DNA of 64,000 nucleotides from assembly GCA_021030905.1 (NCBI GenBank), contig JAGFMI010000006.1:558001-622000 (forward strand), written 5' to 3'. Position numbers and translations under genes: made by a program. This document shows, one piece after another, positions 1 to 64,000 of the stretch (position 1 is its first letter; the number at the start of each line of letters is the position of its first letter). This DNA is from Pyrenula massariospora (lineage: Eukaryota > Ascomycota > Eurotiomycetes > Pyrenulales > Pyrenulaceae). The notes beneath the pieces were generated by a model. It had not been told where the DNA came from and ran no database searches. It worked only from the letters and a program-made list of their open reading frames with translations.

Positions 1-506
1 CGGTGGATCCGAGGCTTCATCGACAGCTCCAGGTGCGGTTTTCTTGGGCGTTGGGAATACACCGAAATCATGCGATTTTATACCAGTGTAGGCTGTTACG
101 TTTGATTCTTTCGGTGAGGCTCTTTTGGCGGGAAGAGGGAGAAGCCCGGTTCTGGTGGTTTGTCGGGAGCCAGCAGGTGGTCGGCGAGGGGCTGGATGGT
201 TTAACTGGAGTGAAATTTCAGATGGTCTCCGGGCTGGAGTCGAAGGCACGCCGGTGGCCTGTCGAGCAATCGCAATCGCTTCATTGAGGAGAGTCTCAAC
301 TTCCAAAATGGTACGAGAAAAAAGATCAGAGGTCTCGTGATCATCACGTCCGTTTTCAGACGCCCATCCCACACTGTTGCGCGAACCGTTTGAGCCATTT
401 GCCACCTCTCGTAGAGCCGATGCCATTCCTAGGGATCCCAATGGTATAGTGACTTCGCGATCTGCGTCACTCGATGTTTCAAAAGTGACCCAGAGTTCAG
501 GAGAAC
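1..506 (-). CDS. Unrecognised protein, 3' part cut by window edge
   Basis: One frame on the minus strand stays open from a splice acceptor (CTAG at about 510-507) to position 1, about 168 codons, so the gene continues beyond the window. The exon begins with residues GSPELWVTFETSSDADREVT and contains a short helical stretch (SRTILEVETLLNEAIAIARQ) followed by a Pro/Arg-rich, probably disordered tail. An internal ATG lies at 426-424, but the frame upstream of it stays open as far as the acceptor, so it is probably not the start. The upstream exon or exons were not located with confidence. One candidate short exon ends at a GTAAGC donor near 800. I do not recognise the family. Confidence 0.5.
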
Positions 507-1163
507 CTAGAAGTCAGTAATAGTGGCTTTCAGATGCCGGAAATTGAATTCATAGATCCTATCTACATAAGGTTTGAGGGATAGGAGACGTATTTAGAGT
601 CGTGTGGGGAGGAAATTATAGGTCAAAAACGGGCTGAGAGAAGATTCACGCAGAGTTCAGGTTCAAAGAGATAGGTAGGGACAGATATGCATAGGCGTTA
701 GCAAGCGAGAAAAGACGAAGAATGCTCACAGGCTTCCATTGAAACCCGAGTCGACAGGAACAGTGGAGGCCAATGAAATGGGAAGCCACAAGATTGTGCT
801 TACCGGAGAGCAGTCATCGCTCGACAGGAAGCTGCAAATGCGCTCTGTAGCCGAATACGCATCAATCATCCGCTGCAGGGGCTCCCAAGGAACAGAATTT
901 GTTCAACTTGTTCAAAGGAAGAGGATGACTAGAGAAAATCGCCGGTGAGGTACAAACGGCTCTTGGCGCTGATCTCGCTCATGGTCCTGTCTTGGACCCG
1001 GGAGGCCCGATGTTGCAGCTGGCAATCTCCTACTCCAACATCGGTGGGCGAGTCTCTGATGGAAGCTTGTTATGCAAGCGCCTAGAAACTGAAAACTCTC
1101 TCCTAGCTTTAAGTCGTTCCCGATACTCTCTACTCAAAGCTCGTCTACACACCACATGGCAAA
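507..1163. other. Divergent upstream region
   Basis: This lies between the edge gene (minus strand) and the amidase gene (plus strand). It must hold the first exon or exons of the edge gene and both promoters. Several short frames are present, none of which I can support as a protein. Confidence 0.4.
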
Positions 1164-2107
1164 ATGGCGGGGTTGCTTAAGAAACCTCTGAAAGTTGCTC
1201 TGATCCAATTGGCTTCTGGTAGGGTCATCACGTCAATATTGATATAAATTCTTGTTCACACCAGGCATGAATAGGTGCTGACAAAGCGGCCAATCTCTTA
1301 CATGCACGGTCCAAGGTCCTTGAGGCATCAAAGGCCGGAGCGTCATTGATCGTCCTACCAGAGTGCTTTAACTCTCCATATGGTTGCCAGTATTTCCCCA
1401 AGTATGCGGAGACAGTCTTACCTTCTCCCCCTACCAAAGAGCAATCTCCCTCATTCCACGCGCTCTCAGCTCTAGCAGCTGAGACCAAGTCCTACTTGAT
1501 TGGTGGCAGCATCCCCGAATTAGACAAAGAGAAATACTACAACACTTCGCTCGTTTTCTCACCGGCTGGCAAACTTATCGCAACGCACCGGAAGACTCAC
1601 CTTTTCGACATCGACATACCCGGAAAAATCACTTTTCGCGAGAGCGACGTACTTTCTCCGGGGAACAAGGTCACGATTGTCGACCTTCAGGAGTACGGTA
1701 AGATCGGACTTGCCATCTGCTACGACATTCGATTTCCCGAGTTGGGCATGATCGCCGCAAGAAAGGGAGCCTTTGCGCTATTCTACCCGGGTGCCTTCAA
1801 CACAACGACAGGTCCAATGCATTGGTCGCTCCAAGGAAAGGCGCGGGCCATGGACAATCAGCTCTATGTGGCGTTGTGTAGTCCCGCCCGGGACGAGAAC
1901 GCTACCTACCATGCATGGGGACACAGTCTCATAGTAGATCCGAATGCTGCCATCATGACAGAGGCAGATGAGAAGGAGACTATAGTGTATGCTGATTTGG
2001 ATGGCAAGAAGATTGAGGAAACGCGCAAGGGCATCCCGCTTTACGACCAGAGGAGATTTGATGTGTATCCGGACGTAAGTTCCGGAAAGGTCAAATATGA
2101 CGAATGA
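1164..2107 (+). CDS. NIT3: Omega-amidase / nitrilase-family hydrolase (Nit2/Nit3 type)
   Basis: Hydrolyses alpha-ketoglutaramate and alpha-ketosuccinamate (and by family knowledge repairs deaminated glutathione); cytosolic and mitochondrial. There are two exons, 1164-1218 and 1275-2107, giving 295 residues. The intron has a GTAGGG donor and an AATAG acceptor and splits a Gly codon. The nitrilase-superfamily triad is complete: Glu near residue 48 (LPECFNSPYG), Lys near 125 (THRKTHLFDIDIPGK) and Cys near 167 (GLAICYDIRFPE). The ATG at 1164 was chosen because it gives the family's usual N-terminus (KVALIQLA); the ATG at 1156 is in another frame. Length and motifs are normal for the family. It is transcribed towards the ribosomal protein gene that follows. 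Confidence 0.93.
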
Positions 2108-2414
2108 GAGGGACAGAAAGCCTGATGCAGTGACCGAACCGAATATTTGGAGAAGCACACAACGTACCTCATATATATGTTCTTTGTAAATTGGGATGAG
2201 TTTTTGGCGCGCCATGCCAAGATATCCCACCTGTACAGTTTAGGCTTAGCGTTCATCAACACACCCACAATGCAAAATCCTAAGATTTGGTATGAATTGA
2301 CAGGCTCGCAAATAACTCTCAATTTCGATACCCATCTCGACAGTGACCTTTCAGTAAGTCGATATCTTTTCTGGTTCAACTCGAAAAACTTCTAATCTGG
2401 TCGGGAACACAGTA

Positions 2415-3005
2415 ATGTCCACCCAGAAGAAAGGCACGACCACCAAGTCGGGCAAGAAACCTGCCCGCTCCGCCATTAGCGACGTCGTTGCCCGGGAATA
2501 CACAATACACCTGCATAAGCGGGTACGTCTCCAACCCAGTTTCACAGACATAGTCTTGCGATATTTATGGATGGTCCGATGGGAGATTGAAGTATTGTTC
2601 TACGCATCGGATGGAACGCTGACGACTTGTTTTTGGCGCTTTAGATCTATGGCGTAACCTTCAAGAAGCGAGCTCCTAGGGCAATCAAGGAGATCAAGAG
2701 CTTCGCTACAAAGGCGATGGTAAGTGTGGTTTTTTTTGTGGCACAATCCATAACTTTCAGTGCCCTTTGTACCTCAAACTGACCATTTCTACTCACAGGG
2801 AACAAACGACGTCCGCCTCGACCCACAACTAAACAAGAAAGTCTGGGAACAAGGAATCAAGGGCGTGCCATTTCGCATACGGGTCCGGATCTCACGGAAA
2901 CGCAACGACGAGGAAGGCGCGAAGGAGAAGTTATACAGTTACGTGCAGGCAGTGAATGTGAAGAGCGCAAAGGGGCTGCTTACAGCGATTGTGGAGGATT
3001 CGTGA
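2415..3005 (+). CDS. RPL31: 60S ribosomal protein eL31
   Basis: Structural protein of the large ribosomal subunit, near the peptide exit tunnel. Three exons: 2415-2522, 2645-2719 and 2799-3005, giving 129 residues. All three junctions are in phase 0 with GTACGT and GTAAGT donors. Family hallmarks are VVAREYTIHLHKR, FKKRAPRAIKEIKSFA, MGTNDVRLDPQLNKKVW and RISRKRN. The N-terminus carries a Lys/Ser/Thr-rich extension (MSTQKKGTTTKSGKK) compared with the yeast protein. A GTAAGT at 2353 and a CACAG just before the ATG suggest a 5'-leader intron, which is common in fungal ribosomal protein genes. That last point is inference. Confidence 0.95.
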
Positions 3006-3942
3006 GATGGGGACCCGGTGGATTAGTTGGTGACCGGTGGAAGGATGGAACCGAGGTCGTGAGTGTGGCTGCGTAGCTAGCTGGATTTTTTGAGGTGAAC
3101 CTATGGCCTTCCCGTGCTAAAGAACACCTTAGATCGAAAGAATATGCCAAGTGCTTCATCCAACACAGCAAGATCAACGCTTCTTTCAAAATCGATGAAA
3201 GGACCCTGCTTCACTGGGTTGCCCAATCTTTGCCTGATGCTTTCAAAACCCAAGGAACCTACATCAGACTGCGCGGCTCAAAACCAGGAAACATTTATTG
3301 AATTTCGAATCTCATTCTGTATTACGACTCGTGTCTGTAACAAAGCAAAACGATTATCTACAACTCAGCGTGCCCTATAGACAGCCAACAGAAGAAAGCG
3401 AAGTCAGTACGATGCTTGCCCAAAGGTAGCCCGATCAATCGAGAAGCACACGGGCGGTTGTGTGAATTCTTCGCCAATGAGCGAAGAGTAACTTGACCAC
3501 GAGAAAACAATTTTAAATCCCTTCCACGGAGATGCAGATATGGGGGTCGCCCATTTTCCAGACGCAGCTGTCCCTCCCATCCATGCTATGCACAACCCAT
3601 AAGCACCCAGAACGCCAGCGTCCAAATGCCAAAATGATATAAAAATAATGCTGCAGAAACGATCCTCCTCCCAATTTAGCACTGAGCCGTGTTGCCAAGT
3701 TTGATCAATGACCCTTAAGCCGGACATACACCACGATCAGTCAACAGCAGTGATGGCTGGACATGCATCGTGATCAGTCAACAGCTGGTATCATAAGATA
3801 GGCCTTTGGGGTGGGGTACATAATCAGAATGGCTGTGCATCTGCCCATGTGCATTTCAACATCATACTGACGATAAGAACTTTAGAATTGCGTCAATGTT
3901 AATCATTAAGCGTAAACGAGAAGGTAAGGCAAAGATGCTCGC
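3006..3942. other. Convergent 3' region
   Basis: This lies between the ends of the eL31 (plus) and Nup2 (minus) genes. It should hold both 3' untranslated regions. No coding signal is seen. Confidence 0.5.
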
Positions 3943-6900
3943 TTATTGTTTGTTGGCCTCTAAGACGCTAGCGAGCTCTTGGGCCAGCTCCACACCTTTC
4001 ATCTTGATCAACCAATTCTCTGGCTTGCCGCTAGCAGTAGGCACAATGAACTGGACAGCGCCAATCTTCGAATTTGGAGTTGGAGCAAGCGCTTTGTAAT
4101 CGACGAAAGGTACAAGGAAAGCATTGAGAATGATGTTGGCGCCAGGATCGGCTCTCAGCAGCATACGCGTCTTGCCAGAAGTTTTGTGCTTAAGGACTCG
4201 AAAAGAACCAAGTGCAACAGATTTCCAGACACCATCTTGATCCATCTTGAAAGCTTTGGCTTTGGGTGCCTCGTATAGAGCGTCCTCGTCCTCTTCTCCA
4301 GGTCGAGCAGCCATAAGATTAGGAAGTTGTTCATCACTGCCTTCTTCTGCTCCGTCGGTCCCCTCGTCAGTATCGGTAACACCGGGTGATGTCGCACGAG
4401 ACGAATTGGCAGAGGTGATCGAGCTAACATCAGACGAGGAGATACCTACAGCATTATCTGGCTTTAGATGAGAACCAAAAGCGAAGCCAAGAGTCGTCGG
4501 TTTCTGGGTTTGATTTCCCGAGGACAATTTCCCGCTAGAATCCCCAAAAAGTGTGCTCAATGGTTTTGCGGAACCGGTGGGGGCAACGTCCTTCTTCTCA
4601 GGCTGAGACGGAGAAGGAGCTGTGAATGTGAAACTCGGGCCAGACTCAGGGTTTGAAGTTGCAAACTTGATGGGACTGTCATGCTTAAAAGTGTGGTCGG
4701 TCCGAGAACTGCTGTTGGTGGCAGAGATGCTCGTTCCAGAAGTAAGAGGTTTTTCCTCCACAGCCAGGGTTGGCGTGGCTGGTCGCGAACCAAAGAGACC
4801 GCTCCCTGGAATATCCTTGCCAAAAGAAGAACTAAGAGAAGCAGTGGGATTACCAGACTCTTGACTAGGCGTGGCTGGACCCGAGCCGAAGATACTCCCG
4901 TTAGAGAGGTTTTTCGAAGGAGTCGATGAAGGCGCGCTTCTAAAGCTAGTCAATGGCGTCGTCTTGAAAAGCGCCGGTTTCGTTTTCTTTTCAGCTGGTT
5001 CCGACGACTCGTTTTCTTTACCGGGGGCGGGAGATGCGATGTCAGAAAACCTGGACTGATTGTTATCCGAGGTGCCGAAGATGGACTTCGAAGAATTCTG
5101 AGAAAATAGCCCAGCTCCATTTGCACTCCCAAATCCAGTGTTGCCAAAGACACTACCCTGTTTCGAATCGCTCATAGAGTTGGTTGATATCTCTTGAGGG
5201 TCTTCGGCGATTGACTGTGAAGACGAGCCATTGGGATACGTGATCCGATCAAAGAGGCTAGGCCCTTTTCCAAATTCGTACTTGGGTTTGGAGTCAAAAT
5301 CTTCCTCCTCCTCTGAATCGCTGTCGTCCAACACCTCAGGTTCGCCATCGATATCCCCATTGGGATCGTACGATGGATCTCTCGTCTCATCATCAGCTTG
5401 CTCACTGTCAGAATCTGCTTGACTGTCCGCATCATCATTGGATACATTCTGATCTTCGCCATTAGAAGATTCACTGTTCAACGTATGACCGGCAGGTCCT
5501 TTCCCTGTTAATGAATGAGTCGACCCGTTCGAGAAAGTTCCGACACCATCAGTGTCAGGTCGACGCCGCTTGACTCTGTCCTCATTAGTCGCTTCTCGAG
5601 AATGTTCGCCATCAGCTTCATCATCACGGTCGTACTCGTCACTTGTACGTTTTTTTGGACTCTTGCCTATGATACTGTTGCCGTCACTCTTGTTGACTAT
5701 TTGTTCGTTCGAAGCAATAGACATATTGAAAATACTAGCTGGCGAAGCAGGAGGTGCCAAGCCCATCTTACTTGAAGACGTGAAGGAGCCAGAAGTGTGG
5801 TCTAACTGACCAAAATTACCGGACTTTGTTAATGAGCGAGATCCACTCGGAGTCTGCTCTGGCGGGGACATAAGATTCCTTAGAATGGAAGAAGTGTTTG
5901 ACGGACGATCATCTGGTCCACTAATGGCTAGCTGATCTAGTGGAGGAGCGCGTGGAGTTGTAGAAGTTGAAGATGTCTCGGACACGGTGGATTTGGAAGG
6001 TTTCGTCGGCGTGACAGGTTGGCCAGCAAGACCTCGTTGCCGCTTAGCTGCAGGCTCAGTCTCTTGGTCCTGTTGGGACTCGGTTTCCTTACGCTTTTCT
6101 CCGGCAGCCGCTCGTTGGTGGAATTTAAGAGGTTGTCCTAGAGATTGACGTGCGTCACAGTAATACTCAATTGCTCTGCCAAAGTCCAAAGTGGTTGGTT
6201 CTAACTTGGACAAGAAATTGACTAGGCCTTCATTGAGAGAACGGAGACGATGCCCCGCGTCAACTTCCACTCTTGTATCGTTATCAAGGTAACTCGAGAC
6301 ATGGGAAGGACCGCGAGAGGAGAAGGCAATTTTCTGTGCAGATTGACTCTGAAAAGTATCATTTGGCTTCAACGGCAATTCTCCAATAGCGTTTGCATTG
6401 TTATTAGCTTGGCCAGGCTCGCTCGGGGATAGAAGTGTGTTTGATGACGGTGTCTGAGAGTTGATGGCCGCTGAATTTATAGTAAAAAGTGTTGTTGCAG
6501 GTTCTGCTGAGCTTTTTTGACCTTGGCCAAAGAACGGTACTCCACTAGGGCTGAATGACGACGGCGATGATGGCTTGTTAATGGGGAGAAATGGTTGTGG
6601 ACTGTTGGATTTGGGTCCACCGAGTGAATTATCATCTTGCACACCTTGGCTCCGTTCGGGAGCCTTGAGATTGTCTCTATTAGACGTCAGAGGAGCCGAA
6701 CCAACTGAAAAATTCGGGAATGCTGTTTGACTTGATGGTGGAAGGGAGAATAGCCCTGGCGCAGATGTATTAGTCTGACTAAAGACAGTAGAGATTCCGT
6801 TCGAATTATCCGAGGTTTTTAAGGTGCTGGGCGCCTCGGCGGATTTGGAATCGCTTATCGTAAAATTCGTAGAGGCCGAGGTAGGAGTTCCTTTTACTTC

Positions 6901-8354
6901 AGAGAGCTTTTGACCGAAAAGTCTGGATGTGTTGGACTGACTAGCAGGTGTGCTAGGAGTTTTCAAGATCTCGGAGGTCAAGGTGTTCGTCTTTTGATCA
7001 CCCGTAGAAGGATGTGTCTCTTTTTGCAAGGATCCCGACCCAGCCTGATCTGGAAAGCTGAAAGGAGGTCTGCCTGAAGATGGAGCAGAAAGCGAGCCAA
7101 ACATGACAGCGTTCTGCTTTCGAGGCGAGAGGTTCCCTTCGGAATGATCATTTGGTATTTGTTGGTCGGCCGATTGCTTAGAGTCATTACCACCAAAGAA
7201 AACCGCAGGAGATTTTGGGGTAGTAGAAAGAGAGCTGGTACCAAAGACACTGTGTGCAGGCTTCGCCTGATCTGTGCTCGGGGTACCAAAGCTATTGATC
7301 CCTTGATTTTGGCTCGTCGAGTTAGCAAAGATATTTGAAATTGGCTTCGAAGGCTCCGAAGTCGACTGGTCAAATAAAAAGCCATTTGACACAGATGCTG
7401 ATGTAGACTGGTTGAGATTGTTCTGTTGTGGTTGGTCTCCAGCAGGGTTTGCGTCTGGCTTACGAAACCCAATGAAAGGAGCCGAGGTCCCAAATCCGCC
7501 CGTTGTAGGTTGACCAGACTTTGCCTGATCATCTCTCTCGCTAATTTGCTTCTCCGAATGAGCACCCGGAGTGGAGCTGGGCCCCCGTCCGCTAAAGGTG
7601 AATCCTTTCATCGGAGACCCAGACGTGCTCTGTCCGCTCTCATCTTCCATCGAAAGATCAGATGTATCAGGTTTTTTCGTGGCGCTGAAATTGAATGAAG
7701 GAGTCGGCCCTTGTTGGCTACGAGGCGCAGACTCGCTACTAAAGTTGAAGATGGATCCTTGAAAGCCGCTCACAGGTTTTTGCTCTGTCAATGAACCACT
7801 GAAAGGATTTGTTGTTGGAGTGCTAAATGGATTTGGAAAAGAGGCGCTGAAGGCAGGGAAGGAATTTGAGCTGGGAGCTGAAAAACTGAAGTTGCTTGTC
7901 GAGCTAGAAGGTTCGTTTGGGGGAAATGACGAAGACTGTGCGCCAAAAGTAGGACCAGTCCCTGCATTGAACGTGAAGCCATTGGTGGACTCTGTTTGTT
8001 GTGATCCGTTAGTCGCAGGACTCGGATTTATGTTGATGCCCGCGAAAGGGTTCTGTTGAGTGGTTTGGGCGCTGCCAATGGATTTATTTGTAGATGAAGA
8101 AAGACCAGGACGTCTGCGCGAGGATGCATCTTTGATTCTGCCAGCTCATTAGCACAGATCACCCAAATACACGCCAGATCTACACGGCCGACAAAAGTCA
8201 CCGAGTGAATATTCGAAGCAGCGCTGATTCACATGCTGCAGTTGAATGGTCCTCTCCCAATCTCAAATTGACGGCCAGCAAAGGTGAGCCGGCAAGAAGA
8301 AATTCTGACTTACTTTCTGTTAGCCAGCTGCGCTGCAGTGGCGCGTGTAGACAT
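3943..8354 (-). CDS. NUP2: FG nucleoporin with C-terminal Ran-binding domain (Nup2/Nup50 family)
   Basis: Mobile nuclear-basket nucleoporin that binds importin-alpha and Ran-GTP and helps recycle import receptors. Two exons, 8354-8314 and 8137-3943, give 1411 residues, long for the family. The 13-codon first exon (MSTRATAAQLANR plus two bases) joins through a GTAAGT donor and GGCAG acceptor to a basic KIKDASSRRRP segment that resembles the importin-alpha-binding end. The body is rich in Ser, Thr and Pro with scattered FG, FSF and NPF motifs (GFTFNAGTGPTFGAQ, GLFGSRPATP). A basic patch (SPKKRTSDEYDRDDEADG) and a long acidic run precede the end. The last ~110 residues are a Ran-binding domain (GVWKSVALGSFRVLKHK, TRMLLRADPGANIILNA). 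Many frames on the opposite strand are shadows of its low-complexity sequence. Confidence 0.9.
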
Positions 8355-9151
8355 ATTAGATTTGTCTATTCCCCAACTCTCCTCGAAACCGGTCTCTTTT
8401 CTTCCCTGGGTTTCTGCTTCCCGTTTAGCCATCCGCGACTCAAAGTGAGTACGCGCTCGCCGAAGCGACGGCCAGTAGGGTGCTCTTCCGCAGAATTCTC
8501 AGAATTCGCGTGACTGGCTTGAGCCCGCGAGGGCTGCTAAAAAGGAGAAAGGAAAATATATTCTTGCGCAACTTGCACGATACAAGCCGCTTCCGGCAAC
8601 TGGGGGTGAACAAGTGAGGAACTCGATCAGGTCGATGCAGGCGTGAAAGGTGAAGGTGAGAGCGAGATAAAAAGTACCGTCACCGCGGTTAGGTAGAAGG
8701 ACTCTGAGTTTTAGAGTGTTTATTTGTTGTGGTGAAATGACCTGTCACGATGCGGGCAAAGTTATCACGAAAGCTGATGGCGAGAGAGCGGGATCCTCAG
8801 TATTACACGCGCTAACCTCTTCGGGCTTCTTTAAGCGGCCGAGCTTCACTTTCACAACACAGCCAAATATCTTCGGGTTACCGGCCCAACAATCTATTGT
8901 CCCAACGGCGATTGAAGATGTGGGATTTACGCTGTGAGAAGCAATAGATTTAACAAGGCGACTGCAGTCTGCACGCCGGAGTCTTGTAGTGTGACTGAAG
9001 CTATCAGATATGATACATCGCGCGCCTAGAGAACTTTTTCGCTAGAATCTCTCGCTTCCCATGCAGCCCTCTCAGGTTTCCATGCGGCCCTCTCAAGTCT
9101 TTCCAATCACCTATCCATCAAAGCTCCTCCCTCAATTTCAGCAACGCCTAT
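8355..9151. other. Intergenic: Nup2 promoter, Sec61 beta 3' end
   Basis: About 0.8 kb holding the upstream region of the minus-strand Nup2 gene and the 3' region of Sec61 beta. A short imperfect direct repeat (CATGCAGCCCTCTCA / CATGCGGCCCTCTCA) lies at about 9060-9095. No gene seen. Confidence 0.4.
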
Positions 9152-9664
9152 TTATGAGAACCTGCGAGTGATCTTCGCTATTACTGTACCAAGAAGTCAG
9201 AATGCTATGTCGGGAAAGGAACAGGATGACAGACTATGCAAGGCTACAACACTCATAATGAAGCCGATGCTCAAAACTAGGACCACAACAGGGTCAACTT
9301 TGAAGCCTGGACTTTCGTCTGTGTAGAGTCTCAACATCGTGCCAGAAGAGCCTCCTGCCCCAGCCGATCTGGTAGAAGTGGGCCGTGCATTTTTGACATT
9401 CTCTTTATGATCCGCCGCTGCTCTTCGGCGAATGGCAGCCCTGGGTCCACCTGGAGGAGACAGCGGTCTTGAGATAGACGAGCCTGTCGATGCTGCACCC
9501 TTGGCTGTATTTTCAGAGCCGGATTCGGGACCAGAGGTCAAAGGGGAGGAAGGTCGAGGGGAAGACTACACATAAGCATTAGCAACGTATTGGCGGCTTT
9601 GAAGTGTAACGAGAGCGATGTGCGCTCTTAGCAGCTGGCTCGAACGGAGGATTGGCATTACCAT
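9152..9664 (-). CDS. SBH1: Sec61 complex beta subunit (Sbh1)
   Basis: Small tail-anchored subunit of the ER protein-translocation channel. Three exons: 9664-9662 (just the ATG), 9565-9235 and 9183-9152, giving 121 residues. The start exon is followed by GTAATG, and the next exon opens SSPRPSSP, the usual fungal N-terminus. The conserved core is SPPGGPRAAIRRRAAADHKE, then GAGGSSGTMLRLYTDESPG and the membrane anchor KVDPVVVLVLSIGFIMSVVA. Reading on without splicing gives a foreign tail. Splicing the 51-nt intron (GTCTGT..TACAG) restores the typical end HIIAKITRRFS. The exon consisting of the start codon alone is unusual but phase-consistent. Confidence 0.92.
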
Positions 9665-10267
9665 AGCAAGATCAATTCAGGGTTCCGAAAGAATGTAGAC
9701 AGTGTCCGGTCAGGAGACAGGAAGGGGTGCAGAAAGAGGTGGAGGACAGCCGCCTCAATGTAAATGATGGGTAGAGTTCTTTGGATTGACAAGATATCTC
9801 CCTGCTGCAGAACAACGCCGAAGAAGGGCAGAGGACAGAGAGCGTGAAATGGGCTTGGCAGGAACAGGAGCACAAGGCTGAGCTAGATCCCTTTTTGGTT
9901 TAGATCATGTTAGCCTTGCGAAGCCTCCATCTGTTGTTGAACTCTTCGGCACGCGGACTGTTTCCCATTCAAGGTGGAATTTTGTAGTGTCTATTGTCTT
10001 GGAAGAATAATAGAATTGCGAGATTCTCTGCTGTCACTTCTTCAAAGGTGATTGAACGTCAGGGTCCAGACGGAGGCATTTGGTGCTCATTAGCCTCACT
10101 ACCGCCGCACTCTCTTCCATTGTGATCAATATCTACGAATATCTATGCATTGCGTTCCATCTAAAACACGTTCCTCCGGACGACCTCCTTATTTCATAGC
10201 ACTTTCATTGCTTCTATCTTTCCGAAGAATATCAGAAAGCTCGTTGAGGGTCTGAGACTCAGCACCA
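9665..10267. other. Divergent promoter region
   Basis: Shared upstream region of Sec61 beta (minus) and the Clr2-like gene (plus). Short overlapping frames at 9658-9875 show no family resemblance. Confidence 0.4.
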
Positions 10268-12864
10268 ATGTCAGGACTTCGACGTGTTGAGCCTATTGCT
10301 CGGGACTTTAGCGATGGTGACCAAAAGTATTGGCCAAGACCCCCATATCGCCCAGCTAGCGATATCCTGTATCGAGAGAAACTTGCCGAGATGTGGCGAA
10401 GAGACCGCGGTGAATATCCAGATGGTATTACGCTGGTCTTGTTTGTGAATAAATTTCCCATGCCCACCTAATCAATGACGCCAACCTGATTTATAGTATT
10501 CCTATCACCTGTCTAACCTGTCTCTTCAGGGATCATGTACTACCTTGACTCTTTACCTGAGGGGTATGGATTCTTCGAGGTTCCCAAGCAGGGTGATCCA
10601 GGCATAGTCAGTATATTTCTTGGGGAATATTGCCAACTTCATGCAGACTTTAGGCAGACTAATCCTACTTAGACATACAAGCGCCTGTTCGGGCATCCTT
10701 CGGGAAGGTTTTTCGACTCCACCGTCCGGTTCTGGGAGCACTTTAAATGGTTGATGAATCGTGGGCAAGGCACTTGTGAATGTTTCCTTGATTCTAGGTC
10801 GGCAAAACCTCCGCAAACTAAGCTTCAACCCGCTAGTAGCACCGGAACCGAAGGTAAGCGTGTTCAGAAGGTCTTCTCTTTCGGCCCTGCCACAGAGAGA
10901 ACCTTTGTCAGACATTTCAAATTTTCATAGTTGAGATTTTATAGCACCGCTAATTCCTCTCCCAGGATCCGTTGGATCTGCAATTCCCAGAGGATGTAAG
11001 TTCTATAGCCGAAGCCAAACATTCATTTCTAGTGCAAAATCCAGATGATTATGCTGACTGCCATGAAGTAAGGGCAAGGCAGCAAATCCAAGTGCCTCTA
11101 GATCTTGATGAAAACGGAACACCAGACGTCTTCAAGGGCGCTCTTTCTCTTCTCTCAAAGCCCTTGGGTCGGTTTGAGCCGATTGGTATGAACGAGAAGG
11201 GAAGCTTTGACTGGAGAGCAGAACGGCCATCTCTCACCGCCGTGCTGAGCAGATACAGCCTCCAACATTCGTTCATCCCCCGCGTCGGAGAGTTGGTGCT
11301 TTGGTATCTAGAATTGGACGGTGATCTCTTCTACAACCCTGAACGGCGTCTATTTATGCTTTACTCGTTCAAGGAAGACTCCTTCACCAAATTACCAGAA
11401 TGGAGAGCAGGGACTGTTGCTGACATCCCTGAAGAGCCTGTCGACTTTCAAGACCTCATCTTGGATCCCAAGAAAAAAAGCTCAATCAATCGAGCTGGCT
11501 TTCGCATAGAAATGATACCAGATTCCAACGATGATGTCAATAAAGGCTTTTCTCGTCGTTACTCATACGTTAGATTGAGGCAAATCCGCCCATTGAGCCA
11601 ATGGCAAATCTTACTTCATCACGTGCCACGGAGCGAACTGCACCCTTCAATCGAGAATGCCTTGACGCTGATGTCGACGGTATCCCTCGTTGACAAATTT
11701 GACATGTCTGCGAGGAGGGATAAAGGGTCAGGCAAGATTTGGTGTCAAGGAGCTTTTCTCGGCTCAGAACTTTTACTAGTCGGGGATGTCATAAGATTCC
11801 TTCTGCCCCATTCTCAGGATAATTGTACTGATATCCTCTGCATCGACAAGATATTACTCAGACTTTCAAATATCACCTCAGATCATTACGAGGGCAGAAA
11901 TTCCTTACTCGCATCGAGGTCATCAATCAGGTTCGTTGGAAGAGCGTACACGCTGGAAGAAGATCGTTCTTTTGACAAACAGCCCATCCTTTCTACAAAT
12001 CTAAAGGGAGCTTTCCCGTATGTTGGGACGGAGAAATGGGGTGGCTGGTATGCAGTGCACCATGAAGAGCAGGAATATGAGATCTCATATGACCGGGTCA
12101 TTGGTCGCTTACACGAATATGAAGCTTGTCGAATATGGCAAGGCCTTTCAAATACTCAGAGCACTATCAAGCCTTCCCTTTCACATGATATCTCATCGGT
12201 GCTGGCAGCAAGGCAGTATGCTCGAAAGGCAGATGCGCGAATTTCTGAAGGCCAGTCATGGTTCTGGGGCGATTCTCGAGCTGAAGCTCTCGCTCTGGAG
12301 TCCTTGAACGGTGTCGATCTGAACCCATACGATGACTCGCATGTGCTCGACGCAGAGGCAGGGACCTTCCGCTCCTGGGAAGCAACGCTACGCATCATTG
12401 ACAGTCAGCAAGCAGTCTCACCAATTGATCGCGTCGCGGCGGGATTACCCAAGAAGGCTCAGGGCAGACAACCAGGCACGATGATCAAGGAAGGCAAAGT
12501 CGTTGCTACGAATCGTATGACGGCAATGGCTTTTGATGATGCGGAGAGCGAAGGGTCAGAATCGAGTGACGACCTCGCGGCTGTAAGTGCGGGTGGACAT
12601 AACGTGACCGTGAGTGTGCCTGAAATGCCTCGACAACGTATGTTTGTGGTGCCACCTGCCAGTAAAGATATCCAGATGAGGGATCGCCCCTTAACCAACG
12701 ATAAGAAGCCTCAGATTTTAGAATTCCCTGACGAGGAAGAAGACGATCATGGAGTTGACGATGAAGACAGTGGCGAAGTTGATGATGAAGGCGATGGTGA
12801 CGACGACGATGACGACGAGGAGGAAGAAGATCCAGATGATTTACTACGGAAGTTCAAAAAATGA
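10268..12864 (+). CDS. clr2: Clr2-like transcriptional silencing protein
   Basis: In fission yeast, Clr2 is a subunit of the SHREC histone-deacetylase complex that silences heterochromatin. I join four exons: 10268-10424, 10530-10606, 10673-10906 and 10966-12864. The N-terminal part shows the Clr2 N-domain pattern: SDGDQKYWPRPPYR, YLDSLPEGYGFFEVPKQGD and LFGHPSGRFFDSTVRFWEHF. The middle holds DENGTPDVFKGAL, and the C-terminal domain has RPLSQWQILLHHVP, HPSIENALTLMSTVSLVDKF and CQGAFLGSELLLVGDVIR. The tail is highly acidic (a run of Asp/Glu near 12740-12840). The third intron is the least certain: I chose the GTCAGA donor at 10907 because it keeps frame and has a GCTAATTC branch site. A donor at 10871 would also fit. 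Total about 789 residues. Confidence 0.75.
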
Positions 12865-13406
12865 GACAAATATTAATTGGAAGAGAGGATGCTATAAAGA
12901 ACTGCGCATCCTAGGTAGCAACAAAACAATTTGCGTCTTTCATTCGATGGGCAGATGGCATACTAGTAGAACTGCAGAACGGCAAAGGCAGGCTGCCTCA
13001 AATGCAGATAATGCAGACAATCAAAGAGTTTGTGGTCGCAAGAGGGTCGAAAACAAGAGCCTACCAGCTGGACTCGACTGCTAAAGATTATACGATAGCC
13101 CAAGACATCTGATCTAGACAGAATTCAGTAGCAGCACCGACAGACATAATTATGCTAGGCGGAGCGTAGATGAGGTAATGCTCAAGGACGAGGACCCAGG
13201 CAAAAAGAAACAAATTGTCGACGTTCAGAAATGATGGTCAATGATCAAACCCGAGAAAGAGCTCAACTCCAAAGATCGATCCAAGAACTCGCCCTCGGGT
13301 ATCTTAAACTCAGTGTAAAATTTTCAGTCAAATAACAAAATAGATCAGAAGCTCAATACCCTTGCTCTTCCAGAAATAGTTCCAATGGAAAGGATGTATG
13401 GCCCCC
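12865..13406. other. Convergent 3' region
   Basis: This lies between the ends of the Clr2-like (plus) and AbaA-like (minus) genes. No coding signal beyond short chance frames. Confidence 0.4.
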
Positions 13407-16010
13407 TTAACCTACCTCTTCGTAGCCTCCAAGCCCTCCACATTCCTCCTCCGAGCCCCCCTTCGCCTGTCCCTCCCCTTGCTGCTCTTGATACACTTTC
13501 TCCTGACACTCAAACCCCAAACCCTGCTCCACCCCAGTCCCTGCCTCCACCAACCCATCCCCATTGTGGTAATACCCCAGCTCCTGCCCATCGCTGATCT
13601 CCACCACCTCGTGCTGCTGCCCCGGCTGCGGGACCGCCGTCTCCTCCCACCCCTGCGTCTGTCCAAACACCCTCGTTGAGCCCAGATCACTCAGCCCGGC
13701 AATCGCGGCTCGAATGTCCTCGTCGTCGACCTGCCCGAGCTGTTCCTGCAGCAGATTATGTGTGTCGCGGATGTTGTGCAGCTCGGCGAGAGGGCGGCGG
13801 GGCATGGAATCGGAGGCATCAGCTTCGTAGGCTTCGCGCATGGGGACTGGGGGGTGTAGATGGGGGGGCTGGGGGTAATGCATGTCGGATGGTCCCTGGT
13901 CGGGTTGTTGGTGGTGATCGAAGGGTCGATGGTTTGAGGTGTAGGTGTGTGAATCTGCGAGTGAGTGCATGGGATACCCAACTGTAGCCGGTGGGTCTAG
14001 GAAGGAGGGGATAGTATGTTCGATGTCGGAGAGGTTCATGGAAACGGTGATATCGTAGGAAGGATGGAGGGAGTTGAAAGAAGTGGACACGTCTTCGCCG
14101 GTGGTGTGGAAGAGGTCGAAGGCGTTATTGCCAAGGGAATCAGGACGATAGGTTTGGTAGTGATCCTGGTTTGGTAAATTTTGGAAGTCTTGCTGATGGA
14201 CATCATAGCCTAGTGATGGCTGCCCATCGATGATATTTGAACTCATGAGCAGCGGCGCCAAAGGCATTTCCTCAGGCGGCGGATGGGGGCTATTGGCCGC
14301 GCTACGATCCGGAGGAGTGATTAGCATTTGCCAGCCTGTGGTACCTCGCTCGGAATTGACTTGGTAGAACTTCCACAACAGAACGAGCACTGTCTCTGAG
14401 CCGTCGTGGTGAAAACCTTGGGTCATCGTGTCGGAACCGTCAAAGAAGGTACGCGGCACGGCTCGAAACTCCTGCATCGCGGTCGTTCTATCAATGAAAC
14501 GAGCAATCTCCTCTGCAGCGTCAATATTAGACTGATGACCCGAGTCTCTTGCCGCTTGTCTGTGGTTAGTCAAATCCGTGAACTGTTTTGCCCACCATTT
14601 AGACTCAAAGCTTGTCCGAAGTTTGCCGCTGTGAGGTTCCTCGATTGGCATATATTTAGGGGTATGGTCTTCCGCGGGGCGGCCGTCTGTATAAAAGTGA
14701 GTCGTGCATCCCCAGTCGCTGTGGCTGTAGGCTATCGAAAGTCTTTTACTCCCTGCACCTATAAGATCCAGATCCAAACGGAGACCAAGCTTCGATCCCG
14801 GTTCGGGATGATCGTTCATCAGCTTCAAGCCTGCCTTAACTAGAATGATATCGAACTTGGTATGCTCAGATTGTTCTTGAATAAGCGGTACTAATTGAGG
14901 ATATGATTCTCGCCAATTTTGTAATGATTCAAGGGGCATAGGTGGAGCGCTCGGCCGACCAACCTCATTTTCGGATTGCGTATAATCCCATATACGTGAG
15001 TCAGGGTAGGTAGTCTTGATTGCCCGTGAATATTCTTTGAAACGCTTGATATCGGACTCCTTTGGGCTAACCCACATTTTGAACTTTAACGCCGAAAGGA
15101 AGCGCCCATGGTCTGCTACATTTGACCCCAGTGGAAGCTCTGGTAGTGGCAGATGTGCATCCGACGAGACGTATGCATCGTCACGAAGAGCGGCGCGATG
15201 TTTCTGGGTTCGGTAAAAATGCTTGACTTCATGTTTTATCGAGTTTGAGTAGTAGCTCGGTCCGCTGTTAGAAGTAGAAATACTATCGTCCTGGGGAGTA
15301 ACAACTCTATCCCCTGCTCAAATCAGTCATCCCAAAATACACTTTTAATTACGTGTCTGGGAACAAACATTCTGGTACCCCTTTCATCTTAGTGCTCAGG
15401 ACTTGAATGTGACTCGAGATCTGCTTCCTGGTTCTATCTGCTCCAGTGGCTTCTAGAATCCATAGTGCTATCAATTCGTTCCTTCCGTGCGGTCGTCCAC
15501 TCTGAGATTTCTTTTTGCGCCCATAGCACGGGATATTGATTAACGCTATGAATCCCCTCAGTAAGTACAGATAGAGGGTTGATTATACTCACCATCGCAA
15601 AAGGCTTCCTCGACTCTATCAGGCCACACCTCGTCATTGGAGTTTTTGAGTTTGCCTCTCTCTTGCCTAGCCCTGTAATCCTTGTATCGCGGATGGAGCC
15701 AGAAAGCCTTGAATGGCTCAACATTGTGATGGCGTTGTCGATGACGCCTGTTCCCATGGTGTTGAGCCTTCGAGGAATGATCTTGAGAGCCGATTATGGG
15801 TGCTTGAGGCACATGAGAGGTTGAGGTCTTTGAACAGGGATACCCTCCGGTCAAAGGCTGCTCTGGAAAGGGGTAATTCTCGCCTTCTTGCTTCAATCCC
15901 TGGGCGAATATTTGCACGTTTCCCGAAGTGCTTTGAAGCACTCGACTGGTGTGGGAGACAAAGTCTGGAGCATTTGAAGGAAGAATGTGTGAACGCGCAC
16001 ACTCAGGCAT
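13407..16010 (-). CDS. abaA: TEA/ATTS-domain transcription factor, AbaA/Tec1 family
   Basis: DNA-binding regulator. In aspergilli, AbaA drives the middle stage of conidiophore development downstream of BrlA. Three exons: 16010-15593, 15545-15369 and 15313-13407, giving 833 residues. The TEA domain spans the first intron, at about residues 128-205: [57 protein letters not shown]. The second intron uses a GTTTGT donor and was set because it keeps frame. Downstream regions are also typical of Aba[50 protein letters not shown] and a C-terminal heptad-like [11 protein letters not shown]. The ATG at 16010 is the first in frame; the frame upstream of it opens only with TTG. The C-terminus is Gly/Gln/Glu-rich. 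Confidence 0.9.
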
Positions 16011-16702
16011 TGTATTAACGGAATTCACAAGGCGAGAATGCCAAAGCAAAGCGCGTCAAGGAATGATGAAGACCCGTCGTAGGAAAAGGAGAAGGTTGGG
16101 GCATGTACATCGATATAAAAGGGGTTCATCTACCAGGCACCCCCTTCAGAGGACTAGAAACGGGTAGGGCAAACATAGACTTCCTCAGATCCCACTAACA
16201 CCAAGCTGATTGGAGCCATTAGAAAGGAGATGAAGACCCTATGACAGATACCAGATATGGAAGGCGATCAAATTCTTCGCCCTGGTAGGAGATGCCTATC
16301 TTGAGGAGGCAACGATGCAAGGGGCCATGACGACCGTTAATGTTGCCCGGTAGGTCTGAAGAATCCCCGCAAGAGGCTTTACAACGCATGTGCACGAGCA
16401 GCAGGACAGTTTGTGCTTTTAAGGAAGGAATGAAAGGAAATCACAGAGCAAAACACAGAAGGAATGCAATTGATCATAGCTAGTACCGAAGAATTGAAAA
16501 GCTCACGTCTCAAAGAATCAATCCTGGAAAAGTAGAAGCAATTTTTCGGAAAATTATCAAGACTCTGAGGAAGATAGACAGAATTCATTGAAGATGTCTC
16601 TGAACTGCGGCTTCAGTGCGTGGATTGATATACGTAGATGGGAAGGCAAGGGGCGTACAAGACAGGTCAATCTCCCCCGCAAGATAATTTCCAGGGCAGC
16701 TA
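16011..16702. other. AbaA upstream region and Mrd1 3' end
   Basis: About 0.7 kb upstream of the AbaA-like gene and downstream of Mrd1. A purine-rich stretch occurs at about 16060-16160. No gene seen. Confidence 0.4.
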
Positions 16703-19683
16703 TCAGTCGATGTCATCTTGCTCATCGACATTGAACTTCTTCCGGCCATGCCCTATTGCCATTCTCAAATTAACCCTATCAGTCTCTTCGCCCACCTTCT
16801 TTTCGATAGCTTGGATTTCGGCCTCTGGATCTACTGAGTCCTCCGCTGCGGATTCGAGAACAAGTCTGCGGCCTAGCAAATGAGTGTCTTTCAATGCTAG
16901 TCGTGCGTTTTCGGCTTCTTTAGCAGTGACAAATTCGGCAAAAGCAAATCCACGAGTAGAGCGATCAAACTTTTTTGGTATCCGCACGGAGCGTAGTTGA
17001 CCATACGGACCGAACAGGGAGCGAACATCCGTCTTGGTGGCCTCGAAGGGTAGATTTTTTATTATGAGCTTGGTGTTGGGAGTCTGGATGATCTTTGCAT
17101 GGTTCTCTTTTCTCCGTTCGTCCGCCTTATCCAGAGACCTTTGAGCGAACCTAACAGACAACACGTGTCCATCAAGTTCGAATCCATCGAGAGTCTTCAG
17201 CGCAGCTTCCGCGTGAGATAGAGAGTCAAACTCTGCAAAGCCGTAGCCCATACTCAATGATTCTCCTAATCTTCTCGGATCAGGCTTGGTTTTCACCTTT
17301 GCAGTCAAAAATCCTTCCAGAGAACCACAGAGACTCACAAGGCCAGGGGTGGCAGTAGTAAAGTTGAGATTACGTATAAATAGAGTTGAGTTCTGCTGTG
17401 GATTGACAAAAGGCGTAGCCACGTTTGTTGTATCTTTTTCGTCTCCGGTAAGCGAGCGCTCACGCACAATGTCTGGTACATCAAACAAATCCCTAGGCGC
17501 TTGTTCTAGAAAGAGTACGGATCCTCGAAAGTTTTTGTACGCCAAGTGCTTCAATGCGCGCCGTGCCTGTGATCGCTCCAGAAACTGAGCGATAGCAATT
17601 ATTCCGCTTGGCGGCATGAGCAATTTTTCGATTTCTCCGCATTCCTCAAGTAGGGTCCTAAGATCTTTTGTTGTAGTCCCGTAAGGGAAATTTTTCACAA
17701 GCAGCGATTTACCTCCTTTTTCACCTTTATCAAATGACTTCAAGTTGACTCCATGAGCTGCAAAGTAGGCTTGATTCTCTTGAATAACATGCGTCTCTGC
17801 CAGGGCTTGTTTCACAGCCGCATCGGAGGAAGTGGGATCAATTATGTCAGATTTACTCGCACCCAGATGTTCTGCAACGGAGGATAGTACTGTGTCGGGC
17901 TATTCACCAGCTAAGCGTCAGCGAAGTTAAAAGGGTGCAAATCGCTTACATCCATGTACAGAAAATTCCACGATGATCTCAAGCCATTCAGTTGAGACTT
18001 CTGCTTTAGCAGCTTTTGCTTCTTCAAAGGCAACTTAGACAGTGCAAAGTCATTAAGGACACGGTGCCTTTTCTCGGAAGCTGTTAATACGTGCAAAAGC
18101 CGTCCTTGGAAAGGTCTCTTGTCCATGGATTCCATAGCCAGTTTTGCGGAGATGGTGTCCCTAAACTGAACGTATGCAAATCCTTTGCTGGTGTCTGCGC
18201 TGGATTTACGGACCACATGGATCTATGACGACGTTAGCCACAACCCCAGCGAACATGCTATCCACAGAAGACCAAAATCGCCTGTCAGAAACAAAGCATC
18301 TACTAAAATTGCTAATTCCAGATTTTCACCCCAGGCAATGTAAGTTGTCCCTATCTGGAAATCATCACGAAATGGCAATAATAAAGTACCTAAAACAGCT
18401 TACTTCTTCGAGATCTCCAAATTTTGCAAAAACGTCCTCGATCTCGGGCTCTGTCACATCAAACGGCAAATTCCGCAAAAAAAGGCGTCCAGTTGGATGC
18501 TCAGCGTCAGCTGTTGGTTCCATAGAAAGACTTTTGGCACCCATGAGCGGCTTGGCTTTCTTGTCAACGTTCACACCACCATCAGAGTTGATCGGTATGT
18601 CGTCAGAGAGTCTTTTCAAATCGTCCGCATCATCTAGACCCAAAACGCGCGACGTTTTTGATCGGAGCCAGTTTTCGTCAGTTATCTTATGGAGCTGATC
18701 CTCATCAGCATCCTGGTCATTGACAATCGGCGTTTGCTCATGTGGGGATTCAACTCCACCTTTTCGGCCTTTCTTAGAATTAGCCTCTATTCGTCTCGCT
18801 GTTTTCCTTTCTTTTCTACCCTTCCTTCGATCGTGATGGGTTACATCGGACTCATCTGAGGTATGCATCTGAGCGCCTACATCCGCGCTTTTCCTCCTCC
18901 TTCGGTTTGTCTGCTCCTTGATGTCGTCTCCGACGATTATCGCGCCTTTCGCCTCTTGCCCTGTGCTGTTCTCATTGTCAGGGCGACCCGAACCATCCGA
19001 TCTTTTGGAGTAATCGTAATTATCTTCGCCCTCCTTTTCGTGTTGTTTCCTTTTCTTGCGTTTTTGTGACACGTACTCTTCTTCATTATCGCTTGGCAAC
19101 CTTCCTCTTGCAGAAGTTGGGGTTGTCAATGTGACTTCAAATGGCTGACCTCTTCTTTGATCTAGACCCTCACCAACAGCATTGGAGTCACTTTTCGAAG
19201 GGGCGGAGTGTGTCACAGCGATATATGGTTGGAACAAAGAATGAGCAGTCCCCGTCCTTTCTGCAGAGCTGGAGACTGCAACAGAGTGAGCAGAAACAGA
19301 TTTGCCGGGACCAGTTGGAGGGGATTGGGAAGCCGTCGGGTTCCTTGGTTCAGAAGGTTTCTCTGACAGTTTGAAATTGCTATGCTGATATGACTGTTAG
19401 CTCAGAGGAAGGCAGACGCTGAAAACAACCTAACTTGCTGCGCAGGCTTTGCAAATTCTACGTGAATCTTCGACATCCGAATGTAGGAGTTGTCAAAATA
19501 TGCCAAGGCATTTTTGGCAAGAGTATAGTTTCGAAATCCCACAAACCCTATGCGGCGGCCAGGTATTACTTGAGCATCGGTAATTTGATACCTTCCAGCA
19601 AAGTGCTTCCCCAGATCGCGATCAGTAAAATTAGGAGGTAGACAGGATACAAACAGCCTAGTGTCTGGAGGCTCGTCCTCCAT
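16703..19683 (-). CDS. MRD1: Multiple RNA-binding domain protein Mrd1 (RBM19 homologue)
   Basis: Nucleolar RNA-binding protein needed for early cleavages of pre-rRNA that release 18S rRNA. Four exons, all in phase 0: 19683-19435, 19384-18404, 18222-17950 and 17899-16703, giving 899 residues. Five RRM domains can be followed. RRM1 is in exon 1 (TRLFVSCLPPNFTDRDLGKH, RIGFVGFRNYTLAKNALAYF). A second is split between exons 2 and 3 (GRLFLRNLPFDVTEPEIEDV, SKGFAYVQFRD). Three are in exon 4: SLLVKNFPYGTTTKDLRTLL; STLFIRNLNFTTATPGL; TKLIIKNLPFEATKTDVRSL with GFAFAEF. The linker after the first RRM is basic and acidic-mixed (KKRKKRKQHEKE), as in the family. The C-terminal helix IGHGRKKFNVDEQDDID closes the protein. 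Order and spacing match fungal Mrd1. Confidence 0.93.
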
Positions 19684-20084
19684 GATGGGTTTGTTGGCGA
19701 ATATCTCTTACAGCACAGAACAAAGGGCATATGCAATGAATATTCTGCTCTGCTTTCGTCTGCACAGATTCTCGTGCGGAGACGCCGTCTACCGAGGTTC
19801 CGCCGAACGCCGTCGCCTCAGCGACCACGTGACTATCAGCAAGAATTATTGCCAAGGCTTACATTGCTGCAGCCATGATCCGCACTATTCTTAATTGAGG
19901 CGCTGCAGTTAAACCTTGCTGCCTCCTCTTAGAGTACCACCACCCTCAACCCAGGAACTTGAAATAGAGAAAAAGCTTTCAAAATTTCAACGTTGTGAAA
20001 ACAAAATCGGCCCACCGTGTCCTCTTAGACCGCTTTACCGTTGGCCCGTGAAAGCAGTGCTCCGTCTGTGTCGTTCACCGGAAG
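19684..20084. promoter_or_regulatory. Divergent promoter of MRD1 and LC8 gene with a CACGTGAC box
   Basis: Short shared upstream region. A CACGTGAC E-box sits at 19826-19833, about 140 bp before the Mrd1 start. Such boxes bind bHLH factors of the Cbf1 type in fungi. Its use here is inference. Confidence 0.35.
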
Positions 20085-20711
20085 ATGGCCTCCGAGAAGA
20101 AGGAACGGCTGGAGCGTGAGAACATCCATCAGATCTCCAGAACAACCGGTGTATTCTGACTGATTTCCTTCAGCACAGGTGAAATCAGTCGATATGGTAG
20201 GGATAAAATATTCTAAAATCCATGACTAAAGTCTTTCTGAACGACGGACTAGAGCGAAGACATGCAGCAAGAAGCCATTGAAGTCGGTATGACTCCTTTC
20301 ATTAAACATGAGATATTCCGCGTCATAATTCACAAGTAATTGCTTACCACTCGTAGCCCAAGAGGCTATGGACAAATACAACATTGAAAAGGTACACTGA
20401 TTGCCTCTGGATGTTTGCTCCCGCTGAGCCTCCTACAGGACATTGCACAGTGCATCAAGAAGGAGGTATTGTTCCGCCAATCTCCATCTTCCATCATCAA
20501 TCTATGCTGAACATTTATGATGTAGTTCGACTCCCGAAAAGGTGCAACATGGCATTGTATTGTGGGCAGAAATTTTGGGAGCTTTGTGACCCACGGTGCG
20601 ATAGGTAGTTCCTCGCTACTATGGAAGATCTCTGACACTATTTCAGAGACCAAGCACTTTATTTATTTCTACCTCGGACACTACGCAATCCTTCTCTTCA
20701 AGACTCAGTGA
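20085..20711 (+). CDS. DYN2: Cytoplasmic dynein light chain LC8
   Basis: Dimeric hub protein that binds dynein intermediate chain and many other partners; in Aspergillus the orthologue (nudG) is needed for nuclear migration. Seven exons encode 94 residues: 20085-20115, 20174-20196, 20253-20286, 20357-20391, 20439-20465, 20526-20595 and 20647-20711. Joined in frame they read [78 protein letters not shown] and [16 protein letters not shown], a full-length LC8. Every junction has GT..AG ends and the phases agree. No single exon is longer than 70 nt, so the gene is invisible to frame-length searches. Exons of 23 and 27 nt count as microexons. Confidence 0.95.
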
Positions 20712-22224
20712 CAGCGTTGTTTCAATTACGGTCTTGGCATTCTGTTGACACGGGTTTTTTGAACGTGGTGTTGAGGATCTGCGGTCGTCTTTTCGTCCAA
20801 TCTTGTTCCCTTGAGCTCCTTCGAAAGCTTTTATATTGGGTTGCTGTTGAATATGTGACGCTCCCAGCATGATTTCTTTGCAACCTGAGTAACTTGATCA
20901 CGAAATCAATATCAAAGATCCTTCAATGTCCATTCTCAAATCCAAGGATCTCGCACTCCAATATCTTTCGGTACGAATTGATGATATAAAGACGCTCAAA
21001 TGCCCTGGATGCTCGAGAATTGAGCCTGTCACACAGCATGGACATTCATTGCACACCGTTAGTTTACCTTTAGACATTTAGGCCAGGTGCACACTAGTCT
21101 GCTACCTTGGACTGTGAGCAGCGTAGCCGTCCATAGTCGTCAATCACAGTTGTCAATCTAACCTAGCACGATTCAGATCGATGGCCGATCAGCGGAAGTC
21201 CCGTCACCGGGGTCACAGAGAGTTTTTCCAGAAGATGTCGGACGGCACGTGATCGTCAAGCGTGTCACGGATTATGCAGGCTGGGATGGCCTGACAGCTG
21301 CCGGAGATAGATGGAATCCGCCTTGCAGGGCATCATGAGTAAAAGGCGCTTTCATCATATATGATATTTCGACGTCTTCAGTCCGTAGGGACCTGCCAGG
21401 TAGTTCTCATTATTAGGCTCGTGCGACGATATCAGGGTTCTAGAAATAGCGGGGAGGATGGCCATGGTCGCCTAGGCGGGGAGACCATGGCTAGCTCACA
21501 TGCCCGCGGTGAGTTCCAGATCAATGACGAAGAGATCGTGGGGGAACGCGGGACACATGTCATGATGTGTGAGGGCATTGTGCATGCGACAGTGGACGTC
21601 GATTTCTGGTGTTGCTGGCCGTTGTCGAGGATAGGGGTGGTACCTTGGTCGGGGGGGTGTGGCTAGTGGGCGTGGTTGAGATTAGGGTGCTGGAGCGGGA
21701 GGCAGATGATCCACCGCCGGCGCAGCTGGATTGGGCAATTTCGCTTCGCCGGCTGACCAGTAGCCATGCAGCCGCCGCCTCCAGCCGCCGCCTGGGAACC
21801 GGGTTCACACCACACGCTCACCTTCCCCATCACACCTTTCTCGACCTCCAACTTACCCACCTAATCCCACTGCTCTTTCTATCCTCCTCCTACTACTACT
21901 ACTGCCTCAGTGACCGTCTCCCACTCATTATTCACACACGGCCTTCCCATCCCCCCCATTCTTCCGTATCCAATCCACCCCATCCCAGCCCCCCGGCTGC
22001 CTCTTGCATGACAATCGGGCATCGCGCCTACCGACACGGCCGTTATCGCTAGAAGCTCGCCCCAGCCACCCTCGTCCTCCTAAATGCCAAGCAGATCGCG
22101 ATCGACTCAAGCACCGGTCCGGGCTCGAATCCATCATCACGCCTCGTCGTAAAAAGCTTTCCTCGACATCTTTTGCGCATACTTTGCCGATAACCGTGCC
22201 TCTGTGAGGCATTGCTTGCCCCAC
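20712..22224. other. Long intergenic region with pyrimidine-rich leader
   Basis: About 1.5 kb between LC8 and the phosphatase gene. The last 450 bases before the phosphatase ATG are rich in C and T, including a short CTA repeat at 21887-21901, which suggests a long 5' leader. Frames in it have skewed composition and no family resemblance. A CACGTGA box occurs at about 21247. Confidence 0.4.
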
Positions 22225-24203
22225 ATGAGCAGTGGAACTGCGAGGCAAGGTTCTGGGTACATTGCCGAGGAGTCTCCCGCTCTCGATACTTCCGCGCCGG
22301 ACAATCATGCGTCAAACTCAGGTAAAATACCAGAATTTAACACTGTCACAGATTCACGACAGCACTAACTCTTTCTCTTGTAGATAAGACTGCTTCTACG
22401 CTCACACAAACGAACGAGTCGTCAACTGCACCGCTTACGAAATCAGAGAATTCAAATGGTGACATTTCGCGCAAGCTTGAATCTCAATCAGCCTTGTCTC
22501 CGTCCGAGAAGCCAGCGAAGAAGAAGTCCTTGTTGACAGTTCCTTCCCGGTCGTCATCGAACACCAAACATGAACACTCCTCAACGTCAACGCCCTCTAC
22601 AGGTGGCCCTGGGAATGAGGAATTGCAGGGCATCGAGCGAGGCAGCTCCAGGCGAGGAATCATCGGCAGGCGACGCGAGGGAAGTAGGACCAGCAGTCGA
22701 CATTCAAAGGCAGCGCAAAAGGATATCAAAAACGAGCAGACTGTTGACGCAACTTCAGGAACAACGAGTGGTACCACGAAAGGCGAAAAGAAATCCCCTC
22801 GTGGCTTTCTCGCGTTTCTGAATTGTTGTGGCGGGCCTGATGTGTCTGAATCAGTGCTTGCGCCTACTAAAAAGGACATTCCTCAACCCATACGCCCGAG
22901 CACTCCCAAGGAGAAGTCCGGAACTGTTGGAATTGACCCTTCTAGTACGCCGAAGCAAGAATCTCCCAACCTGAAAAGTCGTCCATCCGAACGCAATGAC
23001 CTATCGTCCGAAGCTGGAGAAAAGCAAGCTTCCAAATCCCCGGCGAAGACTGTGCCTGGTACAGAGCTCGATCATCCTCAGCAGTCTAGCACCACTCCTA
23101 TCCCAGCAAACGTAACATCTGAGAAGCAGAGCCAGCAATTACCGCCATTGCCGCCTTCGCCTCCAGCTTCTTCAGTCCCCAGGCCAAGAGACCCAGAAAA
23201 ACCTCAGCCAAAAGCTCGCGCTGGAGAGTATTCAGTGGACCCTAATCCGGATGCTGCAGACGCCGACTTGTACCCAAGTACGATGCAGACGAGAGGAGGG
23301 GGTAGCGATGTCGAAATGCCAGATGCACCACCAGCTGACGTACCTCGAGAGCAAGAAATATCTACCATCCCCAGCCAGCCAGATACTACCCTGCCCAAGG
23401 CCAACTTACCCCCACCACCTCCGCCAACAAATAAAGAATCGACCACTACTTCTCAAGTTGTCCCAAGTCTTCCTCCAACGACGCAAGAAAACCAACAGTG
23501 GCTCCTTCCCCCAATCCAGCCGACTTTGAAAGGCAGAAAATGTCTAGTCTTGGATCTGGACGAAACCCTGGTGCACAGCAGCTTCAAGGTCAGATTTAGA
23601 TCTTCTTCCTTTAAGCATCCATCACTAATTCAGCCTAGATACTGAACCAGGCCGACTTCACCATTCCAGTCGAGATTGAAGGGCAATATCATAATGTATA
23701 TGTCATCAAAAGACCTGGCGTTGACCAGTTCATGAAGCGTGTGGGCGAGCTATACGAGATTGTGGTGTTCACAGCTTCTGTATCGAAGGTATTTATACGA
23801 AATTCCTCGGAGCACCATTTCCAGGCAACTGATATTGTTTAGTATGGAGACCCGCTGCTTGATCAGCTTGATATCCACCATGTCGTGCACCATAGACTCT
23901 TCCGAGAAAGCTGTTATAATCATCAAGGGAACTATGTCAAGGTAGTGATCTGCACGAATCATGTCGTAGTCTTACTGACGTTGCTTTCAGGACCTATCGC
24001 AAGTTGGGAGAGACCTTCGAGAGACAATAATTATCGACAACTCGCCGACTTCATATATTTTCCATCCTCAACATGCTGTACCTATCAGCAGCTGGTTTTC
24101 CGATGCTCACGACAATGAATTGCTTGATCTGATACCTGTCCTTGAAGATCTCGCTGGCTCGCAGGTCAGGGATGTCAGCCTTGTCCTGGATGTTGCATTA
24201 TAA
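22225..24203 (+). CDS. PSR1: Psr1/Psr2-type CTD-like (HAD/NIF domain) phosphatase
   Basis: Membrane-associated serine/threonine phosphatase of the FCP/SCP group; the yeast homologues act in the salt-stress response with Whi2. Five exons: 22225-22321, 22384-23588, 23639-23788, 23843-23941 and 23991-24203, giving 587 residues. The first ~400 residues are Ser/Pro/Lys-rich and disordered, with an internal FLNCCGG near residue 140 that could be palmitoylated, as the N-terminal CC of yeast Psr1 is. The catalytic domain has the DxDxT motif ([16 protein letters not shown]), [41 protein letters not shown] and [20 protein letters not shown]. The ATG at 22225 keeps frame through the first intron. Confidence 0.9.
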
Positions 24204-25279
24204 CATAATCATACTATTCTCAAAAGGCCTTCCCTTCTCATGTTTATTCTAGAAAATATTGTGGCCTTGTTGTCACCCAATTTCTAATTGCATCCTCCGT
24301 CTGGCCATTTCAATACCCTAATTTGATACCAGAAGACATGGGCACTCTAGAGCAGAGTGCATCACATCAGGCATGCTCGGTCCGCGTATCTTGTTTCAGT
24401 CGCCGTCTGGGCGAAGATTTGGCGCCATTCACTGCCTTTCTTTTAACACCTGGGCAATGGTCTCTTTTGGCGGAACTGGGAAGCATCGATCGGACATTTC
24501 AGTTGGCTACAGCACGTTCTCTCCAATCCTCTGATCGCATTCAGCAGGCGTTTCCCTTTTCATAACCTTGCAAAGTGTGGAGTCTCGGCTTTGGTTCTGA
24601 TGAACCAGGCAGTGGGCATTGTACGGCAGATAGTAAGAATATGCTGATTCAGGTTCTACGAAGACCGTAATCCTATAGCAGAGGATCATTGTCCTGTGTA
24701 CAAAGCCATTAATATCTCAAGTTCCGCATGCTCCCTTCGGTGACTATGTGTGGTTCATTGTCGCTTCACAGCGAAGATGAATGCGTCGCATGACAAAGAC
24801 CGCTGAATATTAATTCTCGTCCTTGGGTGAATGTCTGCGATGTTCGGAAGTAATTTTACTTCGCTGGTTCGACATGTGACTACCCAGTCTCCAGTGTATC
24901 AAAGCATTTGAACGTGTTTTAAAGCTTTGGGGTTGGCCGGGAATGGCTGTCACGGCTGGAGAAAACAATATACTTAACCATCTTCCACGTAGAAATGAGC
25001 CCATTCCGCCCGCGCAAGATTCTTACAATCCTTACCCTCTCAAATTCTTCCCTTACCAGTGTCATCTGCCCTGTGATCCTGTCTTAAGGTTCAAAGTGGA
25101 CGGTCAGCTCTAGTAGACGGCTATGTTTTTCAGAGTTTCCACCAACGACTAAACATACCTTTTCGGCCGGAGTAGTAACAAATTTACCAGATCAAAATCG
25201 CCGTAATAGATATTGCGATCGGAAATCCCAAAGGTCTTATCAAGATATTAGCCTCGACTTTTGGCCCATCGCCTTTCTC
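24204..25279. other. Intergenic region
   Basis: About 1.1 kb between the phosphatase and Sds22 genes. No supported gene; short frames on both strands lack codon bias or motifs. Confidence 0.4.
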
Positions 25280-26686
25280 ATGCCTGATTCAGACCCTTCT
25301 TCCCCGCCAGGGAAGGCTGCTATATTAAGGGACAGCCAGGGATGGGATGGAAAACTTCGCGTCAACCGAAGAGCGGTTCTGCAAAACCCAGAAGTGCTTT
25401 CGGATCCCGATGTCTCAGACGAAGACGCACCGCCAGTTGAGGAGATAAATGTAGATGAAGGTTCTATCAACCATAACTGTGTCGTCAGTCATCCAAGGCT
25501 CACGCGTCGACAGATCTCCTCGAGGGATATGATACTGATTCAGAGGTGAAGAGTATCACCCTGCAGTGTTGAGCCAGTCTGATGATCCTTCCAGGACGTT
25601 GACCTTGTGCACCTCAGAATTTCATCAACAAAAGCGTTGAAGCTTGGTAAATTCCAAAACCTTGAGGTAGGTCTGTCATATATTGTAGTATCGGTCACCT
25701 TCCTTACTCCTTCACAGAGACTATGCCTGCGTCAAAACCAAATCTCGATTCCCATATTTCCTGATAATTTACAACCTACTCTCAAAGAGCTTGATCTATA
25801 CGACAATCTAATTGGGCATATTAAGGGCCTGGAAGGATTAACCAAGCTGACCACCCTTGATCTAAGTTTCAACAAGATCAAGCATATCAAGAATATCGGC
25901 CCTCTTACGGAAGTGACGGACCTTTACTTTGTCCAGAACAAGATCGGCAAGATCGAGAATCTAGAGACCCTAGTCAAGCTTCGAATGCTGGAATTAGGAG
26001 CAAACCGTATCCGGGTATGATACCTTTGAGAAGTAACAAGAGGGGTCCCATGTTGATGATGACTTAGGAGGTTGAAAATTTAGACCACCTACAGAACTTG
26101 CAGGAGTTATGGCTAGGGAAGAACAAGATTACCGAGCTCAGGGTCTGCTACTCTCGCTATTGTTCTTTACCTTCTTGGCTAACACAACTCCTAGAACCTG
26201 TCTACTCTTTCTAATCTCCGATTACTTTCCGTCCAGTCAAATCGTCTCACGTCAATCACCGGTCTCAGCACCCTGAAGAAGCTGGAAGAGCTCTATATTT
26301 CCCACAACCTGCTTAAGGATCTTTCAGGCCTTGAATCGAATGACCAACTACGCGTCCTTGACGTTTCGAACAATCAGGTCGAGCACCTTGCCCATATCTC
26401 CCACCTGCAGCACCTAGGAGAGTTCTGGGCTTCAAGCAATCAGCTGTCGAGCTTCGAAGAGATCGAGCAGCAACTAGCTGACAAGAAAGACCTAGACACG
26501 GTGTACTTCGAGGGAAATCCTTTGCAGCTGAGAAGTCCAGTGCTATACAGGAACAAAGTCAAGTTGGCTTTGCCACAAGTGCAGAAGATTGACGCAGGTT
26601 CGTGACTTCGATGACCTAAAGCCTCTGCTGTAGCAGACTCGTACCATTACTAACAATTGCCTGCAGCTTACGTGCGAGTCTCATGA
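25280..26686 (+). CDS. SDS22: Protein phosphatase 1 regulatory subunit Sds22 (leucine-rich repeats)
   Basis: Leucine-rich-repeat partner of the PP1 catalytic subunit, needed for its nuclear function and mitotic exit. Seven exons: 25280-25460, 25514-25545, 25595-25666, 25718-26014, 26068-26142, 26195-26597 and 26667-26686, giving 359 residues. After an acidic N-terminal segment (EEINVDEDLLEGYDTDSEDV) come about eleven repeats of the Sds22 type, for example LKELDLYDNLIGHIKGLEGL, TKLTTLDLSFNKIKHIKNIG, LRMLELGANRIREVENLDHL and LQELWLGKNKITELRNLSTL. The cap at the C-terminus reads TVYFEGNPLQ and LALPQVQKIDAAYVRVS. Exon 2 is only 32 nt, and the last exon carries six codons and the stop. Confidence 0.94.
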
Positions 26687-26862
26687 ACGGCGCTGCATCA
26701 AACGGGACGGAGGTGGCGTCCGATAGCGCAGATGCTTGTAAACAAGCGGTTGAGAGAAGCAGCGTTCAATTATTCTTGAGCGGATTGCTGCGATGTTCAA
26801 GCGGGATGAAGTCGACAGTCTTAAGCGTTTCAAGGTTTTGATCTTGCCTCTTTCAGAGAATT

Positions 26863-27489
26863 CTAGTCTCCAGGGACAGGTTGAAGGTGACGCGAAATTT
26901 GATTTGCTCGGTCACGCTGGTAGAGACCCATCAGCCCACCTGTAGTTAGTTGGTCTTCTTTAAGAAAAGCTCTCCGCTCCTTAGAAGAAAGTCGTAGTCG
27001 AGGGTTTATTGAGCAGTCTGCGAGTTGACGAGGGGCCCCATTCCTTCTCAGGTCATCATATGGCAGGCTCAAGTGATCAATGAAGAATGGTCCATTGTAA
27101 GGGTTCATCTGTGCATTACGGCGATGGTCGATGTCACTGTGGGAAAGCTCACATCGCATCGTAGGTCCCGAATCATCTCGGACAGTATTCTCACCGAGGC
27201 GTTCGACGTAGAGGGGAGAGGAGGCAAGTGCCCGCTTGACAGCATTTTGACCTTCAAAGATTGCTAGCACCACGTTTGGTGACTTGGCTGTTTCGAAAAA
27301 TCGGAGACTGATGAAGCTTGAGAGAGGACCAAAGCGTTGTAGAGCCTTCAAAACAGCCCGTGATTCCACCAGCCTTGTTGGGGGTGGGAGAATCCTCACA
27401 TACACCGAGCGGACGGACATGTGGCTAGTCGTGAGACCAAGAGCTCTTTTCAACACAGAAGTCAGCTTTTGGTTAAAGCTAGTTGACAT
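26863..27489 (-). CDS. Small basic protein with divergent RRM-like fold
   Basis: Uninterrupted frame of 208 codons starting with ATG at 27489. Residues ~24-95 look like a degenerate RNA-recognition motif: an opening beta strand (SVRSVYVRILPPP), a helix with FGPLSSF, a second strand (ISLRFF) and an NVVLAIFEGQNAVKRAL segment in the place of RNP1. The C-terminal half is Arg-rich and may be disordered. It lies tail-to-tail with Sds22, 177 nt apart. I know of no named family member with confidence, so the RRM reading is inference from pattern. A mitochondrial location is possible from the basic N-terminus but not shown. Confidence 0.6.
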   Translation of the reverse strand: MSTSFNQKLTSVLKRALGLTTSHMSVRSVYVRILPPPTRLVESRAVLKALQRFGPLSSFISLRFFETAKSPNVVLAIFEGQNAVKRALASSPLYVERLGENTVRDDSGPTMRCELSHSDIDHRRNAQMNPYNGPFFIDHLSLPYDDLRRNGAPRQLADCSINPRLRLSSKERRAFLKEDQLTTGGLMGLYQRDRANQISRHLQPVPGD

Positions 27490-28793
27490 CAGCTAGGAGA
27501 CGCTGGAATTGGATGGTCTGGGATTTCCCTACGAGATATTGGACTATGACGGACAGGGAATGAGGGACCTGTGATCGCAGCAGGAGGTTGTGTTGCGCTG
27601 GCAGAGTGCGCATGGCGGAGGCTGTACCGCCTCGGGCCCAGGAACCACTGCGCCGCCCAAAAATAGGCGCAGCCTTACGGATGTCACTTCAAGGCCCACA
27701 AAAGCAAGCCAATCAATCCACCAGCCATGAGCATCTCCTAGTCGAAGAGGATGAGAGTGCATTCTTGAGGCTCTATAGCAGTATGCCGTAGCCTTGCTTT
27801 AGGAAGAGAGTCAAGCAAGCCGACGCTACAATGGTTGGGTACATGTTGATGAAAGGCTGACAGGATGTTGAGATCGTTCCGAGGCAGCCCATGTGCGAAC
27901 CGCGCAGTTCCCTCGCATCTATTGCCGTGGGGAGCATGTCCTAGGTATCTAAAGATTCATGCTACGGACGTAAACGACATGGAAAGTGTACACTGCTGCA
28001 AAAGCGAAAGCAACAGCGGCGGCCAGGGCGAAGAAAACAAGGCCACCGGGCCTATTGGCGTGCTTCCTCTTGGTGGGGGAGCACAGCCATGCTTAGGCTC
28101 CCGCTCAAACAGCAGCGAAGCGTAGCGTCTTGTCAGGATGAGCAGGGCCAACCTCTGTGCTTCGCTCATATCCATGCCGGCTAACTAAGCGACGAAACGC
28201 GACCAGCAAAATCTCCCAAAAGCACCTCACTCCACCTCCTTCACAAACGCTGCATCCACAACCATCACCTTCTCCTCTTTCAGCCCATCCCAACCCTTTG
28301 CGACGCTCACAACCCCATCACCTTTGGCTGATTATTCGACACTCGCTTGGTCATCATTTTGTCCATCGCTGCTTCGTATCCGCTCACCTGCCGCCGCAAA
28401 GACTCCTCGTCTTCGCCTGTTTCAGAATTTTGACCGCCCCCGCTGACACGCCCATTGTTCCTATCCCTCGATCGTTCGCGCAGCCAACCCATTTTCGTCA
28501 ACTTTCACTGCTCTCACCGACGACGTCGTTGATTCTGGTTGCTTTGTGACTTGTTTCACGTATCTGCGTCGAGCCCTGACTGGCGCGCTGTACCAAAGGT
28601 GGAAGACTATACACACCGCGACTGGTCGGGCTCCGTGACGGAGCATTTCCTCAAAATTTATTCTCATGAGGCTCGGGCGTCCCTCCTCGGAGGCCAGCCT
28701 GTGAATCATCCATATCCGAACGCCCCATACCAAGCAGGTGGCTACCGGGAGAGAGAAGGTCTCAGCGGCCCGGTCCCCAAGAGAAGATCCAGG
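27490..28793. other. Divergent upstream region
   Basis: About 1.3 kb between the RRM-like gene (minus) and the UPF0658 gene (plus). The stretch 28200-28560 is C/T-rich like a leader. An upstream exon of the UPF0658 gene may lie at 28540-28793, where its frame remains open but has no ATG. Confidence 0.35.
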
Positions 28794-29951
28794 ATGTACC
28801 GTCCTGCTTCATTGTGGTCATGGGCTTTCGTCCTTGTCGCTCTTTTGCAGGCAGGAATAGTACTGGCTTTTGAAGCGTAAGTTTGTTGTTTTGAGGTCTT
28901 GCAAGTGTCGAGGCTGCAACAATGAAGTATTGTCAATCTAACATTCCTTCAGATATACATTTGCAAAGTTCCAACTTAATCTCACAGGCTCTTCTAACAG
29001 TCAGGCCGCTACACGGACAATACCGACTTTCTTAACTCTTTATATCTTCGGTTTCATCTACCAGCTCGTTCTCGTCTGGGATGCCTTACGATTGAAAAAC
29101 ACTATCCAAGTCATCGGTCTCTGCATGTACAACGTTGGCCTCTTGATCTATGGAGCGGTTCAATTGGAACAAATTCGAGAGGCCGCCGACACTTTAGCAC
29201 ATTTAAACGATCTCGAGACCGAGAATTTCAAGTGGTCGGATATTAAGCCTTTTCTAGTCGCAATTCCATGCATCCTTGCTGTAGGGACCCTCGCTCTCTC
29301 AGCAATTGCTTGGAAACTTTATGACGAATTTGCTTGGACAATCTACAAACACATCAGCGCAGATCTCAGGATGAAGAAACGCTATCTGACCTTTCAGATC
29401 TACATTGCTCTTTTGAAATTCGACTTTTTCTTCTTCCTCGGGTTCACCGTACAATTTGTGGTGATCGTAACGGATAGGAAGAGTATTGAATTTCCTCTCA
29501 CGATTGCCGCGATTCCGGTGACAATCGCAATCTTGCTTCTAGCTGCGTATTTCACGAGAATTGAAAGCCGCCTGGGCATGGTTGGCATCATTGTGAGTTG
29601 CACATACTAAGGCTTGATCAGAGGCAAGTGCTAACGCATCTCCAGGTCGTCTACTTCGGCGCTCTCGCGTACTTTTTATTCAAACTTGTTCGCATGTACG
29701 AGCCCGATCGTGAACAGGCATACCTAGCAGCAAGGAGAGATCTCACAAGCTTTGCTGTGATCACGATTGTGCTTATTTTATGCACAATCGTCAACGCCAT
29801 TCTCTGTACTCTGAACTTCAACAAAGGTCTCAAACCTCACGTTTCATCTCGAAAATTAGAGAGCGATGACGAAAAGGGAAATATGACAGAGATGCAACCG
29901 CACCGAGCATATTCGGGAACTATGAACCAGAACAGGATGACGATTGATTAA
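28794..29951 (+). CDS. UPF0658 Golgi apparatus membrane protein
   Basis: Polytopic membrane protein of unknown function in a fungal family annotated as Golgi-located. Exons 28794-28876, 28953-29592 and 29646-29951 give 342 residues from the ATG at 28794. Seven or so hydrophobic segments are visible, for example SWAFVLVALLQAGIVLAFEA, IPTFLTLYIFGFIYQLVLVW, VIGLCMYNVGLLIYGAV, FLVAIPCILAVGTLALSAI, FFFFLGFTVQFVVIV, IAAIPVTIAILLLAAYF and FAVITIVLILCTIVNAILC. The tail is cytosolic-like and charged. The start is uncertain: the same frame runs upstream to a stop near 28530 (residues HPYPNAPYQAGG), so an earlier ATG in an upstream exon is possible. Confidence 0.8.
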
Positions 29952-31240
29952 ACGAAAATATGATATGCCGGCAGGTACTGTACAAATAGGATTGGGCCCC
30001 AATTACTTCATGTTACGACTTTTTGAACGATATCCACTGAGATAGGGAGTTGAGGAGGGACATCATTTCAGGACATGTGGTGTCTTTCACAAATCGAGTA
30101 GCTACGGGCGATGTTTTAGCCAGAGCCTTCATGATGAGCCAGGCAGGTAATGACATATTGGCTTTCTACACCAGATACAGACCCAGATTTGTGTAGACTA
30201 GAGTTTTGACCCATCGGACTATGTGACTTTGACTTCGTGACTTGGTCCACAGCAAGTCTTTGGACTCTCACTAGTCCCTTGACAACTGCATTTCCTGCCC
30301 GTCCCTTCCAGTGGACCTCCTGTTGACAAAAATCAGAAACTTGTCGAAATGTCGCGAAGTCGACTTCGGGTACAGATTCCCCGACCGCCAACACGCACTG
30401 ATACAGCGCCTTCCGTGCAGAGCAGTTGACGGCGCAACTACTGATGCTGGCAAGCACTTGCAAACCACCGTATCGCAGTAGGCTCGTAAAATTCTTCGTC
30501 CACTCCCAAACAGGACTGGGAACCTTTCCCTCGGCCCAAAGCAGGCGATCGACCAGATTGGCGGCCGCCAGCTATACCCAAACGAGGCGAGAAACATCGA
30601 TGGCCGGCCAGGATCTGCCGTGACGGAGCCTTCGACTCCCGGACATTTTAGCAGCGCCGCTTGACCACCCACTCGTGAGCCCCCAAAGGCGCCCATTGGC
30701 ATGGCGCTCACACCTGAGCGGCTCGAGTGTTCACTTTTCTTTAGGTTGATCGTCGGCATTGGAGCTTGACGTGTGGTCTAGCCGGTGAATCGATGAGACC
30801 GCACGTCTGTGGCTGGCCGCTAGTTGGCTAACTTAGGTCGATAGTGATGTCGAATGTGTAGTACTGTGGTGATGTCGTGGCTTTCCCGTTTCCTTTGTTC
30901 GTGGCCTTCTCTGTTCGCCTCAGCTTGTCTCTTTTCTCTCGTGTTTCCCTGTCAGCTCATTACGATACCCCTTAGATGTGACGGGTGTACTCGACGTTCA
31001 AAGAGTTTTGAACATTTCCATCAACTTAGAAACCCGCTGGAGAGCATAATCACGACCTTCGTCTACCCTTGGCCGTCCCTATGACTATGAAGGTCTTAGC
31101 TGTGAATAGAGCAGCAGCAATATCCGAAAGATAGTCGGTTGAGGCCTTCGAGTTCTGGGGTGCTCTCAAGCGCCTTGAGCTAGCATAAGATAGTACCTGG
31201 TTCTCAAAAATACCTTGACCGAATTACTCAGCTGCACAAT
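29952..31240. other. Intergenic region
   Basis: About 1.3 kb with no supported gene. A 162-codon frame at 30271-30759 (minus) has Arg/Ser/Cys-rich composition and no recognisable motif. I treat it as chance. Confidence 0.4.
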
Positions 31241-32383
31241 ATGCAGTATTTCGACATACCGGGACCTCCTTCACCAAGTCCTATTCAGGTCCATGGATCA
31301 CCAGCACAGCGAAACCGCTCACAACTTGACGCTCAGCAAATGGCTGCTCTACAACGTCCCAAACGCCCACAGCTAGGCAGCCGATCATATTCAAGTGCGA
31401 GCAGTAAATTTGATCCAAAACTATGTCCAATCGCCGAGGATGGCGGGATGCAACCAGATCTCCCTCCTAAGACCTTCCAACCTCGCCGCCGTCCACTAAA
31501 CCGTATGCTGAATTTCTCCATCCCTCACTACTATATTCATCGACCGTCTCCTCTATCGGATCCAGAAACCTCCATCGGTCCAGGAGGTGAGAAATTTGCA
31601 GACATTCGAACCAACAGAAAGGGAACATCTCGAGGCGGTTGGAAACGTCTTGCTTGTTACATAGCCATTCCACTTCTCTGCATGGTGGGACTGGTTCTTG
31701 GCCTGGTACTCGGATTCCGAAGGCACAAACAGGACAAGCCGTCTTCGTCGTCAGAAAATGTCGAGCAATTTCCAGCGGGCTCCTACTCAATCACCACTTT
31801 TCTCTCTACCATTGATGCATCCTGTACCTCAAACTCAGCTACTTGGCGCTGCTATCCCTATACCACCTACTCCGCCAATGACAGCAGCTCCCATACAGCA
31901 TCTGCTGCTACGTTCACCTGGTCGATTGTTTCATCAGGTCTATCAGACTCTAGCTACCTTATCTCTTCGGCTGCGAACCCTTTCGCACCAACCTTTACCA
32001 ACGCTTCGCTCACGACTATCGACCTCGGACTCGATACAGAAGCCTACCATTTCAGCATTCCTAGGATGCAGATGCTTGTCATTCCCGAAGTCCCTCTTAC
32101 GAACGACGGCGCTGCAGACCGCTGCTATTACAATCAAACAATATTTGAAGGTTGGCTATACTCAAAGATGCCGAAGACATATCCCGATATGGCAAGCGGC
32201 GCCCTAAAGGGCATGAATCAGCCATGGCCATTTGCAGTCAAAGTTCAGGAGACGATCTCTGGAGGGGCTGGTGTGCCAGACTGCTACAAGAGCGTGAATG
32301 GGCTGGATGGGAGCAAAGTTGGTGTTGCGTCTGGCGCTACAGACCGGGCTTGTGAATGTCTATACCAGAATTTTGGGACCTGA
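31241..32383 (+). CDS. Single-pass membrane protein, fungal family of unknown function
   Basis: Intronless frame of 380 residues from ATG 31241. The N-terminal ~130 residues are Pro/Ser/Arg-rich and likely cytosolic. One strong membrane segment (LACYIAIPLLCMVGLVLGLV) occurs at about residues 136-158. The C-terminal ~220 residues are presumably lumenal or extracellular, with Cys and Asn-X-Ser/Thr sites and an opening FPAGSYSITTFLSTIDASCT / ATWRCYPYTTYS. That opening resembles an ascomycete-wide family whose function I do not know. This would be a type II topology. It is the last conserved-looking gene before the AT-rich block. Confidence 0.7.
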   Translation: MQYFDIPGPPSPSPIQVHGSPAQRNRSQLDAQQMAALQRPKRPQLGSRSYSSASSKFDPKLCPIAEDGGMQPDLPPKTFQPRRRPLNRMLNFSIPHYYIHRPSPLSDPETSIGPGGEKFADIRTNRKGTSRGGWKRLACYIAIPLLCMVGLVLGLVLGFRRHKQDKPSSSSENVEQFPAGSYSITTFLSTIDASCTSNSATWRCYPYTTYSANDSSSHTASAATFTWSIVSSGLSDSSYLISSAANPFAPTFTNASLTTIDLGLDTEAYHFSIPRMQMLVIPEVPLTNDGAADRCYYNQTIFEGWLYSKMPKTYPDMASGALKGMNQPWPFAVKVQETISGGAGVPDCYKSVNGLDGSKVGVASGATDRACECLYQNFGT

Positions 32384-32895
32384 GGTGCTTCAAAAGATTG
32401 CTTGGCTTCTACTTGGGAGATAAAGTGTCTATGATGAACGATCATGCTCATCAGGGTTGCTCGGATTTTCACAGTGTCTTGCTTTCGGTCTCTATCGACA
32501 CACGGCCACTGGAAATTCAATTACTATCCGATCCTATGATCTGGCTTCGCCAACCGAATTCTATACTATCTGATAGTCACTGCCGGATAGTTCACGGACT
32601 CTCCAGCAGAAACAACGATCCAGAAAATGATCTTCTTCGAACTATTGGTCAGTCTGAAGCTCTCCTGACCGGCCAAATGGCCTTGCTGTTGTGCTGCGAG
32701 CATCCGAGAGCTTGTTCATGATTCGTGTTCATCCCTCACACGGTCCGATCAACCACTGTGCGCAATGCTGCCGAGAAACACTGGGAGGTTGAGGTAATTG
32801 GGTACTACGGGTGGTTTCTCGAGCGCAGAGACGTCAGGGGAGTCGTAACTGATGCTTGGCGATTAGTTTTATACTAGTACTTATAGGCCCTCCCT
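32384..32895. other. Transition to AT-rich block
   Basis: 3' region of the membrane protein gene. Base composition is ordinary until about 32890 and then falls sharply into AT-rich sequence. Confidence 0.4.
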
Positions 32896-32897
32896 TA

Positions 32898-33388
32898 CGT
32901 CAGTAAATCCGCAGCCCGCGCGGCGTAACTCTACTTGCACAGGATGTTCAGGGCGTTCAGAGAAGCGCCGCGCGCGCATACAGCAAAAAAAGTTGCTGTA
33001 CGCGCGCAGAGCTAGTCAGTAAATTTAACAATTTTTATTATTTAAATAATTATCAGATAATTATTGAGCTCTCTTTAAATAAATTTTAATCAACTAAATA
33101 TCCACACTAAAAATTTCATTTTTTTAAAAATAACTTTAAAATGCAAATTTTATATATAGATATTATTAACATATTATTACATTAATTATAATTAATTAGT
33201 ATATCTCTATAAGCTAAGAATAACTTTATAATATTTTTTCAAAGTTATAATAATTTTTTTTTATTATATATATTTAGAACTGTTCGGAGCGAACACTAAA
33301 AAAAATTTTAGAATTATAAATTCGACTCACCCCGCGCCACCCCGCGTAGTTCTATACATGCTAAGAGGGATCCGCCTTTTTGCTGACG
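32898..33388 (+). mobile_element. Family A TIR element (MITE-like), copy 1
   Basis: Begins CGTCAGTAAATCCGCAGCCC and ends GATCCGCCTTTTTGCTGACG, flanked by TA on both sides (32896-32897 and 33389-33390). The ends are inverted repeats (CGTCAGYAAA) and the TA flanks fit Tc1/mariner-pogo type insertion, which is inference. 491 bp, no coding capacity. An internal hairpin of the form GCGCGC-TACAGCAA / TTGCTGTACGCGCGC lies at about 32971-33008. Confidence 0.75.
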
Positions 33389-33446
33389 TAGCATGTACAA
33401 ATTATATTTAAAATATTTTAAATCTGTAAAAAGATATTACCGGTAC

Positions 33447-33556
33447 TAAGTACTACTTTTAAGATTTAGATGAAATTATCAACAAATGATTGACATTTTG
33501 TCAATAATAAATTAAGAGTTTAAAATTTTGACATTGTATAGATAGACTACAATTGA
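33447..33556 (+). repeat. Family B element remnant
   Basis: Resembles the left arm of the family B element at 34052-34296 (AGTACT..TTAAGATTTAG.., then GAGTTTAAAATTTTGACATTGTA), with many C-to-T type differences. Truncated. Confidence 0.5.
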
Positions 33557-33624
33557 TCCCATTTAGTTAATATAGCTATAAACTAAAAATGGTCTTTGAA
33601 TAAATTATTGAAGTTGGAAAAAAT

Positions 33625-33787
33625 GTTGCTGAACTCGCTAACTAGCCCCGCGCGCGCACAGCAACTTCTTTTGCTGTGGGCACGCAGGGCTGCCCAGAGC
33701 TAGCGCTGAGGGGAACGCTAGAATTAAACGCTAATTAGCCCCGCGCCACCCCGCGCGCCCTGGGAAGGGTCTGCCTTTTTACTGACG
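33625..33787 (+). mobile_element. Family A remnant (3' part)
   Basis: Carries the GC-rich family A segments (AACTCGCTAACTAGCCCCGC, TTAGCCCCGCGCCACCCCGC) and the end TCTGCCTTTTTACTGACG. The 5' half is missing or too decayed to see. Confidence 0.6.
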
Positions 33788-34051
33788 TTGTCTTTGCATA
33801 TACTATTAATTACAGTGAATGTTTTACCTCTATGACAAAGAATTGGAGATGTTATCACAATTTGAGGTTATACTAAATCTATAAATAGATTTCTTTAAAA
33901 TACATATTTTTTAAATCTAAAATTATTGAATAAGTTATTATGATATAATCTCTGATATCTTCATAATAAACATAGCAAATTTATGCATGTACGGGTGGGG
34001 ACTTGAAGTGATGTAAATGAAATTTTGATGAAAAATTAATAAATACTTATA

Positions 34052-34296
34052 GTACTTCTAGGGCTTAGGCAAAGTTGACGGCAAGAAGTTGACAGCTTGT
34101 CGGCATTGAGTCAGGAGTTTAAGAGCTTGACATTGTACTGACAGGCTGCGGACTATATGTAAGCAAAATTGTATACTTCAGGTCCACAGTTGGTCAGCAA
34201 CCTGCCTGTATAATGTCAAGCCCTTAAACTCTTGACCTAATGTCGACAAGAGGTCAAATGTTTGTCCACAAAAACGCCTAGGTCCTAGAAGTATTA
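34052..34296 (+). mobile_element. Family B foldback element (long inverted repeats)
   Basis: About 245 bp built of two ~90-bp arms in inverted orientation. The left arm runs from AGTACTTCTAGGGCTTAGGC to GAGTTTAAGAGCTTGACATT. The right arm is its near-complement, ending GCCTAGGTCCTAGAAGTATT. A ~50-bp spacer contains CAGGCTGCGGACTATATG. No coding capacity. Confidence 0.75.
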
Positions 34297-34385
34297 GAAA
34301 ATTTATAGTGGCCTCTAAACTCAAAATGTTATATATAAATATAAAATGCTTTCAATAATTTTGAATATATTCTAGAAAAAGTCTA

Positions 34386-35444
34386 CGTCAGAAAAACTGT
34401 TATACCCGTTCTACAGGCGCAGGTCGGCTCAGGCGTCCCCAGAACTTAATTAGAAGGATTCGTCAGGAAAATTGCAACGGCTCCTAGGCTTAAGCTATAG
34501 TTAATGGCTATAGAGGCAGTCTGGGTAGCTCTAAGCTGCTTTAATAGAAGCTCTGAAAGTCTCTGGGGGTCCTAATTAGCTCTGGAGTTGCCTATATGGC
34601 GTTTTGAAGGCCTTGATTGATTCTGGAGATGCCTATGTATCGTCTTGGGATGCCATTTAATATGATTAATATAATTAGTAAAATTAGTAAAATTAATATA
34701 ATTAATATAATTAATATATAGAAATTATTTTTAATAAATTTTTAAATAAAAATTACGGCAATACTTTGAAAAATTATATTTTTATAATTATTTATATTAA
34801 AAAAATTCTAATTGATATATTATTATAATTATTTAAATTTTATTTTATAAAATTATTATTTTGTTATTTTTTTAAGTTAAGATAATCTAAATATACTAGT
34901 TTTATTAATTGTGCTGATTTTATTAATTACATTAATTATATTAATTGGCACTTCAAAGTGCCATAAATATTTTTAAAGCTAACTAAAAAATGATCTTAAA
35001 CTTATTTTATCAATTAAGTTCTAGACGCGCTCAGGCGCGCCTAGACTCATAGTATAGATATAACAATTTTTCTGACGCAATGAAATTAATAAAATTTTTA
35101 TAAAATTAAAGAATTTAGCTTAAAAAGATAATAAAATAATAATTTTATAAAATAAAATTTAAATAGTTATAATAATATATTAATTAGAATTTTTTTAATA
35201 TAAATAATTATAAAAATATAATTTTTTAAAGTATTGTCGTAATTTTTATTTAAAAATTTACCAAAAATAATTTTTACATACTAATTATGTCAATCTTATT
35301 AAATTTACTAATTATGCTAATCGTGTTAAGTAGCACCTTCAAAGCCTCTCAGAGTCTCTATTAGAGCAACCCAAGGCTGCTCTAGAAGCCCCTATCGCCA
35401 TTTGCAAGAGTTCAAGCCCAAGGGCCGTTGCGATTTTCCTGACG
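34386..35444. mobile_element. Interlocked pair of TIR elements forming a large inverted repeat
   Basis: Two pairs of inverted ends are interleaved. CGTCAGAAAAACTGTTATA at 34386 pairs with TAACAATTTTTCTGACG ending at 35077. CGTCAGGAAAATTGCAACGGC at 34461 pairs with GCCGTTGCGATTTTCCTGACG ending at 35444. The second pair has long arms: about 34461-34880 and 35090-35444 are near-complements over several hundred bases. All four ends share the CGTCAG tip with family A. A tandem of TAATATAAT and TAGTAAAAT units sits at 34665-34720. No coding frame. Confidence 0.65.
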
Positions 35445-35501
35445 TACTAGAATTAACTTATTTTAATTAAAACTGGTCCTAAAAAACCAATATTTTATAA
35501 A

Positions 35502-35789
35502 TATTTTAAGGCCCCACCTCTGCAAGTATAGGCTGAAATAAAAATATTTAAAATTTATTAAAAGATATTAGAAGTATTATTACAACGAATTAAAATTTAT
35601 AATAAATAATATCTATTTTTAAATATATTTAATTTACAAATAAATATATTAAAGATATCTATTTATAAATTTAAACTTTTTTAAAACTTTAATTTTTTTA
35701 ATTTATTATAATAATTTAATCGATATCTTTTAATAGTTTTTAAATATTTTTAATATAATTTATACATGCAGAGGTGGGGCCTTAAAGTA
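35502..35789 (+). mobile_element. Family C TIR element, copy 1
   Basis: 288 bp with inverted ends TATTTTAAGGCCCCACCTCT and AGAGGTGGGGCCTTAAAGTA. The interior is nearly pure A/T and has no frame. Same length as the copy at 36645. Confidence 0.75.
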
Positions 35790-35798
35790 TTACTTGTA

Positions 35799-35919
35799 AC
35801 AGATCGCTTATAGAAAGTAAAGCTACTCCGTCAAAAAAATTAAAATATAACAGAACATCTACCAAGAATTCCTTTATAATATATATAATAAATAAAACTA
35901 TACGCATTCCGTAACACTA
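35799..35919 (+). repeat. ~120-bp direct repeat, unit 1
   Basis: Shares order and spacing with 36109-36230: AGATCGCTTATA, then CATCTACCAAGAA, TATAATATATATAATAAA and GCATTCCGTAACA. Differences are mostly C/T and G/A. It may be part of a longer unrecognised element. Confidence 0.6.
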
Positions 35920-36108
35920 TCTTTTATTTTAAAAAATATATTATCTTCAATATATTATCTATATATATAAAATTTTTATTATTTTATAATATAAACTAAT
36001 TATTCTTATTTATCCTTTAAAAATAAATATCTAAAAAATGTAATTGAAAAAAAATAATAAAGAATTGAATTTAAAATATGATTAATTATAAATAGTTCTA
36101 TTATAATA

Positions 36109-36230
36109 TAATAAATCGCTTATAAAAAATAAAACTATTCTATTAAAAGGCTAAAATATAATAAAGCATCTGCCAAGAACCCCTCTATAATATATATAAT
36201 AAACGAGGCCATGCGCGTTCCGTGACATTA
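36109..36230 (+). repeat. ~120-bp direct repeat, unit 2
   Basis: Partner of 35799-35919: AAATCGCTTATA, CATCTGCCAAGAACCCC, TATAATATATATAATAAACG and GCGTTCCGTGACA. It retains more C and G than unit 1, so it is the less mutated copy. Confidence 0.6.
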
Positions 36231-36445
36231 CTATAGTAACTTGAAGTTTAAAAAATTCAACATTGTAATAAAAACTTATTAATTAACTCTTGATCAACGA
36301 GTAGATATTGTATTAATAGTTAATCTAATATTAAGCTTTTAATTTCATAAATAAGATACTCATACCGAGAGTTTTATTTAGAGTAATGAAGTCTATAGTA
36401 CATATTAGAAAGATTGCAATTGATTTGGCGTGGTCTGGCGTACTT

Positions 36446-36630
36446 GTCGGCAGTAAAAAAGACAGGCCGTTTCCAGCAGGCATAAAGCTCCGCGGGGCGG
36501 CGCGGGGCGAGTTTAGTTTTTAATTTTAAAGCTCTTCTTAGCGCTAGCTCTGGATATATAGAGTAAAAAAAGGTACTGTGCGCACGTGGAACTAATCTTT
36601 AAAAATTTACTTTAAAGTCGCTCTTAGTCT
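36446..36630 (-). mobile_element. Family A remnant, inverted
   Basis: Reads on the minus strand as CTCGCCCCGCGCCGCCCCGC, then GTCTTTTTTACTGCCGAC, matching the 3' end of family A. The GTACTGTGCGCAC segment near 36570 matches its internal hairpin. The other end is not clear. Confidence 0.55.
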
Positions 36631-36644
36631 ATAGATAGGTTGAC

Positions 36645-36932
36645 TACTTCAAGGCCCCACCTCTATATATACAATTTATATTAAAAATATTGAAAAATTA
36701 TTAAAATATATCGGTCAAATTATTATAATAAATTAAAAAAATTAAAATTTTAAAAAGATTTAAATTTATAAATAGATATCTTCAATATATTTATTTATAA
36801 ATTAAATATATTTAAAAATAGATATAATTTATTATAAAATTTAATTTATTATAATAGTATCTCTAATATCTTTTAACAGTTTTTAAATTTTTTTATTCCA
36901 ATTTGTACATGCAGAGGTGGGGTCTTGAAGTA
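36645..36932 (+). mobile_element. Family C TIR element, copy 2
   Basis: 288 bp with ends TACTTCAAGGCCCCACCTCT and AGAGGTGGGGTCTTGAAGTA. AT-only interior. A fragment of a third copy (GGGTGGGGACTTGAAGT) lies at about 33993-34009. Confidence 0.75.
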
Positions 36933-37083
36933 ATTACAATTAATACATTAGTATGCTAATGTTGTTTCTGTATAGAGTTTACTATTGAAAGCTATTTTTA
37001 AAAGTAAATTTTTTAGTGTGGATATTATTTAAAATATAAAAAGTTAATAAATTCGCTAAATACTTTTGTAGCCTATATTTATT

Positions 37084-37605
37084 TATTAGTAAAAAGGTAG
37101 ATTTTTTTTAGCGCGTATAAAATTATGTAGAGTAATACAGAGTGAATTAAATTTATAAATTTAAAATTTTTTTTAGCGCTCACTTCGAACAGTTTTAAAT
37201 ATATATAATAAGAAAAATATTATATATATATAAAGTTAATTAGCAAGTTTAAACATTAATATTATAATTTTAAAAAAATTATTATAAAATTATTTTTAAT
37301 TTATAAAAATATAACTAATATAATAATATATTAATAATTAGTATCTAGATATAAAATTTATATTTTAAAATTATTTTTAAAAAAATAAAATTTTTAGTAT
37401 AGACATTTAGTTAATTAAATTTATTTAAAAAAAATTCAATAATTATTCAATAATTATATAGATAATAAAAACTATTAAATTTATTAATTAGTTATATATA
37501 TATATAATAATTTTTTTTGCTGTGCGCGTACACAGTGTTTTTTTAAATACTTTAAATATTTTATATAAATAGAATTGCGCCGCACGGGCTGCGGATTTAT
37601 TAATA
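37084..37605 (-). mobile_element. Family A element, inverted copy, heavily mutated
   Basis: 522 bp. The left end TATTAGTAAAAAGGTAGATTT matches the complement of the family end with C-to-T and G-to-A changes. The right end GCGGATTTATTAATA matches GCGGATTTACTGACG likewise. Same length as the copy at 38464. Confidence 0.7.
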
Positions 37606-37843
37606 ATTATAAATATAATAGTAATTAAAAATAAACTTATTACAAATAATAAGTCCAGGTATTAGAATTTTGATTTTTATAAATTCAAAATTTATAGAAA
37701 GTTAAATCAAAGTTAAATGATAATAAATTATTCATTAATTTTATATAAATTAAAGCTAATGCTCATCGAGTTCTCAACCACTAGACTTATTATCCGCAAC
37801 AAATTAATAGTAAATCTAAAAATAAGCCTGGGGAACAGTAGTA

Positions 37844-38283
37844 CGTCAGTAAATTCGCAGCCCGCGCGGGGCTGGTTAGCGAGTTCAGCAACTTTTGTTG
37901 TTCAGATAACCGTCGGATAATTATCGGGCCCTCTTCGGATAGACTCTAACTAGCTGAATATCCACGGTAAAAATTTTATTCTTTTAAAAATAGCTCTAAA
38001 TCGCAAATTTTACGTTTAGGCGTCACTAGCGCGTTGCTCCATTACCCATAGTTAGTTACATCTCTACAAGCTAAAAATGGTCTTATAATAAAAATTATAA
38101 AATTATGACGTCAGTTGCTGAACTCGCTAACTAGCCCCGCGCGCCCAGCAACTTTTTTTGCTGTGCGCGCGGGGCTGCTCGCGGCGAGTGCTGGGAAAGA
38201 CCCTAAGATTGCAAGCTCAACTCGCCCCGCGCCATCCCGCGCAGCCCCGCGCGCGCTGGAAAGGATCTGCCTTTTTGCTGACG
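37844..38283 (+). mobile_element. Family A element, copy with GC-rich tracts preserved
   Basis: 440 bp, flanked by TA on both sides. Begins CGTCAGTAAATTCGCAGCCC and ends GATCTGCCTTTTTGCTGACG. It keeps CpG-rich tracts (CCCCGCGCGCCCAGCAAC, TTTGCTGTGCGCGCGGGGC at about 38137-38175), so it is the least mutated copy and the best guide to the family. Confidence 0.78.
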
Positions 38284-38463
38284 TAATTCCGCGCGCGTAC
38301 AGTAATTATTTTTACTCTGCGCCCTTGGGATTAGTGCTAAGAAGCTAGGGGCGCTCTGAATAAATTGTACAAATAAGAGTTACGCCCGGTCAGTTGCGGT
38401 TTTACTGACGAGATTTATTTATAGATATAATATTGACGTACAATAAACTTAATTTGGATACTT

Positions 38464-38985
38464 TGTTAATAAATCCGCAGCCTGCGCGGCGCAATTTTAT
38501 TTATATAAAATATTTAAAGTGCTCAGAGAAGCACCGTGTATATATATAGTAAAAAAAGTTATTATATACGCGCAGAACTAATCAGCGAATTTAATAATTT
38601 TTTTATTTAAATAATTATCAGATAATTATTAGAATTTTTTTAGATTAATTAGTATATATTTCTACTAAAAATTTTATTTTTTTTAAAAATAGCTTTAAAA
38701 TATCAGTTTTATATATAAATATTATTAATATATTATTATATAAATTATAATTAATTATATTTTTATAAATTATAAATAGCTTTATAATAATTTTTTTAAA
38801 ATTATAATATTAATTATTAAATTTACTATTTAGCTTTATATATATATGATAATTTTTTTATTATATATATTTAAAGCTATTCTGGATAAGCACTAAAAAA
38901 GATTTTAAATTTATAAATTTAATTTATTTTGTATTATCCCGCGCAGCTTTATGTACATTGGGAGGGATCTGTCTTTTTGTTGATG
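38464..38985 (+). mobile_element. Family A element, heavily mutated copy
   Basis: 522 bp. Ends TGTTAATAAATCCGCAGCCT and GATCTGTCTTTTTGTTGATG align with the family ends through transitions only. It retains ACGCGCAGAAC and CCGCGCAGC islands. Confidence 0.72.
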
Positions 38986-39004
38986 TAACTACTTATTAAT
39001 ATCG

Positions 39005-39198
39005 AATTAAATCCGAGTCTTTAAAATTTTAATATTCTACTGATATACTGCGGATTATTTATAAATAAAATTATTTATTTCAAATTCACAGTCACTAATC
39101 AATAGCCTATTTATATAATGTTGAAACCTTGAATTTCTAACTTTATATTGATAAAATCTCTTGCCGACAATTTTGTCTAAGTTCTAGAAATATAAGGC
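39005..39198 (+). repeat. Family B remnant
   Basis: Contains ATACTGCGGATTATTTATAA and TATTTATATAATGTTGAAACC and ends GTCTAAGTTCTAGAAATATA, matching the spacer and right arm of the family B element at 34052. Its left arm is missing; a family A copy ends just upstream. Confidence 0.5.
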
Positions 39199-39799
39199 GT
39201 TCATGTAAACCTGTCTACTTAAATAAATAGATAAGTAGTTTTGCTGAAGAATTTTGACCCTTTAATTCAATTTAATTCTTATTATAGTACTAGTATAGTG
39301 TTAAAATTACTGATTGGATTTAGTACATTATCTCTATATATTGTATCTAAATTCATTTTAAATAGTAGTATCCTGCCCGTCAATCTGCTAAGCTGGTTTT
39401 ATAGTAAATATTATAAACATGTATAGACTATCTTTTATATAAAGATTATAAAATTAATATCAAAAACTCAAGTTGACAGCTTGCTGTTAAGCTTTCATAC
39501 TGTATACATCAGTGAAATTGCAGGCGACCCAGCGCTGCCCCGTGCGGCCACATATTCGTGTAGCAACACTTTAAAATCTATGTATATTAGATGACATTGA
39601 ATAACACTGTAACGAAACCGTCTATAACTCTAATTCTAATTATCTGATTTGGTTAATATATAACTTGGTAGTTTTAGTATCGCGAAGTAATTATGTACAA
39701 TTATATACTTCTTTGTTTAAATCTATAATCATAATTAAATAACTATAGTATCTTTACCTTATATAATTAGCTATTCCATTACAACACTGAAATACTAGT

Positions 39800-39856
39800 A
39801 ACACTGAACAATCTTACGCATGTAGGGTTAGGAGGAGGTCTGCCTTTTTACTGACG
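39800..39856 (+). repeat. Family A end fragment at the block border
   Basis: GGTCTGCCTTTTTACTGACG followed by TA marks one terminal fragment of family A. Ordinary base composition resumes immediately after it. Confidence 0.55.
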
Positions 39857-39858
39857 TA

Positions 39859-40611
39859 CTATATAACGCTCTATAACATTGAGGAACGTGAAAATGACAG
39901 TAGATACCAGTGACAATCACTTCAGTGATGGAGCAGAAGAATGATGTTCGGATCAGAAAATGAATAGACGTTGTCAAAGGTAGAGATCATGCATAAATAC
40001 TGCGGCTTGCCGACTCTTGCTATCACTCGACTGGACCCTCTAGCAGTCGGCTAACCAAATGAATATGTACTTGGGCTGAGAATTATGCTGTGTTTGGATC
40101 TTTCATGACAAGATAAAAGGTTGAGGAGGCCACTGGCAGACTGTCCAAGGACGACACCTTGGTTATTCTGGTGGAGATTCATGTCCACTCTGTTGAGGTA
40201 AAAGCTTTTTCTTCAGGTAACTTATTGCTTTGAATGTCCCTAATGACCAGTGGAAATAATATATAGTACATCTTTCTCTTGCCGCTAGCTCTTCAAGCAC
40301 CCGAATTGGAAGCTAAATCACATCGCAATTTACGACATTTGAACAATGAATTTGTACTGTTCGCTTAATGCTGCCAGGTAGGTGTAATTCCTTTGTTTGG
40401 ACATGCTGTCTATCCGTGGATAAATACATTGCCTCAATGCCGTTTCTTTGTTTTTCTTGACTTTTTCAACAATAAAGCTACTATTTCTTTCAAGGGCCCT
40501 TACCTCACCTAGATTATATTTTACGCGCTCCTGTAGTAGAAGCTAATCGACCATTAAATTTCTCTCTTCTATCAAACAGAAACGTTGAAGGTTAAACTCG
40601 CTGCCTCCAAT
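39859..40611. other. Upstream region of the tyrosyl-tRNA synthetase copy
   Basis: About 0.75 kb of ordinary composition between the AT-rich block and the synthetase start. No gene recognised. Confidence 0.4.
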
Positions 40612-41682
40612 ATGCCTAATACCGCAATAAAATTGTCACTCGATGACGAGAGAAAGTATGCCTTGATCACCGCAAATCTCCAAGAAGTTATGAAAGGAGA
40701 AATCATACGCCAAATTCTCCCTGTACGCCCCTTGAAGATCTTTTGGGGAAGTGCAACAACAGGTCGGCCACATGCTGCTTACCTGGTGCCAGCAATCAAA
40801 ATAGCCCAGTTCTTGCAAGCCGGATGTGATGTCAAGGTCTTATTAGCAGATCTTCACTGATTCCTTGACGCTGACAAAGCTCCCGAGTCTCTGCTCGAAG
40901 CCAGAGCACAATACTACGAAAAGGTCTTCAAAGCCATGTTGCGGGCGGTCGGGGTGGATCAGAGCAAGCTACAATTCGTCCGCGGAAGTTCATACCAGCT
41001 GACACCTGAATTCTCGAGAGATGTCATGAGACTTAGTAAGAAGGTATCAGTTCACAATGCAATCAAGGCCAGTAGCGAGATCGTCAAGAGCACCGGTGAT
41101 CCCACAATGGCAGACGGCATGTATCCTCTAATGCAACTACTGGATGAGGAGTATCTTGATGTTGATGCACAGTTCGGAGGGGTTGATCAGCGAAAGACTT
41201 TTGCACTGGCAAACGACACGATGAAGAAAATGGGTTTCAAGACTCGAGCTCACCTTCTCAACCCGATGGTTCCGGGACTCGCTGGCGGGAAAATGAGTAG
41301 CTCAGATCCGAAGTCCAAAATCGATCTCTTGGACGATCCTGTGGTGATTCGGAAAAAGATTGCAAAAGCATACTGTGCCCCTAAAGATACCGAAGGAAAT
41401 GGCGTGTTAGCAATCATACAACATGTGCTTTTGCCTTTTTCTGCTCTACAGTCAGCCGATGGGGTTCCATCCCTTCAAATAATCAGTGGCGATAAATCAC
41501 TAGCGACGAAATTTACCAACTATGATGATTTAGCTGCGGCGTATCAGTCCGGAACTATCAGTCCACATGCTATCAAGAAGGTGGTCGAGGAAGGACTTGT
41601 GGTGATTACGAAGTCGATCCAGGTGGATTATGAGGCGGACGAAGAGTGGCAAGCACTTTCTTGCGAAGCTTATCCTACATGA
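40612..41682 (+). pseudogene. Second-copy tyrosyl-tRNA synthetase with one in-frame stop
   Basis: Class I aminoacyl-tRNA synthetase that would charge tRNA-Tyr. The frame spans 357 codons from ATG 40612, is intronless and contains one TGA at 40858-40860 (codon 83). That lies in the conserved LLADLH-x-FLD segment, where cytosolic TyrRS has Ala or Gly. All else is open. Motifs: [14 protein letters not shown] (HIGH-type site, diverged from the usual HCGY or HIAY), GSSYQLTPEFSRD, FGGVDQRKTFALA and GGKMSSSDPKSKIDLL (KMSKS loop). It ends EADEEWQALSCEAYPT as fungal TyrRS cores do, but lacks a C-terminal extension. The divergence and the position next to an NRPS-like gene suggest an accessory copy, perhaps for self-protection or tyrosine handling. 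A sequencing error at the stop cannot be excluded. Confidence 0.8.
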
Positions 41683-42115
41683 ACGATCTCAGGAAAAAAA
41701 GGTGGATGGAAGCACTTGCACGATGGAGCATCCCAGTTCTTCTTTCGGGTTAGTAGGCTATCTTCCCCAAAGGGATTAGTTTACTTAGATAAATTTAGCA
41801 TGGCCTTCAATAAACACCTTTTTTTCTATCTATTTGGGAGAAAGTCGCCGGCAGCCGCAAAACTCTGCCCTTGATAATGAGAATCATTGAAATACCCTTT
41901 GTCTCTTTTCGTGATAGACTGATGTGACGATATCTCTCAGCTCAAAAGGCCTGTTGACGCTCTCGCGTTGTCAATGCGTAAGGTCATGTGGGGGAAGCAT
42001 CAACTGACTAGCGTGCGAAGATTCTAACTGCCATTAAAGACATCTAGTAAAATACACTAACTGTACTAAACCCTAGTAAAGCTATAAAATTTGAAATTTC
42101 TTCTCTTTTCTCTAT
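41683..42115. other. Convergent 3' region
   Basis: This lies between the synthetase copy (plus) and the 404-residue gene (minus). No coding signal. Confidence 0.4.
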
Positions 42116-43330
42116 CTAAATTAATGATTTCTCGACGTTGCGAGTGAGCTCTCGGTAGAACCAGTCGGGCTCGACACGCGAGTGGCGATTCCTCCAAACA
42201 CCTTCAAGAGCGTTTGGAATTAATTGCTGAATCATTTCTAGAATACTCCGGGGCATAGGACGATTGAGTAGGGGACAACATACAGCCAAAATCTCAAAGA
42301 GGGAATGATGTCGCCCATTCAGCAGCAGGGCAGCAACAGCAAACTGAAGTAAGGGAAGCTGATCCTCAGACCCGCCAAGCACCAACCAAAGTGCTAAAAA
42401 GCGATACGCAGTACCAGAGGGACCGCTCAGCATGTAAAGACCTTGATCGGTAGCTGAGAGTACCATTGGATCGTTTTCCACCAGGCTATATTTGTACGCA
42501 CCTATTACGTACGGCAGCTTCTTTTCAGCGCAAGATGCTAATGTCGCCGATGCACCGAGCGCCATCTTTACTTCCTGTTCCGACACCATGGGGGCCGTCA
42601 CCTCACTTATTCGGGATGAAGTCTGCCATAGGTAGTCTGTGTACCGACCGTGCTTTCCAAAGTCCTCAGGAGCGATACGAGTTCTAGCCACGTCCTTCCA
42701 CACCCGGCGGAGATGGGCTGGAGGAGATAGTATCTCGTCGATATCGCCGAAAGCAGCATGTGCAACGAAATAAAGCAGTTGCTCCGCGTCGACAACTCCA
42801 AAATCGTGCAGCTCTTGCAGGAGAGAGTCACCCTCCGCGAACTCGATTGCCAGACGATGCATCAAAGGCCTCAACCCTTCGAGCGTATCCCGCATCGCAT
42901 GGAATTGTACACGGCTGTTACCTTCCTCTCGCAGCCACCGGAGCTTCTCAAGACTGACATTGATTGGCATCCAGCCAGGTCGACGATGTTGAACGGCTTC
43001 AAAAAAACACACCAATTTGTCCCATAACGTAGCCATCACCAGCTCCGGAAGCGGAGTTTGTGCCAAGAGCTTGGATATTTCTCTCTCAACCACTCTGCAG
43101 GTTGTTGTTCTCGACACGCGATTTTGTTGAATTTCGGTGCTCAAGGAGACGTTTGTGGCAAAGCTGGTGTCATTTGCCAAAACTCCCGATCTGCGCAATC
43201 GCGAGCACACCGTTCGTTTATGAGTGATCGAGAGATCTTGGTTATTGGATGACAACAACGGCTGAGGGCCACAGATAGCGTCAAGCTTGTTTATGGATGC
43301 TGCGAGGCGGGTTGTCCCAGAAAGACTCAT
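42116..43330 (-). CDS. Unrecognised 404-residue protein in the putative cluster
   Basis: Intronless frame from ATG 43330 to the stop at 42116. It is predicted to be mostly helical and soluble, with no signal peptide, clear membrane segment or cofactor motif that I recognise. Notable stretches are RRPGWMPINVSLEKLRWLRE, LLYFVAHAAFGDIDEILSPP and a hydrophobic segment AYRFLALWLVLGGSEDQLPL. It shares an upstream region of about 520 bp with the NRPS-like gene, so the two could be co-regulated. Its codon use looks like a genuine gene. Function unknown; a cluster-specific enzyme or regulator is possible but unproved. Confidence 0.65.
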   Translation of the reverse strand: MSLSGTTRLAASINKLDAICGPQPLLSSNNQDLSITHKRTVCSRLRRSGVLANDTSFATNVSLSTEIQQNRVSRTTTCRVVEREISKLLAQTPLPELVMATLWDKLVCFFEAVQHRRPGWMPINVSLEKLRWLREEGNSRVQFHAMRDTLEGLRPLMHRLAIEFAEGDSLLQELHDFGVVDAEQLLYFVAHAAFGDIDEILSPPAHLRRVWKDVARTRIAPEDFGKHGRYTDYLWQTSSRISEVTAPMVSEQEVKMALGASATLASCAEKKLPYVIGAYKYSLVENDPMVLSATDQGLYMLSGPSGTAYRFLALWLVLGGSEDQLPLLQFAVAALLLNGRHHSLFEILAVCCPLLNRPMPRSILEMIQQLIPNALEGVWRNRHSRVEPDWFYRELTRNVEKSLI

Positions 43331-43854
43331 GCTGGGTATAGTACGTTGTTCCAGAAGGAGATATCAGCGCTATGATCAATTTAGGTATTGAACGGCTCTT
43401 TATTAGCGTTTGAGTGTTGCAAAATCTCCAAAAACGTGTAATACAGAAGGTATACGGAAGAAACGACGTCTTTCTTGATTGCAGTTCGCCTAGTCTTGAT
43501 GGGCTTCAGCATTTTGAACCCGTCCCCTCATTTGTAGTCCTGGAAGTTGATTACAACCGTTTCTTCCTTTGAACAGTTCTTACATGTCACTGGCAAATTG
43601 TCCACAGGCTTTGTCTAGTCCTTTGAACAACGAAGAAAATGTACAATGCCTTTGCGTGATTGAAATATCTCAAACTCAACTAACCTATTTAAAGTTCTCG
43701 CCGTTCTCCAATATCAAGTAGGTTCTGCTAAGAGACAAATTTTCTAAGATTTTGATCTAGATTTTTCCAACGATAACAATCTACAAATTTGTCTTTCAAC
43801 TCCCACAACATTCACCCAGACCGCTCGGCAAATTCAAAGATACACTTGGCGGAA
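43331..43854. promoter_or_regulatory. Divergent promoter of the 404-residue gene and the NRPS-like gene
   Basis: About 0.5 kb between two outward-facing starts. No binding site is assigned. Confidence 0.35.
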
Positions 43855-46800
43855 ATGTCCGCAGCCTATGAGTTCGACGAGAGAACTTTACCCATGGAGG
43901 AGATCAGTAATATACCCAATCCGAGCTCCAAGTCTTGGCAGTATGGCTGCAATGTGGACATATTCGAAGAGCAAGCCGCTAGCACTCCAAACCAAATTGC
44001 TTTGATTAGCCGTCGTGGGGTTCTGTCATACGCAGCACTCAATGCAAAGGCTAATCAGCTAGGCCACCAATTAGTCACTCTTGGAGTCAGACCAGAGACT
44101 GTCGTTGGTGTTAGTCTGGAGCGTGGCATAGATTACGTGGTGTGTATGCTCGCTATTTGGAAAGCGGGAGGAGCTTATCTGCCCTTGGACGTCTCGTTGC
44201 CGACAGAGAGATTACATCATATGATTTCGGATAGTAGAACCGCCTACATCATCAGTATGAAAGATATCGCGGAGCAGAAGAATATTGTTGGTAATTGTGG
44301 ACAATGTCTTCTGCTAGACGATCCTGGCCAGCGCAAAACCCTGGAACGTGCTCCAAATACGAACTTGCCAGGACGATCCAATCGCAATGACCTTGCCTAC
44401 GTGATTTACACCTCAGGAACGAGTGGTAGACCTAAAGGAGTCGCAATCACGCATTATGGTATTCCAAATATGGCCTTTGACCAGCGTCGAACGCAGGAAA
44501 TTACTCAGGCAGACCGAGTAATGTTGTTCTCAAGATTTTGCTTCGATGCTTCACTTCGCGATATTAATGGCGCTCTACTGAATGGCGCCTCACTCTATGT
44601 ACCAGAAGAAGAAGAGGTACTGCCGGGAAAATTGGTGGAAACTCTGCGTGAACAGGCCATCACCTACGTCGTTCTGACCCCATCCGTCCTAAGATGCTGT
44701 GCCATCGACCCTTTGCCAAAGCTTAGAAAACTCGGCATTGCAGGCGAATCAGCTGATCACGCCCTAATCAGAAGATGGGGGAAGGGAAGACTCCTTATTA
44801 ATGCATATGGTCCCACAGAAGCAACAGTTTGCTGTAGCAAGCGGTCCTATGTCGACGGTCACATCGAAGACGAGACACCAATATCAATTGGGTCACCCAT
44901 TCTCAACACAAAAATCCACATCATTGACTCGTGCGGTAACAGTGCTACCCCTGGCGAGGTTGGTGAGATATACGTCCAAGGACCAGGGGTCAGCCGACGA
45001 GGGTACCTGAACCTACCTGCCCATACAACTGAGCGTTTCTCAGATAAAACAATTAGCTCGAACCGCGGATACAGAACTGGTGACCTAGGTCGGCTTTTGC
45101 CAAATGGGGAGATCCAGTGTCTTGGACGCAAGGATGGCTAGGTGAAGTTGAATGGCCAACGCATTGAACTGGAAGAAGTTGAAAAAATCATTCGCAGCAA
45201 CCGTCATGTACAGGACACTGTTGTTTTAGTAAGAGGTCCCTCAGACGCTCGTACGCTTGCAGCATTTGTTGTTTCCGCAGAACCCAGCCTGTCCTCGGAG
45301 GCAAGGCGCGAGCTCTCAGCAAACCTTGAGTGCAGCTTGCAGCACAATTTGCCACCTTACAGTGTCCCCAGTTCCATCCTCTTTGTTCAAGAATTTCCAA
45401 AGAGTGCGGCGAACAAAATTGACGTCGCTGCTTTGCTACAGTCCACGGCAATAGCAGGCGATACTGGCGCCAAAACTACCGTTGCGGAGTGTACAGCCGT
45501 TCAGAAGGAGGTGATGAAGCTGCTTTCGGAGGTCTTGAAGCTACCGTCGGACCTCAAAGTAAGCCCCGACACTACCTACGCCCAACTGGGAGGAACATCC
45601 CTTCAGACTCAGATTTTGCTCCTGAAACTTAACGACGTATTTGGCTGCAATATACAGATAGGAGCGTTCTATAGCCAGAGACAGACTCTCTCCAATCTTG
45701 CAAACTTAGTGTCTCGAGGAAAGTCCCAGGACCCTAACGCCTTCCATCCCAGACTTGCCGATGAAGTTCGCTTGCCACACGACATTTCGCCTCGTAGTCT
45801 ACCTCGCAGAGCAAATCCATGTCGAGGAGCATCGCATATCCTCTTGACTGGAGCTACTGGCTATCTTGGTGCCCACCTTCTCTCTGAGCTTCTTTCTCAA
45901 AATTCGTCGAAGGTCACCTGCATTGTCCGTTTGTCTGATGAAAATGTAGAAGATCAATGCCGGGTTGAGAAGACACTGAGATCTTGGAACTTGTGGCGCC
46001 CGACTTACCGCGAGCGCATCGAAATCGTTTCTGGAGATCTCAGCAAGCCATTCATGGGTATGCCTTTTGATACTTACGCACGCCTAGCACATAGGGTTGA
46101 TAGTGTTTGGCATTGCGCTGCTGCCGTCAATTTCATCCAGCCATACAGCTACTTGAAGGAAGCCAACGTCACTGGTACGATCGAGGTCATGCGATTTGCT
46201 AGCTCTATCGAGCGTAAGCAACTATACTACTTTTCAACCTTAGCCGTTTTCTTCGGCGCTGACGATGTCTCATTTGGACAAGAGATCAGTTGTGAATCTT
46301 GGGCCGAGAAGATACCGACCGGGTACGCTCAAAGCAAGTGGGTAGCCGAGCAGATGGTACTTGAATACCAGCAGCGAGGAGGAGACGCTATAATTTTTCG
46401 CCCCGGTCGTCTGCTTGGTAGCACCCGACATGGCCAGTGCCCAACGGATGATATGACGGTACGTCTTCTTTCTTCCTTCGTCGAGACTGAGGTAGCTCCG
46501 AACATTGACTGGGATTTGGACTTTACCCCTGTTGACATTTGCGCTAAGGCAGCTAACGACATTTCATCGAAGGTTAGTTATGGTATCTTTCACATTGTAA
46601 ATCCACAGAGCGTCAAACTTCGAGAAATTGTCGACTGGATGTGCGAAATAGGTATTCAGATCCAGATGATACCCTTTCAAATGTGGAGGCAGTGTATTCT
46701 ACACAGTCCCATGCTTAGCCCTTTGCTAAGTCTTTTTCATGCGTCAGTCGACTCCGATGGTAATACTGTCTTCGACTTACTGCTAAGTAACAAGTGCTTC

Positions 46801-47040
46801 CGGTCTAGCGCATTTTCCACAGAGCAAACTGCCGCAGTTCTAAATGGGACTGACACCTGGCGATTCCCAGGATATACAGAACTTCTCAGCATGTACGTTT
46901 CAACAACGGCCCCAAAGATCAAACGGCGACAAGTGCCAAGTGTCGACATTTCGAGGATTCACTCCAACATATGTGATGCTGTCAAGTCACCTACGAAAAA
47001 TAAGCCATTGCAAACACAAATCAAATCACCAATGTCATAA
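43855..47040 (+). pseudogene. NRPS-like reductase (adenylation, carrier, thioester reductase) with one in-frame stop
   Basis: Single-module enzyme that would activate a carboxylic acid, load it on a carrier domain and release it as an aldehyde or alcohol with NADPH. The frame has 1062 codons from ATG 43855 (the upstream extension begins only with TTG). Adenylation motifs are A3 YVIYTSGTSGRPKGVAIT (~183), A5 INAYGPTEATV (~317) and A7 YRTGDLGR. A8 reads GRKDG-stop-VKLNGQRIELEEVE: a TAG at 45139-45141 sits where the family has Gln (CAG). An Asp in FDASLRD, the usual binder of the alpha-amino group, points to an amino-acid substrate. The carrier site is LGGTSLQTQ (Ser ~582). The reductase has the nucleotide-binding LTGATGYLGAHLL (~664) and the catalytic pair in YAQSKW (~824). 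There are no introns. The protein is truncated unless the stop is bypassed or is an error. Confidence 0.88.
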
Positions 47041-47648
47041 TAATATGGACACGAGTAGTGCGACGAGCGTCGCTATTCGGCACATCAAGTGAAGAGATTC
47101 TTGGCCGGTTTGTAGAGATCTTTCCAGCAATACAACGAACATTTTCTAGAATTCTTATCGTTCTTATGCGTGCGTATACGACCATCTTCGTCAAAGGTTC
47201 CATATATTCGTTCCTCATTATAGCCCTTGCCACAGTTAAAGGTAGGGTCTCGCTGATATTCCCCTGTAGAACCTGGACATATGAAAAGATCCTCAATGAA
47301 TGAATCATGGGTGTCCATGTTAATTCAATATATTTGAGATTTCCTATACAAAAGTGCCAAACAGCAAGTAATCGCTAATTGGCACCAATATATACTTAGT
47401 AGATCTTAGAGTAGTGTCTAAGATGCTCCATTAAATTAGGGCTATTCAGTGTTAACAAGAAGGCCTGGCGGAAAAGTCTCCGAACTAATATGACCATGCA
47501 CGTATGAGCAAGAAAAATGCGGAATGAAGTGGATAGGATATGAACTCTAGCTAGGAATACGTCACTCGCCTACAAGCCACTGTTTTCTCTACACGGGAGG
47601 CAAAGTTGGTTTTAGTCACCACTATCATGCGCAAAGCATCTCTCAAGA
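47041..47648. other. Convergent 3' region
   Basis: This lies between the NRPS-like gene (plus) and the kinase-like gene (minus). Short frames on both strands at 47058-47318 are complementary shadows with no family match. Confidence 0.4.
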
Positions 47649-48611
47649 TCATTCCGTCTCGTTATATACAATGCGCAATCTCTGTAGGCAATCTTCAACG
47701 TGCTGCTTCCACTGTGGTCCATGGGTCGCTGCCCACACGGCGAAATGTGAGATTGCCAGAGAATGGAGCACTTTGAGTCGTCTTCGCTCGGCATCAGAAC
47801 ATCCATAGGCATCCGCTAAGCCTACGGCAGGTAAATCTAGGTTTGCGGTGAGGTAAGCCAGATCCCACATCGGGTCTGCGAGGTTCATGTCCTCAAAATC
47901 GATGCAGAAGAGCTTGCCAGCCTTGTCCAACATGAGATTTAAGCTGTGGAGGTCGTTGTGGCAGGGTTTCAGGATCATGGACGAGTCCTCGGCGACCACT
48001 GTAGCATCACCGAGGACCCGTTCGATGAGCTTGACATCCCCGGTACGCATCGTTCCCTGTACCTTGATCAATCGCAACATGCCGCGCACAACAGCAACAG
48101 GATCATACCTGGCCATCCACCCCTCCGCACGTTGCTGCCCGTGCAGGCGTCGGAGAAGCCCAACAACATTCTCTGAACACTTCACTGCCATTTTAGGGGT
48201 CAGAGTCTCGCCATCAACAAACTTCATCACGTAGCTACCCGTTTTCTCATCAATCACGAGTACCTCCGGCCCAAGGCCTACCTCACCCGCCCATTTCGCA
48301 CGCGTGCCCTCGGCTTTGCACGTTGCCGCACCTTCAGGCGTGTGGATCCGTGGGATCTTGACCATGAACTTCCATCTTCCAAGCTCGATCTTAATGCAAA
48401 CCTGTGCGGACCAGCCCAGGTGATTGCATGCTGTGACGCGAGCGGGATCATTGGTGGGCAAAAACCGCCTGCACAAGGACTCAGCGAGCGTGAGGTTTGA
48501 GACGGTTGGTGGTGAGGACGTTGGCCATTCGAAACGCTCTGCCGAGACGGGGTTGTGAGTATCTACTTTTTGGGTAGACACGGGCAGAGTGGGAGTTGCC
48601 ATGGTGGGCAT
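47649..48611 (-). CDS. Aminoglycoside-phosphotransferase-fold small-molecule kinase
   Basis: Intronless frame of 320 residues from ATG 48611. It has the APH/choline-kinase fold signature: a Lys in the N-lobe (GRWKFMVKIPR), the catalytic loop CHNDLHSLNLMLD (Brenner-type HxDxxxxN) and the metal-binding Asp in FCIDFEDMNLADPMWDLAYL. Family members phosphorylate small alcohols or amines such as choline, thiamine or antibiotics; the substrate here cannot be told from sequence. Its position between the NRPS-like and dehydrogenase genes suggests it might modify the cluster product or an intermediate, or protect the host. That is inference. An in-frame ATG four codons downstream is an alternative start. 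Confidence 0.75.
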   Translation of the reverse strand: MPTMATPTLPVSTQKVDTHNPVSAERFEWPTSSPPTVSNLTLAESLCRRFLPTNDPARVTACNHLGWSAQVCIKIELGRWKFMVKIPRIHTPEGAATCKAEGTRAKWAGEVGLGPEVLVIDEKTGSYVMKFVDGETLTPKMAVKCSENVVGLLRRLHGQQRAEGWMARYDPVAVVRGMLRLIKVQGTMRTGDVKLIERVLGDATVVAEDSSMILKPCHNDLHSLNLMLDKAGKLFCIDFEDMNLADPMWDLAYLTANLDLPAVGLADAYGCSDAERRRLKVLHSLAISHFAVWAATHGPQWKQHVEDCLQRLRIVYNETE

Positions 48612-48990
48612 GCAAGGTTGTTAGTAACGTGTTTGCAGAATCGGCAGGGACTTGTATAAAGAATCGTAAGCGACTACAAACGCTCCCACGGTTCAAAGGC
48701 AGAACACCAGATATTTGAAAATCATGAAACAAAGACACACCAGCACATGCTAGAACAACGCTATTGTTGTCTAAGTGGCTTTGTAATCTAGGGCACTCCG
48801 CTTTGGCTTAATCACAGGGCAAGTCATTGAAGCATGCGAAGCATAATTTCTCTTTCACAACGATACTTGGCAAGGGAGAGGCATTGCAATAGCAATAACG
48901 GTCTGCTAATCATTATACTCCAGTGTTATAGATGTTGTATCATACCATAGTAGGCCGTGGTCAAGATGTGTCCTCTCTTGGTCAATTTTG
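48612..48990. other. Intergenic region
   Basis: Upstream of the kinase-like gene and downstream of the dehydrogenase gene. Nothing recognised. Confidence 0.4.
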
Positions 48991-50221
48991 TTACTCTGTA
49001 ACCTTTAGTACAGCTCTGCCTGTTAAATTGCCGGAGTACATCATCTCGAAGAACTTGTCGACATCCTCCAGAGTGCCTTTGTGCAAGATCGGCTTTCGTC
49101 ACCTAATTAGCAAGCGCTTCTCCCAATGGTTCCATGCCATCTACTCACATGCACTAATCCTCTGGCAGTGAAGTCAAGGGCCTCTTCAACCTCCTTCAAT
49201 GTCCCAACAACACTTCCAACGACCTTTAGGCGATTGAGGACCATCGTCAGAGGTGGCGCCCCAGCAATCACGCTAGCATCGTGAGGAAGTCCAACCGCCA
49301 CAACTGTTCCATTCGGACGGAGAAGAGTTGGCGCCGTTGCATAAGCAGCTTTTGACGCGGCCGTGACAACAACGCCATGGGCCCCATATGTTGTGATCCG
49401 TTTGACTTCGGCGGTGATATCTTGGACCTTGCGGAAATTAATGAAATGCTCGGCGCCTAGCTCTTTGCAGAGATCGCCTTTCTCGTCCGTCCCGTCTATT
49501 GCAATGACACGCATACCCTAGAGGACATTAGCCTAGGCCGTCGACATTGTCAGATATTACCATTGCTCGAGCAAACTGCACCCCAAAGTGACCGAGCCCA
49601 CCCCCAGCTCCTGGGAGTACCAACCATTGGCCAGGTTTGACACCACTTCGCTTGCAAGCTGCGTAGGCAGTGACACCTCCACACATAATAGGCCCAGCAT
49701 CTTCGTCTTTCACACCATCAGGGATCTTAGAGGCGTATTTGCCATCACTAAGAGCGTATTGTTGGAACGTTCCAGGTACAGTTACCCCTGAATTCTTTTG
49801 TTTCAGGCAGTGGACTTCGTCTGTTCCGTTGAGACAGAATTCGCATTCTCCACAGACGCTCCAGATCCATTTGATACCTGCTCGATCTCCAATTTTCCAT
49901 CTGTGGTTCATTTTATCGCCAACTGCAACCACGACACCAACTCCCTCGTGGCCTGCAATACCTTTTGTTTCGGGTGCCATGTCAACTCCCATCTCCTTCC
50001 ATCCACCATGGATCAAAGCGCCATCTGAGCTGCAAAGACCCGTCCTAAGAAAGTTAGAAAAGTAAGTGGTACGGCAAGTAGTGATACCAGGTAATCTTTA
50101 CGAGAATTTCACTCGGCCCAGGTAGCTGCACATCAATTTCCTGTGCTGGCGCTTTGGCTGTTTCACCTTTACCGACACGCACAGCTGCGGTCTGGGACTT
50201 GGGAACCTCGAAGCCCGTCAT
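48991..50221 (-). CDS. Zinc-dependent alcohol dehydrogenase (MDR family, ADH1-like)
   Basis: NAD(P)-dependent oxidoreductase interconverting alcohols and aldehydes. Four exons: 50221-50088, 50044-49561, 49517-49149 and 49092-48991, giving 362 residues. The GroES-like half shows ITWTGLCSSDGALIHGGW (catalytic zinc Cys; Ser-Asp follows as in Adh1), GHEGVGVVVAVG and the structural-zinc cysteines in CGECEFCLNGTDEVHC. The Rossmann half has LPGAGGGLGHFGVQFARAMG. Reading exon 3 through its GTGAGT donor gives a foreign tail. A final exon beginning PILHKGTLEDVDKFFEMM restores the usual end (GRAVLKVTE); its acceptor (GAAAG) is weak. The enzyme could act on the aldehyde released by an NRPS-like reductase, which supports but does not prove cluster membership. 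Confidence 0.87.
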
Positions 50222-51756
50222 GTTGTCAAGGTTGGTATGCTCCGATACCGCGAGAGGATACAATGGATTGAGTCAGACAGATTTCGTGTCCGTTGAGCCG
50301 ACAAGAGAAACTATGATCAGTTTGTCCTCGTGACCTAGGCTGGTATTTATGTTTCCCTTTTTGTAGACTTTCATTGTGAACAGGATTCCTGTGGATGAAT
50401 TGATCTTGCAACCAACCACATCTCTTCTCTCATTTCCTAAAGGAGAAAGTCGCGCAGAATTCTCGCGCGCGTAGCATGATTTTCATTACCCGGGACATCG
50501 TAGAAGGACTTGATTGCGAAACCTTGCAGTGGATCCGAAGCTGAACCCTGAAGTCCATGCATGGCTTTCTCCAATGACAGATTGCAGATATGTGCCAAGG
50601 TGAGAATAGCTTCCATGCAAAATTCTCGACCGACCAGTTTGAACCAGGTAGCCAGGATCAAAGGAGTCTCCTGAAGCGATCCCGCCTTCTTTTAGCTTGC
50701 ACCTTTTCATATTCATTGAGCGTTGTCACACTTTCTGGATCCTACATATCGCATAATTCTTGGAGCACGCTTATTAAGGCCAAATATGCTCTCAAATTCG
50801 GTAAGGCTGAGAACCATGGTCGTCATCTTACTGGCGATGGAAGTGGAAACGGAGGCTCCACGCATGGGCAATTGAACTGAGCGAACGTCGACAAGTCTTC
50901 TCCGGAAGGCCCGGTATTGGTCATCTTGCATTAGGCATCTGTACGACGAAGCAGATTCCTCGATCTGATTGTTTTGAGAGAATCTCAAAGACCCGTTGAG
51001 CCGTTCTCTGAAAGGAGGAAGTGGGTGAGGGAAAAGCGGGGCCGCTAAACCTCGTATGGTTGCAAAGCGTCGCCCGGGTTCTGACACGCAACGAGGTCCC
51101 TTACAAGGACTTTCCTTTGGACGTGGAGAACCAAGAGCAGAGCGCCACATACAGACATGACATTCACAGTCGCAGTGATATCTGCCGGCCGCCGAACCCG
51201 GTATAGGAGCGGTAAGTCGCAGCAACGACGTTCAAGACCTTTCCGTCGAGGCTGTACCTAGGGTACGCTTACCCAACCCTTAACGTCTCAATTTTGCCAA
51301 TAACGTAACGCGGTTTTCCCTTTGAGCTTCCCATTTCCTGAATTTGGGGGAGAATTCATACCAGTACACATAGTAGCCGAAGAGTGATCTCTGGAGAGTT
51401 TGATCTATCTCAACTTGTAATCCATGCAAAACGCGAGAATGCACCATTCCAAGGTAGTATGGGTTCAATGCTGCCAAGGAAGGCTACCAAGAGAATGCGG
51501 GAATCGCGCGTCGTCTCGATGTGGTCCAAGGGTGGGGCAGCTTTTGAGTAAGCAGCGTACTGGAGGCTTGTATCCAAGTCACACAGTGCAAGAGGCTTTT
51601 CAAGCTCGTTGGAAGATGAGTTGTTCCACACAGGGTTTCATCTGCCTACGAAATCGACAAGGGCAAGGGTCAGAAGGGCTCGCCTTCAAGAATGGCCCTG
51701 GATACGGACGCTGGTAAGTCAGTGGGAGGAGAAGGCATACTCTTCATCAATCAAAG
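50222..51756. other. Upstream region; unresolved coding signal
   Basis: About 1.5 kb between the dehydrogenase and regulator genes. Minus-strand frames at 50437-50716 and 50713-51225 could be pieces of an unrecognised gene, but I could not join them by splice sites to anything familiar. The first exon of the regulator must lie in 51400-51720, where arginine-rich sequence (TKSTRARVRRARLQEWPW) precedes a GTAAGT donor at 51715. Confidence 0.35.
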
Positions 51757-53310
51757 GCAAGCGTCTTTCTCAGCCGAGAACCAACGCATGGTCGCCGGTC
51801 GGGCGAGGAGATGGTACACCGATCAAAAGCATCGGAACCAGCGAGCCTCTGCGCGACAAGAAGCCCTATACGCTAGAAGTCTGGTTGGTTGGAGGGCTGG
51901 GAACTCATCGTCTCAAAAGACTCAGCTTCCATCGTCTGAGGATATTCAGCCTGCACCTATCACTCTAGAGGTTGGCAGTGGCTTGCGCGTTGACCCTTTC
52001 AATGCCCTTCCAATCGATCATACCAGAGATGTGATGGACCTGACTGACTATTGTATGTTCGACTAAGGTTCCTTTTCATGCGCTAACAGCACGAAGTCGT
52101 TCACGTATGGACACATCTGAAGTCCTCAAATATCGACACTTTGCTCGGCTACGACACCTATCTTAAATTCTACTGGCCAAGGGCTCTTGAGGACGAGATG
52201 CTTCTCCATTTGACGTTAGCTGTGAGCCAAGGAGCACGCCTTCTGGCCTATCGGTTACCACCCGAACGTGATAGCTTTCTGTTGAGTCATGGTGGCGTAG
52301 CTATGACCAAGCTTCGAGAGAGAGTTTCTTCGGGAGTCGTTAGCGAGAGTGTTATTTTCGCGATGGATTTCATGCTCAGCATTGCCTACATGCTAAATGA
52401 TCACTCCGCTTTTGATATTCACTACAATGCGTTCAAAAAGGCGGTGCAAGCTTTCTCGAACAAGCGAAATGATGATATAGCGGCTGTCGTTGCTTATCGT
52501 CTAAGAGGCTGGGAGTCACTCAATGCATACAGGCTTGGGACCGACCCTTTAAACCCGTCGTCGGAAGCTGAACTGACCTATATTCGTGACTCACCGCAAT
52601 TCTTGTCTCTTGCGCCTGGATTCTGCGGCTTAATGAAGTTAGGAATGCTATCTTTGGAAGTTGCGGCGGTGGTGGTCACAATGAGCCGTGCTTTGAGTAA
52701 TGCGCCACCTCGCGACTCCCAAGCTATTGATCGAATAATAGCTCTCCTATCTTGTGAGCATTTAACCGGCCTGGAATCGCAGGTCTGCTACGCTCTCTTT
52801 GCACTGTCCGTTTACTTGAACAATAGTCTCCACGAGGAACTTGATCGTCTGGACATGGTTGCTCGGGCCTTTATCAATAAGAAGCTTTCATTGGCTTCCG
52901 ATCTCGAGCGACGGTGCTTCGTCTGGTGTTCGCTGGTACTCGCCAGCGTGCTCCTTGCGCTTGATGCCGAAGCACCATCTGGGCCAGGCGATACCCACGT
53001 TCAACGACTGAGGTGGAAAGGACATATCATACTCGTGGTCATCAGGGAAGAGCTAGTACAATATGATGCTTGGAACGCTCTCCACCCTGAACTACTCAAC
53101 CAATTTATCTCTACACCGGCTCTTCTCGAGCATTGGCAACATGATTGGGAAGCTACGATGACAAGAGAACGCGCCTGGGAGACGAGCGGGGATTTGCAAG
53201 TCAGCAAGCCATTGAGTGGGCGGGATGGCGAACAAAGGCTGATAAACGTCGAGTATTTAGTGCTTCGAGAAGGAAGGGAGAGTCTGCCACAAGTGGAGGC
53301 AGTCAACTGA
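51757..53310 (+). CDS. Fungal-specific transcription factor-like protein, 5' end unresolved
   Basis: Two exons are supported: 51757-52052 and 52097-53310, about 503 codons. The join uses a GTATGT donor. The acceptor is the GAAG before 52097, the only one that keeps frame. The sequence DPFNALPIDHTRDVMDLTDY, then FVHVWTHL, LGYDTYLKFYWPRALEDEML and LHLTLAVSQGARLL matches the all-helical domain common in Zn2Cys6-type and DUF3468-type fungal regulators. I see no Zn2Cys6 cluster. The 5' exon has a GTAAGT donor at 51715, but the choice of upstream frame, and so the start, is not settled. It lies at the outer end of the putative cluster and may regulate it. Confidence 0.65.
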
Positions 53311-54061
53311 GTGTCTAGATGTAATGGGACGTATACATGGTGTTAAATGTATGGAGTGAGCTGTAACCTTTGTAACTTGGTGTTCCGTGTGTCATGAGCG
53401 TCATGTATTGTAGTAGAGGAGCTTGACAGGCGGCCTGTCAGCTTGCTATTTTGGTTCCACCGGCGGGTGCCAGCTAGTTATGAAGAAGGAGTTGTTCTAT
53501 TGTATGCCATTGAATGTATAACCCCCCCCCCCCCGGCTTGAATTCCCGGATCATTAGCTCACTAAGTGTAAAGCTTGGTGTGGGATCAGACTATGATAGT
53601 CCTTGTCTTCGACGGCCTTGCCGAAAAGCGTCTCAATTTCTTCCACAGCATTACATAGAGAAACAGGACCGCTCCTCCGGATAAGTATCCTGCTGAACGA
53701 CGCTCTGGCGATTAGACATGGTTTCCTCAACGAAATTGTCAAAGCTTTGGCCTCAGCATTATCTATAACACCCCAGATCGGGAATTGCAAGATACGAGGC
53801 ATCCAATCGAGATCTTTGAGCAGGCAGCATGGCGTTAGCTTCGCCGAGGGAGACCATACCGATTTTGCTGGCTTTCGCGAGACTTCAGGGCAATTATGGT
53901 CTTTGGTCGAAGCCTCTCGTTCTTGCAAGCTGGCTCAAAGCGTCCAGTACCGGGCCACTGCAAATGTTCTGCTGGACCTAGTGTAGCTTTCCTGACATGC
54001 TCTTCACACGTTGTGCCAACGTGATTACAATCAATAATGGCTTTCTCCAGTTCTGCCTTTA
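53311..54061. other. Convergent 3' region with poly-C tract
   Basis: This lies between the regulator (plus) and the ABC transporter (minus). It contains a run of 13 C at 53522-53534. Overlapping frames of about 125 codons on both strands (53554-53986) show no family resemblance. Confidence 0.45.
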
Positions 54062-56518
54062 CTATGTTGCGTTTTCATTGCTCGTACTTTTTGTCGTGGT
54101 GGACAGATAAGCTGGCTCCTCGAGCGCCTCTCCCTGTCCCTCTACAAGAACCGACCTGAGTTCTTCTTCAATTTCTGCTCTTCTCCGTTCCCACTCTTTC
54201 ACCTTCCCGGCCTTCTCCTTCAGCTCCACTAGCTCCCGCTCTACACCCATCTTCTCCTCCTCCGTGCCAATCTTTTGCACTTCCCAGTCCGCACCCTCTG
54301 CCCCCAGGCCCAGCGTTAGGTGGAAAGTGTGGTATTTTTTTAAACTTGCTCGTGTCGAGATTGTGATGAGAGTAATGCCTTTATCTTTAGCCTGTTCGTA
54401 AAGTAAGCCCTCCACGTCAGAAGATACAGCCGAAGTGCCCTCATCCACAAATGCATATCGTGGCTCATGGTAGAACAGTCGGGCAATAGCCATGCGCTGC
54501 TTCTCCCCACCCGAGAGCACATCCTTCCATTCCTTCCTCGTGTCCCATCCGCCTTCACGTTCGGGGAGATATCCCAAGCGTGCCTCGTCCAGTACACATT
54601 GTAGGTGGCGATCGTTCACTCCATTCTCGCGCATATCCAGCTCGCTATGGGGATAAATGACCTGGTCTCTTAGCGTTCCGATGCTTAAATAAGGACGCTG
54701 TGGGAGGAACATAATCCCATCAACGCCAATACGGCGGGGTTGAGAAATAAGACCTCGGTATACGGGCCACAGGCCAGCTGCGATACGGGCTACAGCAGAT
54801 TTGCCGACGCCATTAGATCCAGAAAGAAGTAGGTGATCGCCAGAGTGAACAAGGAAAGACAGTGAGTCAATCAGCTCATCGCCTCCATAGGGGTACAACG
54901 CAGGTGCCACAATCGGAACGTCTTCAAAGCGGACGCCATCGAAGCCTTGGTAGATGACGCCTTGGATGTCGGAGAGAGAATAAGCTTCTGCTGATCCTCC
55001 ACGGGGTTGGAAATAAGCATGAGAATGAACACGATGGAGAGTGGAGATCAACATATAGACTCGAGAAGTATAGCCGGCAAGCTCAGAAAGGTCTTTGATG
55101 CTATACATCATCCTCCCGCCAGCATCGGCCAAGGATAGCATTAAGCGCTTGTTTGTTATGAAATCCTTCATTCGGCTTCTCTCCCGCCCGGACTGTCGAT
55201 TTATCTCTGTCGATAGCTCCATAAGTCCAGCGAGACCGCCCCACGCAGGTAGAAAGATGGGCAGGGATGTAATCAAGTAGCCAAACGCTGACCATGAATA
55301 TTTCAAGACGAAGTCTTCAAGCATGTTATAGCGGACTTTCAGGCTGTAGATACCTTCCATCCAGGTCCGAAGGTCTTTGTAGCTTCGGTTGAGGTAGAGC
55401 TTCTCAATATCCGAACCCCCGTAGAAGGCAACTTCTTCGGCATTCGTGATCAGACGAGCATGCAAACCTCTAAACTGGCCCTCCTTCTTCGCCTCTAAGG
55501 CCTTCAGCTTTCCAAATGGTGGCGATAATTTACGTAAAATTGTAGCTGTGAGAAAATAGTTGCTGAGAAGACCGGTCAAAGCTAGTGGTCCTAGTGATCG
55601 ATGGAGTTGATAGTTGAAAACAAACAAATCCACCAAAGGTTTTCCCAAAGATGAGTATAGGGAGGCGGCAGCGCCACAGAAAAATGTGACGTCTTGACAG
55701 ATGAACTGGTCTATGCTCTCCCCAATAGCGCCGTCTAGATTGAGCACCTTGTAGTAGGTGAGATGATCATTGAGGTAGAGATCATGAATATATCTCGTCA
55801 ACCGTGTCCGGAAAGCGATAGAGATTTTCGACTGGAGAAACTTGATAGCTGCATTCGTATATGAAGCTAGACTTCCAATGCCGCACCACTGGATCAAGCC
55901 CCAGACAAACGACCTCCCATTTCCTCCGACCAAATCACGCACAATTGCTCCATCAAGTCTCGCGACAACCAGTGACAAATATGTTCTAAGCACAAGAAAC
56001 ACGCCGTGGCTAACAATGAGTCCCGTCTCTTTACTGCGCCATCGTGGTATCATTATACTCAGCAGACTTAGAAATTGGTGGAGGAAGGCAAGATTAAGGC
56101 CAGCTTTTGTCGAGGGTGGCGGTATGGGCGTACTGTACCCATCTCCAAGTCTTGCCTGTCGTGGGGGGTTCAAGAAGAGGCGTCGATGGGCGTCAAATGT
56201 CGTAGCTTTTGTAGGGTAAATCGTGACCTTCGCTGTAGAATTTCGGTAAGGGACATATATTATTCTCGACCCATGTTTGCCTCGTAACCCAGAATTTTTC
56301 CTCAATAGAGCTCGGCCAACTGCTCTTTCGAGTGACTTTCTCTGCCACCATTTGTATCCACCGTAGGTACTTGAGACTATAGATAGCAAGAGCGCAACAG
56401 TGGCCACCAGTCGCACTAGTCGGGACGTTTTCTTCAGCTTTTGGCTTAGAAGCGTCTTGTAGTATGTGTACAGGACTTCGAGCGGATCCTTTGGCTGGAG
56501 GGTGGACTGGGCAGCCAT
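54062..56518 (-). CDS. Peroxisomal ABCD-type half transporter (long-chain acyl import)
   Basis: Half-size ABC transporter of the ALD family (Pxa1/Pxa2 in yeast) that carries very-long- or long-chain fatty acyl groups into peroxisomes, working as a dimer. Intronless, 818 residues. ATG 56518 is the first in frame; the eight codons before it open with TTG. A basic N-terminus and a membrane segment (VRLVATVALLLSIVSSTYGG) precede the TM domain with the ALD EAA motif (ITNAEEVAFYGGSDIEKLYL). The nucleotide-binding domain has Walker A GSNGVGKS (~567), QRPYLSIGTLRDQVIYP, signature LSGGEKQRMAIARL (~668) and Walker B YAFVDEGTSAV (~690). The switch-His position reads ISTRASLKKYH, Thr instead of His. The C-terminus is a charged coiled coil (~45 residues). 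The other half is not in this window. Confidence 0.9.
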   Translation of the reverse strand: MAAQSTLQPKDPLEVLYTYYKTLLSQKLKKTSRLVRLVATVALLLSIVSSTYGGYKWWQRKSLERAVGRALLRKNSGLRGKHGSRIIYVPYRNSTAKVTIYPTKATTFDAHRRLFLNPPRQARLGDGYSTPIPPPSTKAGLNLAFLHQFLSLLSIMIPRWRSKETGLIVSHGVFLVLRTYLSLVVARLDGAIVRDLVGGNGRSFVWGLIQWCGIGSLASYTNAAIKFLQSKISIAFRTRLTRYIHDLYLNDHLTYYKVLNLDGAIGESIDQFICQDVTFFCGAAASLYSSLGKPLVDLFVFNYQLHRSLGPLALTGLLSNYFLTATILRKLSPPFGKLKALEAKKEGQFRGLHARLITNAEEVAFYGGSDIEKLYLNRSYKDLRTWMEGIYSLKVRYNMLEDFVLKYSWSAFGYLITSLPIFLPAWGGLAGLMELSTEINRQSGRERSRMKDFITNKRLMLSLADAGGRMMYSIKDLSELAGYTSRVYMLISTLHRVHSHAYFQPRGGSAEAYSLSDIQGVIYQGFDGVRFEDVPIVAPALYPYGGDELIDSLSFLVHSGDHLLLSGSNGVGKSAVARIAAGLWPVYRGLISQPRRIGVDGIMFLPQRPYLSIGTLRDQVIYPHSELDMRENGVNDRHLQCVLDEARLGYLPEREGGWDTRKEWKDVLSGGEKQRMAIARLFYHEPRYAFVDEGTSAVSSDVEGLLYEQAKDKGITLITISTRASLKKYHTFHLTLGLGAEGADWEVQKIGTEEEKMGVERELVELKEKAGKVKEWERRRAEIEEELRSVLVEGQGEALEEPAYLSTTTKSTSNENAT

Positions 56519-57118
56519 GGCAGTAGGTGTAGGGAGCGGCAAGGAGCATCACCCATCGATCGAGTTTGCCCGAATAGTCAGCGGTGGTGACTAGAATACC
56601 TTCTTTCGTGCTTGTAGCGAGGAAATTACATAACAGCGATTCTTGAACGTGCTTGCTCGAGCCGGGAAGTGTGTTGACGCATAAATGTACGCAGCGGCCG
56701 TCACATGCACAACCGCCATCAAAATGACCGATGGGCCGGGAGTTTACCCCTATGAATAACCCTACCATTTAATCATTACTAGTGATTCATACTTAGACCA
56801 AGAAGGGTTCTGTGGTTCTACGATGTTACACAATGTTGAAGTGAGCGTGATTTCACCGCGTTGCGATTCAACCCATCGCGTTGCCTCGGCACTATTGAAA
56901 TATCTTAGTGAAATCTTTAGAAGGCTGGCGTCGAAGCTTCGAAATTCGTGGGAATAAGCCTCTTGAAGTCGTCTAGGTCTGGCCGTAAACGATTTACCGC
57001 CTGTGAAGACAGGACATTTTTGGCGCATGAAAGAGTGTTTTGCCTCCCTATGAAATATACTCTCCCATCGCGGCCGAGCGCTAATTAGACATAATGACTC
57101 CGGATGGAACCAAGCCTC
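56519..57118. other. ABCD promoter and DUR3 3' region
   Basis: About 0.6 kb; no supported gene. Short minus-strand frames at 56762-57028 lack motifs. Confidence 0.4.
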
Positions 57119-59960
57119 TCACTCGCCTTTAGGGGTAACTTTCTCACTTGGACTTGGCGAATGGGACTCCTCACTTTCGTCCTGAATATGCCTCCCAATT
57201 GCAGGCTTTGCCTTTCCGGTAAGATCGAGAAACATCAACTTGATAGTCCGGCTGGACGTCTTCCTCGACTGCCAGATCGGAAACATACCAACGGCGAACG
57301 AGCTGCAGAATATCCACAAGATCCCAACCACGACCCAACCCGTGAAGAATTTCTTAGAAAAAATGTAGGAACTGCCATACATAGGCATTGGCCACAGTAC
57401 GAGAAGCGCGAGTGTGAGGAAGACTGTCATAGAGCGAGCTATGACAGCAGCCCTCTTGAGCGTACGCTGTTCTTCTATCATCGCTTGTTCAGACAGATCG
57501 CTTTCACCCGGAATGAGCTCTAAGTCCATATTGTGGGAAGCGGCAAGCTCGCTGTCGTCTCCCTTCTTGATCAATTTCATGGACTCCCAATCGTATCTTT
57601 GGCGCCCAAACGCAAATGTTAGGATGGGAATGAAGATGATAGGGCTGAGAAGGGCAACAACGTTTCCAGCCAGCATAGGGTTGCTGTTGACGAAGTTAGC
57701 GTCTACTGAAAGATGACGGGGGGGCGGGCGGAGGGCCCGTATGAAAGCGGCCGGAATACTTAGGGAATGCTTACTTTGCCCCAGTTGTGTCAACGGTCAA
57801 AACACCTCCCTCCTTTTTCGCGGTAACGAGCCAAGCGATTAGTGAGCATCCAAGACCCAATATCGGAGAGAATGTAGCCGCGATCCAATTCTGATCCCTC
57901 CACAATAGCGTAAGAGATGCGGGCAATACTGCGGACGAAATAATAACACCCATCAACAGATACAGGTATCCCATTCCTACACCAGCGTAGAATAGACCAG
58001 TCGAAAATGCTGCCATGATCACGGCATATATCACGCAAGTTGAATGAGACATGAAAATGAGCTGCTTGCCCGTAGCTCTAGGGTTGATGTATGTCTGGTA
58101 GATGTCGTAGGTCCAGATCGAGCTCACCGCCACTGTAGTATGCGTTAGACAGCCAGAAATTCAGGGCATTTCAGAACGTTCTAGATATTCAAAAAGAAGA
58201 GCGAAATGAAAACATCAAGACGTACTTAGTTCAGCGCTAGAAGCCGACGTTACCGCCATGAAAATGAGAACCAATGTGGCTCCAGCGCCACCTTTGCCTA
58301 ATAAGGCAACGGCGGCATCAGGAAGTACAAGACCTGCGGTTACGTCGAGGGCTGGAATTCGCTCCGGAAATGTCGGGAAAATAGGATTTGATTCAAGTGC
58401 GAGAGCAGTAAGCCCCATGGTCGTAGCAGTAAGCCAAGGAATCGCAAACCAGCTTAGACCGCCAATGATGTATCCGGGAAGGGCGTGCACAGGATGAGCA
58501 GCTATAGCTTTCTGATAGTAGGTATTATCGAGGAATACAGTTCCGAAGTTGCCAATGATATTGATGACAAAGAAAATGGCGCCTTCCTTGGACCTCATAG
58601 TCAGGTAGCTTCCCCCTGCGTTTCCATCAACGGGATGTCTTTTGCCAGCTTCGACGAGCAAGTCATATATCTTTGATGGTGAACCGACGATTTCATTTGT
58701 GGCATAAGCTGAGAACGCAAAGACGAGGATGATGACTAAGATCACTACTGTGTGAACATAATCTGTCAAAAACCTGTAGGACATTAGCCTTGATCCTCGT
58801 AAGGGGCCATCATAGAGGAAACGATTCCACTCCATTTGCTGCATTATGCACGCGGGAAGCATAGGGTCCATAATGTCATTGTGAGAGTGATTTGTGCTGC
58901 GCCAAAGTGATGTCTCTGATACATCGAAAAGCGTAGCATGAAGAACTTTAGACTGTGAAATGACACCCCGCGAGCTGACTATGCGCTGTTTCGACGCCGA
59001 GGGAAGAGATGAATAATCACTTACGTTGCTTTGATCCCACCAAACATAGTGTAGATGACAACGCCGACGGGGAGCAAAAAGCACGCAGCAGCAGTCGGTA
59101 CGCCTGTCAAGGAGCTTGCAACTGACGAGCCACCAGTGAGAAGCATGGCTGTGACAAGGATATTGGTGGCGAGACCGAATGTCGCAAATGTTATATGTGC
59201 AATTTTGCCATATCGGAATCTTACGGCTTCAAGATATGTGTGCGCATTAGGCGCACGGCGCTTCAGCTCAATCGCAAGGGTTGCAAACAGCAGAACTGCG
59301 TCCAGGTCAACACAGCAAGTCTATCAGAGCAGACATTCGTCGCACCTTGGACCGTGGCTCCACTTGCATACCAGAATGGTCCGGATCTAGCGAATATGGT
59401 GAGTGTAGGTTCAATATAAAGAGTTCTGGGATCAACAAACACGCCGTATTTGTAGGCCACGGCTGACGACTGGAGTAGAGTGGCAGCCCATGTCCACGAT
59501 GAGACGACTGCGCTGGCTACTAGGCCGCTTTTGACAGTCCTGCCCGCAGTGCTGAATACTTCTGATGTTTGAAGTTCATTGTGATACCTAGACACATGTG
59601 AGGGTCTGCTGCCTTGGCTGAAGAAGTTGTTGGGACGAACCTCTTCAGCGCCCAAGTAGTCGCGATCATCCCGAGCGCGAAAGCAGCGCCGAGCCCAAGG
59701 ATAATGCCATAGCCGAAACCCTGTCAGCCGCGCATGTCAGTCTTCAGTTGGAAGGATGAAAGGGCAAGATGATGCTAATTGCACTATCTGAGCGGGGGAG
59801 CTCTTCTCTATAATAAGAGCTCAACATATGTGAATCACAGCATCTGCACAGGTGTAAGGTGAAGGGTCACGCTTTGAGCATCTTCTTGTGCTAGCTCTTG
59901 AAAGCGGCTGCCAGATCTTACCTTGGACAATGGCGGTGGAGCTGCTCCAGCAGTCGACAT
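57119..59960 (-). CDS. DUR3: Urea/polyamine active transporter Dur3 (sodium-solute symporter family)
   Basis: Plasma-membrane proton-coupled importer of urea (and, in yeast, polyamines), normally under nitrogen control. Eight exons: 59960-59922, 59720-59641, 59587-59441, 59386-59346, 59295-59025, 58773-58226, 58132-57775 and 57683-57119, giving 682 residues and about 15 membrane segments. Joined sequence reads [77 protein letters not shown] and [20 protein letters not shown], as in fungal Dur3. The last intron (57774-57684) skips a tempting open frame; the acceptor CAACAG with branch site GCTAAC gives [17 protein letters not shown]. The 251-nt intron 5 is the longest. Confidence 0.93.
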
Positions 59961-60907
59961 TTTGGTAGCTGCGAATTAGATAGCAGACACGACGAGAACA
60001 AGAGAATGAAAACGTTGGGAGAGACGAACGGGAGAAAGGGAAAATAGAGGCAGAAAAAGCGACCTTACGCTGAACGACGGTAATAGGGTTTTTTCACATT
60101 ATCTACGAAGCTGTTCCAGCCCAGCGAAACCGTAGATCTGATTGAGCGGGCACGATGCGTATCGCCAGGGAAGGTGGAGGAAGTGCTGATAAGGCGACGA
60201 GCTTGTCGCGTAATGCGATCGAATACCTCAGGCGCATCCCTGCACCCACGCCGTCGCTCCACATGCCGTCTTTTATTTGCCGAACCATCGCTTCGTTTTG
60301 AAGAATCCACGAAACGCTGGTCAACTGGGGTGAGCTTCCACCCTGTTGGCGGGAGGACGGCCTTCTCCGCGGTGCCGCTCATTGGTGATCACATCGAGCC
60401 AAAGATACACAACGGACGCCCATGATATCCAACGCTGCGAGGCTCCATATCTCATTTGCAACACCCCCTCCTTCCTGGCTGAAGGCGTACAAACTATTCA
60501 CGCTGTACGTGGGAGCCCGTGGCGAAAAGCTGGCCAACATCGAAGCCTCTCGCCAAGGTTCTTCGCGCTACGTACATGTTTTCTGGAATCCCTGTCCAGA
60601 CACTTGGACGAAGATTTGCGAATATCAAGCTTGCTGTGATCCTGCCAAATCCCTTCGGTCAGATAGAGAATCTCACCATGGTCACTATGAAGGCTGTCAA
60701 AATGCATCTCCAGCCATAGACGCCTAATGTGCCGGTATCCCTGCTTTTACTCTGTACATAACCTCCCCACTCGACCGCCTGCAGACATTTCGTGAAACAT
60801 TTTGTACAGTGCCAGATCTAGTACCGACATCCAACCAAGTGCTTTCAGGCATACTGTGCTCGGAGAGCGGCCCTTACTGATTTACCACTCTTGTTTTTCC
60901 CTTGCTG
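59961..60907. other. Upstream region of DUR3 with unassigned frames
   Basis: Holds the DUR3 promoter and the 3' side of the zinc-ribbon gene. Two ATG-started frames face away from each other: 60382-60065 (minus, 105 codons, basic) and 60422-60727 (plus, 101 codons, opening MISNAARLHISFATPPPSWL). I cannot assign either, and small genes here remain possible. Confidence 0.4.
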
Positions 60908-61530
60908 CTATCGGTACTGTGCTGGCGACGGCCCTCCACCAGAAGGGTGTCCTCCCCATCCCTGCGGGCCACCTACCATGCCCTGCTGCGGTGCTCCTCC
61001 CATTCCTTGCTGTGGTGCGCCTCCCATGCCTCTGTGTTGCGACTCCACGTCCGGCCGATTCCTGCTGTGATCAGTCTCTTGCTATAAATCAACGCTTTAA
61101 ATCGGCGTACTTCAGGTCTTGCATAAAGTGACAGATCTGTCTGGCGGTCAGTTCCGAGTATTGCTTCGTATTGGCCTCGAACGTACAGGACATGCAACTT
61201 CTTTGTAGCGCGATCCAAGCGGGAGAACGGGCTAGCAATGACACTGTCAGGAGGGGCTCAAGCTTCAAGGACGTGTGTCGAGGCGTACGATCCAACAAAC
61301 GGTGAACCACGGCCTGGGAAAGATCAGATGTGCTATTGTCGGTGGCGAGATCATACATACCATCGCTTGATGCAATGTGCAGACCAGTTTCCGCAGTTAT
61401 GGCACTGCGCCGTGATTCCTTCATACCCTTCCAGCGGCGAGGTAAATCTGTAGAGCTTTGTTAACACGGAGAAGAGAGTTCGCATTGGTGGGACCTGCTC
61501 TTTGGTACCACATATTAATATGAAAGCCAT
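60908..61530 (-). CDS. Small zinc-ribbon protein with Gly/Gln-rich tail
   Basis: Five exons, 61530-61361, 61313-61289, 61231-61187, 61136-61111 and 61061-60908, encode 139 residues. They read MAFILICGTKEQV, then ITAQCHNCGNWSAHCIKRWP, WFTVCWIPVLPLGSRYKEVA, CPICHFMQDLKNRPDVESQH and a repetitive tail (RGMGGAPQQGMGGAPQQGMV, PSPAQYR). The CxxC pairs (CHNC and CPIC) and the WFTxCWIPxLPL core match a small conserved fungal family whose members are annotated only as zinc-ribbon proteins; function unknown to me. The splice pattern was set by frame plus GT..AG ends. Exons 2 and 4 are 25 and 26 nt. No single frame covers the gene. Confidence 0.75.
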
Positions 61531-62123
61531 AGCCGTGAAGCAAAAGGGACAACAGAGAATTTTTATCGTAGAAGACGTTGGATATAGTTTGGCGACAGGG
61601 AAATCTGTTCGTTTTCAGGATCCCGGTTGAAGTTGGTCGCGACATTCAATTGCGTACGCGTAGCTTGGCGCGCCGCTCCGCCACGGCCAAGCTGCACAGC
61701 GGTCTAACATAGTATGTACCTCAGTTATGGCTGCCGACAAAGCTGTCACACATCAACGCCCAGTCTAATTGAAAACCACTGTCAAGTAGACGGGGATGGG
61801 ATTGTCAAGATACTCAAAAGGCTGAGTCTTCATATTTTTGAATACTATGTACTAGAGCTATCTCATATTTTCCGCTGGCCATATCCGGTATAAGGCTCCT
61901 CTTGTCGTGGGTCTCCAGCTGCAATTATGCAAGATTGCTCCGGCTCTCCTAGGAGCAAGCCGATGCGGCGGGTATCATGCCTCGTATGCAAATGAAAATA
62001 GTCGTGAAAAAGGAAAAAGGTGCGGATCTATGTGCATACCTCCATCTTCCATCCACATTACATCCAATATGCTTCTTTGAAAATACAAACGCTAAGTTCG
62101 AGATGTTGCTGAAAGCGAGAATT
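61531..62123. other. Intergenic region
   Basis: Upstream of the zinc-ribbon gene and downstream of the glucanase gene. No gene seen. Confidence 0.4.
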
Positions 62124-63453
62124 CTAGAAGGAGCAGATTGTGTTGAACCTTCTGTCGCTTAGTGGGTTAGGGAAGACCTGAGCGTCGATGAGTCTGAAGA
62201 GGTCCCACTCGGCGGCCGATTCCGTCTTGAAGTTCCAGAAGACCCAGCCATTGGTCTCGCGTTCGTAAACGTCCAATTGCGCCTCGATGTAGCCTCTCAT
62301 GTCATTCTTGAAGGTGTCATCCCAGGTGTCAATGAAGTTTTTGCCATTGCATGATCCCACACTCGAGCTTCCTGGGAAGGTTCCGTCGTAACGGGCGCCC
62401 ACGCCGTAGCCATTGAGAGCAGGGGCACAGTCGGTCATCGCTCCGGTCCATTCTCCCACAATTAGCCATTTGTCTCGGTTCTGTGCATAGGAACCGGCGC
62501 TATTGCAGACAGCTTGCCTGTGTTCCCAGGGCTGTTTCTTGACGTTGTCGTTTGTAAATACTTGGTAGACATGGGTGTCTAATATGACTTTTTGAGCACC
62601 ATTGTCTGAGGGTGTTAGAAATCCATTCCATTCGCTTGCTGGCAAGAAACCATCGTGTAGGATGACATTAGTATCGCTCACTTGACGTACGCGGTTGTAC
62701 CCCGTGCGATAAAAGCTCGAGACAGTGTCCTTCCCGCCAGCGATTTTTGATGTCAGGGGCTCGTTGATCAGCTCGATGGCGACAACAACGTCTTGGTACT
62801 CGGGCTTGGCATACTTGTCTGCCATCATGCCGATGATGTCAGTAGTGAAAGAAACACTATCTTGAGCGCCCCATCCCGGAGACGTCTCAGTCGTTTGAAG
62901 ATTGAGGAGGCGCTGGCCAGAATTGTCGTAACCGTTTTGGCTGAGCGGGACGCCATGGAGGTCGACCATGACCTTGAGCTTAAGGGATCTTGCCCAGTCA
63001 ATGGCTTTGTCGAGCTGATCCTGTGCTCCCATCACATATGGGTCCCCAGGATACTTTTTAAACGCCCAGTAGCCAATAGGTACACGGATCATGTTGAAGC
63101 CGCTGTTCGCAATCCTCTGCAAATCCGAGTATTGAAGCCAACTGTTCCAATGGTCTTGAAGAATGCTCGCAGCATCTGGATTCTTGGCGCAAAGAGTGTA
63201 TTCATCGACAATCCCTAACGACTGGTCTTGTTGCTGGAAGATGGATGTTGTGATCCATGGTTCGAGGACCAGCCATCCGCCAATGTTGACTCCACGGACC
63301 TTTTGCGACCCAAAGTCGTAGGAAACGTCACGTTTGAACAATGGATTGCTGGAGTACGTTAGTGAGTAAGGAGGATGGAAAGGAGTGACTGCGATCTTAC
63401 GCGGTGGCCACGCCAATTGACAGAAGGGTCATAAGAAGCCTCAGTGATAACAT
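62124..63453 (-). CDS. EXG1: Secreted exo-beta-1,3-glucanase (GH5)
   Basis: Cell-wall glucan 1,3-beta-glucosidase, releasing glucose from the ends of beta-1,3-glucan. Two exons, 63453-63401 and 63348-62124, give 425 residues. Exon 1 supplies a signal peptide (MLSLRLLMTLLSIGVATA); a KR Kex2-type site follows in NPLFKRDVSYDF. Without splicing, the frame's N-terminus makes no sense. Family hallmarks are VRGVNIGGWLVLEPWITTSI, SGFNMIRVPIGYWAF, VMVDLHGVPLSQNGYD, the acid/base Glu in VVAIELINEPLTS, and the nucleophile Glu in WLIVGEWTGAMTDCAP. The end NGWVFWNFKTESAAEWDLFR is typical. Length is normal, with no GPI or membrane tail, so it is soluble. Confidence 0.94.
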
Positions 63454-64000
63454 CTTCACGGGGCGGCGATGAGTGACTATAGGAGGGGGGAGATGTTTGA
63501 GAGGGTGGGTGGCGCAAGTAGACGCTGAGGAAGTAGTAGGCGAATTCCACGGGGGATAGATTTATTTTGAGTAGTTGTCTCAGGGAATGCGACTTGAGAA
63601 AGTGAGCGAGAGCAACGGATGCAAAAGGGAGTCGGTGGATCCCAATTGATCTACCGATTGGACGGTAAGGTAACGATCAAAGCGGCATAACACCGGACGG
63701 GGAAAGAAAGGATATGGTGATTTAGGTAGGGAACTAGAACGGTAGACTCTATGTGGTGAAACGGGCAGGACCCGGTGATTCTAGAGTTGAAAACGAACGG
63801 GGTGATGTTGTCAAACAAAGAGAGCGCGCGTGGTGATGACGAGGAATGAAGGGGAAACACACTGAGGCAGGCACCGGTGTAGGAAAAGTTGGCAAATACT
63901 TCAGGGTCGCGTCGAGGTATGCGCTGAATGCGGGCATTCCCCCAGGAACGCAGCGGCCGCTGGGTTCATATTGGGATCGTCTGCCTCTCTCCATTGCTGA
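63454..64000. other. Upstream region of the glucanase gene
   Basis: Promoter side of EXG1 up to the window edge. Minus-strand frames here are Pro/Ser-rich and unconvincing. Confidence 0.4.

What the first reader, a model, noticed from the sequence alone, without database searches (positions are those of the whole stretch)
40612..53310. Candidate tyrosine-linked biosynthetic cluster pairing an NRPS-like reductase with an extra TyrRS
Six genes sit between the AT-rich block and conserved genes: a divergent second-copy tyrosyl-tRNA synthetase, an unknown 404-residue protein, an adenylation-carrier-reductase enzyme, an APH-fold kinase, a zinc alcohol dehydrogenase and a fungal regulator. Fungal A-T-R enzymes that reduce tyrosine are known (LnaA/LnbA of Aspergillus flavus). 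A spare TyrRS next to such an enzyme would fit a product that mimics or draws on tyrosine. The gene content is seen in sequence; the tyrosine link is inference.
Basis: partly seen in the sequence, partly recalled or inferred. Interest (0 to 1): 0.8.

Follow-up and report, generated by a model that had tools for sequence, protein, structure and literature searches.

The report
Fungal amino-acid reductase cluster with stops
This stretch of a fungal chromosome holds a small set of genes that look built to turn an amino acid into an amino alcohol, beside an odd extra copy of the enzyme that loads tyrosine onto its tRNA; as sequenced, the two central genes are cut short by stop codons, so the pathway is probably dead here.

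Summary
The TyrRS-like gene (40612-41682) has an in-frame TGA at 40858-40860; the A-T-R gene (43855-47040) has an in-frame TAG at 45139-45141, inside adenylation motif A8. Conserved sequence continues in frame on both sides, so neither is an intron. The other four genes are open. The A-T-R is otherwise canonical; its pocket (D-A-R-V-G-A-A-V-C) fits an alpha-amino acid but does not prove tyrosine. The TyrRS-like protein is farther from yeast TyrRS (48% identity) than human is (58%). It keeps its catalytic motifs but lacks the anticodon-G34 aspartate and aromatic loop kept in 7 of 7 comparators, so it is hardly the housekeeping enzyme and fits poorly as a spare one. The APH-fold kinase's best solved relatives are choline/ethanolamine kinases, which would allow a route amino acid, aldehyde, amino alcohol, phosphate. 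No genome is held and no fungal collection is on hand, so second copy, synteny and co-expression are untested. Best reading: a recently disabled allele of a small amino-acid-reductase cluster. The tyrosine link remains inference.

The parts
40612..41682 (+). TyrRS-like gene, intronless, interrupted by in-frame TGA at 40858-40860 (82 codons before, 273 after)
40858..40860 (+). in-frame TGA in the TyrRS-like gene, directly after the conserved ADLH motif
   Evidence: flanks aligned to human and yeast TyrRS
42119..43330 (-). intact 404-aa ORF of unknown family; divergent from the A-T-R gene across a 524-bp gap
43855..47040 (+). NRPS-like A-T-R (carboxylate reductase) gene, intronless, interrupted by in-frame TAG at 45139-45141
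45139..45141 (+). in-frame TAG inside adenylation motif A8, at the hinge between A-core and A-sub (motif and hinge recalled)
47652..48602 (-). APH-fold kinase, 317 aa; best solved relatives are choline/ethanolamine kinases, best NCBIfam model is the kinase GntI (below its cut-off)
48991..50221 (-). zinc alcohol dehydrogenase, modelled as 4 exons, 362 aa, no in-frame stop
51692..53310 (+). putative regulator, 2 exons (preferred intron 52053-52096), 524 aa; no Pfam match
33000..40000 (.). AT-rich block with inverted repeats and RIP-like dinucleotide bias (index positive from 34001), beside the TyrRS-like gene

Best explanation
A small fungal secondary-metabolite locus of the amino-acid carboxylate reductase kind, now disabled in this sequence. 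In the intact form (inferred) the A domain would activate an alpha-amino acid, perhaps aromatic, the T domain would hold it as a thioester and the R domain would release it as an amino aldehyde. The zinc ADH would reduce that to an amino alcohol, and the choline/ethanolamine-kinase-like enzyme could phosphorylate the hydroxyl. The divergent TyrRS paralogue would be an accessory of that pathway, such as a tolerant target copy or an enzyme with a non-translation role. In the sequence at hand, one nonsense codon in each of the two central genes truncates TyrRS to 82 residues and A-T-R to 428 residues, without A-sub, T and R, so no product is expected. Shown: gene content, stops, motifs, divergence. 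Inferred: substrate, pathway order, link of TyrRS to the pathway, recency of the loss.
For: Both stops sit between conserved stretches read in one frame. The downstream pieces remain clean frames of 273 and 632 codons with strong family scores (PF00579 E 9.3e-35, PF07993 E 1.3e-59; TIGR01746 265.8 bits against a cut-off of 213.35), which suggests recent loss. The pocket keeps the amino-acid aspartate. TIGR01733 passes its cut-off with the first piece alone (336.6 against 317.4). The kinase's best solved match is 3dxq, a choline/ethanolamine kinase family protein (2e-9). The TyrRS is divergent: 154/320 identities to yeast, 158/320 to human, against 185/320 yeast-human, with 64 query-only against 37 yeast-only changes (p 0.007). 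Nonsense and frameshift alleles are common in such clusters: 23 of 33 clusters in A. fumigatus (PMC5711037, passages).
Against: Two stops could be base-calling errors; no reads were available. Cluster membership rests on proximity only: promoter comparison gave no support, no genome is held and no fungal relative came from the scans made. The kinase's best NCBIfam model is not a choline kinase but GntI (2.7e-17, 63 bits against a cut-off of 357), so its substrate is open. RIP-like indices are low inside the genes, so the stops cannot be blamed on general RIP spreading from the AT-rich block.
Confidence: 0.5

Rival explanations
1. The cluster is functional and the two stops are sequencing or assembly errors (or a rare strain variant). 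It makes a reduced tyrosine analogue of the tyrosinol type, and the extra TyrRS is the tolerant target that protects the producer.
For: The gene set suits an amino-alcohol product. The catalytic centre of TyrRS is kept (HAAY, KMSSS, human Y166, Q170, D173, Q188), with one change in the tyrosine pocket, human Y39 to F. Aminoacyl-tRNA synthetase self-resistance is known in fungi: Lys-tRNA synthetase with cladosporin (PMC10320164, table passage). That tyrosinol-type compounds inhibit TyrRS is recalled.
Against: Two separate stops in two neighbouring genes, while the other four genes of the set are open. Loss of the G34-binding aspartate and aromatic loop would harm charging of tRNA-Tyr. Tyrosine specificity is unproven.
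Confidence: 0.18
2. No cluster at all: the TyrRS-like gene is a decaying duplicate next to a mobile-element block, and the A-T-R, kinase, ADH and putative regulator are unrelated neighbours.
For: The TyrRS-like gene starts about 0.6 kb from the AT-rich block. No shared promoter signal. Excess of query-only changes, weakest conservation in the anticodon domain (31/102 against 123/218 identities to yeast, derived), and a stop codon.
Against: Catalytic motifs of TyrRS are still intact, which a long-dead copy would not be expected to keep. Kinase, ADH and A-T-R make chemical sense together.
Confidence: 0.22
3. The TyrRS-like protein is a neofunctionalised enzyme: it makes tyrosyl-AMP or tyrosyl-tRNA for the pathway rather than for translation.
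For: The adenylation site is largely kept while the anticodon determinants are lost. [quoted passage not shown] PMC9437257, passage).
Against: The A domain of the A-T-R already activates its own substrate. The gene is interrupted here. No biochemical data.
Confidence: 0.08
4. The stops are bypassed in the living fungus, by mRNA editing or programmed read-through.
For: Stop-codon editing occurs in the sexual stage of some ascomycetes (recalled). Both frames remain clean downstream.
Against: Long neighbouring ORFs are open under the standard code (for example 1400 aa at 3943-8145, and 828 aa at 54062-56548), so the code is not changed. Two different stop codons in two genes. No read-through context that I recall follows either stop. 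No tRNA gene was found in the window (ARAGORN with the bacterial code, which may miss intron-bearing tRNAs).
Confidence: 0.02

Closest known systems
LnaA / LnbA (Aspergillus flavus), HqlA, BrsA, AsaC: fungal clade I A-T-R carboxylate reductases that reduce amino acids (PMC9605436, passages; AsaC also PMC10512218, passages)
   Same: A-T-R architecture, amino-acid type pocket, single-module NRPS-like enzyme
   Different: This copy is interrupted in motif A8; neighbours include a TyrRS-like gene, an APH-type kinase and an unknown ORF; its code could not be compared because the LnaA/LnbA codes were in no passage seen here
Fungal self-resistance synthetase: Lys-tRNA synthetase of the cladosporin producer (PMC10320164, table passage)
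   Same: an extra aminoacyl-tRNA synthetase gene linked to biosynthetic genes
   Different: tyrosine instead of lysine; anticodon determinants lost; reading frame interrupted; presence of a second, housekeeping copy not testable
pts cluster of Aspergillus pseudoterreus: NRPS-like CAR PtsG plus an acetolactate synthase copy, PtsB (PMC12616698, passages)
   Same: a CAR-type reductase in one cluster with a copy of a housekeeping enzyme
   Different: PKS-NRPS product and a different target; nothing like a TyrRS is named in the passages seen
Eukaryotic cytosolic TyrRS (yeast 2DLC, human 1N3L/5THH)
   Same: sequence family, HxxY and KMSSS motifs, four of five checked tyrosine-pocket residues
   Different: human Y39 is F, G34-binding Asp is Ala, aromatic loop lost, internal stop; ends near yeast residue 356 of 394

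Membership tests
Fungal amino-acid carboxylate reductase (A-T-R, clade I) | A, T and R domains in one frame order | tested here: met
   searched as two pieces: AMP-binding; AMP-binding_C, PP-binding, NAD_binding_4/TIGR01746
Fungal amino-acid carboxylate reductase (A-T-R, clade I) | uninterrupted reading frame | tested here: not met
   TAG at 45139-45141; as sequenced it is a broken copy
Fungal amino-acid carboxylate reductase (A-T-R, clade I) | alpha-amino-acid pocket (Asp at GrsA 235, Lys at 517) | tested here: met
   Asp by alignment to 1AMU; Lys by motif in the second piece, not by alignment
Fungal amino-acid carboxylate reductase (A-T-R, clade I) | L-tyrosine specificity as in LnaA/LnbA/HqlA | tested here: inconclusive
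   pocket D A R V G A A V C; Arg at 239 is atypical; no LnaA code at hand
Fungal amino-acid carboxylate reductase (A-T-R, clade I) | placement in clade I of the CAR tree | not testable with these tools
   no collection of fungal genomes or CAR sequences is offered
Self-resistance aminoacyl-tRNA synthetase | second copy besides a housekeeping gene | not testable with these tools
   no genome held; divergence suggests a paralogue
Self-resistance aminoacyl-tRNA synthetase | catalytic motifs intact | tested here: met
   HAAY, KMSSS, Y166/Q170/D173/Q188 (human numbers) kept; Y39 is F
Self-resistance aminoacyl-tRNA synthetase | able to recognise tRNA-Tyr (G34-binding Asp and stacking aromatic) | tested here: not met
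   Ala for Asp and no aromatic in the loop; 7 of 7 comparators keep both; role of the Asp in PMC10135938 (passages)
Self-resistance aminoacyl-tRNA synthetase | intact gene | tested here: not met
   TGA at 40858-40860
Housekeeping cytosolic TyrRS | conservation expected of the essential gene | tested here: not met
   more diverged from yeast than human is; 64 against 37 lineage-only changes; internal stop

The most novel reading that the evidence does not exclude
A fungal pathway that reduces tyrosine (or a close analogue) to an amino alcohol and phosphorylates it, giving a mimic of tyrosyl-adenylate that blocks TyrRS, with a cluster-borne TyrRS paralogue whose tyrosine pocket (Y39F) and tRNA-binding end have been remodelled, either to tolerate the product or to serve the pathway itself outside translation. 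This genome would carry a disabled allele, and relatives the working one.
Probability: 0.12. Interest if true: 0.75.

Novelty: new variant of a known kind. Interest (0 to 1): 0.4.

Why it matters
If the set is a real cluster in relatives, it would point to a natural inhibitor of eukaryotic tyrosyl-tRNA synthetase and to how the producer copes with it; no such fungal case showed up in the listings of the searches made (open-licence PMC papers only, listings capped). Even as a dead allele it gives a concrete search query: an A-T-R gene beside a TyrRS lacking the G34 aspartate. It is also a caution, since the two genes that carry the story are both interrupted.

Tried and rejected
Introns hiding the stops: rejected by inspection. 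An intron removing 40858-40860 or 45139-45141 would also remove conserved core residues that lie immediately on both sides. Changed genetic code: rejected, since long neighbouring ORFs are open under the standard code. RIP as the general cause: of 32 stretches of 2 kb, the composite index is positive only in the three from 34001 to 40000, and it is negative in each of the six genes. Structure of the 404-aa ORF: single-sequence AlphaFold2 gave mean pLDDT 45.4, not used further; its best PDB match has E 0.021, taken as chance. Relatives: 3 of 3 viral-contig scans found nothing; the genome-contig scan gave 5 prokaryote TyrRS at 25-28% identity, all 5 kept as comparators; plasmid tblastn for the second A-T-R piece gave 555 records, each below 60% identity, of which I saw 10 rows, bacterial NRPS. 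Shared promoter words: nothing convincing. An attempted splice of the putative regulator used a wrong start and was replaced.

Limits: the 320-column comparison uses HMMER alignments made to the query, with yeast and human aligned to each other only through it; the loop around yeast F296 aligns poorly. The roles of human Y39, Y166, Q170, D173 and Q188, the motif names, and the numbering of yeast D321 and F296 as counterparts are recalled; the role of M. jannaschii Asp286 and Phe261 is from passages of PMC10135938. Comparison of the pocket with known codes other than GrsA was from memory only and is not used as evidence. The ADH model is one of 123 splice combinations of 340-362 residues and was picked by eye for its full-length end. 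Lists of resistance-gene families in supplements, and the FRIGG study named in PMC10320164, were not looked at.
Full report
Setting. The window is fungal: genes with short introns, a snoRNA of the A. fumigatus family Afu_335, and a Clr2 silencing-protein domain. No whole genome is held for it. The finding lies between an AT-rich block (33-40 kb, GC down to 0.205 per kb) and an ABC transporter gene at 54062-56548. The block has TpA/ApT of 1.11 or more and a positive composite RIP index from 34001 to 40000, and inverted repeats of up to 295 bases at 87% complementarity, as expected of RIP-degraded mobile elements (inference).

What is really there. The TyrRS-like frame runs 82 codons from 40612, meets TGA at 40858-40860, and continues for 273 codons. 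The residues before the stop align to the ADLH motif of human and yeast TyrRS, and those after it to the next conserved block FLD..KAP; in both comparators a single residue lies between them, so there is no room for an intron. The A-T-R frame runs 428 codons from 43855, meets TAG at 45139-45141, and continues for 632 codons. The stop lies in motif A8, between GRKDG and VKLNGQRIELEEVE, at the hinge between the two parts of the adenylation domain (motif and hinge recalled). The other genes are open: the 404-aa ORF and the kinase, the ADH, which splices to a 362-residue protein in a four-exon model, and the putative regulator, for which a two-exon model with one GT-AG intron gives 524 residues (one of five frame-compatible introns).

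The A-T-R enzyme. Piece one scores 336.6 bits against the amino-acid adenylation model TIGR01733 (cut-off 317.4), and piece two 265.8 against the thioester reductase model TIGR01746 (cut-off 213.35). The best solved matches are linear gramicidin synthase and tyrocidine synthase 1 for the first piece and the MxaA reductase domain for the second. Aligned to gramicidin synthetase 1 (1AMU), the pocket positions 235, 236, 239, 278, 299, 301, 322, 330, 331 read D, A, R, V, G, A, A, V, C; GrsA has D, A, W, T, I, A, A, I, C. Five of nine are identical. The choice of positions and the meaning of the Asp (alpha-amino acid substrate) are established knowledge, recalled. The Arg at 239 is unusual and stands against a simple tyrosine call. 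Fungal A-T-R enzymes of clade I reduce amino acids: LnaA, LnbA and HqlA tyrosine, BrsA phenylalanine, AsaC leucine or isoleucine (PMC9605436, passages).

The TyrRS-like protein. Over 320 columns shared with yeast and human, identity is 154 to yeast, 158 to human, and 185 between yeast and human; 64 sites differ only in the query and 37 only in yeast (relative-rate p 0.007). A housekeeping TyrRS of a filamentous ascomycete should be closer to yeast than human is (inference), so this is very likely a paralogue. The HAAY and KMSSS motifs and four of five checked tyrosine-pocket residues are kept; the fifth, human Y39, is Phe (roles recalled). In an alignment with the five prokaryote TyrRS fetched plus yeast and human, the aspartate that binds anticodon base G34 (M. 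jannaschii Asp286, described as conserved in archaea and eukaryotes in PMC10135938, passages) is kept in 7 of 7 comparators and is Ala here; the aromatic of the K(F/Y/W)GG loop is kept in 7 of 7 and is missing here, with the caution that this loop aligns poorly. Identity to yeast is 123/218 in the catalytic part and 31/102 in the rest (derived). The protein ends near residue 356 of the 394-residue yeast chain.

The other genes. The kinase matches PF01636 (5.5e-15). Its three PDB matches at E up to 0.01 are 3dxq (choline/ethanolamine kinase family, 2e-9), 4r77 (choline kinase, 2.5e-5) and 7s3l (aminoglycoside phosphotransferase family, 0.0082). Its best NCBIfam model is GntI, a kinase of guanitoxin biosynthesis (2.7e-17), far below the cut-off, followed by thiamine kinase; so it is an APH-fold small-molecule kinase of open substrate. 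With the zinc ADH (best NCBIfam match AdhP for both exons searched, below the cut-off as pieces were used) this gives a chemically sensible order: amino acid, amino aldehyde, amino alcohol, phosphate ester. This order is inference. The 404-aa ORF matches no family in Pfam or NCBIfam; the putative regulator matches none in Pfam, and its second exon none in NCBIfam.

Is it a cluster? Untested in the way that matters: no fungal genome collection is available, and scans of viral contigs and prokaryote genomes brought no fungal relative. The 404-aa ORF and the A-T-R gene share a 524-bp divergent gap. Of four upstream regions, three hold no CGG-N0-20-CCG site and the ADH/regulator gap holds three, about the window average of 2.1 per kb; one word of 11 bases is shared between two of the regions. 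That is no support, and little evidence against.

Why the stops most likely mean loss. Clean frames with strong scores continue for 273 and 632 codons, so the lesions are young or artefactual. Nonsense alleles in secondary-metabolite clusters are common: 23 of 33 clusters in A. fumigatus strains had nonsense or frameshift variants (PMC5711037, passages). Sequencing error cannot be excluded without reads. Indices inside the genes do not show general RIP. As sequenced, the A-T-R product would lack A-sub, T and R and the TyrRS product most of the catalytic domain; neither should work.

Literature. No paper linking a tyrosyl-tRNA synthetase to a fungal biosynthetic cluster was seen: 0 papers held all terms; the 25 of 798 listed show no occurrence of the TyrRS term; the 2 papers are on other topics by title; the 9 show no occurrence of 'aminoacyl-tRNA synthetase'; the 20 of 22 listed include synthetase reviews and FunARTS, none of which by title or abstract start describes such a cluster. 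The library holds open-licence papers only, supplements were not read, and most listed papers were seen as listings. A housekeeping-enzyme copy beside a CAR is known: PtsB with PtsG (PMC12616698, passages).

Verdict.

Noticed in passing
window 33000-40000: AT-rich block with RIP-like bias and several long inverted repeats (for example 35495-35789 with 36645-36939, 87% complementary; 34666-34880 with 35115-35329, 90%), probably nested remains of mobile elements.
   Followed up: partly
window 33625-33658 and 38114-38147: GC-rich 34-base repeat at 97% identity that stayed GC-rich inside the AT-rich block.
   Followed up: no
window 18283-18372 (-): snoRNA of Rfam family Afu_335, lying between two minus-strand ORFs (16703-17899 and 18365-19396) that look by eye like parts of an RNA-binding protein gene; it overlaps the edge of the second by 8 bases.
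   Followed up: no
window 42119-43330 (-): intact 404-aa ORF without any Pfam, NCBIfam or convincing PDB relative; AlphaFold2 from one sequence gives only low-confidence helices.
   Followed up: partly
window 58218-59736 (-): two long ORFs that read by eye like parts of a membrane transporter but match no Pfam family at E 0.01.
   Followed up: no
window 45139-45141: the stop in the A-T-R gene falls at the hinge between A-core and A-sub, so a split enzyme would break at a natural joint; the first methionine codon after it comes more than 100 codons on, so this is probably coincidence.
   Followed up: partly
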